A program made the translations under genes and the position numbers. A stretch of 64,000 nt of DNA from Tetraselmis striata (lineage: Eukaryota; Chlorophyta; Chlorodendrophyceae; Chlorodendrales; Chlorodendraceae). This document shows, piece by piece, positions 1 through 64,000 of this stretch (its first letter is position 1; each line of letters starts with the position of its first letter). The stretch covers positions 1-64,000 of the forward strand of contig VCJN01000258.1 in NCBI GenBank assembly GCA_006384855.1. The letters are read 5' to 3'. The notes beneath the pieces are model-generated. The model ran no database searches, had not been told where the DNA came from, and saw only the letters and a program-made list of their open reading frames with translations.

Positions 1-1441
1 GGCCAATAAATGGCCACCATATATGTAGCCATGAGTATTAGGCACCCATATATAGGCTCTCTTTGGCTGCCATGGACCCAAGACCGAGCAAGGCCTGAGT
101 TCCGGTCGGGGTGGGTTGGGGGCGGTGTGTAATGCGGGTCGCGCCCGGTTACCGATTCCGTTTGAATCTACATTCGGTACATGGGTCCTTAGTGATGCGG
201 GTCAAACTAAAGCTCCACGGGGGTCTATGACCAAGGACTACATTGTACCGCGGATACTTTGACGTTGCTGCCTCCTCGATTCGGTGAGATGGTCAACTCC
301 ATGTCGATGTCGCCGAGCTGGTGGTGGGAATGGAGTGCAGTAAAGTGCGGGGAGAGCAGGGCTCTCGCAATCGATTGCACCCATGTAAAAAACTATTTTG
401 ACCGGCGGAAAAAAATAAAAAAATGTAAATTTCCAAAGTCCCGTAATCATAACATTTATCTACTGCGGATCGTATCCGGCATGGCCTAATTTCGCTATTT
501 GACGATAATGTATAATCCTTGAGGTATACCGTGCATATATGCGCGTCCCCTTACTTGGCGTGCCGTGTGATGATGGCTCCGGTATAGCTCGTGCCGTGGA
601 TGAGGTGCATAGGTGTAGGCGCAACGCAGTCAACGGCGCCAAACCGCGGAACGGCACCGAACGGTCATATTGACGACGCGCAGCATATTGGAGCTTGTAA
701 GAGCTATACCACGCGATTTTCCGTAACCCTTACCGTGGTCGGTGGTGCGTAAATATGGTACGTGATGCAGCCGCGCAAACATATGTTTCGGGCGTCCTAT
801 ACCGTCGTCCGACCACGAAAGCGACGGCGTGACCGCGTGCCCCCGCGCCGCCCACTCACACGCCATGTGCCGGCCTCTGACGGTAGCGCACCCAACACCA
901 CTACTGGCACAAAAACCAAGCTGCGTTCCCACCTATTCCCTTCCGGCTTTTATCACACATTCCAGCTTAGCTCCAATGTACCGGTGCTGTGCGACGAGGC
1001 TTCACGCGTGGATGCTCGGTCAAGAGAAGCGACTCCCGCAAACTTTGTCCGACACGTCTGCCCGGGCGCCCAAGCGGCTGTGCCAACACCTGTCTCACGG
1101 CCGCAGCAACGTGGTGCCACGAACAGTGTATTAGGTTATGTTCGGGCTTTACTATGGTGGCTGGTGGGCGAGCGATGTGGGGTGGGGAAGGCATGTGAGT
1201 ATGAGATACCACCTTGGGGGGGGGGGGGGGGGGGGGGGGGGGGAGATGGCGGCGGCGCGGCCGTTGGAACGGCCACGCCCGGGCACGCGTGCCTGTCACA
1301 AGGTGTCACAAGCTCGCGTGCGTGTGTCATGTCCCGTAGCGGCACGCGTGGTCGGCAGTACCCGGTACCCGTACGATTTGTCTCCTATTTAGGACATGGC
1401 ACGGGCATACGCACGGTAAATCGCGCGGTACCTGGGGTAAC
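1..1441. other. Gene-free leading region with a diverged satellite monomer
   Basis: I see no recognisable gene here. A diverged copy of the type-B satellite monomer described for 1442-2400 lies at about 534-705, anchored by its GGCGCCAAACCGCGG core near 634. A run of 28 G occupies 1216-1243. The open frames across this stretch have no recognisable domain and are compatible with chance in GC-rich DNA. Confidence 0.5.
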
Positions 1442-2400
1442 TAAGCCTCGTCCAATAGACCCTTGCCCATATGCGCGTTCCCACGTGGCGCGCTTTGTGG
1501 CGGCTCCGGTATAGCGCGTGCCGTTCATGCAAATTCGCAATTCCAAAAAACATGTTAGCATGGGCGCTACCCGGTTTACGGGCCACCCGCCACATGGCGC
1601 CGTGTATTCGTCCGAGCGATATGCGGCGTATTGCAACGTATTTGCTCGTCCAATGCATGTTCGCTCATATGCATGTGCGTCCTGTTTGCACGCAGTGTGA
1701 CGGATCCGGTATGGCTCGTGCCATGGGTGAGGCGCATAGGTGCAGGCGCAACGCGCTTAGCGGCGCCAAACCGCAGAACTGCACCAAGCGGTAACCGGAC
1801 GAGGCACAACATGTTGGAGCTTGTAAGCCTCGTCCAATGGACCCTAGCTAATTTACGTGTGCCCACATGGCGCGCATTGTGACGGCTCCGGTATGGCGCG
1901 TGCCGTTTATGCAGATACACTCATCCGAAAAACGTTAGCATGAGCACTATCCGGTTTACGGGCCACCCGCCGCACATCACCAATCATTCATCCGGGCGAT
2001 GCTTCAGCGTGTAAGCCTCGTCCAATGGGTGCTCGCTGATATGTGCGTCCCCTTGGCGCGCTTTGTAACGGCTTTGGTATAGCGCGTGCCGTGGATGAGG
2101 CGCATAGATATAGGCCGGCGCAACGCGGTTAACGGCGCCAACCGCGGAACGGCACCGAGCGGTCATCCGGACGAGGTGTGGCATGATGCAGTGTGTTTGC
2201 CTCGTCCAATGGAGGCCACCTCATACGTGCGTTCTCTGTGCGCCCTTTGTGACGGCTCCGGCGGTCTAGCGCGTGCCGTTCATCCATGTAAATACACATA
2301 TCCAAAATCATTACCATGAGCTCTATAAGGTTAACGGGCCACCCGCCGCACGGCACCAAGCATTCAATATGGCGATGCTATAACTGTAAGCCTCGTCCAA
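1442..2400 (+). repeat. Satellite array of two alternating ~185-bp monomers
   Basis: Six starts of the motif CCTCGTCCAATG (the second one diverged) lie near 1442, 1642, 1824, 2012, 2195 and 2387, spaced about 182 to 200 bp apart. Monomers alternate. Type A carries a GTTTACGGGCCACCCGCC-like core near 1573, 1951 and 2328. Type B carries a GGCGCCAA-CCGCGG-like core near 1762 and 2133. This gives a higher-order A-B unit of about 370-380 bp. Copies are diverged by substitutions and small indels, so the array is not young. No protein is supported. Confidence 0.8.
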
Positions 2401-4110
2401 TGATTTCTTGCTCATGTGAAACGGATATGGGAACGACATGATCCAAATCAGAGCTGTCTTGCTCCGTATCGGAACCGCTCGGACAACCCCACTTGTTTCC
2501 ATAGTAAATTTTCTTCTCCTATTAGATGGCATACGGCGAAGGGGCACGTATCACGGGCTGATAACGCGGGGTCGCAGGATGGCCTCATAGCCAACTCGCA
2601 AATAGGGCATGGCCATTCCTCCGCCGCTTTGTTCCATGGTCTAGCCTTGTCGAGTTTGTAGCAAACGATGGCGGCCGTTCAAAGCCTTTGGCAAAACGTT
2701 CCGCGAGTCAGTCCACACACCCACATTGTTCCATCCCTTTGAGCCACGGCAAACACGCCGGGAGCCCCCGATTGGAGTTCCTCCAATCACTCTCCGACCA
2801 CACCTATGGTGTAGACTAATTAACATCCAAACGCGAAGCCTAAGTAGAACGGATTGTAATGATGTCGAACAACGTACCCTGCGTTTTTCCGACAATTAAG
2901 GCACGGATGATAGAGGGGGGGGGGCACTCACCAACCCCGACGCAGGAGATGATTGCATGGCGGCGTCGGGAACGGAGGCCGGTTTCGGTGGCGGTTGATT
3001 CCCCGCGTACGCCTAAGCACATGCCCGGGTGCAGCGGCGGCAACAATCATCACGACATGAAGTACGTAAACATGTTAAGTTTGTAAACATCCTTGACGAC
3101 GCATGGAAGAAAGGCAGGGTGGGTATGAATAAACGCGCGAGCATGACAGCGAGATGTGCATGATTGCGACCCTTTAATGGGGAAGGCCCCGACTGCGTGG
3201 CCGAGGCGAAAACGACCCCGGGTTCGCTGGGGTTGGGAGTGTGTGCCGCTGGCGACTTCAAAAGAACACGACGGATCGGCCTGGTGGTTGAGGCAACGGC
3301 CGGTGTGTATGGGGAGGGGGATTTTGTGGAGTGAAGGGGGCGTCTCCATCGCCGGGTCCAGTTGTCGAACATACGGTGTTTGGGTTTATACGGCTGCGTG
3401 ATCGGGTGCCCTGCTCGGAAGAGGCTCGTCCGATGCCTGCTCGGGGGGGGAGACGCCGTGATCGGCGCTCGGAGAACCAGAGCGACCTCCACTACGCTTT
3501 CCTCTACGGTTTCCTTGTGGTGGATCTGGTGGGTCGGGTGCCTTTCTGCAACTGGGTCAAGGTTAATTTACATGCGGGTGACCGACCGACCGCAGGGCTG
3601 TGGGAAAGACTTTGCAAATCCAAGGTGGTAGTGCGGGTGCAACTCCGAGGGCCACTGACGGTTGCGATGAATCTTGCTGGGGTTTGGGGGGGGGGGGGGG
3701 GGGGGGGGGCATTTGATGACGGAGCGACCTCCGGACCATCTCGCTGGCTGTTTTGGGATGACGGAGAAGCGCCGGATTTATAGCGCTCGTGGTGCTTGGA
3801 TGCGGGTAGGATGGAGACCAACGTGCGGGAAGGTTGAAAGGGTTGTGAGAGAATATGGCGCGTGAGGTGACGGCGCCACTTCTATGTTGAAACAACAATA
3901 CCGTTGTGTAGTGTCAATAACCCTACTCGTATTCGGTTCCACTACTCGCGAAACGTCACATTCTTGTGGGGAGCAATGCGAGCTCGCAAAACGCCCCAAA
4001 ACGACTCGCAAACGGCACTTCTCTTTACAATTACCACATGACAATGAAAATGACAATCACAACCCGGCCCCATCTGGTTCACCTCGGTGATTGACAAAGG
4101 CTATACTCAT
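2401..4110. other. No recognisable gene
   Basis: This stretch contains short open frames only, and none shows a domain I recognise. A run of 24 G lies at 3686-3709, followed by ordinary low-complexity sequence. Confidence 0.5.
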
Positions 4111-4114
4111 TATC

Positions 4115-4320
4115 ATGGTAATTACCGGTAATTATTGGACCGTCATCAAGGCATTAAGTATACTACCAATGGTTGACGTGATGAGAGATGCGCGCCGCAG
4201 CCGGGTTCAGCTCAGTCAACATCAGAGGCCGGCGGGGTGTGTTAATCCTTACTAAGTAGAAAACCGGCCGGTCGCCAACCTGCAATGATAATTACCGGTA
4301 ATAATTGCCATGGAAATGAT
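4115..4320. repeat. Short inverted-repeat segment with AATTACCGGTAAT palindromes
   Basis: Two palindromic blocks containing AATTACCGGTAAT occur near 4128 and 4289. Their flanks (CATGG on the outer side of each) are arranged as inverted repeats, so the roughly 200-bp segment looks like a tiny inverted-repeat element. No coding capacity is present, and no target-site duplication was identified. Confidence 0.35.
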
Positions 4321-4429
4321 TCAGTAAATAGCATTCCAGACCATCCGCTTCAAGGTAATTACCTAGTAGTGGCAATTAACGCCTTGGAAGGTAATGAACA
4401 TGAAGGGCACGGAGTGTTTCCACCGAACG

Positions 4430-4710
4430 CTGATACACACACACACACACATATCACACACACACACACACACACACACATTCCTATACATAGGAGTATA
4501 TATATTCCTATATGTATTCATATAATCCCTATATAGCGACCTATATAGGGATTATATATATATATGTATGTATATGCGTCGCTATATGTATACATTCCTC
4601 TACATATTCATATATGTTATATGTATTTCATATTCATATATATATATATGTATGTACATATTCATATATATATAGAGGTATATATATGTACACACACACA
4701 CACCTCACCT
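4430..4710. repeat. (CA)n/(TA)n microsatellite with a perfect hairpin
   Basis: Dinucleotide CA tracts surround a TA-rich core. Within the core, 4522-4536 and 4541-4555 are perfect 15-bp inverted arms separated by the four bases CGAC, which would form a stable cruciform or hairpin. A further CA tract follows near 4690. Confidence 0.75.
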
Positions 4711-5344
4711 CACGCTTCCATCTATGCCGGGACGCTATTTTTACACCTCGCACTCGGCATGCGGGCACGATATGCAAGGACACTACCGTCGCCGTCGCCG
4801 CTGAAGTTCGTCGCCATACTATTGTGTACTAAATTTTCCGCACCACAAAAAAATCAGCACAACCCTGCGGAGGATGAAGATGTACACAAAACCTCGTCAA
4901 ATCAAATCATCTTTATAACATATATAGCCCCATGCGCATGATAATATGTAGGTGTCCAGTCAGTCCCCAAACGGGCTCAGCAAGTCACCTAATATATTAT
5001 TCGACTGTAACAAAAGCGGCTTAGTTTCCTTTTTTTCCGGCGCGCCCTAGCGGGCGGGTATCGCCGAGCGAGTTTTGAAGCGCACACGCCAAGCGCGGCC
5101 ATGGGCTCGTGACGCAAGATGGCCGTAACATCACCTCGCATGTGCGCAGAGTACGGCATAGGAATACCCCACATAACTCTAGATGTGCATCGTCGCGCAC
5201 ATGCGATGTAACGCATTCACATCTGTCAAGATGTAGCATTTCACCAATGCTAGATGCAAGTGCGTATATGGCGACCATACGCCGTCGCATTCATCGAGCG
5301 ACTACTAGGGCCGGCTAGCTCGAGGGAAGATGAGGATATATGCT

Positions 5345-5400
5345 CTTTTTTGGTGATTTCCTGATATCGCCTTCTGCTGCTAGCTCATTTAAGTTAATAT
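5345..5400 (+). repeat. Dispersed repeat fragment (GATATCGCC family)
   Basis: The stretch starting TTTGGTGATTTCCTGATATC recurs almost unchanged near 28797-28840, directly after LINE-like coding sequence, and in shorter form near 45948-45985. Its position at 28.8 kb suggests it may be a piece of the 3' untranslated end of that LINE family. Here it stands alone. Confidence 0.55.
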
Positions 5401-5589
5401 ATGCCCACACGGCAGCAATCTGTTTGGCAACATTTAGCGTGCAGCCTGCGCACGGATTAATACCTACCCGTTCGTTACTTTTGACGCCTGTAGTACTATT
5501 GCCATCCGCCATTTTCGCATCGATCCTTGACGTGTACGTGTACGAGTACTATTAGCGACGACGACGATGCGCGCACGCAGTAGTGCTGC

Positions 5590-6531
5590 TGATACGAGGC
5601 CTGTAGTGAACATGCCTGTAACCCATGCCTGTAGTGACCGGGGGGGGGGGGGGGGGGGGGGGGGGGATTTTCCAGGTGTTAAGAGAGGCCTGTAGTGAAC
5701 TTAGGCCTGTAGTGAACCCAGGCCTATAGGGACCGGGGGAGGCGGAGGACCAAAGTGGCCGAAATCAAGGGGTGTAGTGAGCACCCAGTACTTTCCGCAG
5801 TAACATTGGCGCTGCCGTTGGACGACTGGAGCCGCACAAACGACGTTCTTCGCGCGCGTGTTACCGTTTTACTCTACCTCGTACTCTATTGCATGTAGAT
5901 GATTTGTGCGGCTCACACGGATAAACTAACGCACACATGTGTTTGCGGCCCGCCGCAGCGACATGCGGCCGGCGAATCGAGGGGCCGCGGGCCGCGATCT
6001 TCGCTGGCACAGTGTTCAGTGACGGCGCCTCTACCACCAAAACGGTATGTTGCCGTTGCGCGCATGCAGCCGTGCGGCGTGAAGGGACCAGCTGCCATGG
6101 AGCAGGCATGGTAGAAGCAACGCCTGGTCGTATGGTGAGCATTGCAAGGTGCAGGGGCGATATATATAGTGCATGCAGTGGTGCGTTTATGGCTGATAGT
6201 CTTTGCATGCATGGCTCTAAACCGCATGCAACCACGCACGACTTCTACTCGCCAGGCTAACATCCGAGAGTTTTTCAAACCATCTCAGAGTTGTAAGGAA
6301 TCCCTATGCCACTCACATGTACTTTCGCCCTTATTTGGTTGGCGCAACAATGTGATATCCAGTTGCCACATCCCTCTTGTGAACAAAACAATCATGTAGT
6401 GAACGGTTCATTACATGGGTCTCACTTTGGAGACATGTAGTGAACATGCTTTTGAACCCATGCCCGTAGTGAACTAGAAGGGGGGTGGGGGTGGGGGGGG
6501 AGACGCTAGGTTCACTACTGGCCTCGTGTCA
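5590..6531. mobile_element. Non-autonomous TIR DNA transposon (MITE-like), ~942 bp
   Basis: The ends, 5590-5611 and the reverse complement of 6510-6531, match at 20 of 22 positions and share the core ACGAGGCC. Inside both ends the motif GTAGTGAAC or a close variant recurs (left near 5603, 5630, 5690 and 5708; right near 6398, 6435 and 6467). Such subterminal motif clusters often bind transposase. A run of 27 G occupies 5640-5666. No transposase is encoded and I found no convincing target-site duplication, so the superfamily is undetermined. Confidence 0.6.
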
Positions 6532-6767
6532 TTGTATGGCGCCAACACGCCTTCAAACCAACTTCTTTTGCTCTTCACCATCATAATCATCATATTTTTT
6601 CGTCGATGCTTATCATATCGGATATAATAATTGCTATATATATGACCCGTACTCTACGCGCGCGCTGTTCATGGCACTTACTTATTACTCGTAGCGACTA
6701 CGGTATACAACGACCATATATATGATCATGTTATTTCTACTCGGACTATTCACACACGATGATTTAT

Positions 6768-7110
6768 ACGGGTACCCGTAGCTCTAGCTAGTCGTTCCCT
6801 GCCGACGACTATGGTTGTACAAGTTCCGGTAGGATGCCCTCGACAGGGCGCAACCCCATCACTGTCGATCTCTATGGGGACGTGCTCATGAGCCTCCCGG
6901 AACCTCAATGGCGTGTGTAACACGATGCTAACCAAGACGCCTTTCGCGATCACCAGCATGTTCACGATCTGCTGAGCGGCTGCTTGTATTGATCTCGTGG
7001 TCCGGGTATTGCTTACTGCTGTTAGCGCGGTGGATTTATTATTGCTCATGGCGCGCTGATGGCCGCTCCGCCCCTTAAGGATTTAATATTTGTAATTCAC
7101 ACGAGTACCC
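6768..7110 (+). mobile_element. LINE-derived fragment, copy c, with target-site duplication
   Basis: Positions 6835-6990 translate on the + strand to a broken version of the segment VDLYGDALMNLPAP in the better copy at 60.6-61.7 kb, with an in-frame stop after WRV. The fragment ends in TTTGTAATTCAC, the same 3' terminus as the 60.6-kb copy. Flanks ACGGGTACCCGTA (6768-6780) and ACGAGTACCCGTA (7098-7110) match at 12 of 13 positions and look like the target-site duplication. It is internally deleted and non-coding. Confidence 0.6.
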
Positions 7111-7249
7111 GTACGATACTACCCTGTATACGACCGGTGTGAATTAAAAAAATGCCCGTAACAAATCCAACGCTAAAAGATCATCACAACAAGCCGCCTA
7201 AAATCGGCCCGCATCCCGCACCAGGCGGGATGGATGGGTGATGCGCGCA

Positions 7250-7680
7250 CTACTCAGAGTCTAGGCCAAGCGTGCATGTGTGTGCGAGGGTGATCCACGG
7301 ACGTGCTATATAGCTTCGGCAACGGGATGGCGGACGAATCTGCGCCGTCTGATGAGGCCGCGAGCACGCTCTCGAGCCGCCACCAAGCTCAGGACCCCGA
7401 GGCAAATTCTTGTAAGGCCTCCTGGTGAGACCGGGTGGTGCCCCGAGTGCACCCCGATACTCGGCCAAGCATCCGACACCGCGCACCGTGCCGCGTACCC
7501 CCATGCTCACGTCACCCACTGTGCTGCCGAAGACCATGCCCGTGTACTCCATGTCCAAGATACCTCGAAGATGGCCCTTCCGTCCCGGCTCCGTGTTGTG
7601 CCACGCCGCATCCCGCACTGCCAACCCCCGTTGTATGTCGCCCAACATGGAGCGCTCAAACCGATCCACAGGCGTGGCCC
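7250..7680 (-). pseudogene. Broken C-terminal part of the copy-b LINE protein
   Basis: Minus-strand translation gives RATPVDRFERSMLGDIQRGL, then AAWHNTEPGRKGHLRGILDM and EYTGMVFG. These are close matches to the C-terminal half of the protein at 60.6-61.7 kb, which has RATAVDRFERSLLGDIQRGL. The frame then drifts, so the last third is not conserved. This piece was contiguous with the segment ending at 8999 before the 7691-8988 insertion. Confidence 0.65.
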
Positions 7681-7690
7681 GGGACAGTGC

Positions 7691-8988
7691 CATTGAAATT
7701 GAAATTGATTTACAACGTGCTGACTTGCTGCTCTCCACCGCCCAAGCCGAGTTGCTTTTAGGACATGCTTTATCCAACCGCTGTGGGAACTCTAGGGATT
7801 ACGGATGCAGCTTCCGGCCGTCCTCCTTGTCGCCCGCGCCCCTCCTTCTTCCATGCCGCTTGGTATTGCCCCCTCTGCCGTGGCGGGGGTGTCGTGCACG
7901 GTGGTCCGCGGAAAGCGTGTATGTTAATAACGGCCCTGTGAGATTCAGATGTGACGTACATGTGCCCTACTGGTGACGAACGACGACATACGGGGACGAT
8001 ACGGGACGGACGAGGGACGTGGATTTCATACCGAGTAGCGACGACTATCTCGCGCAACCTGTAAAGTACTATATGAATTTCTCGTTTCGATAATTTCATC
8101 AAATTGATATGCGCACGCGGTAGGTGTGCGTGCGGGGTGTGTGGGAGGTACTGAGGTTGGACATGGCAGGTTTGAGGGACTGTCGGCATATGCGGAGGAG
8201 AGTAGGTAGCCATCCGATCGAGTTTCGTTGGAGTTTCCTACAGAGGCGGATTGCAGCGGCGCTGCGAGGCGGAGGGGGTTTGTCCGGGGGTTGCTTCCTG
8301 GGGCGGAGGACCTTGAGGCTATGGATGGCTTCTAGTGTGAGTTTGTGCATGGTGCCGCTGCGGCTGAGTGTGACGTGAATGATTTCAATCGGACACTGCC
8401 AACCTTGTTGACGCAGGGCGCTCACCATGTGTTGGTATTTTTCGCGGATGAGAGCGTGCACGGTGGCATGATTGAGATCAGTACAGTATTTGAATTCGAT
8501 TATCTAAATTTTTTGGACTGCCTTGGGATCGGTGCTGGGAGATTTGGTTTTGGTGGCCGGGTCCTAGTCGAATCCGACAATGCGTACTGCGTCCGGCTTG
8601 CAGTGTTTATGGCGGAGGGGGGGTGGTAGCATGGTCGTGGGAAGCAGGGTGGGAGCTTGGGCGGCATTGGGACCTTCAGTTTCCCCTTCTTGCGTGTCCG
8701 CTAGGCGGTCGGGGATGCTGATGCACGGGACTCTCTGTGTGGTTCTGTCGGTTTGGCCGGAGATCATGGAGTCTCTGTTGGGGGAGGAGAAGTCAGCCAC
8801 AGGTTTGTTGCCCACGTCCGTGGATAGTACGTGCCAGCGACCGCCGTTTAGGACTTCCCGCTCGTTGAGGGGGAGTTTAAGCGTGCTAATGTGTCGGTCT
8901 GTCTTTATGCCGGCCATGGAGGGGCAATCGCCTGCCATGTGACCGTTGCTGAGGTGCTGTCCGCATTTCCCGCATGTGAAGGACGGCT
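7691..8988 (-). mobile_element. 5'-truncated LINE insertion with 10-bp target-site duplication
   Basis: The 1298-bp insert interrupts copy b and is flanked by the exact 10-mer GGGACAGTGC at 7681-7690 and 8989-8998. On the minus strand it begins inside a coding region with a CX2CX7HX4C zinc knuckle (CGKCGQHLSNGHMAGDC). It ends after a 3' UTR with a short CAATTT-type tail abutting the duplication, as expected for target-primed reverse transcription. It belongs to a different LINE family from its host. Confidence 0.7.
8140..8985 (-). pseudogene. Zinc knuckle and PD-(D/E)XK-like endonuclease remnant of a LINE
   Basis: The minus-strand reading frame runs from the zinc knuckle to RIVGFD, then, past a stop, to IIEFKYCTDLNHATVHALIR and on to KYQHMVSALRQQGW and HVTLSRSGTMHKLTLEAI. 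The E-F-K of IIEFKYC fits the catalytic D...(E/D)XK pattern of restriction-like endonucleases at the C-termini of some algal retroelements. That family assignment is from memory. Two in-frame stops near 8569 and 8490 show that it is dead. Confidence 0.55.
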
Positions 8989-9162
8989 GGGACAGTGCAG
9001 TGTACTTGAACCCGTACCACATAGTCTTGAACTCCATCAGCGTGGGCTTCAAGCTCCGGGGATCATAGTCCCCGGTTACTACGCCGGGAGGGAGAGCTCA
9101 GCGTCCGGCACCATGTCCTTGCGTTCATCCCTTGGTATGGTGTTGCCGGGAGGCACTGCCTG

Positions 9163-9700
9163 CTAGAACAAGTCATCCACCTCCCGGCGCACAACGATAC
9201 CTAGATCGTGAACCCAGTGATCGCGGAAGGCCTCTGCGATAGCGTCGTGTTCTGCACACCATTGAGCCTCTCCAGGTGCATGGAGGGTCATGGGCGCGTC
9301 GCCATAGAGGTCGACAGTGACGGGCTTCGCTCTGTCGAGAGCATAATGATCTCGCTCCAAGCCACCCGGGCCATGCATGGGCTAGGCAGAAAGAAGTACC
9401 CGGCAGCGACCTCCCGAAGCTCATGCGGAGTCGTCCGCGCGGTGATGATGGCCACCGTCCACATGCCCGGCGCCGCGTCGAGGTGGCCGAACAAGATCCG
9501 TTCCCTATTACATGTGACATGGAGAGTGGACAACTCATTTTGAAGCCGAGAGTTGTTGGCCTAATCAAAAATGCCGCCAACTCATCCTTTTGCGAGCCCG
9601 ACGCAGCCTCCGCCTCCCGCTCCATCATGCGGGCATCCGCATCGCTGAGCTGGCCATCAGTAGCCGCCGGGAGGCGGCCCCACGCCTCGCGCACCGCCAC
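9163..9700 (-). pseudogene. Broken N-terminal part of the copy-b LINE protein
   Basis: Two minus-strand frames together cover the region equivalent to the start of the 60.6-kb protein. One begins MAVREAWGRLPAATDGQL and runs to DELAAFL. The other covers RERILFGHLDAAPGMWTVAI and then HELREVAAGYFFLPSP. This copy extends further 5' than the 60.6-kb copy, which shows that the latter is truncated. At least two frameshifts separate the pieces, so no functional product is expected. Confidence 0.6.
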
Positions 9701-9799
9701 CTCGGGATTATATATTTACAAACATGGGCAGTCACGAGGGCGGCATGCCGTTCCACCAACCCCCGAGCGGCCGCGGAGCTCACACCCATACTAGCTCCA

Positions 9800-12700
9800 T
9801 ATCATACGATCTCACAAAGCCATGAACGGCTTTGACTCTGTAGCTCACCCCTCCTTGGGGAGCTCACTACATGCACGTCTCAGATGGCGAGGGACAATAT
9901 CTTGAGCACGGCGGTGCCTTGCCGCACCGGCTCCCGTCCGGCGCCCGCCGCCAGGCAGCGGCCCACTGGTGGAGGATTATGGGTGTGGCAGGCCCGGCGG
10001 CACCACCCCCCCACCTCCACGTGGTGGACGCTGGTAACCCCTAAGAGGACCCGTGCCCGGCTGGGTGCGGCAAGGGGTTGAGCGGGGTGGCCGCCGGTTG
10101 TGGCGGGTCCTTGGATCCTGCGATGACCGGGGAGCCCTACGGGGGGCTTCTCAAATAATACTCGTGGTCCCGGTAGCGCCTACCGGCGCCGCCGGCCCGC
10201 CGTCGTGTACGGGGGGCTGCCAAAAATAATTCATGTACGACCTCGGCCTTGTGTCGTCGGCCTCTCCGAGATCCGCCTACGGGGGAGGGGGTGTGAACGA
10301 CTTGGACGGGGGCAGCCTATTACTTGCGAGGGTTGTTCGAAATAAAATCGTGTTCTCGTACCTCGGTACGATCCACCACCCACCTGCAAAAGATTTGGGG
10401 TTACCCCCCCCCCCCCCCCCCCCCCCACCGTGTGTGTTCGGCGGCGCTCTGCGGCCGACCGGTTCGAAACATCCGGGAAACCCTCAGCCGCCCCGTGAGA
10501 ACCGGCAAGGGCGGCGAGCGAGCGCGAGAAGACGGGAGCCTGGCACTGAAAGCCGGGGCGGGCGTTCGGGGCGGAGTGATAAAGGCATGCATCTATCGGC
10601 GGACCGCGACCGAGGCCAGCGGACCGCCACAACCGGCGCGGTGGGCGGGGCGATCATCGCCGCGACCTGCGGGATATTTTCAGCGATGGGGGCAGGCGGA
10701 GCCAAGACGCAACACGACGACGGAAGATTACGCGGTGCCGGAGCATTACCGATGTACAGTAAAACCTTTTCGGGAGCGGGGCGAGTATTGCATTCGTAAC
10801 AATCCATGTATTGCCAATTATAGCGGTAGTCGCTCATATTGGCGGCTACCCGTGGTTATCCGGAAACAAATAGACCCGTTGCATGGGTGTGCAATCCAGA
10901 GAGCCGCAAGGACCAATCGCATTAGTCGCTACATTGTACAGCTCCGCGTCCGCCGACCCCCCTCGCTCATTGACTACCAACCGACCCTTTTCTCATATCC
11001 AGCTAGTCTCACCCCCTAATAAATCGTTTGGGCTATGCTCATGTGAAGGTGGTCTAGCCAAAAATCTACCTCTGAGGTTGTTCGTGCTGGGTGCTCGATC
11101 GCGCTTCCCATTTCCGAGCCGAAAAAGAAAAACGGGCTGAATTGGACCACGGTTACCTACCACCCGTAGTAGATGCGCGGTCGACGCACCACCCACGGCA
11201 ACACACCCGCAGAATATATGTATATAGCCATATTCTCGCGATAGACGGATGTCGGTAGGTGGGTTGGCCGGTAGGTGCGTTAGGAGCCGATGGGATGCAC
11301 GATGGGGAAGTATCTCGGGAAATACGGTGTACGGGCGGAGGTTTGAGACGGGCCAAATCGCACGGTTCTTGACCCGTGCTTCACCAAATCCCACCCGACA
11401 CGGTCCATATCCCATACCTAGCCCACGGGTGGTAGCATAGAGGTCCCCGTTCGCGCCGTAGTGTGCAGTGCTTATGGCAGATTCGTGGGTGGGATGGAGG
11501 TGGTCTTTGTGCGGTACATGAGACATCGTACGTGTGCGCTCTATCGCCGGTTTTAAACACTGCGGGCGGGTGCGCCTTGTGGGTGAATATTTTAGGTCTA
11601 GAGCCACGTCACCAATTCTGATATCAGGTTGGGAGCGCCGAAGCTGTCCGGGTACGGGCGTCATGTTCATATTCTCCGGAGGCTGTGAGGCGGGAAACGG
11701 GAGATCCTACCTTAACTCCAGCGTCTCACGAAGCGAGCCTCGGACCTCTGCACTAGTGGACCGAGGCGCTTAGTTGGGGGATTCCACTGCCGACGCCTTA
11801 CTTATTAGGCGGACGATCGCATATAATATGGCTGCCTATGTAAAAATGCTACCAATTGCCGCGGGCAGCCGCTGTTCACATGTGTACACGAGTCCGGCGG
11901 TAGGCTGCAGAGAGGACATAGTTCGGATTCACCATATTTTTACCATTATTTGGCTTGTTTGCTGATGTAAAACTGGCCATATAAGAGTTTGAGTATGAGG
12001 CGTGCCCACGCAGCACGTGAAGAGCCGGACGGACGCGCTATATATAGCGGATTGAATAAAGCCGCGATGTGTTTCACTATCAAACCGTCTTCAATAATCA
12101 CGACCTGCCGAGCGCAGTAGTAGCGCGCGGTATTGCGAGGACCCCGGCGAGTAGGTAACCATATTCTGGCACGGATAGCCTTTGCCACTGCTTTCAAGGG
12201 CGGGATGCATGGGATATATATTTATCAAATATCGTTGTATGGCGCTTTTCTGCCTACGGGCTGGGGCGAGTGTGAACCACTTGCCTCGTGCGCAACGCGC
12301 GCATGTCCGAATCTAGCCTATGGGCATTACGTTCCGACGCCCATGCATGCGTTGCGCGCACCGCCCGCCTACCGCCTAAATCCGAAGAATTACTGGGGCG
12401 CAGGCGGCGGCCGCGAGGAGTATAGAGGTAGGTAGACCACGGTACTCCCAGCCGCACCGCCTTATTGTATATTGCACGCCCGTTATTGTGCACTAATTTC
12501 AACTTTAAATGCGCATGGGCAAAATGCCCGCCGACCGCACGCTCTAGCAACCGAATATTATGCCAATTTGAATCGCCGAGATGAGACGGAGTGCAGTTAC
12601 GGCATGAGCTTATGATGCAAGAGGGCCACGACTAAAACCCTAAACATGTTGTATAACTAGGGCATTGCAATAACCTACCTAATTCTAAAAGTACATTGCG

Positions 12701-14640
12701 TACGTTTGATGTAACGCGACGGGCCGTCTCGCTTAGTAGCAATTCGGGGACACCTGCCCGTTTCCGTTTTTCGCTGGCACGCGCCGCCACATGCGTGCTG
12801 TATTGTGAGGGGCATGAGCTGTAAGTGGTGACCGGCCCCCGTAAACATGCACGAGCATACGCGCGCTACGGGCGCCGCGCCAGGGCTATCCCGTAAAGTG
12901 AGAGAAACCACATAAACTAGTTTAGAACATGTGATAGAGACTAGTGCTTGCTATTCCTTACAAACATGGTGCACAAGGCTGAGCGAATAGGGTGAACGTC
13001 CATCAAAACATCCACGAATTGACCACGTCAGCGAATCCGCGCCCGAGACGTTTACCGGTGCGATGATGTGACAGTAGGATCGAAGTACCGGTACCCGTAC
13101 ACGAAGTCCATGAACTATCGCGGGAAACCGGCGATGGATAGGGAAATATATGCAAGCAGACATGATAAACGCACGCGACGGTCCCGATCAGTCGGGCGGA
13201 CGTCGCGGGAGACACGATGATACATCGGCAACGCGATTGATGAGGCAACAGTGTCACCGCGGCCCCAATGTAGCACACACCACGGAGCGCATGTGGAGGG
13301 ATCGGGAGGCGCAGCGACCGGAACTCACACATCCAAGCGTGGCACCCCGTAGACTTGAGTTGTCGACGTGCCGCTTCCAGTGTTGTCGTTACGACCGCAT
13401 GTTGAACTGCTGGTCAAGGAGCGCTGCGTGCGCACAAGCTCTATTCTTTCGGAAACCCTATCAGATTGTGGCGCCCCACAACCACTGAAACAACCTACCA
13501 CATGCTGCACACACAGTCATTGTTTCCGCGACTGCATACGGTGCACACCACAAAGGGTATGTCAAGATGATGCCCTCAACAACGCCGTGTGGTGAGTTCC
13601 CGTATGGACGCGCGGAAACAGCTCATGTGAAACGACACGGCCGTTAGCCCTAAATCCTGGTTATGTTCAATCCATTCGGCTGAGGCCGCACACTGAAGAA
13701 AATAATGATTCGTTGCCATGTACCTGTGGTGGCGTGCAGCCTTCTCACGGATTTTACATATGTCCCTGTTATTTTGCGGCCTGTTGTACTGTCGCTACAG
13801 GTACCTGTACGGGTAGTGCAGTACGACTATTATTATACAGGTACATACATCGGGCTTTATAATAATACTGCTGCTTCGCGGCGGGCGTACCTGTACCGAC
13901 CATTCTCGGAAAACCACTGTCGGCCAGCTTGCTCGTATCCCTGGCCCAATGGGGAGACCCCGAAGACAGACATCTCACTCGACTCACGCCCAACCGGTAA
14001 AAGACACGCCGCCCAAGTTTCCTCGGCCGCCGGCTGAATCTTGCTGTGTCGGAGCCACGACAGTTGTATGGTACAGAAAACTGTACGATGTACTGTTTCG
14101 CATCGCAAGTACGGACGTCCACCACCGCTAAATTGTAGTCGGCTTGCATCCGTCACGCGACGTACCGTACTACCGACCCAGCCCACTAAAAACGTACACA
14201 AGCAGTCACTATCCTCAATCATGCAGATATCTGTGTGGCAGGAAAACCCTCTCAGCTGCGTTAGTAGATTAACTTTTAGGTCATCAGGCTCTTTGACATA
14301 AGGGTTTATTTAGGGGGTGTAACCTGAAGACTGAATAAAGTACGACTATCTTTCACTACGACGAGGGTTTGTACGGAACCATCGTCGCAGTGTGCTTGCC
14401 CTGCTGCGCTGACACCGGATCGGCGCGTCCGGAAAAGATCCAAGATATGATTGGCTTGAATACACTGACATCGACGGCTTCCCGGTGCTGTTTCATAGTT
14501 CCGAGACTCAAACGCCGTCCAGATCGCACGTGCATCTGCCCCCACCCATGCTTTGATCTAACGGTATCGGCCATCGCATCTTCAGAAAAAGGTACCATCG
14601 GACGGCAAGGAGACGGATATGAAGATCTTCCTACTGTAAA
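9800..14640. other. No recognisable gene; one dispersed repeat and a C-tract
   Basis: This stretch upstream of CHLH shows only short or low-complexity open frames. A run of 23 C occupies 10404-10426. Positions 10897-10965 match 31478-31545 (see separate entry). GTACCTGT and GTACCCGT-type motifs recur around 13080-13890. I see no domain, tRNA or rRNA signature. Confidence 0.5.
10897..10965 (+). repeat. Dispersed repeat shared with 31.48 kb
   Basis: This ~68-bp segment matches 31478-31545 closely. Both contain CAATCGCA, AGTCGCTACATTG and CCGCGTCCGCCGACCC in the same order and orientation. The second copy lies in the short gap between two YR elements. Its origin is unknown; it could be a fragment of an older mobile element. 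Confidence 0.6.
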
Positions 14641-14950
14641 TGAAGACTACGTTAAGTACTAATCGCTGGTCCGACCTGGCACCCACTGATCCTGTTCCCG
14701 AGACCGGTTCCCACTTTCTCATAGATATTGGCGCCGTCGACTCACGATTGAGCCACTCCCACCCCTGCCACCGCATCAAGTCGGTGCCAAGCTTCGCCCC
14801 TCGCTCGGGCCCCTCAAAGCTCAACCCCCGCCGTGCCGAACGCGGCCAACAGGGACGTTTCTTATCCATCCTTCCGTTTCACTCTCCCCTTTCGAATCGG
14901 GACCCGTCGCCTTCCTTGCTTCCTGGAAACCGTGCAACAGAAACTCCATC

Positions 14951-17900
14951 ATGGCTGGAGTCGCACAGGCTGTGACCGCCCGCGGGGGCGTCGCCACGCA
15001 GATGGCCGCCGCCCGTCGCGTGGGGGGCCGCCGCGTGAGCAACGTCGGCATGAGCAATGGCCTGCGGGTGAGCCCTGTTCACCTACACGACCTCCTTGCT
15101 TCTCGCCCGCCGTTGCCGCTGCCGGCAACTGTTCGCTACGGACTTCGTTACCCCCTTCCGGCTTGTTGATCATACCCCCTTCCCTCCGCTTTCGCCCGGG
15201 CCCTCCAACGCCAAAGCGCCTGCTGTCTGTGGCGAAAGATACAGGCCTTCTTCCTACTGCGTTCCGGTTTCCCTGCCTGCGCTCACTCCCGGGTCAGGAT
15301 TGCGCCGACACAGCCAAGCGCGACCTCAAGCTTGCCGCCCGGCCCCAGCAGTAGTAGTAATTAATCACGTTTACCTATGCACTCGCACACCCCACGAGCT
15401 CTTCCGGTCTCTCGACCCCCTCCCAGCTCCGGATACAATGCAATGCCCACCGCGCCCCGCCCGGCTTCTGCCATTATTACAACGGTCGAGAACATGACAA
15501 ACGCTCGTGCGCGGGTCTTTTGCTCATGGCGGCCCCTCAACTGCTGGCTTCACAGACCCCTCGCGTGGTGCCGGTCCCGAGCAGGCGCGCCGGGAAAAAC
15601 CCCGCAATATTTCCCTGCACCCCGCCGCTCACAGCCCGCCCGCCGGGCCGCTGGTTACTCCGCTCTCGGTCGCCAATTTGTGACCGGTTTCTCCGGCAGC
15701 CCTGATCCCGGCCTCGACGCAAAGTGCTGGGCCCGTGCGGCGCGCCTGCACTGACGCGGCCCGGCCTCTCGCCGGACTGGACGGCCTCGACGCCGCTGTA
15801 CTCTTCTCTGCCAGCTGCCGAGACTGACCGCCCCGACTGCGCCCCCCCTGCCGCAGAGCCTGGCGAAGCAGATTCGTGACGCCAACCGCGGCGCTCGGGA
15901 GGTGCGCCCGCCCCCGCGGCAGCTAGGATCCGTCGCATGCAATGCCTGTCGGCACGCAGCCCTTTTCGATGCCCACAGGCCGGAGTGGCTTATTTTAAAC
16001 TATCACGACTCAGGCCATTTGCGGCAGTGATGTTGCGAACTCCCCTAAATGGACATGTCCTGGTAAAGGTGGAATGAAAGGACTGGGTGATATCTAGGTG
16101 GCCACCAGAGGAACTTTACGCAGCATTGGCGCCAGCACTGAGCCACCCCCGCCCTGCACTTCTGCCCTGCAGGTGACCACGATGGTTGCCACCGGCCCGC
16201 GCACCAAGGTCGCCGGTGCTGATGAGCCCGACGAGATGGACGACCTTATGGGCGGCGGTGAGTGCGGCACCCATCCTTCTGCATCTTCTCTACCGCTGTA
16301 GAGACACATCAACGCATTTATTGGCATGCGCCAAACTGCTGCGCAATCAGTTTCGCTGATGTATGCTTGGTTGACTCTGCTCAGGCATGATGATGGGCGG
16401 CGGCTACACCACCGTGGACCCCGAGTCCCGCCGCATCAAGCCCGAGGCCAAGGGGCGCGTGATGGTGAAGGTGGTGTACACCGTGCTGGAGTCGCAGTAC
16501 CAGTCCTCCCTCTCGGCGGCCGTGAACAACATCAACGCGACCAACCAGGACGTGTGCTACGAGGTGGTGGGCTACCTGCTGGAGGAGCTGCGCGACGCCA
16601 AGAACTTCGAGGCCTTCAAGGCCGACGTTGCGGACTGCAACATCTTCATCGGCTCCCTCATCTTCATTGAGGAGCTTGCCGACAAGGTATGACACGCCTT
16701 TCCGGACGAGCGCCTGAATTTTGCTGTCCCAATTGTCCAACGGAGATGGTCCGATGCCCTCCCAGTTCATCCCACGGCAGCGGAGGTGCCTGACCGAGAC
16801 GCTCCCTTTGTCGGCCTGGGCAGATCATTGAGGCGGTGACCCCCGTGCGCGACAACATCAACGCGTGCCTGATCTTCCCCTCCATGCCCGCGGTCATGAA
16901 GCTGAACAAGCTGGGCACCTTCTCCATGAGCCAGCTGGGCCAGGGCAAGAGCGTGATCGGCGACTTCATGCGCCAGCAGCGCAAGAACAACGACGGCTTT
17001 GAGGAGAGCCTGCTCAAGCTGGTGCGCACGCTGCCCAAGGTGCTCAAGTACCTGCCCAGCGACAAGGCCCAGGACGCGCGCAACTTTGTCAACTCGCTGC
17101 AGTACTGGCTGGGCGGCAATGCTGAGAACCTGGAGAACCTGCTGCTGTCGACCACCTCGGCCTACGTGCCCGCGCTCAAGGGCAAGGAGTTCACCATCAA
17201 GGAGCCGGAGGTCTTCCCTGATGTCGGCATCTGGCACCCGGCTGCGCCCCGCATGTACGAGGACCTGAAGGAGTTCCTCAACTGGTACGACACCCGCAAG
17301 GACATGACCTTCGCCAAGGATGCGCCCATCATCGGCCTCGTGCTGCAGCGCTCCCACCTCGTCACCGGCGACGAGGCGCACTACGCCGGCATGGTGTCCA
17401 ACCTGGAGAGCCGCGGCGCCAAGGTGGTGCCGGTCTTTGCGGGCGGCCTGGACTTCAGCTCCCCCGTGAAGAAGTTCTTCTACGACCCGCTCGGCAGCGG
17501 CCGCTCGTTCGTGGACACCGTCGTGAGCCTGACGGGCTTTGCGCTCGTGGGCGGTCCTGCGCGCCAGGACGCCCCCAAGGCTGTGGAGGCGCTCACGCAG
17601 CTCAACGTCCCGTACCTCTGCTCCCTGCCGCTGGTGTTCCAGACCACGGAGGAGTGGGTGGAGTCGGAGCTGGGCGTGCACCCGGTGCAGGTCGCCCTGC
17701 AGGTGGCGCTCCCCGAGCTGGACGGCGCCATCGAGCCCGTCGTCTTTGCCGGCCGCGACTCCAACACCGGCAAGAGCCACTCGCTGCCGGACCGCATCGA
17801 CACGCTGGCGGACCGCGCCCTCAAGTGGGCCAACCTGCGCGCCAAGAAGACCAAGGACAAGAAGGTGGCTATCACCGTGTTCAGCTTCCCGCCCGACAAG

Positions 17901-20516
17901 GGCAACGTCGGCACCGCCGCCTACCTCAACGTCTTTGGGTCGATCCACCGCGTGCTGAAGGAGATGCAGGCCAAGGGGTACGACGTGGGCGAGATCCCCG
18001 CCAGCGAGGAGGAGCTCATCCAGAGCGTCATCACCGACGGCAACGCGCAGTTCAACACGGCCGACCTCAACATCGAGTACAAGATGAGCGTGGCCGAGTA
18101 CCAGGAGCTGTGCCCGTACGCGGAGGCGCTGGAGGAGAACTGGGGCAAGCCCCCCGGCAACCTCAACACCAACGGCGTCGAGCTGCTGGTGTACGGCAAG
18201 ACCTTTGGCAACGTCTTCATCGGCGTGCAGCCCACCTTTGGCTACGAGGGCGACCCCATGCGCCTGCTCTTCTCCAAGAGCGCCTCCCCGCACCACGGCT
18301 TTGCCGCCTACTACACCTACCTTGAGCGCATCTTCGGCGCCGACGCCGTGCTGCACTTCGGCACCCACGGCTCGCTGGAGTTCATGCCCGGCAAGCAGGT
18401 CGGCATGGCGGGCACCTGCTACCCCGACGCCCTCATCGGCAGCATCCCCAACATCTACTACTACGCCGCCAACAACCCCAGCGAGGCCACCATCGCCAAG
18501 CGCCGCTCGTACGCCAACACCATCTCGTACCTCACCCCGCCCGCGGAGAACGCCGGGCTGTACAAGGGCCTCAAGGAGCTGCGCGAGCTGATCAGCAGCT
18601 ACCAGCAGCTCAAGGGCACCAGCCGCGCCACGCAGGTCATGAACACCATCATCGAGACCGCCAAGCAGTGCAACCTCGACCGCGACGTGGCGCTGCCTGA
18701 CGCCGACGCGGCGGAGCTGGGGGAGGAGGCGTGCAACGACGTCGTGGGGCAGGTGTACCAGAAGCTGATGGAGATCGAGAGCCGGCTGCTGCCGTGCGGG
18801 CTGCACGTGATCGGCACGCCGCCCAGCGCGGAGGAGGCCATCGCCACGCTGGTCAACATTGCGGAGATCGACCGCCCTGAGGGCGACGCGCCCGTGAAGG
18901 GGCTGCCCGGCCTGCTGGCCACCGCCGCCGGCAAGAACATCGAGGCCATCTACCAGGGCAGCAACGCCGGCAAGCTGGACGACGTCGTCATGCTGCAGGA
19001 GATCACCGACGCGAGCCGCGAGGCCGTCAAGGCGTACGTCATGGGGCAGACCGGCCCCGACGGCCGCATCAAGCGCTCGAGCATGAACAACTTTGCGCAG
19101 AGTCTGGGCCTCACGGTCGAGCCGTACGTCAAGGCGCTGCAGGGCACCAAGTTCGCGGGCGCGGACCGCGGCGAGATGAAGAAGCTGTTTGCGTTCCTGG
19201 ACTTCTGCCTCGAGCAGGTGGTGAAGGAGAACGAGGTGGGCGCGTTCCTGGACGCGCTGGAGGGGCAGTACACCATCCCCGGCCCGGGCGGCGACCCCAT
19301 CCGCAACCCCAAGGTCCTGCCCACCGGCAAGAACATCCACGCGCTGGACCCGCAGTCCATCCCCACCACCGCCGCCTGCAAGAGCGCGAGCGTGATCGTG
19401 GAGCGGCTGATCGAGCGCCAGCGCATGGAGAACGGCGGCAACTACCCCGAGACCATCGCGCTCGTGCTGTGGGGCACCGACAACATCAAGACGTACGGCG
19501 AGAGCCTGGCGCAGGTGATGTACATGGTGGGCGTGCAGCCGCTGCCCGACGCGCTGGGCCGCGTGAACAAGCTGCGCCTCATCCCGCTGGAGGAGCTGGG
19601 CCGCCCTCGCGTGGACGTCGTCGTCAACTGCTCGGGCGTCTTCCGCGACCTCTTTGTCAACCAGATGAACCTTCTGGACCGCGCTGTCAAGATGGCCGCC
19701 GAGGCGGACGAGCCCCCGGAGATGAACTTTGTGCGCAAGCACGCCAAGGAGCAGGCGGAGGAGCTGGGCGTGAGCGTTCGCCAGGCCGCCAGCCGCATCT
19801 TCTCCAACGCCAGCGGCTCGTACTCGTCCAACGTGAACCTCGCGGTCGAGAACAGCAGCTGGAGCGACGAGCAGCAGCTGCAGGAGATGTACCTCACGCG
19901 CAAGAGCTTCTGCTTTGACAGCGACCGCCCCGGCGCCGGCGGCGAGGCGCGCCGCGACGTCTTTGAGGCCGCCATGAAGACGGTGGACATGACGTTCCAG
20001 AACCTGGACAGCAGCGAGATCAGCCTGACGGACGTGAGCCACTACTTTGACAGCGACCCCACCAAGCTGGTCCAGGGCCTGCGCGCGGACGGCAAGGCGC
20101 CCGCCTCGTTCATCGCCGACACCACCACCGCCAATGGGCAGGTGCGCACGCTGGGCGAGACGGTGCGCCTGGACGCGCGCACCAAGCTGCTCAACCCCAA
20201 GTGGTACGAGGGCATGATGGGCAGCGGCTACGAGGGCGTGCGCGAGATTCAGAAGCGCCTGACCAACACCATGGGCTGGTCCGCCACCAGCGGCACCGTC
20301 GACAACTGGGTGTATGACGAGGCCAATGCCACCTTCATCGAGGACCCCGACATGGCGCAGCGCATGATGGACGCCAACCCCAACTCGTTCCGCAAGCTCG
20401 TCGCCACCTTCCTGGAGGCCAACGGCCGCGGCTACTGGGAGGCGGACGACGAGAAGATCGAGAAGCTGCGCCAGCTGTACACCGACATCGAGGACAAGAT
20501 CGAGGGCGTGGAGTAG
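14951..20516 (+). CDS. CHLH: Magnesium chelatase subunit H, plastid precursor
   Basis: This is the large porphyrin-binding subunit of Mg-chelatase, which with CHLI and CHLD inserts Mg2+ into protoporphyrin IX as the first committed step of chlorophyll synthesis in the plastid. My exon model is 14951-15067, 16173-16257, 16385-16686 and 16824-20516, with GTGAGC, GTGAGT and GTATGA donors and AG acceptors. Phases join cleanly to give 1398 aa, the normal size for the family. Residues 1-39 ([20 protein letters not shown]...) are Arg/Ala-rich like a chloroplast transit peptide. The CobN/BchH domain fills the last exon; its [20 protein letters not shown] motif starts near residue 679. Three introns interrupt the first ~170 codons, after which 3.7 kb is intronless. 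No frameshift or missing region is seen. A CHLH paralogue is possible but nothing suggests it. Confidence 0.96.
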
Positions 20517-20734
20517 AGCGCCGGCGCCTTTTTCCCCCCACTCCCCGCCCGAGCCCTATCCCCCCTCGAGGTCGTGCCCATTCTTGGCCCCCCTCCGCAC
20601 TCAGCCCATCTAACCCTTAGATGGAGAATCATCATTCTGGCACGTGGGCAGTGACGCCGGCCGCCCCGCGGTGGGCGCCCTCCCACACTAGCACGCCAGC
20701 AATGTGGAACCCCCCCCCCCCCCCCCCCCCCTTA

Positions 20735-21010
20735 TTATAGCCTGTAATGCAGCGCCCTTCCTAGCCACAGCACCGCAGCCAAATGGACCGCCCGACATGT
20801 TCCTCCCACCCTGTCTGCTTTGCTCTGCACACCGGTTACCACGTGATGGCGCCGCCTGTCGGCATCCTACTTCAGCGGATGTCATGTATGCTGATGCGCA
20901 TTTGAGCCTTTGCCTGCACACACCACCGTGCCAACAATTACCGCTGAGCTGTTTTGTGTGGTAAATGTCTGCGTGCGGCGTGGCATCCTGCCTGCTGCAC
21001 CACCGTAGTT
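20735..21010 (+). repeat. Imperfect repeat, copy 1 of 3
   Basis: This segment shares ordered blocks with 22805-23050 (TTATTRTAGC, GCRCTGCCCTT-like, CCGCAGCCAA, ATGTCATGT, CCGCTGAG, GTCTGCGTGCG). It shares its second half with 22370-22540 (GTGTCATGT, TTCGCCTGCACACACCA-like, GGCATCCT, CTGCGCAC/GCCGCACCA). The three copies are in the same orientation and too diverged to be recent duplicates. No open frame is conserved between them. Confidence 0.5.
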
Positions 21011-22088
21011 GTTGCATATGGGCGCTGCGCACCTGCTACCGCTGGTGTACAAACCTTCAGCATTTCTTGATGAGCCTTTAAACATGTAGAACAGCATCCA
21101 ATAAAAGTCTCTGCATGTTTTTATGGGTATGATTTGGGTTTGGTCGGTAACCCGGAGTCTGCGCCGTTGCCGCCATTGCGAGGATAATAATAACCATGAA
21201 AGAGCGTGTACATGGTATGCTAGGGCCAATGCGACGGCGCGTGTGGCGCGCGCGGCGCCTGTTGTGCGGCACTACCAGTGTAACCAGTGCTGCACGGGCA
21301 GGCGGTGCACGGTTTGAGCGCACATGTCTTGGCCACCTACCCATGCCGCACGGCGCATGGTTTGGAGTCTATGGTCAGCTAGCGGCGGGCTGCATGCGAC
21401 ATTCGCAACCTGGCTGTACGCCTTGCAAGAAGCAGTAATAGTGCGATCACACTTTAATTCACAACATTTCGAAGTTTTATCACATTGGGCTGACGATTGC
21501 TGCGATAGAAAGCCCGTGACTTGCGCTTTCCGACGCACTAATTTTCAGCCCAATCTGATACAACGTCGAAAAGGTTATGGTTTGTCGAAATTACCCCCCC
21601 CCCCCCCCCCTCCCCCCCCCCCCCTGTTCTGGTATCCCAGTCAGCCCACTCACTACTGTGGGTGGGGGCGCATGATGGGGGCCATGCAATGCGCCCTTCC
21701 ACGCAAGCTCCCAGGCGCGAGCACCCCTTGGATAGGTCTCCACCAGGGTAGGCCTACCCGACTGGGTAGGCCTACCCGACCCGGTAAGCCTACCTTGGGC
21801 AGGACAGACCCGGGTCGGGCATACCCAGGCAGACCAGGTAGGCCTACCTGGCACACCCCTACCTGGTAGGGCAGACCTAAGGCAGACCCCGGTCATATTT
21901 CTTCATGTTAACACTGGGGAAAATTCCATTTAATGCGCGAAACATGCTGTGTGTTTACACATCCATGCACTGCTTACAACTATAACTCAGTAAAGCCATG
22001 ATCAATAAGGGAGGACATGTCATCGCCTATGTGTGTGAATGCCTCACTATCAGATGAAGCGTCAGCATCATCATCCTCTATAGATGGC

Positions 22089-22335
22089 CTATAGGCGAGC
22101 GTATGCCATGTCCATGATGGACTCGTCAGAAAGCAAATCGCTTGTTGGATGAGTCCAGTCTCCATCTGCGATGGCCTTGTCGCCCATCGTCTTGAGGATC
22201 TCACGGAATACTTGCTCCTGGTCGGTGTTCCTCATCTGGAAAACGACATCCCCCAAACGTTCCAATGACATTTTTGTGCGAAGATGCCCAGTGACCAGAC
22301 CAGCATCAGGGTTCTTAGCAGACTGTACCGCCTTA
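22089..22335 (-). pseudogene. Unrecognised coding fragment
   Basis: The minus strand is open for about 80 codons, reading SAKNPDAGLVTGHLRTKMSL, then ERLGDVVFQMRNTDQEQVFR and EILKTMGDKAIADGDWTHPT. The composition is that of a normal soluble protein rather than a GC-rich shadow frame. After a stop near 22089 an acidic stretch (SIEDDDADASSDSEAFTHIG) continues in another frame down to about 21985, which suggests one frameshift in a single gene. I do not recognise the family. It could be an exon of an unannotated gene or a fragment captured by the surrounding repeats. Confidence 0.35.
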
Positions 22336-22369
22336 GCAGTCCGTCTTAGCAGTCCGTACTAACCGCCGC

Positions 22370-22540
22370 GTTGCCGGCGCCGTTGATACCACGAGCCCAG
22401 CTAGTGTCATGTTTGCTGCATTTCCGAGCCTTCGCCTGCACACACCAAAATGATGCCAGCGCGCTCTGAGCTGCTGTGTTAAGTAAATGTGCGCTGTGGC
22501 ATCCTTTCTGCCGCACCACTGTATCTGGAGTTGCAGCTGG
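22370..22540 (+). repeat. Imperfect repeat, copy 2 of 3 (partial)
   Basis: This partial copy matches the second half of the repeat at 20735-21010, including AGCCTTCGCCTGCACACACC, a TGAGCTG block and TGGCATCCTTTCTGCCGCAC. It lies immediately beyond the upstream end of the minus-strand coding fragment at 22089-22335, as if the fragment were flanked by repeat copies. Confidence 0.45.
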
Positions 22541-22804
22541 TGTGGGTGCTGCCGCACCTACAGCGCCGCCGGCTCTTTTTAATAACCCTCATCGTTGTTA
22601 TGAGCCACAGGCAGGGCTGGCACCCAACTCGTAAGAACTCTCTTCACTTTCGCTGCAGTTTGTCTATCTGACCCCTGGCAGGCAAGGAAGCAGTGTTTTT
22701 ATTCGCATTGCTCTTATTTTGCAATATATACGTGTCAGCATGTATATACCGTACTCGATTGGTATTGAGTTTCCTGAGAATTGTTATTTATTGTTTCGAC
22801 CAAA

Positions 22805-23050
22805 CCCTTCTTATTGTAGCGTGTAGCGCACTGCCCTTCACAGCCACATCACCGCAGCCAATGGACCCATACATGTCCCTCTCGCCCGGCTTTGCGTTGC
22901 GCGACTGTACATTGGGTACCGCATCACGGCGATGACTGTCATCCTCCATCGGACGCCAATGTCATGTCTGTTGTTGCATGTTCATTGAGCCTTCGTCCGT
23001 AAACCGCTTACCGCTGAGTTGCCTTTAGTGAGCACTGTCTGCGTGCGTCG
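22805..23050 (+). repeat. Imperfect repeat, copy 3 of 3
   Basis: This copy begins CTTATTGTAGCGTGTAGCGC and carries the CACCGCAGCCAATGGACC block, then ATGTCATGTCTG, CCGCTGAGTTG and GTCTGCGTGCG, in the same order as the copy at 20735-21010. It is diverged by many substitutions and indels. Confidence 0.45.
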
Positions 23051-23749
23051 ACAGCGTTGTGGGTTCCTTCCCGGTGTAACTTTGTATTTGTTGTCCGAGT
23101 GACAACGCACATGTCGGTGTACCATCACTATGGGCCTCAAACTGGGCTGTGAGTCTAGCAGCGCTGCAGCACCCCACTTTCAAGAGCATTTCCTGCAGTA
23201 TATCCGTCTATATTAACCGGCCCTTGGCAGGCAGGTCAGTGTTTGTAACCGCAGTGCTCTTACATTGCTGAGTCATCAGCAACCGTACATGTGGTCATCT
23301 TGTGTCGGAATCATACCCCACCAGCGGCGCAGGTCTTTGGACTGCTGCTGGTTGTTTGAGGTTTGGTTACACGGGCGGCGCCTGGGAGGCGCTATAAACG
23401 CGGGGCTCAGCAGGATTTCTATGACCTAGCGGCTAATCAATACATCCGTCTGAGAAGCTCGTGGCCGGCATATGATCTGGCGGCGGGGGGGGGGGGGGGG
23501 GGGGGGGCATTTCCAGTGTTGTTGGCGTAGTCAGGTTGGATGCTGGGGTTGTTGTTGCTGCTGGATGTCGTCACTCACAGGCGCGGAGTCCTTCCTCACC
23601 GTCATGACTGCGCAATTAATACGCAAGTACTGAGTGGCTCATTTTTGAGTCCAGGAATTGGACCGTTCTGACTCAAAAATGTGCCATGTGCCCTGTACAT
23701 GTAACGATACGGGCGCGCAGCAGGTAGTGTGCTGAAAGCTGCCGGGGCA

Positions 23750-24330
23750 CAGTGTGCAACGACGGCCCGATGGCGCCGGCCACTTGCGTGCCCGGGCTGT
23801 AAGAGCTGCAAGGGCACAGGGTGCAGTGGCGGCCCGATGGCGCCGACCAGCTGAGTGCCCGGGTTGCGAAAGCGACCGGGGCATAGGGTGCAGTGGCGGC
23901 CTGACGGCGCCGACAAGCTGCGTGCTCGGGCTGCGAAAGCGACTGGGGTACAGCGGCGACCCGTTGGCGCCAACTGCGTGCCCATACCGCGGAGGCGACC
24001 GGGGCACATGGCGCTGTAGCGGCTTGAGGCGAACGTCAACTAACTGCGTGCTCGGACAGCGGAAGCGACCGGGGGCCGTGGCGTAGTGGCGGCCCGTTGG
24101 CGCCGACCAACTGCTTGCCCGGGCCGCGGAAGCGACCAAGGGCACATGGTGCAGTGGCGGCTCGGTGATGTCACCGATAAGCTGCTTGCCCAAGCCGCGA
24201 AAGCGGCCGGAGCACACGGTGCAATAGCGCTCGATGATGTCGCTGACCAGCTCCGTGCCCTGACCGCGGAAGCGACCTGAGAGTATGGTGCAACGGCGGC
24301 TAGACGATGCCGACCAGTTGCGCGTAGTAG
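23750..24330. repeat. Minisatellite of ~66-70 bp units
   Basis: The block GAAGCGACCGGGGCAYAKGG recurs near 23867, 23934, 23992, 24061, 24127, 24197 and 24267, at spacings of 58 to 70 bp. Each is followed by a GCAGTGGCGGCCCGATGGCGCCGAC-like block and then TGCGTGCCCGGGC. Units are diverged. Long frames on both strands across the array reflect its repetitive GC-rich composition and are not taken as genes. Confidence 0.75.
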
Positions 24331-24574
24331 CAGCACGATGGCGCCAGCTGTCGGCGTGGGGGCATGGAGGCGGCACACATCGGTGATCGGTAGGCGCCGA
24401 CCGGCTGCGCGCATGGGGCTGAGGGCGGGGCAGCCCAGATGTGGCGCGGAGTAGCGCGTTGATGCCGCAGATCCCACCGGCGCATGGATCGTTCCCGCCC
24501 GGAAATGGTGATCTTCTTTAACGACGAGCCCAGCGCTGGCGGCATGGGGGGCTCTTGTGTCGCGAGGCGCGAGA

Positions 24575-24610
<36 letters not shown>

Positions 24611-25374
24611 AATCAGTCGATTGGTTGTCCGTGTGGGGCAGCACTGATTGTCGGCTTGAGGAGCCGGCGCACGGTGCCCTCTGCTCGATCGTCGACCGCT
24701 TCCAGACTAGCGAGGCATGTCCTCGAATTGGGTGCGGGGCGTCACTTATGAGTGGCTTGTATACCAACGACCTTGCATGCCACGAAGACGCGAGCTTTGT
24801 CGCGGCGCGACTCCATGTTGGGTGCGCCGCGACAACGGAAGATGGGGACAGACAAGCCTCATGGTGCATTTAAGCACACGACGAAGTAGCATGCGGGAGC
24901 AACGCTACCCGCGATGGCTGCGTCGGGAACCGCGCGCGGGGTGGTGCTGTATGGTACGGGCGTACGGTAGCTTCCGCCGGACGATTAAATTGCCGATGGG
25001 GGGCTGCTGGGTCGACGCGCTTGGGTCGATGCATGTCACCATCGGGCGGTACGGGCAGATACTAGCACCGCATTAGTGCCCGATACCGCGCAGCGGGCAG
25101 TAGGTGGCGCTGCAACGGCTCAGAAAATCGCTCTCCACCCAACGCGACAGGTCAGCGGCGCTGCTGCCCGCCTTGCCCCAGGTGCAGCGCCCGCCCCGGG
25201 CGGGCAGCAGGCATGGCGTGCGCTCCCGTACGCGGCTAGCCACACGCCATGTCGTCTCTCGCTGCCACAGCTAAGTAGACAAGGGAAGAGGAACCCCCAG
25301 CAACTTCTAGCAGTGAACAAAATGCGACAACATCTTTCCACGATAATATCGCGACTATCTATACCGTATGTACT

Positions 25375-25661
25375 GTTTACTACCAGAAGTTGGGGTTTCC
25401 TTACGCCCGGCGCGCTGCGCGCATTCACCTGCGAACACGTTACACAATGTGGCGCGCATGCAACGCACGCAGCTACATATCGCGTACTAAGACCGCAGTA
25501 GTACGAATCTGCTTCAACACCCAAAAATTGAATGAGAGAAACCGCCGTACAAACTAGCCCGGTCAACTCCAGCACGACGTTGTGAGTCGACCTCACTCGA
25601 ATTAGAATTCTTATAAAAACTCGCGGGCTATATGCTGTCCCCATCTTCCATCTTCGCGCCC
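25375..25661 (+). repeat. A1 repeat of element 1
   Basis: This matches A2 at 30879-31180 in direct orientation over about 290 bp with moderate divergence. Shared blocks include GGCGCGCTGCGCGC, CACCTGCGAACACGTTACAC, GAATTAGAATTCTTATA and CTGTCCCCATCTTCCATCTT. Confidence 0.8.
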
Positions 25662-26239
25662 CTCCAACCACGTGGCGGGCGGCGCCGTGTCGATGCCGCC
25701 TCGCGGGTTCGTCCCGTGCAAGACGCTTTGGCTTTCCCGCACGCAAGACCCGCATGTGAAGACCCGCCGCACTCAGACGGCCGGTAGCGTCTTCTTATTG
25801 GGTGCGAATAACCGGCCTCTGCCGGCATGCTGACTGCCGCCGACATTAATCGCACCTCCGAAAGGCAAGCGCTGAGACATCGCGCCTCCCTCTTCTGTTC
25901 TCTTCAAGCCTCCCTGCGCGAGTTGGTGGTACTGGTGGCCCCATATGCGTGCCCTTGCCTACATGGCACGCTCCATCTTGTCGCCGACTGCTCGGCGCCT
26001 TGGCCCGGCTGACCGATTCAAATTCCTACCTCGACACTTGTCGCGATTCCATGTCCGGTTTGTCAATAATGGCCAACTCGACTACCGTGACCGAGCGAGC
26101 CGCCCACTTTGGTCGGCTTCTCATGCCTCGATGCGCAACGGTTACGCAGCCTAAGGCGGTCGATCTGGCCTTCGAGCGAGGACGAGCGAATACCCGCCAG
26201 GCACGCAGCCATGCGACCTCCGGCTCGCGTCCCGACTCG

Positions 26240-26830
26240 TGTACTCCCGAGTCTGACTACACGCGCCACCGGGTGCGACGCAACTGGCATGCTTGGGCGG
26301 ACATCGGCGCCGGGTGCAGGGTCATCGTCGACATAGATCCGCAACGACGTAGTGCGTATCCCGTTCAAGGACGGGCCGCCCGCCCCCTTTCACCAATCAA
26401 GGCGTCTAGATGGAGGACGCTACCCCCGACCATCAGCGTCGCTACTTCATGGACGGCGAGCGGGCTCGCTTCATGGATAGTAGAGTGTGGGAGGAGGGCC
26501 ACTGTGCGCGGTGGGTCTCTTGGCTCCTGATCGACCTACGACCCCTCAATGCTTACTAACCGTAAGGAGTGGAACTTTAGTTTCGAGACCCTCACCCGGC
26601 CGCGTCGTCGTCATCTGGCTCGAGCCGATGACTGCATGCTCTCCATGGACCGACATGACGGCTTCTACGCCGTCGGCATTGCCCCCAAGGACCGCGACTA
26701 CTTCACCGTCGACTACCGAGGCGAGCTCTACCGACAAGCGGGACTTCCTATGGGCTAGAGCCCAAGCCCCTATTACTTCTGCTCCCTCACTGCGGCGTTC
26801 AACGCCCCTTGCAGCGCCCTGACTTCACAG
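26240..26830 (+). pseudogene. Reverse transcriptase, N-terminal half (element 1, decayed)
   Basis: Broken + strand frames match the element 3 RT in order: YTRHRVRRNWHAWADIGAG, a GERARFMDSRVWEEGHCARW segment, LIDLRPLN, then SMDRHDGFYAVGIAPKDRDY followed by FTVDYRGELYRQAGLPMG and, after a stop, SPSPYYF. The residues between WVS and the LIDLRPLN motif, which include the LFLAPKPG of element 3, are deleted. The catalytic YVDD-type motif lies beyond the LINE insertion. Confidence 0.7.
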
Positions 26831-27059
26831 TGACCTCCCATGGGGTGCGTCGTTCCAAGCTCACACTTGGAGTGTTATATACTCTACATCGCTGTACTAT
26901 GTACTACTGGAGCCGAAGAAGGAGCGAAGAACTGGCGACTGAGGCGTACGAGAACGAGTACAAGCCAAGCGAAGTACGAGTACGAGCACGAGTGCGAGTA
27001 CAAGCGAAGACGAAGTACTAGTACGAGGACGATGAGGCGACAATACGAGCGACTACGAG

Positions 27060-27680
27060 GTGACCAGGAAGTCCGAGGCCCCTGCGGCGTTTTATTCCGC
27101 GCAATCGGTTGTCCTGCCAAAGCTGGTACGGGAGTACGGGCCCGCCCTTGGCCCCTTATACGAGGCGGTCCGCGCCGAGGTGTCGTCTGTGGCTACGAGT
27201 GCTTTGCCATGGGCGCGTGAGACGCGCCGCGTGTACGAGACTGTACGGGCCCTAACCACGTTACCGCAAGAAGATGTGCGGCGCGCACGCGCGGCGTATG
27301 GGCACGCCCACGAGATCTTCGAGTTACTTACGGTCAGTAATGCTACGACCACCGCTGCATCGGATCCAGCAGCTGGTACTACGACCCATACGGGTACGAG
27401 CACTAGCGGAGGAATGCGCGTCACCACATCTCCTTTTACGGCCACTCCTCTTGGAGTTGGTACTGGTGAGGCCGCCTCTGCTGCGCAGCAATTGCTTGCT
27501 ATCGGTGGTACGAGTACTGCCAATACCGTTACTACATGCGCTTTTGTAGCTCTGAAGATACCGTCGCCGGGCGAATTAGTGGCGCACCCTCCGTCAGCAG
27601 CGACTGTTTTCCCTCCCAGAATCGCTGCCAGGTTCTACTGCTCCGCCCTCGGGTACGGGTTCGGGTGCGACCTCCGATGA
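27060..27680 (+). pseudogene. Unrecognised ORF in the nested LINE-like insert
   Basis: About 206 codons are open. The first ~95 residues (AFYSAQSVVLPKLVREYGPA..., ARETRRVYETVRALTTLP) look like a folded helical segment. The rest is Thr/Ala/Ser-rich and unstructured. It precedes the LINE C-terminal remnant in the same orientation, so it may be an ORF1/gag-like product or the broken upstream part of the same ORF. I do not recognise a specific family. Confidence 0.35.
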
Positions 27681-27693
27681 TCAACCCACGACC

Positions 27694-28771
27694 ATGGTTG
27701 TCCAACGCCACCTCAGCCGTGCGATTCGCTTGCGTGACTTCGTGGCCCTCGATCTCAGCTTCCAACGTACTGGTGCAGCGGCCTCGCGACTTGATACCCT
27801 GCGCCTGTACAGCGCGTGCGGGCCGGGCTCCCTATCGCTTTTCCAGTCGGATCACGAGTCCGCCCGCAAGATTCCCCATGCTGCTTATGCGGCCGCCGCT
27901 GCGCGGGTACTGGGCCTTTGCCCGCGCGGAGGTTCCGCGCTTGTCACTTGCCCTGGCCCAACGTGTGGTATTGATCCCTTATGGCTTCGCTCTACGGATG
28001 GCTCGAACCGGAGCGCTACGGATTTCATCGTGGATCATCTACCCATATGCCCCGTAGCGAACTACAAGCACCGCATGCATACCGCTTTGAAGAATCTGTG
28101 GGCATCTGTGGCAATTGATGCGGGGGCGGTGCTTGACCGGGACCGCTCGGGAGCCGGCGACTTGACCCTTGAGACGAGTGGGCTGCGCCCAGCGGACCGC
28201 TCGCGGCCGTCGGACCTGACGCTGGCGGGGTGGGGGGGGGCGGCGTGCGATTGATTACATGATCGACTTCGCGTGCGTGTCCTCCACGACCCCCACTTGG
28301 AGCAACGACCCCCGCTGGTGCATCCCGGGAATCGCGGCGACCGAGGCGGAGCATGCTAAGTTGGCATCGGACCGGGCGTCTTCCGCCCCAGTGCAGGGTG
28401 TTCACCGGTACTACCCTTTTGTGGTTGAGGACCGCGGCCGTCTCGGGAAGTCCGCTTTGACGGTGGTCTACATCTTCGCGGTGCTGTTGGCTGTGCGCAA
28501 CTTCCCTGGCGGTCCTTCCGCCCCGACCTCTTACTTTCTTCGTGGTCAATCCGTTCAGGCACTTCGGAACTTTGTCGCCAGCCAACCTGCTGAGTTCCGC
28601 CGTCACCTGTCGCGCACACGGCGGGGGCTGTTGCAGCGGGTCTCGGCTTGCGTGCATGGTACCCTGGGCGGCATTCTCTCTGCCGGTGTGCAGATGGCCA
28701 AGTCTGATGCGTGTGCTCGTGCCCACTCCACGTCTTCTCATGTTGCTGCTTCCACCCCGCAGTCGCTGTAG
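27694..28771 (+). pseudogene. C-terminal remnant of a non-LTR retrotransposon polyprotein
   Basis: Two consecutive + strand frames read through 27694-28254 and 28259-28771. The first has a Cys/His cluster (CPGPTCG, then HLPICPVANYKHRMHTAL) and then RPSDLTLAGW. The second has the segment YYPFVVEDRGRLGKSALTVV. A C..C...H...C cluster followed by HRHxxL, RPxDL and PFVxExxGRLGxxA resembles what I recall of the C-terminal regions of algal LINE proteins. The G-run near 28231 sits at the frame break. No RT core is visible. Confidence 0.45.
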
Positions 28772-29462
28772 AGGACCTTTCTGATTGCCCTTTTCTTTGG
28801 TGATTTCCGATATCGCCTTCTGCTGCTAGCTCATGTAATTAAGGCGACCAGGAAGTGCAGGACAGTATAACGAGTCCCCGTAGGGTGCGAGTAACCTGTA
28901 CGCATCAACAACGCGAGTATTGAGCGCGCTGGTGTCATTTAGCGTTAGAGCGCTGCCTTAGTTAGTTGCGTATTAGCAGTAGGTACTAGAACCTACTAGA
29001 ACCACCGAGAACGCTACAACATGTGCGAGTTACTTCTCGTATGTGCATAATAATAGCGAATGAATTACCGATGTGCTGCGGACAGACGAAGGTGCTAGGA
29101 ACCTGTCTGTAGTTAGGTGTGTGTTACTAAAATAGCGACGGGTCGCGGGTTAGGACCGCACACGTCGACTTAAGTAGTAGTCTAGTAGTTACACGCAGCA
29201 CAAGTGGCGGGAACTGGAATCAATACGCAGCGCAGGAATGACGACGGAAACCAACGATTATGAATAGGCCGGCGAAACCACCGCCGGGCCAATCACCCAG
29301 CAGGTTACCAACTTCCGGTACTGCAAGAACCCCTTTTCCCAAATCTCCGCTCATTATTCCTAGCCGTGTGGAATAACGATCCAATGGGCCCTCATACTCA
29401 TCTCCTGCTTTGGGACTATCTATGGCTAAACGGCTATTCGCCCTAAGTCCTAATGTCAACAT

Positions 29463-30640
29463 GGGACGACGACGCTAGGCGCTGCGCAGCCACTTCCGCG
29501 GCTGCCGCATGCTCCCCTACATGGATGACTACATGTTCTTCGCGTCCAGTCAGGCGAAAGCCTACGCTCTGCGCGACCCCTCACTTTCATGTCGGGAAGC
29601 TAGGCCTCAACCGACACCCCAACAAGGGTCAATGGGAGTATGTACCGCGAATGGAGCAGCTTGGCTTGGAGTTTGACTCGCAGAACGGTACGATTCGGGG
29701 CCCCCATCGGAAACTCGAGTTGCTCGCTGCTACAGCCCTTGGCCTTATTGATTTCGCCGTGCTATGCGAGACAAGCGATAGCTGCTTGTGCGGGAGCTCG
29801 CGTCCCTGGCATGTCGCGCCCATTTCTTATTCCTCGCCATCAAGCCGGCGCGGTTCTATCTACGCGAGCCGCACGACGTGCTCCGCGCGAAGGATTCATG
29901 GATGAGCGGGCGCTTCACGATGACGCACCGGCTCCGACACGACCTTGAATGGTGGGTGGCGGTCCCTGGCTACAGCAACGGCCGCTCCATCTACAAGCCC
30001 GTCGAGAGAGCATACTACGTGCATGCCGACAGCTCCGGCTACGGGTGGGGTGCCGTTCTCAACGAGACCACCGAGGCACACGGCTTATGGTACGACGGCG
30101 ATAGCGAGCTGCACATCATCTAGAAGGAGCCCAAAGTTGTCCGGTGGTGCTCATCTCTCGGAGTTGCGAGGTAGACATGCGCTGCTCCATGAGGACAACA
30201 TGGGAGTGGTCCACATCCTCACCAACCTCACCTCCCGCTCCCCTCTGCTCATGACAAAGCTACGAAAATTATGGTTCATCCTTAACACAAACAACATCTC
30301 CATCCGTACGTGCTACATCAAGACCACGGCAAACATCCGGGCTGAGTGACCGCCGCGAGAGGCTCGGGATTGACTACGACGATTGGGCGTTCGACCTACG
30401 CCACTTCGACAACCTACGCCTAATAACCACCACACCATCGACCGCTTCGCTATATACCATGGAATACTGCGCGTCGTGATGTCGTGCGTGATGAGCACAA
30501 CTAGTACCACACTCCCTGGGGCCTCATCGACCACCTCGCCATCAAATTTCAGCGCTGCGGCCACCGTCATCGTGCCCTACTGGCCCGACCGGAGATGGGC
30601 AGATGGCACTAGCGCCTCTCTGAAATAGTATCCAAAGTGG
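29463..30640 (+). pseudogene. Reverse transcriptase C-terminal half and RNase H (element 1, decayed)
   Basis: In shifting + strand frames the order is LPYMDDYMFFASS (RT catalytic motif), LNRHPNKGQWEYVPRMEQLG, ACRAHFLFLAIKPARFYLRE, RHDLEWWVAVPGYSNGRSIY, ADSSGYGWGAVLNETTEAHG (RNase H), LLHEDNMGVVHILTNLTSRS, and a degenerate tail matching the DRFAS...NWCNAPWPLLP region of element 3. Frameshifts and a stop after LHII show that it is dead. No tyrosine recombinase follows before B1. Confidence 0.75.
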
Positions 30641-30847
30641 TTGTCGTCCTGCCCTTCCCGGACCTATTCGAGAACGGCCGCCTCGGCGTGCTGCGCGGTG
30701 GTGTCGGTCCTTTAAAATAAGTGGGCCGTGGTCGCCTTTCGGCTTCCTCCGGGCCGGGTGCCCGGCCCCGACTTCTTGACCGCCCCTCGTCTGCCCCTAT
30801 GGCCGGCCGGCGCCAAATTGCGTCGTGCCCCAAGCGATCGAGCTCGA

Positions 30848-30875
30848 CAAACCACACAACCCCCCTCCCTTTGAA
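30848..30875 (+). repeat. B1 repeat of element 1
   Basis: CAAACCACACAACCCCCCTC followed by CCTTTGAA matches B2 at 31303-31330 with few differences. It abuts A2, giving the B1-A2 junction typical of split direct repeats. Confidence 0.7.
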
Positions 30876-30878
30876 GTA

Positions 30879-31180
30879 TTTACTACCAGTAGTTGGGGTT
30901 TCATTCCGCCCGGCGCGCTGCGCGCGTTCACCTGCGAACACGTTACACAAAGTGACGCGCATGCAACGCACGCAGCTTCACATCGTACTAAGACCTCGGT
31001 TTGTATGAGTGTGCTTCAACACCCAAGATGTGACTTTCTTTAGAGAAAGCGCCGTGTGCAAATGAACACCTACTACGGTCAACTCCATCACGACACTGTG
31101 AGCCTACCCCACTCGAATTAGAATTCTTATACAAGACTAGCGGGCTATCTGCTGTCCCCATCTTCCATCTTCGCGCCCCG
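30879..31180 (+). repeat. A2 repeat of element 1
   Basis: This is the second direct copy of the A repeat and follows B1 almost immediately. It carries the same GAATTAGAATTCTTATA and CATCTTCCATCTTCGCGCCC blocks as A1. Confidence 0.8.
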
Positions 31181-31302
31181 CCTACTATGTGGCGAGCCGC
31201 GTCTGTCCCACCCTCCCTTACTTCGTGCTGTATGTTCTTGCGGGTTATCGACAGGGTCCTGCCTTAGAAAACACTGCAACCAAAGCCAAGGCGCCTTTTC
31301 GG

Positions 31303-31330
31303 CAAACCACAAAGCCCCCTCCCTTTGAAA
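31303..31330 (+). repeat. B2 repeat of element 1 (3' terminus)
   Basis: CAAACCACAAAGCCCCCTCC followed by CTTTGAA matches B1. It lies about 120 bp after A2 and marks the right end of the element. Confidence 0.7.
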
Positions 31331-31840
31331 TCTTCGTCCTTCAAATCGCGGCAGCAATAATAGCAGGGGTCAGACCCCTGGCAATAGATGGTACAAAAAA
31401 AATTAAAAATAAATGGTACAAGTAGAACGGTTGCACGAGTTTGGGATCCAAAAAGTACACCAGTGTGGGATCCAGAGCCGCAGCAAGGATCAATCGCAGC
31501 AGTCGCTACATTGCACAGCCCCGCGTCCGCCGACCCGCCAACTCGGGGCCCGGCGTCCGTCGACGGACGGGCGGCGAGGCGGACGGGCGACGGTCGTCCG
31601 GCGTCCGGCGACGGACGAACGACGGCGTCCGCCGGCCGGGTCCGCGCCATCCCCGCCCCGTCGACCTGACGAACGGCGACGACCGGCCGCCCGACCGGCG
31701 GCGTCGGGGCAGCCGGTACCTTCAGGTACATGTACAGGCCTACATGGTAGTCAGCGGCGGGTAAACGCGACGATTACTTTGGCCAGCGCGGAATTATCAC
31801 GGAATTTATAACGAATACATTTTCGATCTATCTAATGATA
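31331..31840. other. Spacer between elements 1 and 2
   Basis: This 510-bp gap contains the dispersed repeat shared with 10.9 kb (31478-31545), then a GC-rich run of GGCGTCCG/CGACGGACG short repeats at 31550-31640. No gene is seen. Confidence 0.5.
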
Positions 31841-32026
31841 TGATCTAAACTAGTTTATGGGGTTTCCATCCTTGACCTAACCGCTTTTCAGCTACAAGTG
31901 CTGCGCAGTGGTACGGGAACTAGTAACTGTTGTTGCGCCCTTGTTGGGTGCAGCACGAGTAGACATAAAAGCAGCCAGAACAGCTGAGCCTGCCATCTTC
32001 CAGTTTTCGCTGCGTTCCACGCAGCG
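31841..32026 (+). repeat. A1 repeat of element 2
   Basis: These 186 bp start TGATCTAAACTAGTTTATGG and end CGTTCCACGCAGCG. By eye they are identical to A2 at 34762-34947. They define the left end of the element. Confidence 0.9.
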
Positions 32027-32139
32027 ATGTAAAAACTGTCTCGTAACCCGTTGCGAGCAAGGTCACCCCAGGTTGTTCAAGACCACACCCGGCTCGCCAC
32101 CCGAGTGTGATATTCTCGTCCGTACGTCCGTGCGTTACC

Positions 32140-33019
32140 ATGCCAGATGGAGAAGAACCCGTCGCCGAGCCGACGTTGGAGTCGCTGAACGCAGATATGA
32201 GGGCCCAGTCTTCATTACTGCGAGAGCTGGCTACAGCTGTGGCACAATTGACGGCTCGTGATCGTGCGTGTTGTTGATGGAGAAGGGGCACATGGCTCCG
32301 GCTCCGGGCAGCGCTTCGCGGGACAGCCGACAGGCAGCGGGGGAGCCGCAGAGCGCCCCGACTTGCTAGAGCTAGCCCAGAGCGGCCGTGTCGGAGCAAA
32401 ATCCGTGAGTGCCGAGGATGATTACCTCGCGGTGCCAGAGCTACTGCAGAGAGCAGATTCTGGTTACGAGGCCGTTCGACCGGTCAGCCGAGTGCCTGGA
32501 CTTTTCCCTTTGAGCACCGACCTAACGAACGAGTACCTCAAGCAGGATGACCGGCGTCTGCCGGCCCAGGAGGAGTACTTGTGGATGTCGTGTTTCGGGG
32601 CCCACATGGCCGCCCTTTTCGTGGCGCTCGACGAGCTGCTACCTTACGTCCCCGCCACTAACCAGGACTTCACCCCCTACCTCGCGAGAGCTCGGAATCA
32701 CGCCGAGGCCATCGACAAGGCGTTTCGTTTTCGTCTAGCCTTCCTGCGGAGGCTGAATGAGATCAAGCGTGTGCACGGTGACCAAGGTGTTCTGGACGTG
32801 CTGCGAGCTCAGCATTTTCAGCCTGCTTCGGAGCATCTGGGTTCTGCGATTTTTGGGGACCTCATGAGGGACTACGAGCGTCGTGTCTTCGAGGCGACCG
32901 TTGCCAGCAGCGCCAAGGCGACCGCTACTTCTCGAGTAGCGGCTGCAGCCGCAGGTCGCGGGCGTGGGCGAGGACGTGGCGGCGGACGTGGACGCGGCCG
33001 CGAAGGTGAGCACGAGTGA
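32140..33019 (+). CDS. Gag-like protein of YR element 2 (one frameshift)
   Basis: An ATG at 32140 opens a 45-codon frame (MPDGEEPVAEPTLESLNADM, then LLRELATAVAQLTARDRACC) that looks like an N-terminal coiled coil and then stops. The neighbouring frame, open from 32258, continues for about 250 codons to 33019. Its central helical region includes DDYLAVPELLQRADSGYEAV and EEYLWMSCFGAHMAALFVAL, and it ends in a GRGRGRGRGGGRGRGREG tail that would bind nucleic acid. A C-terminal RG-rich tail after a helical body is the usual layout of a retroelement gag. The break near 32260 may be a simple indel or a programmed shift. No zinc knuckle is present. Confidence 0.6.
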
Positions 33020-33232
33020 CGGCGTGGGGCGCCGCTCGTCGGAGCTGCAGGAGCCTTGCGAGGTCACCTTTCGGTGACCGCCGCAAGACGCACCCTTGCA
33101 GCTCAACGGCGGGATGAGCGCCCTGTGTCAGGACCTGACCCCCCCACCTTACAGACTTCATTTAGACCTTCCTCGGTGCGGCGCTTCTCACAGCTACAGC
33201 CGAGTGCGGCTCAACCATCCGCACACCTGCAC

Positions 33233-34681
33233 ATGGCGGCTCAACCATCCGCCTTTCTTACAACCCCATCTCTGCGTTCGTCGGTTGTTACACTACGTGT
33301 TACAACCGGTTCGCAACGACCAAGTTTCGCGCGTGTACGTTACGCACGGGACAGGCGCTACGAGCGCGAAGGGCGCGCGGGGCGGCCCTCTTACCTGAAC
33401 CTAGCCCCGCAAACCCGTACTGGAGCTACTGCAAACCCGTCCAGCAACTACCGGCCAACCGCCGGGAACCTAACCGCTGCTGCCGAGTACTTTGCGAACA
33501 GTAGCCGTACCGGTGGAACTCTGCCAGTAAAACGACGCACTTACGTAATCGACGAGCCCGCAGCTATCGCTCCATGGGCTGCGTCACTGCGATCTCGGCT
33601 GCAGGACGCGTTCGGTTCAGACGAGCTAGGGCAGCGGACGCTGGACCTGCTCTCCAGCTCCCTCAGCGCGCAGACCCTCAAGAGCTACGCCGGTAGGCTG
33701 TCTCAGTTCGCTGAGTTCTGCCACGACTCCGAGAACATCAGCCCGCTGGAAGCGACTACTGCTACTGTTGTCCGGTACGTTGCCTGGATCGGGGAGCGAG
33801 GACACATCGCAGCTAAATCGCTGCAGCCCTACCTGTCTGCCATCAACACCTTCTTCGAGCTGCACAACCTCGTCCCGATCGCCAAGGACAGCCTACACCT
33901 CACTTCGGCAAGGCGTGGGTTAATGTTGCGGCAGCGCCGACTGGACGCTGCCCCTTTGCGTGTCCCTCTGCCTGCGGATGTAGCTTACCGCTTCGTCTCA
34001 AAGGCCGAGCTAATTGTGTCTGCTCCTTACCCAGAGTCCCACCTCGACTACCGAGCCCTCTTGGCCTCGGTTGTCAACTTCCTGTTCTTTGCCAGGGGCC
34101 TTACTGGCGTCTCCTGTCGAGTGCAAGATGTGCATGTCGACACCTACAACATCACCTTGCAGATCTACCGCGAGAAGGGTCGCGCTGGCCGTCGGGGACC
34201 CGACGACCTGCGCGTACTTCTCCTTCCAGTGTCCGAGCACCCTCGAGTGGCACGACTCTTGCGCTACTTCATCGACAACGTCCAGTCTGTCCCCCTGGTT
34301 ACTGTTGGCTTGGCTGCCTCCAACTTCTGGGCTGTCAATGTGGCTGAGCAGTCAAAACCTTGGACTGCGGCTACGATGTCAGACTGGTTGTCTACAGCGG
34401 TCAACCTAGTCAACGCTGCCCCTCCTGCTGGCACTTCCTGGACTTCACACAGTCTACGCAAGGGCGCAGCCTCTGCAGCAAACGCCATCGGAACGCCACT
34501 GTCCCACATCCGCTACCAAGGCGGCTGGGCCACTAACTCCGATGTCGTTCTGGACTACATCGACCCCAACGTTCTTCCTTCTCCTGGCGCGTGGTTCTTC
34601 TTTGGACACATCGCCCCCCTCCGCCACTTCCAAGTCCAACAGGACTCCGCAGCGGTGGCCTTCCCAGTGCCTCCTTCATGA
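33233..34681 (+). CDS. Tyrosine recombinase of YR element 2
   Basis: This predicted integrase joins circular element DNA to the genome by a tyrosine-recombinase reaction. The first in-frame ATG is at 33233 (482 aa), although the frame is open back to 33056. An N-terminal SAM-like core-binding domain (SLSAQTLKSYAGRLSQFAEF, then LQPYLSAINTFF) is followed by the catalytic domain. That has a candidate first Arg in FFARGLTGVSCR, then WTSHSLRKGAAS (H-x-x-R box), RYQGGWATNS (His/Trp box) and LDYIDP with the candidate nucleophile Tyr. The C-terminal boxes match element 3's recombinase closely. The frame is uninterrupted, so the protein is probably functional. It could be expressed from its own start or by readthrough from gag. 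Confidence 0.85.
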   Translation: MAAQPSAFLTTPSLRSSVVTLRVTTGSQRPSFARVRYARDRRYEREGRAGRPSYLNLAPQTRTGATANPSSNYRPTAGNLTAAAEYFANSSRTGGTLPVKRRTYVIDEPAAIAPWAASLRSRLQDAFGSDELGQRTLDLLSSSLSAQTLKSYAGRLSQFAEFCHDSENISPLEATTATVVRYVAWIGERGHIAAKSLQPYLSAINTFFELHNLVPIAKDSLHLTSARRGLMLRQRRLDAAPLRVPLPADVAYRFVSKAELIVSAPYPESHLDYRALLASVVNFLFFARGLTGVSCRVQDVHVDTYNITLQIYREKGRAGRRGPDDLRVLLLPVSEHPRVARLLRYFIDNVQSVPLVTVGLAASNFWAVNVAEQSKPWTAATMSDWLSTAVNLVNAAPPAGTSWTSHSLRKGAASAANAIGTPLSHIRYQGGWATNSDVVLDYIDPNVLPSPGAWFFFGHIAPLRHFQVQQDSAAVAFPVPPS

Positions 34682-34735
34682 CTTGGCGCTACCCCTTCTC
34701 CGTCAAATCCACCGCTCTCTACGTTCGCTCAAGAC

Positions 34736-34762
34736 TGGCAAAACCAGACTCAACTTTGAAAT
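34736..34762 (+). repeat. B1 repeat of element 2
   Basis: This 27-bp sequence starts TGGCAAAACCAGACTCAACT and is identical to B2 at 35041-35067. It directly abuts A2 (sharing one base), forming the B1-A2 junction. Confidence 0.9.
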
Positions 34763-34947
34763 GATCTAAACTAGTTTATGGGGTTTCCATCCTTGACCTA
34801 ACCGCTTTTCAGCTACAAGTGCTGCGCAGTGGTACGGGAACTAGTAACTGTTGTTGCGCCCTTGTTGGGTGCAGCACGAGTAGACATAAAAGCAGCCAGA
34901 ACAGCTGAGCCTGCCATCTTCCAGTTTTCGCTGCGTTCCACGCAGCG
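34762..34947 (+). repeat. A2 repeat of element 2
   Basis: This is the direct copy of A1 with no visible difference across 186 bp. It is separated from B2 by 93 bp of unique sequence. Confidence 0.9.
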
Positions 34948-35040
34948 CCCCCCCTGACTCCGTTTTCCCTCCACGCTTTTCGCTAAACCTTCCTGCCAAT
35001 TTCGGCTCTTGACCGTGTAAGACAGCCTGCGCGATCTTTT

Positions 35041-35067
35041 TGGCAAAACCAGACTCAACTTTGAAAT
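35041..35067 (+). repeat. B2 repeat of element 2 (3' terminus)
   Basis: This 27-bp direct copy of B1 marks the right end of the element. Confidence 0.88.
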
Positions 35068-36580
35068 ATGAGAAACCGTTCCGAACCTCCGCGAAAGACA
35101 CACAGTAGATAGACTCAGAGAGTCACCTCGTTATTAATATGGTACGATTCCGTTATTATTATTCATCTGCCAGCGCCAGATGAGAGGCGGATGATGAGGG
35201 GCGGATGTTTCGCGGTCTGCTCCCTTTTCATCGCGTTGTTTCGCTCGCGCTCGCCGGCTGTAGCGCTCTGCTAGTGTGCCAAGCTGCGCGCGGACAACCG
35301 TCGCGGACGACCCGCCGCCCCCTGCCCCGCGGCCCGGCGCTAAGAGGGTTCTGCTTTAAAAATGTAGGCTTTTTCCTTCCCCAGTACTTTCCGTGCATTC
35401 TCTTGACGCTCTCCCTGTAACCAAAAAGTAGACGACCCGCGCCGCATGATGCGCGATCGATCGCACTGTGCCGAGCTTGGCGCGCGCAGCATGTGACACC
35501 CTACCGGCAACGCCGCACACCATTAATATTATTCCCCAGTACTTTCCCTGCATTCTCTTGCGCTTGACGCTCTCCCTGTTTTAACCAAAAAGATAAAGAT
35601 TAACATTATTACAGTACTGGTACCTGTACAGTGTCCATATGACATATCATATGATCTTTTCGTCCATATCATATGCTGCAGCATATGTAGGCTTTTTCCT
35701 CCCCCAGTACTTTGCGTGCATTCTCCGGACGCTCTCCCTGTAACCCAAAAGTTACGGCGCCGTGCGCAGGCGGACAGCATCGGCAGTGGCGGCGACCAAC
35801 TCGCAAGTCCATAGGCCCCTACTCCCCAACACTCGGGTGGGTCGACCAACTGAGCGGCGGAGCTCAAAGCTCAATATCTCCGCGAAGCCGAGGAGGAGCC
35901 TACTAGTGGATGCTCCCTTTGCCCCGGCGCCACTTGGACAGGCTTCCCGTTGCAGCTGACCTGCACGGAGCAGCGGTGAGGCCGCCACCTTGCCGGCATG
36001 GCCGCTGCTAGGCTTGGGCCTACCAACCGGATTGCTGGGGTCTCGTCGTAGGTGCCAACAATAAGCGCGCAGAGCAAGGCAGATACAGGGCGGCACACTA
36101 GCATCCGCAGTGTATGACTGGGCCAGGAGCCGGCAGCCCGTCTGCTGTGCAGCGTCAGACCAGCAGCCACGTTCCGCTCCCTCACGACGGCCCGCCCCGA
36201 GGCAGCCCCCCTCCCCCAACTCGTACTACCCCCATTTTGACCTATACGCCGCCGACAGCCGCGCACTCACCGGCCCAATCTTGCGAATCCCGCCCTCTCA
36301 TCGGCAGCGGCGTCAGCAGCGTCCCTACTCTCACCCCATCCCGACCGTCAGGCCGTCGCGCCCTCGAGGCCGCATCTCGGCGTGCCGGTCGCCCGCTGAG
36401 CCCACTTGCGCTGCGCTACAGGTGGCGCCACAGGGAACGACGAGCCGCCACGTAAGCAGCGGCGCAGGAGCGCGCGAGCGCACGCGGGAGGGCAGGCGAG
36501 TGGCAGGGGGGCTTGACGGGCGGGCAGTGAGCGGGTGCTGACGTGAGGAGGAGTGAGGCGTGAGGCGGCGCGGCGTCGCC
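35068..36580. other. Intergenic; three short repeats, no recognisable gene
   Basis: The left part carries the 35361-35745 triplicated repeat described separately. The rest is GC-rich sequence upstream of the SIZ1-like gene. Open frames of up to 155 codons on the minus strand lack any recognisable domain. Confidence 0.45.
35361..35745 (+). repeat. Three imperfect ~65-bp direct repeats
   Basis: Copies start near 35361, 35530 and 35685. All contain CCCAGTACTTTSCSTGCATT, then a CTC(T/C)...GACGCTCTCCCTGT block and AACCMAAAAG. Spacing is about 160 bp. AATGTAGGCTTTTTCC precedes the first and third copies. An inverted repeat around CATATGATAT lies between copies 2 and 3 (35637-35685). Confidence 0.65.
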
Positions 36581-38640
36581 ATGGCGGACACGGATGAGGC
36601 GGAGAAGGTGAACCCCCTCTTGCGCCACCTTTTCCAGGACACGGCAGCAGGAAGGCAGCGAAAGTGAAGAGCAAAAGGACAGCGGAGCCGCAGACATCCT
36701 TTGCGGCCGAGCCGGATACCAGTGACAAGGGACTCTGTATGGCGGAGGCTGGGGGGGGGGGGGGAGGGACATGGCGGGGCTGTGCGCATATATGACCCGG
36801 GTTACCGTATGAGGCAAAACATGGTTATCTGCGTTACTACTCGTGACATACCAACTTGTGAAGACCCTGTATGGGTGCGAGCATGCGAAGTTTGGGCTAT
36901 ATACAGGTACCCGCAGCTCATTTGCGCATGCCATCTGTGGACGTATCTGTGCACCTGTTCCCGCACGGGTGCTGGCCGGGAGGTGGAGGGCGGTGGGCGG
37001 GGCAGGCATGCTCTATCGGGGAGGGGCGCAGCGATGACGCCGCCGTGCTGTTTCGATACGAATTGAGCCGCTTGTCAGGTTGACCATGGCATCACATAAC
37101 TACAGCTAGCAATGTAGTTATGAGATAGACCCATCTCAGATTGCGGCCATGCACAGCCCTGGAAGGAGGCCGAGTGCCACCGTGCTCATCACCCCTGCGC
37201 CGCCCGCGTCCCCGTGCGCAGCTGTTTGTCGCCATCGCCAGCTTCACCCGCAAACAGATAGACCAGTGCCTGGGCGCGCTGGGCGTGTCCAAGACGGGCA
37301 ACAAGCCCGCGTGCCAGCGCCGGCTGTGGGACGCATGCGGGCTGCGCACGGCCAAGTACACGCCCGCCGTGCAGCACGACCGCTACCTCGTCCAGCGCGC
37401 GCGTGAGGAGGTCCGGAAATGGTGCGCAGCGACGCCCCCCCTCCCCCCCTGCGCCCCGCCCGATCCCCTGCGCATGCTCTGACGCGATGCCCGCCCCTGC
37501 GCTCGGCTGCAGCATGAGCCAGCTCACACGGAATGGCAGCTTCGCGGCCAGCAAGATGTGAGCCCCCGAACTTCCGTACTGCCCCCGTCCTGGCCCTGTG
37601 ATGTCTGGGTTGCCGCTCATCTGCGCAGCTGCTGTCGCCATGCTCCTGGTTATCGATGAGACAGGGGTTTTGGCGCGGTAATGGCACAGCACTGCAAAAC
37701 AGGACCCGCCCAGCCTGTTGCACGCCAGATATTGGCAAATGTTCCTATGGGTTGCATGCAACCCCAAATGCAGGGGTTATGTTACGGGCCTCGTAGCTGC
37801 GGCGGCACCCGTGGCGACCCGCCTGACCCCTGTCCATCCCCGGCAGGGCGGGCGTCCAGGCGGCCGACATCCGCTGCATCTGCGCCGACAGCTACAAGGG
37901 GAGCAACCTGGTGCAGTGCGCGGGGCAGGGCTGCGGCAAGTGGCAGCACGCGCATTGCGTCGGCCTGACGGGGGACAGCGGCGACAAGGTGCGCGGCCTG
38001 CCGAACCATCGCGGTGCCCGTCAACACCCCCCCCCCCCCCCCCCCTCCTCCTTCTTCCCCAGAATCTATGCGAAGGGCATCTATATTGGTGATGAGCAGG
38101 CACATCCATCCACATCCATCCACACACACACACACACACACACACTCACTCACTCTCTCTCTCACACTCTCACACACACACGCTGCACCACCCCTGGGCT
38201 GTGCGTGCGGCGGATGGTGTACCACCACCGCCACATCTGGTGTATCCGTGCCATACATGCACACACGTGCATGTGCTGGCGCATCTTTAAGGGTTTACAA
38301 GCGTCAAATTCCCCCCGCCCAAGATGGGCTTGCATGCAGCCTGTAGGAAAAGTTTGCCATAGTGTTGCTGCTCGTTTGAATGTATGTGGCCGCTGACAGG
38401 TCGGTCAGATTCTCGCCCGCGGATCCATTATCACTACCGCGCTGACTCATCTCCACCGCTGCCCCCCCGCAGGCTAACTTTTACTGCGAGCAGTGCCGGG
38501 TTGCGCTGGCGGACCCGTACAAGGAACCTGCTGCCTTTCGGCTGACTGCAAAGCTGTGCCCCACGGGTGCGCGCTCACCGCCACACTGCCGACTTGCGCG
38601 AGGACTTGCGATTGGATGGGAGACGTGGGGATGGGATGGA

Positions 38641-38671
<31 letters not shown>

Positions 38672-41600
38672 TGAGCGCGGGGACCTCGGGCGCAGGCGCA
38701 CGCGCGACGGCCAGCAACGGCAAGATCGAGGCTGTCGTGGGCGTGGACCGCACCTTCAAGCTGGACGCGGCGGAGAAGCGCGCCATCCAGGCGGAAAGCC
38801 TGCACCTGTACGTGTGCTGCATGCTGCTGGACGACACCACGGGCTTCCGCTTCCACTGGCCGCTGTACGCGGAGCTGCGTGTCAATAACGTGCGACCCCC
38901 CCCCCCCCCCCCCCCCCTTCCTCCTCTTTCCTTCCCATCACAGGGTTTCTGGATTCTCTCAAAGCCAGTCAGTCGGCCAGCCAGCCAGCCAGCCGGTCTT
39001 TCCACATGTCCTATCGGGCCTGTAGTACTCTGCATGATGCTGGTACCAACCCGAACCATGCGCCGGTTGTGGTTGCGCGCTCACGGGACAACCGGGGCTG
39101 CCCGATGTGATGTCTGCTAGTCTGCATACTATCTCACAACATATGAAACTGTTTGGACGTGCTCGCGGGCGGCTGCTTCGACGGAGCCACTGCCAAGAAT
39201 CCCCCCAACAGCGGAGATCCCAATGGCCTGTGCGCTTCTGCTGTTCCGGGCCTCAGCCAACCTTGCACCCGCCTTTGTAACGCCCTGCGCAGGTGCCGTA
39301 CCGAGTGTACTCACGCAGCAGCTCCACGAAGCTGGGCGCCAACGGGCGCGACAACGTGTTCAGCGTGGGGCGCTACTGCTACGAGGGCAGCAACCGCGTG
39401 GTGCTCACGGGAGTGGACCCGCGCCCCTTTGCGCTCCTCATCTTCACGGCGCGCACGCGGAGCATGGAGGACGTCAAGGGCCTGATGCTGCGCAAGGAGA
39501 GCCTGGCGGAGGCACACGCGCGCGTCACCAAGCTCATCCGGCATGGTGACGGCGGCGGGGGCGATAGCGACGACGACGAGATCGAGTGCCTCTCCACGGT
39601 TATCAGTCTCAAGTGCCCGCTCACCGGTATGCGTGTCAAGGTTGATCCCCCCCCCCCCCCCCCTCCTCAACAACAACAGACTCATCTATACTATTGAAAC
39701 AATTGTAGAAAAGAAATGTGATGTCCTACTTCACAATGCCCCCCCCCCCCCCCCCCTGCCCCTTCTTTTACTCGCTGAGCCTTTGGGAAAGAGGCGGGGG
39801 ATTGCTGACCGTCGCCGCTGTGGCTCTGTGGGCACAGACGCCGGCGAGGTTTGCGGATGTGAGCGGGCTGAACGTGTTTGATCTGGACGCCTTCCTGGAC
39901 ATGGCCCAGAAGACGTACAAGTGGCAGTGCCCGCAGACAATGAAGAACAGCTCCATCGAGGTGGGGGCCCGCATCGCTGCGCGCCGGGCTCGCTCTAGTC
40001 ACCCAATCGGGCCGCTCTGCGGGTTGCAAAAAGTGATCAAGTGTTTTCTGTGTCAAATCGGGCTTGTGTGCAGTGTCAGTTCGCTATTGGGCCACTCACT
40101 GTCACATGCACACCGCTAATACGGGTCTCGGAGCAGTGAAGGAAAGGCTCCGAGGGCCTTATTAGTGGTGTGTAAGTGCCTGTCAAAGGCCACGTAGCGG
40201 ACTGACTGGGCACGGAGTGCTCTTATGCAGTCAAAAGTTGTTTCTCAGTCCTTGGGAGAAGGGGGGACGCAGGGGGGGGGGGGGGGGTGTCGAATCTAAC
40301 ATCTAGCAATGCACAAGGATCAAACAGCGGTGGATTGCGAACCCAGATGTTGATGCTCGCGGTCGGGCTTGCTGACCGCGCGCTGCTGCCGCCACGACGC
40401 AGCAACTGCAAGTGGACGCGTACATCGAGCGCGCGCTGGCGTTGCTGGCGCCCACCCCCTTCACCGAGATCGAGGTGTCGCCAGAGGGGCTGTGGCGCCC
40501 GGCGGGCACGGCGGAGGAGTTCCGTGACATCCAGCAGGACCTGGCAGCCGCCAAGCCCTTCGCTCTGGAGGAGGTCAGGCGCCCTGGCGGCCCTCATGCT
40601 CTGCGGCGGCACGCCGGCAACGGACACCTTTTCAGGAGGAACCGCACGAGCGATCCATCCGCTCGCTTTTAAGTCTGCGCCACAGGACGCATAATCACGC
40701 ACCCTGGGAACTGTGTTACCGTAACATGAGCAGTGCGTTTACTTTCCCGACGCGGTATTAGGAACGCTGCGAGTAAGAACCTGCCCTAATCCTACTACCA
40801 GAGGTCAACTATGGGCGAAACTGTGGCAAATGTTCTTTCAGGCTGCATGCAGCCGAGCCCAATTTGCGGCTGCGTGTTTCGGACGAGGTTGCACCCGCGC
40901 TTATTACACAAATGGTAGCAATACGAATGACGAAATACACACTGACAATACGGTGTCGCTACACATGCTGCATGACCAGGCACCCTTGAATTTGGATTGG
41001 CGTCACATGGTATTATGATCGCATTTTAAATACAATCAGGATGTCCGTTTGTTTCTTAACACAATGGCAACATAGATAGATGACATATCACAATATGGCA
41101 TTTTGGGGACAAGTATTGTAATATCTGAAGTGTGTGGAAACTAGGAATACCAATGTCAATTCAGAAATAAAGCATCTCCCCCCCTCCCCTCTTTCCCCCC
41201 CCGCCCCCGCTTCCCCCTATCACGTTTTCCGCCTCCTGCTCAATTGCCCACCCTGGCTGGCGCTGCCCAGGTGAAGGAGGAAACGTTGGAGATGTCCAGC
41301 GACGAAGAGGACGGCATGCGGGCAGCTGCGGGCGAGATGGCCGCCGCCAACGGGAAGACACAAGCCGCCAAGGCAGACGACAGCGACGTCATCATCATCA
41401 TCAGCGACAGCGACGACGAGGACATCCCCGTCGTCAGCAGCCGCCAGCCCCCGGCGCCGGCGGTGGGTTTCCCGCTGCCGTGCTCCGGGTCGCCTGTTGT
41501 CAGTCCGCACAGAAGCGCTGCCCCGTGCGGGCATCACGGTTAACAGCGTGATCTCCTCACTTCTCAACGTGCGCAGTGATCACATGCCGCGCAACCCGGG

Positions 41601-42739
41601 CGTCCTTCGTTTTCGTCCCGAATAATGACAGTGCCATGCAGCGCAGGTCGGACTCTCGTACGAGTCCGAGTATCGGTACGCGCACGCAGCAGGGCGGCTC
41701 CCAGGAGCCGACTCCTGCTGGTACTGCTGCGCGGACGCTGAGCACGCGCTCGCTGCTGCTGCGTGCGTTTAATGGTGCAGTACCGTTTAGGTCGGGAATA
41801 ACTCTTACTTGCGGAGACACCTGCGATCGGAAGTGAAGATCACTGTCACGCGTAGGCATGGGTGTCGATGGGGTGTGAAGAAATCTGCCGTATTAACAAA
41901 GTGTTCAGCTTGTAACCTCCATGTTTGGAGTGTTCAACACGGGAGTATTCACGGACTCGAGAAAGTGTCATCACATTTTCCCCTTCCCTAGGACACACTG
42001 GCTTAGTTCCTCGCTGGCACCCTTCTGTATGTAGTGGTGCCCGCATGGTCACCGCGGAGAGTCTGCTGGCGGAGGCGCGGCATGGGCGCGTGCTGAGCCC
42101 CGTGGCGCTGTTGCGCAGGTCCCCGCGGCGCAGTCCGCCGGCCGCGGCATGCGGATCGTGCTGCCGGCGCGCACGGCGGATGCGGGGCGAGGGCGGTTGC
42201 CGCTCGTGGGTGGCATGGACTCGGGGTTGAACCACTCGGGGAGCAGTGGCATGCAGCAGCAGCAACGTACGTACAAATGCCCCTCCCCGACGAACACCTG
42301 GCAGTTTGTCGGTGTCCACAGAGTACCCCATCTTCTGGCTGATAACTCTATACCACTCAGCCCGCCATTTGCCATTCTCCAGCAGTGGTTCCGCGCTGGT
42401 CTTGTGTCCCACAATCCCACTTCCATTTTATCAATGACATACGTGCGCATGTCCATGGGGCACGAAGTCTCCATTCCCGCCACCCGCGCGTGCCATCGCC
42501 TGCTTTCTCTGCGCGCGGACGAGCCACCGGCACTGGCGCTTTATGCTGTCTACTCGTATCCGCCGGCAGACACACCACAATCCGATACCGGCTCGCGGTT
42601 TATTCTTGCTTCCTCCCCCATCGCGGAGACCGAAACAGCTGTTTCCATTCTGGAAGTTGTCATCATACACCGCACACGTATCCCGGAACGCCCCTTTCCA
42701 TGGTTAAGTGTGCAGATGGGGCCCGCCACATCTGCACAT

Positions 42740-42809
<70 letters not shown>

Positions 42810-42918
42810 TCACATATATATATACATATATATATGTGATCTATATATATATATATATGTGATCTATATATATATATTATATGTGATCTATATATATATA
42901 TATATATATTATATGTGA

Positions 42919-42960
<42 letters not shown>

Positions 42961-43681
42961 GGCCATTTCCGCGTGTAGGCCGTGCATGCGCTGACTGGAT
43001 CGCCGCTTGCGCAGGGCCGAGCGGGGAGAGCGCGGACTTTGACCGGTTCATGCAGCAGCGGGTGCAGCAGAGCAACGGCGGCTACCTGCCCCAGACGATA
43101 GCGCAGCAGCAGCCCCAGTTCATGGGGCACTTGCAGCAGCAGCAGCAGCAGCAGCAGCACCAGCAGCCGTCGCTCTTTGTGGGCCAGCAGCAGCAGCAGC
43201 AGCAGCAGCGGCCGCCCGGCATGGGCTACCTGTCGCCCCACTGCATGGACGGCAGCATGGGGGGCTCCCTCCTCTCGAGCCAAGGCAGCCAGTACGCGAG
43301 CTACGACTCGCAGCAGTCCATGGGCATGTCGCAGCCGAGCCAAAGCCAGGGCTGCTACACGCAGATGCTGGGCGGCGACGCCAGCCAGGCCAGCACCTTC
43401 ACGGGCGCCGGCAGCATGCCTTGCATGGGGATGGGCGCGGGCATGCCGATGATGTCGCAGGGCTTCCTCAGCCAGGACAGCTTGCAGAACGACTACGCGG
43501 AGGTGCTCGAACACGACATGAGCGGCGTCATGGACTTTATGGTGCGCCGCCCGCCCCAAGCGCGGCTGCGCGCTTGCCTTGTTGATTTGCTTACGGGCCC
43601 TGTGGCCGCCGCGAGGCTGAATCCGTGTCCCGTGATCGGCACCCCCAGGCCCTGCTGGCAGACCCGGAGGACCCCCAGTAG
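36581..43681 (+). CDS. SIZ1/PIAS-type SUMO E3 ligase homologue with a degenerate SP-RING
   Basis: SIZ1-type proteins act in the nucleus, bringing SUMO-charged UBC9 to substrates. My exon model is 36581-36607, 37222-37421, 37847-37988, 38473-38566, 38696-38889, 39293-39640, 39838-39960, 40403-40573, 41271-41462, 42119-42266, 43015-43541 and 43649-43681, giving 732 aa with all phases joining. Domains in order: a SAP-like helix pair (FTRKQIDQCLGALGVSKTGN, residues ~15-50); a PHD finger (CICADSYKG to FYCEQC, ~86-131) with Cys4-His-Cys3 spacing; a PINIT domain (~155-330, with KLGANGRD and SNRVVLTGVDPRPFALLIF); an SP-RING-like segment (~325-376); an acidic region with the SUMO-interacting stretch DVIIIISDSDDED (~472-484); and a Gln/Met-rich tail. 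A VKEE sumoylation consensus opens exon 9. The SP-RING keeps CPLTGMRVK and KWQCP but has FADVSGLNVFDLD and CPQTMKN where Cys-x-His, Cys and CPxC ligands are expected. Exon 1 and the last exon are the least certain. Confidence 0.8.
42751..42960. repeat. (CA)n and (TA)n microsatellite with GTGATCTATATA units, in SIZ1-like intron 10
   Basis: A CA tract is followed by TA tracts punctuated by four copies of the unit GTGATCTATATATA near 42837, 42859, 42884 and 42916. An inverted AGATCACATATATA near 42808 makes part of the array palindromic. It lies inside the intron between 42266 and 43015. Confidence 0.8.
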
Positions 43682-44027
43682 CAGCGCCCCCACGCAAGCT
43701 CTGCCGCCTATCAGCAGCGGTGACGCATAGCAACTGGCTGCACGGCATGCGGCGGTTGAGGGTTGCTCGGCGGGTCGATGTTTGCGCTGCGCTACGGTCG
43801 GTGTGCGCCGCCGGTGCAGTGCCTCAATTTTAGCTCCGTTCCGCAGATGGCGGCATAGAATGGTCACATAGAATGTGGAAACAATAATCTGCGGACTGCC
43901 AGTGCGCAGCGCGCCCGTCCATTCCTCATCATCAGCCGTTTGCCCCCTCCCGCAGGAAGCCGCTTTGCGTGTCGTATGCTGTCGGCGATGCGGGGCGGAC
44001 GCGATCTCCTTGGGTGGGTTTTTTTTT

Positions 44028-44100
44028 TCGCCCCCGGGACAGGACTGGCAGTGAAACCCTTGCAGCGTCTGTATGACGGCCGTTTAGGCAGCAATCCAGT
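44028..44100 (-). repeat. Dispersed repeat, inverted copy of 50970-51043
   Basis: The reverse complement contains CTGCCTAAACGGCCGTC and GACGCTGCAAGGGTTTCACT, shared with 50970-51015, and both copies continue into a CCCGGGGG-like block and an A-rich tract. The shared reading GRxxDAARVSL is probably incidental. Its identity is unknown. Confidence 0.6.
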
Positions 44101-44814
44101 TGCGGAAAGCCCTGGGTAGGCGACGCTCCGCTATAGTCATCAAGCAAATTGCCGAAGCATTCTGCAAGACTAATTGGACGCCATCGATGGAATTTCCAAC
44201 ATTGTTGGATCACCGTCTAAAACACTGCCATGAAAATACCCGGCACTGACCACGACCTTGGGTGGTATCTATCCACGATGAAAGGCACACACCAACGCCA
44301 AAGCCGAGGCACCCAAGCGCCCCGTGCACTCCATCACAAAAGGCCAACCGCGAGGGACATGCTGTACGGGTCAAGACCATGGAACATGTCTGGAAGGTGC
44401 ATCCTGTCCAAAGACATCGAAGTCCGCCCGGAGAAGAAAACACATTTGGGGGCCGCCTTGCCCTGCCCTCGCACAATGTGAATTGCGATATAGCGAAATA
44501 TGAATTTTGCGGTACGTTGGTTAGTACTCGAGAATAGTGGATTGTGATTATCGCTTATTTCCCGGTATATTTCGCTCGGCTGCGTAGCAGTGCACGAAAA
44601 CGGCCTCCTGTCGGCTGCAACTGCGGACGGGCTGAGCCCGTTCGGCTCTCGGAAGAAGGGGGGGGGGGGGGGGGGGGGGGGAGCTCCGGAGGGCATGGAA
44701 GGTTTGAGTTCCGGGGTGTCCGACTGTCCGTAGCCACATCGGATAGTATTGGTGTTTAACTCTGGTGTATGCCGTCTATACCTGCTGCAATTAGACGTGC
44801 CGTCACGTGCCGCC

Positions 44815-44975
44815 ATGCTTGCCTTTTTGTGGTAAAAAATCGGTTTGTGCGGCGGTGGAAGTACGACATGTGGAAACACTACGACACTCACCACCCTGGG
44901 ATGATGTTCCCTGAGGACGAACACAACGTGACTGTTGGCAGGGAGGCCATGGCCGTCTACATGCAGGAACAATGA
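44815..44975 (+). pseudogene. Possible zinc-finger exon fragment
   Basis: The frame reads FVRRWKYDMWKHYDTHHPGM, then MFPEDEHNVTVGREAMAVYM and QEQ before a stop. The W-K-H-x3-HHP segment resembles the second half of a C2H2 or BED-type finger, as in transposon-derived proteins, but the upstream cysteines are not seen in frame. It may be a decayed exon. I would not assign a function. Confidence 0.25.
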
Positions 44976-45947
44976 TGATGGCATGTGCCTCGACTGCCAT
45001 GACATTACATCCCAGCCGGTCGCAAGTTGGCACGGCGGATCTTACACTGTGCACGCGCACGTGCTCGCTGGTAACGGTGCCGCGATGCCTCGGAAGGGTC
45101 TCGTTGATTGATGGACAGCCGAGTTCATTCACCGGTTTGCAAAGGTGCAAAGGAGATTATTCGTGCGCAACAAACCAACGTGGTGCATGACGAGGTGGCT
45201 TTCACAGTGTTGCCAATGCAGTTCGACGGACTCTAGCTGCTGGATCAAGGTAATGTTGGCATCGAGTGAGATTCAAAGAGGACACCGTCTTGCCGCCGAA
45301 GGAGGCACTGATCCTAGGGCGGTCGGGCAATGAAGACTGAAGGGGAAGAAGTCCAATAAGTGACATATCCATGCATGCGGGTCAGCCTTGCGTTCCACTT
45401 GCACAATAAAGCAGGGCTTGCACGAGATGGCGGGGTGGTCATCATTGTTCACAAGTCTGACCCGTAGCAGCCGCCAGCGTCACACTAAAACCGTTTCAGA
45501 ACACACCTGTTGCTTATGAGGTGGTCCAGCTTATATTGCAATTTTCTACGCGGGTGTAACACCTCATCATCTACTATGAGTAGGTCCTCCGCCAAGCCTG
45601 GCCAAGCGCCGTCTAAGCAAGGATGTGCCTGGCCTGGATATCAACGGCGGCGGCGGTGCGGGGCTAAGCGTAGCGCCAAGCCGCTCATGCACCGCTCCCA
45701 GTCGCCGAGTACTGCTTAAGTACGTGAACATGAAGTTCAGGCCACTTCCACAGCGACTTGCAGAGTACTAAAATTTAACATTAAATCGAGCCGGCCTTAT
45801 GTGATCAGCACCAGTACCCGTCTTGCTGGGGTGACTGGCCCTTCGTATCTAAGTCAGATCACGAGTACTCGAGTAGGGCGGGTAGTAGTTCTTCCGGGCA
45901 CTGCCCGTACGTGGTAGGTACAGCTGGACGTTTTATATTGCCTATTC

Positions 45948-45985
45948 GGGTGATTTCCTGATATCGCCATTTGCAGCTTGCGCTC
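45948..45985 (+). repeat. Dispersed repeat fragment (GATATCGCC family)
   Basis: GGTGATTTCCTGATATCGCC followed by a diverged TTTGCAGC segment matches the copies at 5345 and 28797. It is shorter and more diverged than those. Confidence 0.5.
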
Positions 45986-46203
45986 AGGTACAGCTGGAAC
46001 CAGTACCCGCCCTTGTCCTGCTTGCCATAGCAGCAGTCGTCATCGCCCCGGTAATGCCAGCAAGACCAGGCAGGTGTGACAGTACGAGTACGATCAGGCG
46101 GTCGCGAGGCGCTTGCATCCGAGCACGAACTCGCGCGACCGAGCAGCACACACACGCGCGGCGCACAAGGACACCCACTGCGCCTAGGCCTTCGCGTCGC
46201 AAT

Positions 46204-49200
46204 ATGTTGGCCTCCATCCCCGCCAATCCCGGGCGCAATGCGCTCGGTGGACACGCGGCGGCGGCTCCGCCGTCGCTCGGGGAGTGGCGCAGCCAGTTTC
46301 TGGGATCGGTAGACTACCCGTCCAGCACCAGCACCGGCAATCCGGTAAGCCGGCGCACGCTTTACACCCCCCCCCCCCCCCCCCCCCCCGCCCTGCCCTT
46401 CTCCACTTGCACCCCCGCCTAATCTCTCTCGAACCGCTGCACTTCAGCCCGCGAGCACCCCCTTGGGCTTGAGCTATTATCTTCGTTTTTCTCACTCTCT
46501 CGCCCAGACAGGCTACACAAGGCATGGCGGCCTCCGCCCTTTTTCTCCTTGTCGAAAAGTTGTTTTTTCCTTTTTTTGGGGTGACGGCAGCATTCGCCCT
46601 TTCGGCGGAGCGTCTGCTGGCGGGGGGTGCACCGCAACCTGTCGCAGCTCACTCACACTTTCCCGCCGTGAGTCCTGCCTCCTCCTGGTTTTGAACGAGG
46701 CATACGCACCATAGCATTCGCTCCACGAAAAGACAGGCTAGAAAGCACATGTGACGCGGCTAGGACCGTGGCTGTTGTGCCCCTCGCGAGTATTCGACCT
46801 TCTCATTTAAAATCAGGAACTTTATGTGGGATAAAGCCACCCAGGCGTCGACCAGCGGGGCGGTCCGGCTTACCCCCTTATCCGTCAACTCGTTCTCGCA
46901 GGAGCAGCACGAAGGCGGTCGAGTACCGACGCGACGCAGCTATGAGCACGCACGAAGCAGCGCGGCGACGCAAAAGGCGCCAAACACGCGGTTGCCAGCG
47001 TTGCCGACCGGGTCCGGCAGGCAGGCGCGCCACTCGGTCGACGTCGCGCGGCCTCAGGCTCGCGGGGTGCAGGGCGGCGCAGAGGAGGCGTCGCGCGGGA
47101 AGGCCAGCGTCGAGTTTGCGGACGCCTTTTCCAGGTACATGTCTGTGGAATTGCGGGGAAGGGAATTGGGGGTGAAGAGGATGCCAGAAATCGAAATATA
47201 CAGTATATGGCGCCTCGTCATTTTATGGGGTTGAACGCGGCGATTTTGAGGGGAGTCTGGGGCAATGCTGACACCTCTACCCGCAGTGGCCGCCTGGGCA
47301 GTCAGCATGGCAAACGATGCCGACACTTTGGGCTCATGAATACAGCCACCCACCCTAAAACAGCACATGAATCCGTCTATATAAATTCACTCCAGTAGTA
47401 TTGCTTGGCGTAGGTCACCCACATTGGCCAGCGACTTGCGGCACTCACACACGCCCTCCAACCCCCCCCCCCCCCCCTTCCTTCGACATAAGGGCGCCCC
47501 CGGTGCTGAGGCAGGCGGGCGCGCACCGTGAGGAGCCCAAGCGCCGCTCCATAGAGGAGCCCGCCAGCAACAGCAAGCGCAACTCCCTGGAGGCCCCCCG
47601 CGGACGCAGCAAGCCCAACTCGCTCGACCTGCCCGCCCCTCGCACACTGCGTGGCTCCGTGGACGCGCCGGCCAAGCGCGGGGTGCAGGCGGCCGCAGCG
47701 AGGCCGCAGTCCAAGGGGCTGGTGTCCACGGTGGCGGAGTCCATCGGCAGCCGCGTGAGCAAGACGTTTGGCCGCGCCGCGCCCGGCGCCAAGCCATACA
47801 AACAGCAGTTCTGGGCCAAGGGGGAGGCGCCCGCCGAGGGCCACGGGAAGGAGGAGGAGTTGGCGACGCGGGCGGCGTCTGACAGCCGCCCGCACAGGCC
47901 CACCCCCCTGCAGGAACGCGGCAAGCGGCAGACGATCCAGAACGGCGTGTGGCGGCACAACACCCCGACGGCGCGGATGCCGGAGCTCAGCAGCGCGGCG
48001 CGCCGCTGCCAGAGCACCGAGCCATTCGCCGCGCCGGGCCCGAACTCCGCCGAGGCCGTCCTGCGCGCCCCAGGCCGCTCCTCCATGGACGTGCCGCGCC
48101 TGCCGTTTGCGCAGTCCTCGTCCCCGGGCATCTTGATGTCAGACGGCAACTGTACCATTGGTAGCGGGCAGGGGCGCGCGCCGTCGCGAGCCTCCGCGGA
48201 CTCGCGCGTCCCGCTGGATGCGGCGATGGCGCGGTTGGCCCCTATCCCCACGACGTCCAGCAGCCGCCGGTGCTTCAAGCCCAGCCTGGACACGGGCAAC
48301 TTCAGGGATTCATTGGATGAGAGCGCAATGGCGCCCCGCGGGCAGAGCGATCCGCGCCAGGTGCGTAACGGCTCAGCACCTGGGAATGTGTACAGTGGCC
48401 GGTTGCTGCGCTGCCAGGCTTCATCAACGGGAACTGGCACTGACAGGCGTGCTGCTGTTGGGGCTTCCACGCTGCAGATGGCGGCGGCGTTTGAGGAAAC
48501 GATAGAGCGCCTGTTTGACCTCACGCCGCGAGGGGTAACTCCCCCCCCCCCCCCCCCCCCCCCTTTTCCCCCACAGCCCTCCTCCCCCGCTTACCCCTTT
48601 GCTTATCTCTCTTTGATGTCACAGGAAAGTGATAGCTGAGGCTCTGCTCCATGGGCAGCCAAGCATTTGGTGGCTGTACTTGATCGCAGCTGAGTGTTTC
48701 CGTTGTGTCCGTGCCCTTTGCGCAGAGCGCGCACACTGCAAGGATGGCGGTGCGGAGGCGGGAGGCCGAGGCGGCCGAGTGCGCTCCTGCCCTCTTTTAC
48801 CCGTCGCCCCTTTACCCTCCATCCGCCTGCTGTCTGCCCTCCTCCTCTAGCACTTTGCCCGGGGTGCTGCATGGCCTTTCATGCACCCGTCTTTCATGCG
48901 CCGATGTCCCGCCTCTCCACACCTGAGAGCCTGGATTCAGAGAGGCTTAACCATTGGCGCGCGTCCCGGCCGTGCTGACTTTGCCGGTGGCTTTTTCACA
49001 CCGTTTTCTTCAGAGCGGAGAGCGACTCCGATGAAAGCACATCGGTACCCCCCCTCCCCCCCTGTTTCTCCCTCATGTTTCCCCTCCTCCTCTCCCTCCC
49101 GCCGTTGGCCTCCATGGGAGACGCCATTCCCATCTCTGGCTGTCCTTTTGATCCCGCCGTCACTCACTTTTGGATGATCCGGCCCTCCAGGACGACCCCG

Positions 49201-49944
49201 TGCGCCCTTTCAAGAAGGAGCCCAACTGGCCCAAGCCAGAGAAGGTGCTGCAGATGGCGGTCTGCCAGCGCATGATGGGGCGGGCGGCCCTGGGCCTCGG
49301 CCAGCGCCTGGATCGGCGCGTCATGGCCCCGCCGGGACACATGGAGAACCTCATGCGGGAAGGTGCGCCGCACCGTCACGCTCGACCAGGTCGTGGGACA
49401 AGCCCCCCCCTGCCATCTCCGGCTCGGCATGGCGCCATCCGCTGACCTGTGCCGCCCCCTAACGCATGCGCCCGCGCAGTGCTGTTTGAGCGCAAGCTGG
49501 AGGCGGTGTTCGTGTCCTTTGCGCTCTTTGCCAAGTGGGACCCGGACGCCATGGTCACCGCGCAGAAGAGCAAGGGCATCCCGGCGAACCGCTTCATGGT
49601 GATGTGCAACGCCGCCCGGCTGTCCAGCCCCGAGACCTTCGGCGCATTCCGGGAGATATTTGTGCGCTACTCGCACCGGGTGAGCGCCGCGCACTCGCTG
49701 CCGAGGGTAACGCTCCCTGCCGCCACCTTGGCGGTGGGCCGTTGCGGTCATCGCCGCGGTGGCGATGGCCGATCTCACGGCGTGGCAACGTGCGTTTTTT
49801 TTATGGCAGGAGATGATGGTCTTCAAGAAGTTCCTCACGGCGCTGCCCGACATCGCGCAGCTGTGCCACAAGAGCGTCATGCAGGTGATCGAGACGTTCA
49901 TGGCGATCAACGCCGAGAAGCGAATATGCATCCATGTGGACTGA
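46204..49944 (+). CDS. Unknown protein with disordered basic N-terminus and possible p25-alpha-like C-terminus
   Basis: Exon model: 46204-46344, 46845-47134 (or from 46903), 47493-48534, 49191-49362, 49480-49679 and 49810-49944. Phases 0, 2, 0, 1, 0 all join, giving about 659 aa. Residues 1-490 are Ser/Arg/Pro/Ala-rich and look disordered, with repeated RRSIEEP, KRNSLEAP, KPNSLDLP and SSMDVP motifs that resemble basophilic kinase sites (R-x-x-S). From ~492 the protein becomes helical and conserved-looking: KEPNWPKPEKVLQMAVCQRM, LFERKLEAVFVSFALFAKWD, GAFREIFVRYSHREMMVFKK and FLTALPDIAQLCHKSVMQVI. The order FxxFA, then IFxRYSxR, then FxxFLxALxxIA recalls the p25-alpha/TPPP fold, which binds microtubules. 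That is a weak inference from memory. A further small exon within 48535-49190 cannot be excluded. Confidence 0.6.
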
Positions 49945-51127
49945 TGGGAGCGGCGCCCTGGCTCGGTGGAGTTATCGTGCGCGGTGGAGCACAGCGGCAC
50001 GGGCATCCTTGGGTGGGGGCACCCCCTAGGCGGTGACAGCACGGCTGGCAGACTAGTGACTACCTGTAGTGTAGTTGACGCATATGGTTGGCGGGATGGA
50101 ATATGCGCGCAGCAATGTTATGTATCTAAGTTGACGTACCCTGTGAGATACCCAAAAGTACTAACACCTGTGAAACCATGCACTTGTAATGTATCCTTGT
50201 GTAGTTTTATGGCGGTAGGATTGGGCGAATCGCCAAGCTTGCCGAACCCAATATCCCGGCGCGAATCAAGACAGGAAGCGGCGCATACCAGGGCATGCCG
50301 AAACCCGCTCGTGCGGGTTACGTACTGAGCCTGGCGCGCCTCTCGCCGCCACAGCGGGTTGGTACTTTGGGGGCGGCAATTTCAACGCATGCCCCTGCTC
50401 CATGTTGCTTGGAGCTGCGCTTTGCCGGCTTGCCGTGTTTGAAGGTGCTACGGGGCAGGTGAAGGCTCGAGTGCTCGACGAGGATCGGAGTGCACTACAA
50501 GATAGGTATGAGTAAACTATGAACACGTATTCGCTGCAGCATTTCTCAGAGACGCACAGTTGTACAAAGTTCGCATTTCTGGGTATTCATTGAAAATTAT
50601 ATGCTGTACCGGCAAAGTTTTTTGCCATCTTGTCGCTACGGGTACCGAAAATAGTCGCCAGAGATACTGCGAGATCGTGCCGATCATCCACTCGGCGCTG
50701 GCGGGTGGAAGATGAGATAGTCAATAAGCTACTAAGGATTTCTTGCCGCCCACATATTGCCTATTGTTGCGCGACTTTGCTGCCCCCGCGCCCAGCTCGT
50801 GCAGCCACCGCTAGCGTACGGGTACGGTAGTAGCATAAAATGCAGAGCGGCACCCGCCAACAGCAGCACTGACAGTCTGTGTGCGGTCCTGCATTCCTTC
50901 TGCTGCGCGAAACAAGCATTCGCACCGCGGAGGGCCACAGTCCAGGGGGCGGACAAAAACATTCTGGATCGCTGCCTAAACGGCCGTCGTAGAGACGCTG
51001 CAAGGGTTTCACTGGTGCAAGTCAAGTCCCGGGGGTGAAAAAATGGTGATTCCTCGCATAATAATTGCCGATTTCAAATGAGAGATGTTTTGATGACAGC
51101 AGGCGCGGTTTATTTGACTACGAGTTA
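49945..51127. other. Intergenic; one dispersed repeat
   Basis: Apart from the repeat at 50970-51043, I see no feature and no recognisable protein. GTACGGGTACGG-type motifs occur near 50638 and 50815. Element 3 begins just beyond. Confidence 0.45.
50970..51043 (+). repeat. Dispersed repeat, inverted copy of 44028-44100
   Basis: This contains CTGCCTAAACGGCCGTC and GACGCTGCAAGGGTTTCACT in the opposite orientation to the 44.0-kb copy. It lies about 85 bp outside the B2 end of element 3. Confidence 0.6.
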
Positions 51128-51154
51128 GCAAAGCAAAGGGCTCGCAGTTTTGCC
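51128..51154 (-). repeat. B2 repeat of element 3 (3' terminus)
   Basis: On the minus strand it reads TGGCAAAACTGCGAGCCC and then TTTGCTTTGC, a near copy of B1. It lies 80 bp beyond A2. Confidence 0.8.
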
Positions 51155-51234
51155 AAGAATGTGTCAGATCTCTTACAACGTTTGGCACAGGGGCACATGC
51201 CCAAAAACACGCATGAAAGGGTTGGGAGGGGTGG

Positions 51235-51433
51235 GTTGCGCTAGCTGGAAGCTGGCGCAAAGGCAGAAGGTGGAGACACCGCCGCGTTGCGGGGCGTCAT
51301 ATCGGGGTGAGGGATGGACGTGGGCACACGGCAGTAGCGTACTAGCCGCGTATGGCGGAATTGTAACGTCGGGTAACACCCGTCGTACTTAGCCCCGTGC
51401 AATTCAAACCTCTATAATTCTCAATATGGCCAT
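51235..51433 (-). repeat. A2 repeat of element 3
   Basis: This ~199-bp direct copy of A1 lies between B1 and B2, as in the other elements of this window. Confidence 0.9.
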
Positions 51434-51435
51434 TG

Positions 51436-51463
51436 GCAAAGCATGGGGCTCGCAGTTTTGCCA
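51436..51463 (-). repeat. B1 repeat of element 3
   Basis: On the minus strand it reads TGGCAAAACTGCGAGCCC and then ATGCTTTGC. It differs from B2 at two positions, and its opening resembles the B repeat of element 2. Confidence 0.8.
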
Positions 51464-51518
51464 TCATGTCGCCATTTGGCGTGGCAGCCTGGCTGGTTGA
51501 CCGCCCCAGGGGGGTCAT

Positions 51519-52675
51519 CTAGCCGAAGAGGTGCCATGCTGCCGGACACGGCAGCAATGTTGGGTCGATGTAGTCGAGCACCACGCAGGACTCCATCGCC
51601 CAGCCGCCGAAGCACTTGATCTTCTGCATCGTCACGCCGAACACGTACGTGGCTGTTGTGGCCCCCTTGCGGAGGGAGTGGGACGTCCACGCGAACCCCG
51701 CGGGGGGGGGGGGGGGGGGGGGGGCTCGTGCACTGCTGTCAGCACCAGTTGCAGCCAGCTGGTGAGGGTGTCCGCCGTACATTCGGCATGCCCCTCGCGC
51801 TGGCTGATGGCCCATCGCGCCGCTAGCACGTGGCCGCCGGCGAACACCTGACGGGCAGCATCAAAGTAGTGCAGCAGCTCCGCGATGTCGGCATGCGCTG
51901 ACGCTGGCGGCTGACACAACAACTTCTTGCTTGCATCCGCGCCGCGCTGGCCTTTCCGGTCACGATGGTATAGGAGGATTCCGCCGTCCGGGCCGACCGT
52001 GAGGTCACCCGTACGACACTCCACCCCCGCTCCTCCGCGGCAGAAAAACAGACAAAGCACGACGACTGCCAGGCTGGCGCGGAACAGCTCCACGCGCACC
52101 ACGGTACTTGGGTCCGTGCCCCAGGTAGGTCCTAGCTCCAACCGTAGGGATTTTGCCAGGCTCATGGCTTCAGCACCACACGCGCGGGCAATGGGGCCCG
52201 CATCAGCTCGGGGTTTAGCGTCACCTGCGACGCCGCAAGGCCCTTGCGGACTCTGCTCACCAGATCGGCCAGAGCCATCGGCTCCTGGCCATGGTCCGTG
52301 AAGAAGTTGTTGACGGCCGACAGGTAAGGCTGCGAGCTGGAGGCTTTGATCGTCCCCGTGTTGCCCAACCACGTGACGTACCGTGCCATAGTCCCGGGGT
52401 CGGCAGCCAGGGCCGGTCGCCGCTCCTCTTCGCAGAAACGGAGCTCCATGCAACTGGCGTAAGACGCCGCAGTGGCCGGCGCCCACGCAGCTGATAGGAG
52501 CTCAAGGGTTTGGACGCCAAGGGTGTCAGACCATAGAACCCGTGTCATGTACGGGCGCATCGAATCAGCCCATGGTGTCGTACAGCTCGCGACCTCGACG
52601 CGGTATTTCACCGCTGCAGTTCGTACTGGTGCCGCACGTACAACCGGTAGTTGGTGCCCGTTGCCCGGAAACATG
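51519..52675 (-). pseudogene. Tyrosine recombinase of element 3 (two frame breaks)
   Basis: It starts at ATG 52675 (MFPGNGHQLPVVRAAPVR). The core-binding domain (YASCMELRFCEEERRPALAA, then SQPYLSAVNNFFTDHGQEPM) reads to about 52162. A second frame then carries LFFCRGGAGVECRTGDLTV, with a candidate first Arg, and LLHYFDAARQVFAGGHVLAA. A third frame after the 23-G tract at 51702-51724 carries WTSHSLRKGATTATYVFGV, KCFGGWAMESC and VLDYIDP with the candidate Tyr. All catalytic boxes survive, but two shifts separate them, one exactly at the homopolymer. Assembly or length error in that tract could account for the second break. Confidence 0.8.
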
Positions 52676-52688
52676 GATAGCGTAGCAC

Positions 52689-54668
52689 TTACGGCCCCTC
52701 GGCGCAGGTAGACCCATGCCGGAAGGGAACGCGGAATACAGTCATGGGCAAGTGAGGTCTGCCGATCATACCTCGCCCGTCTCGCCGTCCCGTCCGGAAC
52801 AAACCGGCGCGCGGCGCCACCGTGAGCTCCTCCACTGCCATCTCGGTGAGTGCCTGGTGCCACGCCTTGCCCTCCCATCGCGGGGCGACGACGGTCGCCG
52901 CTGCGCCATTCTGATGCAGCTTCTGCACGAGGTCGGGTAGCAGGGGCCAGGGTGCGTTGCACCAGTTGTTTTCGCGGCGCCAGTCCGCGTCCGGCAGGTG
53001 CAACGAGTCCACCGCCTCGCACGTAGGGCCCAACCACGCCGCGTTGTAGCGGGGGAGCAGGGTGTTGAGGGCGGACGCGAAGCGGTCGATGGAATGAGGG
53101 CCGAACCGGCTCTCCGGTTCCGCGAACAGGAGGGGGTCGAGCTGCCAATCGTCGCTGTCGAGGTGCCGGCTTCGACGGTCCGCCCAGATATTCGGTGCCG
53201 AGCGAATGTACCGCGCGCGCAGGTGGATGCCGTGCGAGTCCAGCAAGCACCAGAGTCGTCGCAGCTCGGCCATCATCTCGGGAGACCGTGAGGTTAGGCC
53301 CGACAGAACGTGACATACCGCCTGGTTGTCCTCGTGCCTGAGGACGTTGCGCCCGGCGAGGTGGGGGAGGAAGCTTTCCACGGCAAGGCGGACCGCTTTG
53401 AGCTCCTTCCAAGTGATGTGCTGGCGCTCGTCCGCCGAGCTCCAGAATCCCCGCGCCTCCAGCCTGCCGTTCAACACCCCACCCCACCCGTAGCCTGAGC
53501 TGTCGGTGTGCAGATAAGCCGTCTCCACCGGGCGGTGGATGGGCTTGCCGTTGGACTGACTAGGCACCGATGTCCACCACTGTAGGTCGCGGCGGAGCTG
53601 TGGCGTCATCCGGACGCGCCCGCCCCACCGGTCGCCGACCACGGAGTGGAGCTCCCGCAAGAAGAATCTTGCGGCCGGGATCGCCAGAAAGAGGTACTGC
53701 GCCTGCCCTGCCAGTGACTGCAGTTCGCGCACTGGCGGGAGCCACCTGGCGTTCCGCGTGGCGCGGCCGATGAGCCGGGTGGCCCGCCGGGAGAGCCGAT
53801 TCAGCTTGTCCGTCGGTGCGTAGAACATGCCGGACGCTGACTCGATGTCCACTCCCAGGTGCCTGCCGAACTGGCAGGGCTCCCAAAAACCCTTTGTGGG
53901 GTTCCGTTGCAGCCCCACAGTGTCGAGGAGGCTGGCGAGCCGTTGACGGAGGGGGAGCGCCCGCTCCATCGATGCGGAGAAGAGAAGGAAGTCGTCCACG
54001 TAAGGTAGGATGCGCGCCCCCCTCCACCTGGTCCGCCGGAGGTAGCGCTTGCTCCGTGTGGGCTGCGTAGACGATGAGGGGGGCTCGGGCTCGGGTCTCC
54101 GCAGGTGGGTGATGAATACTTGGGTGAGCGTGACGAAGTAATAAGGTGAGAGGCTCCAGCCCATTGGCAGATCCGCGAGCCTGTAGAGCTGACCTCGGAC
54201 GTCCACGGTGAAGTAGTCTCGGTCCGCCTCTGCGATGCCTAGAGCATAGGAGCCGTCTTGGAGGTCGAAGGAGAACATGTAGTCTCCCTTTTTGGTTAGG
54301 TGGCGCACTCCCAGTAGGGTCTCCATCTTGAGCCGCTTGCGCACACAGTAAGAGTTGAGCACGCGGAGGTCGATGATGCAGCGCCATTGGTTGACGCCGG
54401 GCTTGGGTGCTAAAAAGAGTCTTGACACCCACTTGCGGCAGGTGCCAAACTCCCACGCGCCGGACTCCACGAAGCGGGCAAGCTCGCCCTCGAGGAAGGT
54501 GAGCTGCGCTGGGGTAGCGTCCTGCATGCTGATGCCGTTGTGGAAGTTGGGTGGGGGGCGGTTGTGCTTGAAGGGGATCCGGACGCCCTCCTGGATCCTC
54601 CGTAGAACTTGATCGCTCGCCCCGATGTCTTGCAATTGCCGCCATTGCCGCCGCACGCGGTGTCGCAT
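52689..54668 (-). CDS. Reverse transcriptase-RNase H polyprotein of element 3
   Basis: This converts element RNA into DNA. The start is taken at the ATG at 54668 (659 aa), 46 nt after the gag stop. The frame is open back to 55277, so a +1 shift from gag is an alternative. RT blocks in order: WVSRLFLAPKPG, IIDLRVLNSYC, FSFDLQDGSYALGIAEADRD, LADLPMGWSLSPYYF and ILPYVDDFLLFSAS, the YVDD box with catalytic aspartates. RNase H follows: AYLHTDSSGYGWGGVL, HITWKELKAV, LRHEDNQAVCHVL and SAPNIWADRRSR. The C-terminal region (IDRFASALNTLLPRYNAAWL, then NWCNAPWPLLPDLV) is typical of DIRS/Ngaro-type RT-RNase H proteins. All catalytic boxes are present and the frame is uninterrupted. Confidence 0.92.
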   Translation of the reverse strand: MRHRVRRQWRQLQDIGASDQVLRRIQEGVRIPFKHNRPPPNFHNGISMQDATPAQLTFLEGELARFVESGAWEFGTCRKWVSRLFLAPKPGVNQWRCIIDLRVLNSYCVRKRLKMETLLGVRHLTKKGDYMFSFDLQDGSYALGIAEADRDYFTVDVRGQLYRLADLPMGWSLSPYYFVTLTQVFITHLRRPEPEPPSSSTQPTRSKRYLRRTRWRGARILPYVDDFLLFSASMERALPLRQRLASLLDTVGLQRNPTKGFWEPCQFGRHLGVDIESASGMFYAPTDKLNRLSRRATRLIGRATRNARWLPPVRELQSLAGQAQYLFLAIPAARFFLRELHSVVGDRWGGRVRMTPQLRRDLQWWTSVPSQSNGKPIHRPVETAYLHTDSSGYGWGGVLNGRLEARGFWSSADERQHITWKELKAVRLAVESFLPHLAGRNVLRHEDNQAVCHVLSGLTSRSPEMMAELRRLWCLLDSHGIHLRARYIRSAPNIWADRRSRHLDSDDWQLDPLLFAEPESRFGPHSIDRFASALNTLLPRYNAAWLGPTCEAVDSLHLPDADWRRENNWCNAPWPLLPDLVQKLHQNGAAATVVAPRWEGKAWHQALTEMAVEELTVAPRAGLFRTGRRDGRGMIGRPHLPMTVFRVPFRHGSTCAEGP

Positions 54669-54714
54669 GTAGCTTGAACTTGGGTAGCATGACTCGGAAC
54701 GGCGGGGCACACCG

Positions 54715-55725
54715 TCAGTTCTGCTCCTCGGTCTGCTGGGTAGTAGTCTTCCTCGCAGGGTTGCCGGGCTGAGGCTTGCCCTTGATCTTGTCTTTGTCCT
54801 TGTTTTTGTCCGCCCTCTCCTTTGTGGCGCGGTCTGCGTGTTCTGCACGCTCTTGCTCCTTGATGCGGATGTTGCCGCTGCCGCCTCCGCTCCCTCCGCT
54901 GCCGCTGCCCTTGAACTGCGCGGCGGCATGCGCCTTGCCCGCCTGGTGGAGGCTGACCTCGAGTCTTTTGTCGTCCAGAGCGTTGAGAAGGCCGTCGACG
55001 CCATTGCTGGAGCGCTCGGCGGCGGTGGTGTCGAAGAAGCGGGAGTAGAGGAGGCGCTCGGCGACTCGCTCCTCGCCGGTAAGCGCCTTCTTGCACTTGA
55101 AACGCCGGAGGTAGGTGAGCCGGTCTTCAGCAGCCTGCCCGCACGTCGCGATCGTGCGAATCGCGGAGTCGAGTAGGTCGTTGGCGTCCGCGGTGTTGCG
55201 AGCGGTGGCGTTTTTCGCGCGAGGCGTTGCCACGGCGTCCGTGAGCGCCGCGTGCGCGGCGGCGGTAAAGACTCCATAGCACATCATGTGGCGATACTCG
55301 TCGCGCGTCGCGTGCTTCTTCTCGTCGGTGAGGTAGCGGTCCCACTCGTCGTTGCGTGGGTTCCACAGCCCGGGGTTGGTGAGTCCTACAGGGGGCATAG
55401 ACTCGGCGTATGCCCGCGGCAGGTAGTCGATCCAGCCGCGCGGGTCGATGAACGCCGCGTGGCCTGGAGATTTTGCAGGGAAACCGGGGGGATGGTCGTC
55501 CTCCTCCTCGTCACCCTCGAGGCCGTCGGCTGGCGTCGCGGAAATATGTTTCTGCGGAGGTGGTTGTTGAATGGCAGAGGTGCGGGAGTCTAGCTCGTCG
55601 AGTCGCAGCAGCATCCGTTGCACCAGCGCAGTGAGGCTAGCGGTGTCAGTCACCGAACTCGCGGCGTTGTCTCCACCGCACCCCTCCGAATCGTACAGGT
55701 CGTCAGGCAACCGTGTGCTGTTCAT
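54715..55725 (-). CDS. Gag-like protein of element 3
   Basis: This intact 336-codon frame begins MNSTRLPDDLYDSEG. An N-terminal helical segment (TALVQRMLLRLDELDSR) suggests oligomerisation. The body (GWIDYLPRAYAESMPPVGLT, then YRHMMCYGVFTAAAHAALTD) is followed by a Gly/Ser-rich linker. A highly charged Lys/Glu/Asp tail (KERADKNKDKDKIKGKPQPG) takes the place of a zinc knuckle and probably binds nucleic acid. Its position at the 5' end of the element, before RT, matches gag. It shows no obvious sequence similarity to the gag-like protein of element 2. Confidence 0.75.
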   Translation of the reverse strand: MNSTRLPDDLYDSEGCGGDNAASSVTDTASLTALVQRMLLRLDELDSRTSAIQQPPPQKHISATPADGLEGDEEEDDHPPGFPAKSPGHAAFIDPRGWIDYLPRAYAESMPPVGLTNPGLWNPRNDEWDRYLTDEKKHATRDEYRHMMCYGVFTAAAHAALTDAVATPRAKNATARNTADANDLLDSAIRTIATCGQAAEDRLTYLRRFKCKKALTGEERVAERLLYSRFFDTTAAERSSNGVDGLLNALDDKRLEVSLHQAGKAHAAAQFKGSGSGGSGGGSGNIRIKEQERAEHADRATKERADKNKDKDKIKGKPQPGNPARKTTTQQTEEQN

Positions 55726-55827
55726 AGTACGGCATGCTGTCGTTATTGCAGTCGCGGCGAGCGGCTGGCGTCGAACGTCGTTGTGAGATCGTGTGTCACC
55801 TTACGAGACTGCGAGAGTCTCGATGCC

Positions 55828-56030
55828 GTTGCGCTAGCTGGAAGCTGGCGCAAAGGCAGAAGGTGGAGACACCGCCGCGTCGCGGGGCGTCATATCGGGG
55901 TGAGGGATGGACGTGGGCACACGGCAGTAGCGTACCAGCTCGCCGCGTATGGCGGAATTGTAACGTCGGGTAACACCCGTCGTGCTTAGCCCCGTGCAAT
56001 TCAAACCTCTATAATTCTCAATATGACCAT
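55828..56030 (-). repeat. A1 repeat of element 3
   Basis: This ~203-bp segment is a direct copy of A2 at 51235-51433. They share GTTGCGCTAGCTGGAAGCTG through CTCTATAATTCTCAATATG with a 4-nt insertion near 55938 and scattered substitutions. It is the 5' end of the element. Confidence 0.9.
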
Positions 56031-56162
56031 ATACACGAGTACCGGCACGATACCGCCCGGATGCACCGCCGTCCAGAACAATCGACCAGCATATCTGTAC
56101 TTTAAAAAAACTGCATTTTTTTATTTTGCAGCAGCTCGCACATGTAAGCACATCTGTATTTC

Positions 56163-56194
56163 TGAGGGAGGTAGCTAGGCAAGGGTGATTTACC
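56163..56194 (-). repeat. Putative B2 repeat of element 4
   Basis: GAGGGAGGTAGCTAGGCAAG, then GGTGAT, matches the putative B1 at 56579-56610. It lies beyond A2 at the presumed 3' terminus. Confidence 0.5.
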
Positions 56195-56275
56195 GAAAAT
56201 TGCGCAGGCTTAGCTACACGGAAAGGGCGGGCGGGGGACTTGCGGCAAAGATCCGCACAAGAGGGAGAGAGGGTG

Positions 56276-56575
56276 GTTGTGGGGACAGAAGGCCAACACA
56301 AAAACAAGAGTGGTCCCATGTAGCGGACGATGATGGTTTTATAGTATTCGACGGGTACTGGGGTGACCGATGTTTTCACCGAGGGCGGCCTACAAAGTGC
56401 CGTACTTCAACATTTTAGTGCTAAGGCACAAAGACTGCCCGGCGGACGTGCTTCGTGTGGCCGACAGCAAGTCAAATTGGCGTGGCACAAAGTCCGCGGG
56501 CAGCCGATGTCGAGACGCGCATATCGTAGGGTGAAGGGAGGGAAAGGAAACGCCAATAACACAGCTCTAGACATT
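56276..56575 (-). repeat. A2 repeat of element 4
   Basis: This is the second direct copy of the element 4 A repeat, containing TAGCGGACGATGATGGTTTT and AAAGTGCCGTACTTC. It is somewhat longer than A1 because of an insertion near 56420-56500. Confidence 0.75.
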
Positions 56576-56578
56576 CCA

Positions 56579-56610
56579 AAGGGAGGTAGGCAAGGGAGAT
56601 TAGCCACCTC
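56579..56610 (-). repeat. Putative B1 repeat of element 4
   Basis: GGGAGGTAGGCAAGGGAGAT resembles GGGAGGTAGCTAGGCAAGGG, then TGAT, at 56165-56190, apart from a 4-nt indel. The position next to A2 fits a B1 repeat, but the match is short. Confidence 0.5.
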
Positions 56611-56759
56611 GGCCTTAAGCATGCATGCGGAGGGGGCCGGCGGCGCCCGACGGAGTTGGGGCGCTGCCGAGCAGGCTGCGAAGGACCACCGTGGGAGAGA
56701 GCAAGCCGAACGAAAGCGCGGCGGCGCGGATAGGAAGCATAGTCGGGTCGATGTAGTCT

Positions 56760-58042
56760 TTATATAATAAGAATTGCGGGCCCATCCGCATCGATCAATA
56801 TGGCGGATGTTGTCCAGGGGCCCGCAAGATGATGCGTTTGCGCCCGACGCCGCGCCCTTCCGTAAGGAGTGCGAGGTCCACACGAAGCCTTGGGGGGGGG
56901 GGAGCGCGATTGATGCGGCCGACGGCCCGCTTGAGCCAGTCGCTGAGGACGATAGCGGCGTTCCACGTATGGGGTGGGGCCGCACCGTCGCCGGGGAGCG
57001 CCTAGAATCGGCCGGGTTGCTTGGCGGAGGGGGATGCCTGGAAAGCCGCGTCGCGGTAGATGACGAAGCGGCGCAGAAAGGCTTCACAAGTGGGCACGGC
57101 GGTGGCAAGGATTTGAAGTAGGGGCTGGAACCCGTCTCGACGCTTGCGATGTCCGCATTCCCGTGGTTGATGACGAAGAGCGTGATGTCGTGCGGGCGTC
57201 GATGGCCATGTCTCGGAGTCGGCAGGAGATTATGGACTCACCATGGGAGTAAAACATAAACGTTGAACACACCGCTTCGCCGTCGCAAAGGATATTCCCG
57301 TAGTTGTGGTGGTCGCGTGGGCAGGGCAGCCAGGTCGTCGAGGATGTCGGTGACGACGTCGCATGGCAGGGCGCGCGGCGCACCGAAGCTCCTCGCTGGT
57401 CTTGAGTTGCAAACAATATCATGACTGATTGGAAGCGCGCGCTTCATGTCGATGATGGATGGGCCGGTAGCCGGGGTATCGTACCGACTCTGTGACGCAG
57501 GAAGGTGTTAATGGCGGAGAGATAGAGTTGCAAAGAGCCGGCGCCGATGGCGGTGCCGCACTCCGCAATACGGGTGAGGTAGCGGACGCACGTTGCCTCG
57601 GCGCAGTCCATAATAGGGGAGATGCCTTCCTCGTCGGTGCAGAACTCGGCAAAGAGGCGGATTTTCCCCTAGTCGTTCGAGTACATGTTGGCCGTGAGTG
57701 TATAGTCAGGAGGTCGATGACCTTGGCGCCCTTGTCGTTTGTGCCGTACATAGCTTCGATGATGCCTCGCATGAACTCGCTCCATGGGCCGTGGCCTCGG
57801 ATATGGGATGAATAAGTACGTAGGCGTCTTCGTGGTGCGACGGACGCGCCGAAGCGCGCCGTAAGCCGCTGTAGGGTTCGACGATGGCACTCGCCAGGTG
57901 GTGACGACGGGGCCAAGAGTAGCACGAAGGTGATGACAGGAAAGTAGGGTAATGTAGCCGCTGATCTCGTAGTAACGGGCGTCGCGCGAGTACCAAGCTC
58001 GTCGGACCGTCCGCGAGAGGCCGTTGTGCGAGCGACGGGCAA
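56760..58042 (-). pseudogene. Tyrosine recombinase remnants of element 4
   Basis: Minus-strand frames carry WSEFMRGIIEAMYGTNDKGA and KVIDLLT, then in another frame RLFAEFCTDEEGISPIMDCA and LQLYLSAINTFL, which match the element 2 core-binding domain (QFAEFCHDSENISPLEATTA and LQPYLSAINTFF). Near 56.85 kb WTSHSLRKGAASGANA and the region of the GGW box and DYIDP are recognisable but damaged (RCGWARNSYY). Several frameshifts are present. Confidence 0.7.
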
Positions 58043-58271
58043 AGAGGGTTAGCGCGCCACGTCGGGATGGGCGCGGCAAAAACGGGGAATCGGTGTAGAC
58101 TTGATGTTAAAGGATAAAATGAAGCCGGAGGGTTGACTCATGCGAGGGTAGAGGGAGGACGACGACCCGGACATGTGGGTTAGTAATGGAAGGAGTAGTC
58201 CCGCTCACGCCGCCGACTCCACTGCATCGTTGCTTGGAAGGCACGCCCATAGGCTTGTCCTCGAAACGCTG

Positions 58272-60209
58272 CTAACTTGGGCCGGCACGACGGAGCACCC
58301 CATCATTCGGCCTTTTCGGCCGCCGGGGCCTCGGCCTTCGCCTTGCCCTTGCCAAAGTCCTTGGTGACGTCCTTGGCGAATGTGGGCCGTGGCGCCGATG
58401 TCTCGCGCCCAGGGCGCGCGTTTTCGCGGTTGCCGCCGCCGCCGTCGAAAACCCGTCGAAAACCCACCTCGCACAGTTATCACGATCGTTGAGCCGGGGG
58501 TTACCGCCAAAGCGCTGACGGCCCGATGTCTTCGCAACGCTTGCGATGTTCGCGTCGTAGACGCGGTCGTGCATGCAGAGCTCCATCAGCTTGATGAACT
58601 CGGGCGACCCCAGGTTCTCGGTGCCAGGGTGGAGGTAGCGCACGACATCACACCACTTTCCGCGGTAACCCGTACGACATTTTGCGATCCGAATATTGTA
58701 CGAATAATCGGCCATCGCGCGATGCGCCCCAATACCGCGGGGTCCGCGTCACCGCCAGTGGCACCCGCCCGGCACCGCGGGCGGCGCATCACGCACCCGC
58801 TAGCACACCCTTGTCGGCCAGCCCACCAGCTCCCGCCCACTCCGTAGGCCTAGCTTCTGCCCCCTTCGAGGGCATAGGGCGGTTATGGCTAGCTGAGGGC
58901 GCGTAGTAGATGTCCCGGGACGGCGGCCGCGAGGTGCACCCTCGCGACTCCCGCCCGATATATTATTGATCACCCCCTCATCACGCATTCGCGTTTTGCT
59001 GACACCGTACCCGCCCACTAGGGCCAAAACCGCTCGGATAGAAAGATGGCTTAATCAAAATAGAAGACCTAGACAATGTATGTCGTTCCCTACCTCGTCC
59101 GACCGAGCCGGCGGCATTGGGGCAAAGTTGGTGCCTGGAGGGAGGCGCGACGCACATCGCATTCTGCGGGCCGCCACGGGGATCCCGCAGCACGCCGCCG
59201 TGGCAGTCGCAACCCGACCATCATAGCCGCATAATGGGGTATTGCTAATTGTACGGGCATTCGCCGTGTCGGGGGCTGATAGTCGTGGGTTGGCTAGGGC
59301 AGGCTAAAGCATGTGCAATAATGTCCCGCGCGGCGACGTGCGCGTCGCGTTGCCGCATGTACACCGTGCTAACGGCGCGAACGTATACCGATATAACACA
59401 CTCCGGCAGTTTTAGTAATGTCGTACGGCGGGTTACTGCGGGAAGTGATGTGATCGAGGGAAAAGGTGCCGCCGTTGTGCATATGCATGTCCTAGTGCTT
59501 GCAAAGGAAGGCCAAGCGGGATCGATGACCGTCGTAGATGGCCTCCACACTGTGGACGACGGCCTCGAGCCGCTGTCCGAAAGCCGGCGTAATCCCGTCG
59601 GTGACGCAGCACGTACGCCGCAGCCAACCGCTTCCGCAACTTGATGGTGGCCAAGCGGGCGATGAAGGCTCCGTAGCACGCGGCGGTAGTACTCGTCCGC
59701 TGCCGGCTGGAGACGAGCGAGGGCTATCAAGCACCCAAGCATGTACTTGAGCGCGCGGTCGAAGGCGATGGGGAAAAGCCCCGGGCGTGATCGCAGGCTG
59801 TCAGGAGGCATCCCGTTCTCGAAACCAGGCAGAGGAATAGGGCGATTTTCCAATCAAGGTAGTGGGGCTCGCTCAAGGGAGCGAACGTAGCACGGATGTT
59901 CTGGTCCGCACAACCAGCGCGGGACTCGTCCCCGCCCGGAATGTCGTTCTCTTCACATGCGGCAGGCGGCGGCATAGGAGTCTCTTGGATAGCGAAGAAT
60001 CCGGAGAGCAGCTCTTGGATGAGCTGTCGCTTTCTCGCGTCTTCCGCCTTATTACGACGCCCCGCCTCGATGCGCGCTTGAGCAGTGGCCGACGTCTCGA
60101 CACCCTCGACAATCGCCGCCTTGCGGCCGTCGACCATCATCTTGGGGCCGGTGGGTGAATAACCGTTGCAAGACGTATCGAAGGGGTGAGTTGTCCGGGA
60201 GGGAGCCAC
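58272..60209 (-). pseudogene. Gag-like remnants of element 4
   Basis: Minus-strand pieces include a helical charged segment (EAGRRNKAEDARKRQLIQEL), QNIRATFAPLSEPHYLDWKI, and, after a frame break, MPPDSLRSRPGLFPIAFDRA then LKYMLGCLIALARLQPAADE. Nearer the recombinase lies GKWCDVVRYLHPGTENLGSP, then EFIKLMELCMHDRVYDANIA, ending in an Arg/Pro/His-rich basic tail. Helical pieces followed by a basic tail, placed 5' of a recombinase, suggest gag. Frameshifts and a poorly coding gap at 59.2-58.7 kb show that it is dead. Confidence 0.5.
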
Positions 60210-60351
60210 AGGGAGAGGAGAGGGAAGAGCCTCGGCTTGAGCTGGTCATGTAGTAGCAGCGAGAGCGGAGGGTGGAATCAAGGTTTATTTGTACCGTTTC
60301 CGGGGCGTGAGCACTCTGCTGCATGCATGATCCGAAACCGCGAGTTACTAG

Positions 60352-60585
60352 TGTTGTGCGGGCAAGAGGCCAGCACAAAACTAAGAGAGTGGTCCCATCT
60401 AGCGGACGATGATGGTTTTAGAAGGTTCGACGGGTTTTCTCCGAGGGCGTCACTCAAAGTGCCGTACTTCGGCATCTCAGTGGCCGCCACGCCAAATTTT
60501 TAAAAATAAATTCGGGCACCCGGTGTCGACACCCGCATACCCTAGGGAGGGAAATGAAAACCCCAAGAACGCAGCTCTAACAAAA
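60352..60585 (-). repeat. A1 repeat of element 4
   Basis: This matches 56276-56575 in direct orientation. Shared blocks are AGTGGTCCCAT, TAGCGGACGATGATGGTTTT, TTCGACGGGT, AAAGTGCCGTACTTC and a CACAGCTCTA/CGCAGCTCTA end block. The copies are clearly diverged. Confidence 0.75.
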
Positions 60586-60618
60586 AATAATGATGCTGGC
60601 ATTGTACCGGTACTCGTA

Positions 60619-61786
60619 AGGAGCTGACGGCATTTCTAGACCAGGCCAACAACTGTCGGCTTCGAAATGAGGTGTGCGCTCTCCCTGCCACATGTAGGGA
60701 ACGGATCTTGTTCAACCAGCTCGACGCGGCGTCAGGCATGTGGACAGTGGCCATCCCCACCGCGCGGACAGCCATGACTCCGCATGAGCTGCGGGAGGTC
60801 GCTGCCGGGTACTTCTTTCTGCCTAGCCCGTGCTTGGCCCCGGTGGTTGGGTGCCAGATTATTCTGCCCTCGACGGAGCACAACCCCGTCATTGTTGATC
60901 TATACGGCGACGCGCTCATGAACCTCCCGGCGCCTGGAGACGCTCACTGGCGTGTACAGCACGACGCTATCGCAGATGCCTTCCGCGATCACTGTGTTCA
61001 CGACCTAGGTATCGCGGTACGGCGGGAGGTGGATGACTTGTTCCAGCAGGCAGTGCCTCTCGGCAACACCGTACCCCGGGATGAACTCAAGGACCTAGTG
61101 CCGGACGCAGAGCTCTCCCTTCCGGCGTTCAACGTCGTGACCGGGAGCTATGATCCCCGGAGCTTGAAGTCCACGCTGCTAGAGTTCAAGACTATGCGGT
61201 ACGGGGTCAAGTACACTTCAGTGCCCCGGGCCACAGCTGTGGATCGGTTTGAGCGCTCCCTGTTGGGCGACATACAACGGGGGTTGGCTGCGCGGGACGC
61301 GGCGTGGCACAACACAGAGCCCGGACACAAGGGTCCTCTTCGAGACATCCTGGATATGTCGGAGTACACGGGCATGGTCTTCGGCACAGTGGGTGAGGTG
61401 AGCAAGGGGGTGCACCGCACAGTGCGTGGTATCGCATGCTTGGCTGCGGACCGGGGTGCCCTCTCATCGCGGGGCACTCGGTGCATCACCCGGGCTCACC
61501 AGGAGGCCTTGCTCGCAAGAGATTTCCTCGGGGTCCTGAGCTTGGTGGCCGCTCGAGAGCGTGCTCGCTGCCTCATCAGACGGCGCAGATTCGTCTCCCA
61601 TCCCGTTGCTGAAGCTGCACAGCACGTCCGAGGATCACCCACACACACACGTGCTCGCGTGGCCCGGACTCTGAACCGCGTGCGCATCACTCATCCATCC
61701 CGCCTTATGCGGGATGCGGGCCGCTTTTAGGCGGCTTGCTGTGTTGATTTTCTAATTCTGGGGAACTGCCCTTTTTGTAATTCACA
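60619..61786 (+). mobile_element. 5'-truncated LINE, copy a, with 13-bp target-site duplication
   Basis: The element is flanked by the exact 13-mer ACCGGTACTCGTA at 60606-60618 and 61787-61799. It starts in mid-ORF, ends TTTTTGTAATTCAC, and has no internal RT. The 3' region carries a perfect hairpin CATCCCGC/GCGGGATG at 61696-61716. The same 3' end occurs in copies b and c at 7.1 kb. 5' truncation plus a long duplication indicates target-primed reverse transcription. Confidence 0.75.
60621..61730 (+). pseudogene. LINE polyprotein C-terminal part with PD-(D/E)XK-like motif (5'-truncated)
   Basis: The frame is open from the element's left end (ELTAFLDQANNCRLRNEV...) for about 369 codons. It is uninterrupted but lacks a proper start because the element is truncated. 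LVPDAELSLPAF, then SLKSTLLEFKTMRYGVKY, places an Asp ahead of E-F-K in the way expected for a restriction-like endonuclease. A C-terminal helical region follows (RFERSLLGDIQRGLAARDAA, then GMVFGTVGEVSKGVHRTV). The PD-(D/E)XK reading is inference from the motif. The parent LINE family is not identified. Copies b and c are older relatives. Confidence 0.6.
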
Positions 61787-61799
61787 CCGGTACTCGTAC

Positions 61800-62115
61800 C
61801 CGGGGTGCTGGTAATCCTTACCTCGTACTGGTCGTCCTCGTACTGTATCCTCCGCCTTTGACATTATTGGTATATGCCTACATTTCGACGTTGATGATTC
61901 GCGTAGATTTTCGGTATTATATCGGATCCGGCCGCCGCCGGCACGACCTCCGCTAGCAGCAGGGTGATGGTGTCGGCGCCGCCGGCGTCCTGCAGGCGGC
62001 GCGGTCTGCGCGTCACTCTCGTACTTGAAGGTTGCATCCCCTCTCCGCCGTCCCTCTCCCGCTTGCTCCGCAGCCGCCACCCTTGCCGCCACCGTTGACG
62101 GCCTTCGGTGCAACC
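61800..62115. other. Intergenic / eS27 upstream region
   Basis: No gene is seen. The stretch becomes GC-rich with CCGCC runs from about 61930 and probably includes the eS27 promoter and 5' UTR. No discrete TATA or other motif could be assigned. Confidence 0.4.
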
Positions 62116-62964
62116 ATGGTACGCCCAACTCCACGAGCACGCGCCCCCGTCAACTCTGCCGGCTAGGCTGCAGGTGCTGGATGCTGCTGGCGCGGGGCGG
62201 GCGGTTGTGGTGCAGGGCCAGCCCCGGGGGGGCGGGGGGGGGGGGGGGGGGGTGCTCGTATCGCGCGCGGCAGGGGCGATCGACGGGGAGGGCCTAGCAG
62301 CGGCCCCCGCTGTGCGCCCGCCATTGCGAGCGTCAGTACAGCTCCGCCCGCGCGGCGGCGGCTGCGCTGCCGGCGCACCCCGCGTGGCGGCTCGGCGTGG
62401 CGTGGCCGGCACACCCCGACAGCCCGGGCTGCGCGCCTCCACCGCCTGCCTCCCGCACCCTACCAGCTCCATTTAGGTGTCGCCACCTCTCCGCGGCGGA
62501 CGTAGCCTCGGATCCTGGCGCAGGGCAACCAGGCGGACGAACTGTAAAAACGGGAGTCAGGGGATTTATCGCGGGGTTCCAGGGCCCAGATAAAGCCGCC
62601 GCCGCCGCCGCCGGGCCGCTCACTTCTCCCACTCCAGCCCTACAGAATCCCGCCCTTTCCTTGCGTCGACCGGCTCCGAACTACGTACCCGTGACGACGG
62701 CCCTCTTTTCGCGCGCCGCTTGGCCCGTCTCATAGCCGCGGCGCGGTAAATAGTAGTCGACCAGGGCACCGCCCCGGGGGGGGGGGGGGGGTGTTCCGCT
62801 CAGCACACGGCCTCGATCTCTCTGCCCTTCCTGCGCACACCTTGTCCCTTCCCGCCCGAGATTTCAAGTTACAGTACCTGTATCAGGCATTGCCGGCGGC
62901 ATGTCGGAAGTCTGCTCTTCAATCGGTGGTCTGCTGCTGGTGTTTAAGTGCGTGGTTTCTTTTT

Positions 62965-62998
<34 letters not shown>

Positions 62999-63687
62999 AT
63001 GGCGGTGGCGGTGGCGGTGACGGTGGTTACTCCATTGTGAGGCTTTAGCCCCCCGCCCCCTCGCTCGCCCGGGGGCCTCTCTTTACCGTGCCTCCTCCCA
63101 GCGCTGCGGAATTACCACCTGGGGAGTCGACCTGCCACGTAGTCAATCAGGGGCATCCCAAGGTTGTATTTCCCCATTATATCCGCTTTGTGGTCTTTGC
63201 AGCAGGTAGACGCCACAGCACGGAGCACCCCCCCACCCGCGGCACGCACCCGGCTGACAGTCCCATGCCCCCTCCCCTTTCCCGCGCCCGCCGCAGGTTC
63301 TCGCCAGCGACATCGACCTGCTGCACCCGCCCGTGGAGCTGGAGAAGCAGAAGCACAAGCTCAAGCGGCTGGTGCAGTCCCCCAACTCGTTCTTCATGGA
63401 CGTCAAGTGCCAGGGCTGCTTCAACATGTGAGCGCCGCCTGCCCCACCCGAGGGCATCACGCCCACCGAATCCCCCCCCCCCCCTCCTTCCCACCCTTCT
63501 CTCCCCCCCCCCCCCCCTGTCCACCCCAGCCATCATGCGACCTGCCACTTACCCCCTACCCCCACCCTCTGTGCCCCCCCCAACGGCAGCACGACCGTCT
63601 TCAGCCACTCCCAGACCGTCGTGCTGTGCAGCGCCTGCTCCGCGGTTCTGTGCACTCCCACCGGAGGGCGCGCCCGTCTGACCGAGG
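62116..63687 (+). CDS. RPS27: Small ribosomal subunit protein eS27 (partial at window end)
   Basis: This is a zinc-binding protein of the cytosolic 40S subunit. Exon 2 is 63297-63427 and reads [20 protein letters not shown], then [20 protein letters not shown] and CFN. Exon 3 is 63590-63687 and reads [20 protein letters not shown], then [13 protein letters not shown]. The four zinc-binding cysteines (CQGC and CSAC) are present. The GTGAGC donor at 63428 splits an Ile codon, and that at 63688 leads out of the window, so the CSFRxK-type C-terminus is missing. The initiator Met must come from an upstream exon. The best candidate is ATG 62116-62118 directly followed by GTACGC, which makes a 1.18-kb first intron. 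Length and sequence otherwise match the family. Confidence 0.9.
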
Positions 63688-64000
63688 GTGAGCCCTCCCT
63701 CCCTCCCCCCCCCCCCCCGCCCCCCCCCCCCTCAGCACCACCTTGCGAGCTCGTCTTTGACACTTTGACGTCTTTGACACTTTGACGTCTTTGTACCTGC
63801 TTCGGACGGTGCGCTCCTACCTGATTCAGCGTACCAAAGATATAAGGGATCCAGGCATTTGGCATGTCTCGGTAATCTCGGACGTGCGGCACATGGAATC
63901 ACTCTTAACGATGCAGTGAATAATGCGTGTCAGACCGCCATACTGCCTCGCTTCGGCACGCATTAGAACCAGTGCGTTGTCTGGTTCGGGCACCACACGC
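63688..64000 (+). other. Intron of the eS27 gene, continuing past the window
   Basis: Sequence after the GTGAGC donor contains C-rich tracts (63700-63732), a tandem duplication of TTTGACACTTTGACGTC near 63760-63790, and no acceptor followed by the expected eS27 C-terminal codons. Confidence 0.55.

Follow-up and report, generated by a model that had tools for sequence, protein, structure and literature searches.

How does an element with the anatomy of a tyrosine recombinase (YR) retrotransposon move when it carries no reverse transcriptase (RT) of its own? The question is raised by element 2, a gag-YR element at positions 31841-35067 of the window (the whole 64,000-nt stretch of DNA that was analysed, on contig C201 of a 224-Mb green-algal assembly). 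An earlier note on this DNA had offered two answers, namely internal deletion of an element that relies on borrowed RT, or DNA-based movement, through a circle, of a lineage that has no RT. The analysis presented here upholds the RT-less lineage and favours the borrowing of RT, but the anatomy of the element points to an RNA route rather than a DNA route. We consider it fairly probable that element 2 belongs to a semi-autonomous PAT-like family, high in copy number and without RT, whose members provide Gag and YR themselves and obtain RT in trans from another element.

Layout of element 2 and absence of a reverse transcriptase

Element 2 is complete and has the layout A1…B1A2…B2, in which one base is common to B1 and A2 (Table 1). 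Both the coordinates and the identity of the A and B repeats, as reported earlier, were verified. The recent movement deduced from that identity was borne out in part: identical A1 and A2 are compatible with a young copy, but A is a weak clock because it is nearly invariant across the family, with no shared variable site among its 186 positions in 42 A repeats from 21 young copies, most of which come from loci picked for a perfect A. With the same bias in the choice of loci, A1 and A2 are exactly alike in 16 of these 21 copies. The TATA-like motif in A1 is a candidate promoter.

Table 1. Features of element 2, in window coordinates.
Feature	Position	Strand	Remarks
A1, left split direct repeat	31841-32026	+	186 bp, identical to A2
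TATA-like CATAAAAG within A1	about 31964	+	
gag-like gene	32140-33016	+	ATG at 32140; Arg/Gly-rich C-terminus; frameshifted in window copy
UGA stop between gag and YR	33017-33019	+	context UGA CGG; same frame both sides; proposed readthrough codon
YR reading frame	33020-34681	+	open, 553 codons; phage-integrase matches
Predicted RNA stem-loop	33026-33124	+	-67.1 kcal/mol, z -5.0
Tyrosine recombinase domain	about 33572-34678	+	HxxR, W, Tyr aligned to Cre
B1	34736-34762	+	27 bp, identical to B2; final base also in A2
A2	34762-34947	+	186 bp, same letters as A1
Tail, A2-to-B2 stretch	34948-35040	+	contains UGUAA poly(A)-type signal, 35016-35020, 20 nt before B2
B2, right end of element 2	35041-35067	+	27 bp, identical to B1

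The gag-like gene recognised in the earlier note is present, with 29% identity to the gag of element 1 in the same window, but its true start codon lies upstream of the frame first noted. Its length is 291 codons in most intact copies and 284 in two, and the window copy is out of frame because 4 bp are duplicated at about 32263-32266, a change not found in the 22 other aligned copies. No Pfam gag match was obtained for this frame. The claim of an intact recombinase was confirmed by the open YR frame and its phage-integrase matches, which comprise a Pfam N-terminal match (E 5.6e-8) and a weak catalytic-domain match under its cut-off (E 0.0017); His, Arg, Trp and Tyr of the C-terminal motif are all matched in an alignment to Cre. 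The frame is open in 110 of 111 matches, these being the best 111 scored of 6,776 candidates. AlphaFold models were poor for both proteins, with a mean pLDDT of 38 for Gag (modelled from 4 sequences) and 35 for YR (from a single sequence).

The family to which element 2 belongs is present in high copy number, about a thousand. A 37-mer of A has 1,053 occurrences in the genome, versus 0 for its reversed control, and with up to 3 mismatches the B1A2 junction occurs 1,024 times and the A2-tail junction 792 times. An exact degenerate pattern located the junction of gag, stop and YR at 805 places, and allowing up to 3 mismatches raised the number to 1,409.

Consistent with the earlier claim that RT is missing, no Pfam RT match was found for gag, YR, three minus-strand ORFs or one other plus-strand ORF, and on this basis we rejected the idea that the linker or the minus strand conceals an RT. 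The scanned ORFs also gave no Pfam match to the methyltransferase domain of the DIRS group. Comparison of the gag-YR junction among copies, a check that the earlier note had proposed, showed gag adjoining YR, with no room for RT, in all 29 copies that could be read, the old copies among them. A deletion private to the window copy was thereby rejected. These 29 consist of 25 copies from a first set (window copy included), 3 further copies and 1 tandem copy; one locus without a recognisable gag (L036) was left out, and the choice of loci is biased, most having been fetched for carrying a perfect A. A separate junction pattern also gave 29 copies. The same junction is present in older subfamilies (L033 and L034), and 85-90% subfamily matches lie beside a gag-YR junction at C390 and C141 (2 of 8 among the matches listed).

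The counter-case named in the earlier note, RT-bearing relatives with the same termini from which the window copy would differ by a deletion of its own, was not found. The unique deletion is excluded, and no RT-bearing element with the A and B repeats of element 2 was found among the top-scoring candidates, most copies being unread. The first 100 A matches comprised 47 A2 repeats, 40 A1 repeats with an A2 at a distance of 2.7-2.95 kb, and 13 that were unclassified. One long-spaced copy (C110, 8.8-kb spacing) has an ordinary gag-TGA-YR junction, and another (C29, 11.5-kb spacing) has about 8.6 kb inserted inside its YR gene, an insert that gave no match to the RT of element 1. A search of viral contigs for relatives returned 2 pattern matches, neither of which was confirmed.

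Selection on gag and YR and the UGA junction between them

Comparison of 21 young copies gave a pN/pS of 0.15 at a pS of 0.08 in gag, and of 0.10 at a pS of 0.07 in the YR domain; two wrong frames analysed as a control gave pN/pS of 0.86-4.3. These 21 were drawn from 23 aligned copies by leaving out L033 and L035. Compared separately with the older L033, the YR domain showed a pS of 0.28 and a pN/pS of 0.17. Third codon positions account for 36 of 54 shared variants in gag and 34 of 42 in the YR domain, and for 49 of 82 and 51 of 94 singletons, respectively. These comparisons among copies indicate that gag and YR are under purifying selection, which implies that the lineage evolved with coding genes but without RT, and that Gag and YR were in use during that time. 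Counting against the semi-autonomous reading, gag and YR are both uninterrupted in no more than 11 of the 21 young copies.

The gap of up to about 36 nt between gag and YR described in the earlier note proved to be mistaken, as a single TGA separates the two genes and one frame continues on both sides. In the YR ORF, no in-frame Met occurs until 71 codons past this stop. The stop is TGA in 29 of 29 copies (28 with TGACGG and 1 with TGATGG) and at 76 of the 77 genome junctions whose letters were shown, among 100 listed of the 805; the conservation of CGG after the stop is partly imposed, since the pattern behind those 805 places required YGG at this point. Folding of 110 nt from the stop predicted a stem-loop more stable than any of 200 shuffled sequences (-67.1 kcal/mol, z -5.0), the first paired base being the 7th nt after the UGA, and in an intact copy it had both the lowest energy and the lowest z among 50 windows of 110 nt (next z -4.4). 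Two young variants gave z of -4.6 and -3.6, and the predicted structure is weaker in the old copies (L033 -2.5, L034 -1.8, L035 -2.8). Across the 29 copies, which represent 16 distinct sequences, the first 112 nt from the TGA are constant in length bar a 4-nt insertion in the old L035. Shared changes affect 2 of 53 four-fold sites in the 71 codons from the UGA to the first Met, versus 26 of 174 in gag; the next 113 codons, past the stem-loop, are likewise low (4 of 80), so the stem-loop is not singled out by its low synonymous variation. The pN/pS was 0.51 from the UGA to the first Met, a value resting on few sites, and 0.58 in the following 113 codons, and comparison of the former stretch with L033 gave 0.17.

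The shared frame, single UGA and stable predicted stem-loop suggest that readthrough yields a Gag-YR fusion. An alternative that concerns expression only, and is otherwise compatible with our main reading, is that the UGA ends gag, that YR is expressed through internal initiation, through reinitiation or from a transcript of its own, and that the stem-loop serves RNA packaging. We regard this as rather unlikely. The position of the first in-frame Met, 71 codons after the UGA, and the unclear protein constraint on the stretch before it would accommodate such a mode of expression, but the near-constant length of the junction, the nearly invariable TGA with a stem-loop directly downstream, and the low pN/pS of the UGA-to-Met stretch relative to L033 argue for readthrough. 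In Tca2, the gag-UGA-pol junction alone reportedly showed no readthrough in yeast reporters and contained a minor promoter (PMC2194720), a result that favours the alternative and serves, by analogy, as a caution for the readthrough reading of element 2.

Proposed route of movement and possible source of reverse transcriptase

Of 28 exact B2 sites, 27 have the sequence UGUAA at a distance of exactly 20 nt upstream, and of 30 exact B1 sites none has it within the preceding 45 nt (exact B sequences only were counted). Element 1 and the C158-type RT family likewise carry UGUAA before their B2. In C. reinhardtii, UGUAA is the major poly(A) signal (PMC4025486). Its position ahead of B2 means that the transcript should end before B2 and that B2 would be restored from B1, which agrees with a published model of reverse transcription through split direct repeats (refs 23 and 24 in PMC6681497). 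In L033, A1 and A2 have 8 variants in common and 2 and 4 of their own, and A2 of L034 carries the same 8. Several copies (L012, L017, L011 and L026) switch sharply from one sublineage to another along their length. Such mosaics look like template switching, though both they and the homogeneity of A1 and A2 could also fit gene conversion. Taken together, the presence of UGUAA before B2 only, the concerted change of A1 and A2 and the mosaic copies favour an RNA intermediate, as judged from sequence.

Among 8 pairs of loci shown in a comparison of empty sites, 3 were clear (L027/L030, L010/L017 and L019/L014) and 5 were ambiguous and set aside; the clear pairs have no target duplication beyond a shared T. 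A T comes directly after the terminal AAA of B2 in 17 of the 23 complete copies. At L037, head-to-tail units (YR-B-A-gag-YR-B-A) have no tail between them, and two gag-YR junctions lie 2,916 bp apart on the contig. This array is as expected from a unit circle entering the B1A2 junction, and the tandem units imply circular DNA. At C158, the B2 of an RT-bearing element runs straight into the next unit, forming a B2-A1 junction.

We propose the following cycle. Transcription would start inside A1 at the TATA-like motif, and the RNA would be cleaved and polyadenylated after the UGUAA that is seen before B2; such an RNA would keep B1 and A2 and lack B2 and the 5′ part of A1. Gag would be translated, and some ribosomes, helped by the stem-loop, would pass the UGA to make Gag-YR. 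Gag made by the element itself would package the RNA, and an RT acting in trans, most likely one from an intact RT-bearing PAT-like family of the genome, would copy it. The internal B1A2 block would be the template for the missing ends, giving a circle with B-A junctions that the element's own YR would integrate without target-site duplication. Selection on Gag and YR would imply that both proteins work chiefly on their own coding RNA.

Movement as DNA only, in which the YR of an RT-less lineage excises and reinserts a circle in the manner of a Crypton and copies rise via replication timing, is in our view improbable. It could account for a YR that is under selection and open in all but one of the scored matches, for the three empty sites without target duplication, for the circular DNA implied by the tandem units and for the absence of RT from every readable copy, but it leaves split repeats with UGUAA before B2, and not before B1, lacking an evident role and a selected Gag of no obvious use. 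Concerted change of A1 and A2 is, moreover, unexpected when whole elements move, and a circle of the tail-less unit would presumably be unable to rebuild the tail at new sites. We also find it improbable that element 2 is an internal-deletion derivative of an extant autonomous PAT-like element with the same termini, its Gag and YR being only inherited. RT-bearing PAT-like families with intact RT frames do exist in the genome, and the unclassified A matches and unread copies, one of them with 11-kb spacing (C135), leave room for such a parent; nevertheless, the top-scoring candidates contained no RT-bearing copy with the A and B repeats of element 2, the identical junction occurs in old and young subfamilies, and both genes are under purifying selection without RT. 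Nor do the two long-spaced copies suggest a parent, one having an ordinary junction and the other extra DNA inside YR that does not match the RT of element 1.

Under the preferred reading of an RNA route, the RT of element 2 is probably borrowed from another element, and possible donors are the intact RT-bearing PAT-like families of the same genome. Element 1 (minus strand, about 51.1-56.0 kb of the window) contains gag, YR frames and an RT in a frame of 864 codons. A search with this RT, in which the best 67 of 4,190 candidates were scored, gave 75 matches. Thirteen of these are stop-free 849-codon frames with about 60% identity, and downstream of each, at a distance of 1.2-1.3 kb, comes a listed B-A junction of the C158 type. 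The C158-type RT family has 241 B-A junctions, and its A and B are unlike those of element 2, with little in common beyond TGGCAAA at the start of B. This difference, and the fact that no donor with matching A or B was found, count against RT supply in trans.

A related family, parts of which lie at L014, L019 and L027 and whose A repeats are spaced about 2.1 kb apart in L014 and L019, resembles element 2 in 25 of the first 27 bp of A, in the tail (72-77%) and in part of B. Stretches of L014 and L027 gave no match to gag, YR or RT better than E 0.3, and this family without recognisable genes may use the gag-YR element in trans. A three-level system can be envisaged, in which RT-bearing PAT-like elements supply RT, the gag-YR lineage with its UGA readthrough uses it, and the family without recognisable genes rides on that lineage; we put this forward tentatively, at somewhat less than an even chance. 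Within it, the gag-YR lineage would have outgrown at least one RT-bearing family, to judge from its 1,024 B1A2 junctions versus the 241 B-A junctions of the C158-type family.

Significance and comparison with known systems

Non-autonomous retroelements usually lose all of their genes, or gag. A selected Gag and integrase without a polymerase would be the reverse of this usual pattern of loss. If our reading is true, RT can be a shared good and capsid and integration stay private, and the family offers a natural system for RT recruitment in trans and for the cis action of Gag and YR, as well as a case of a Gag-recombinase readthrough fusion. If the three-level reading holds, the gag-YR lineage would be a capsid- and integrase-bearing satellite retroelement, equipped with all but the polymerase and having satellites of its own. 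The high copy number and the existence of copies with intact frames make the system testable.

No RT-less gag-YR element was named in the open-access literature searched on YR elements without RT. Toc1 of Chlamydomonas, which has split repeats and is not known to encode an RT, may be a precedent. Cryptons are not known to have split direct repeats or gag; element 2 is like them in having a YR and no RT, but unlike them in having split direct repeats and a gag under selection. In gag-stop-pol retroviruses, a single stop codon stands between gag and the enzyme, and the downstream RNA is structured. Element 2 has a similar arrangement to Tca2, with a single stop between gag and enzyme and structured RNA predicted downstream (PMC2194720); unlike Tca2 and the gag-stop-pol retroviruses, however, element 2 has a tyrosine recombinase as its sole downstream enzyme and no RT. 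VIPER, a YR retrotransposon, likewise has an RT-less relative, the short and non-autonomous SIRE, which shares its split repeats and corresponds to the A2-B2 region (PMC6681497); element 2, in contrast, has two coding genes under selection. PAT-like elements of the DIRS order include Pat1, Toc and Kangaroo (PMC4157794 and PMC6681497). Element 2 shares with PAT-like elements the A1…B1A2…B2 split direct repeats, a gag-like gene, a YR and the lack of a target-site duplication, and differs from them in having no RT/RNase H or methyltransferase match in its scanned ORFs and in the continuation of gag into YR in frame across a UGA. Although RT is absent from every readable copy, element 2 works like a PAT-like retrotransposon.

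Unusual copies and a related family

Unit-length copies of the gag-YR element lacking reverse transcriptase (RT) were found in tandem, joined B-A without the tail, the stretch that otherwise lies between A2 and B2, and among the YR matches listed three copies on contig C2249 are spaced 2,916 bp apart. Another copy is interrupted in the 3′ part of its YR gene by an insertion on contig C29, which gave no match when compared with the RT of element 1. A related split-repeat family shares with the gag-YR element the first 27 bp of A, the tail and part of B; no recognisable genes were detected in the stretches of it that were tested. At L019, a young gag-YR copy is nested within a member of this family.

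Features in the window and at other loci of the genome
Feature	Location	Strand
Unit-length tandem copies, B-A joined	L037 (C348:1-4800)	
Insertion in a gag-YR copy, ~8.6 kb	L031:7808 to L032:6425 (C29)	
Related family, ~2.4 kb	L014:134-2598	
Related family, ~2.4 kb	L019:3243-8829	
Related family, ~2.4 kb	L027:182-534	minus
PAT-like family with RT, RT frames intact	L038 and L039 (C158)	
Element 1, RT-bearing, PAT-like	window 51125-56030	minus
Element 1 gag frame	window 54715-55800	minus
Element 1 RT frame	window 52689-55283	minus
Element 1 YR, in two frames	window 51632-52501 and 52162-53559	minus
Match to start of A, 26 bp, 92%	window 12904-12929	minus
Broken RT-like and YR-like matches	window 26228-30681	plus
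Broken RT-like and YR-like matches	window 56770-57787	minus
Long frame	window 16794-20516	plus

Other features of the window

The short match to the start of A comes with no further clear similarity; it may have been left by another related element or may have arisen by chance. The broken matches probably represent additional PAT-like elements. The long frame resembles magnesium chelatase subunit H, a host gene that fits a green alga.

RT-bearing PAT-like elements

By repeat comparison, the A repeats of element 1 span ~200 bp and match at 97-98%, and its B repeats span 31 bp and match at 90%. The RT-bearing family typified by contig C158 has 241 B-A junctions across the genome; on C158 itself, B2 of an RT-bearing element is followed directly by the start of another unit, showing a B2-A1 junction.
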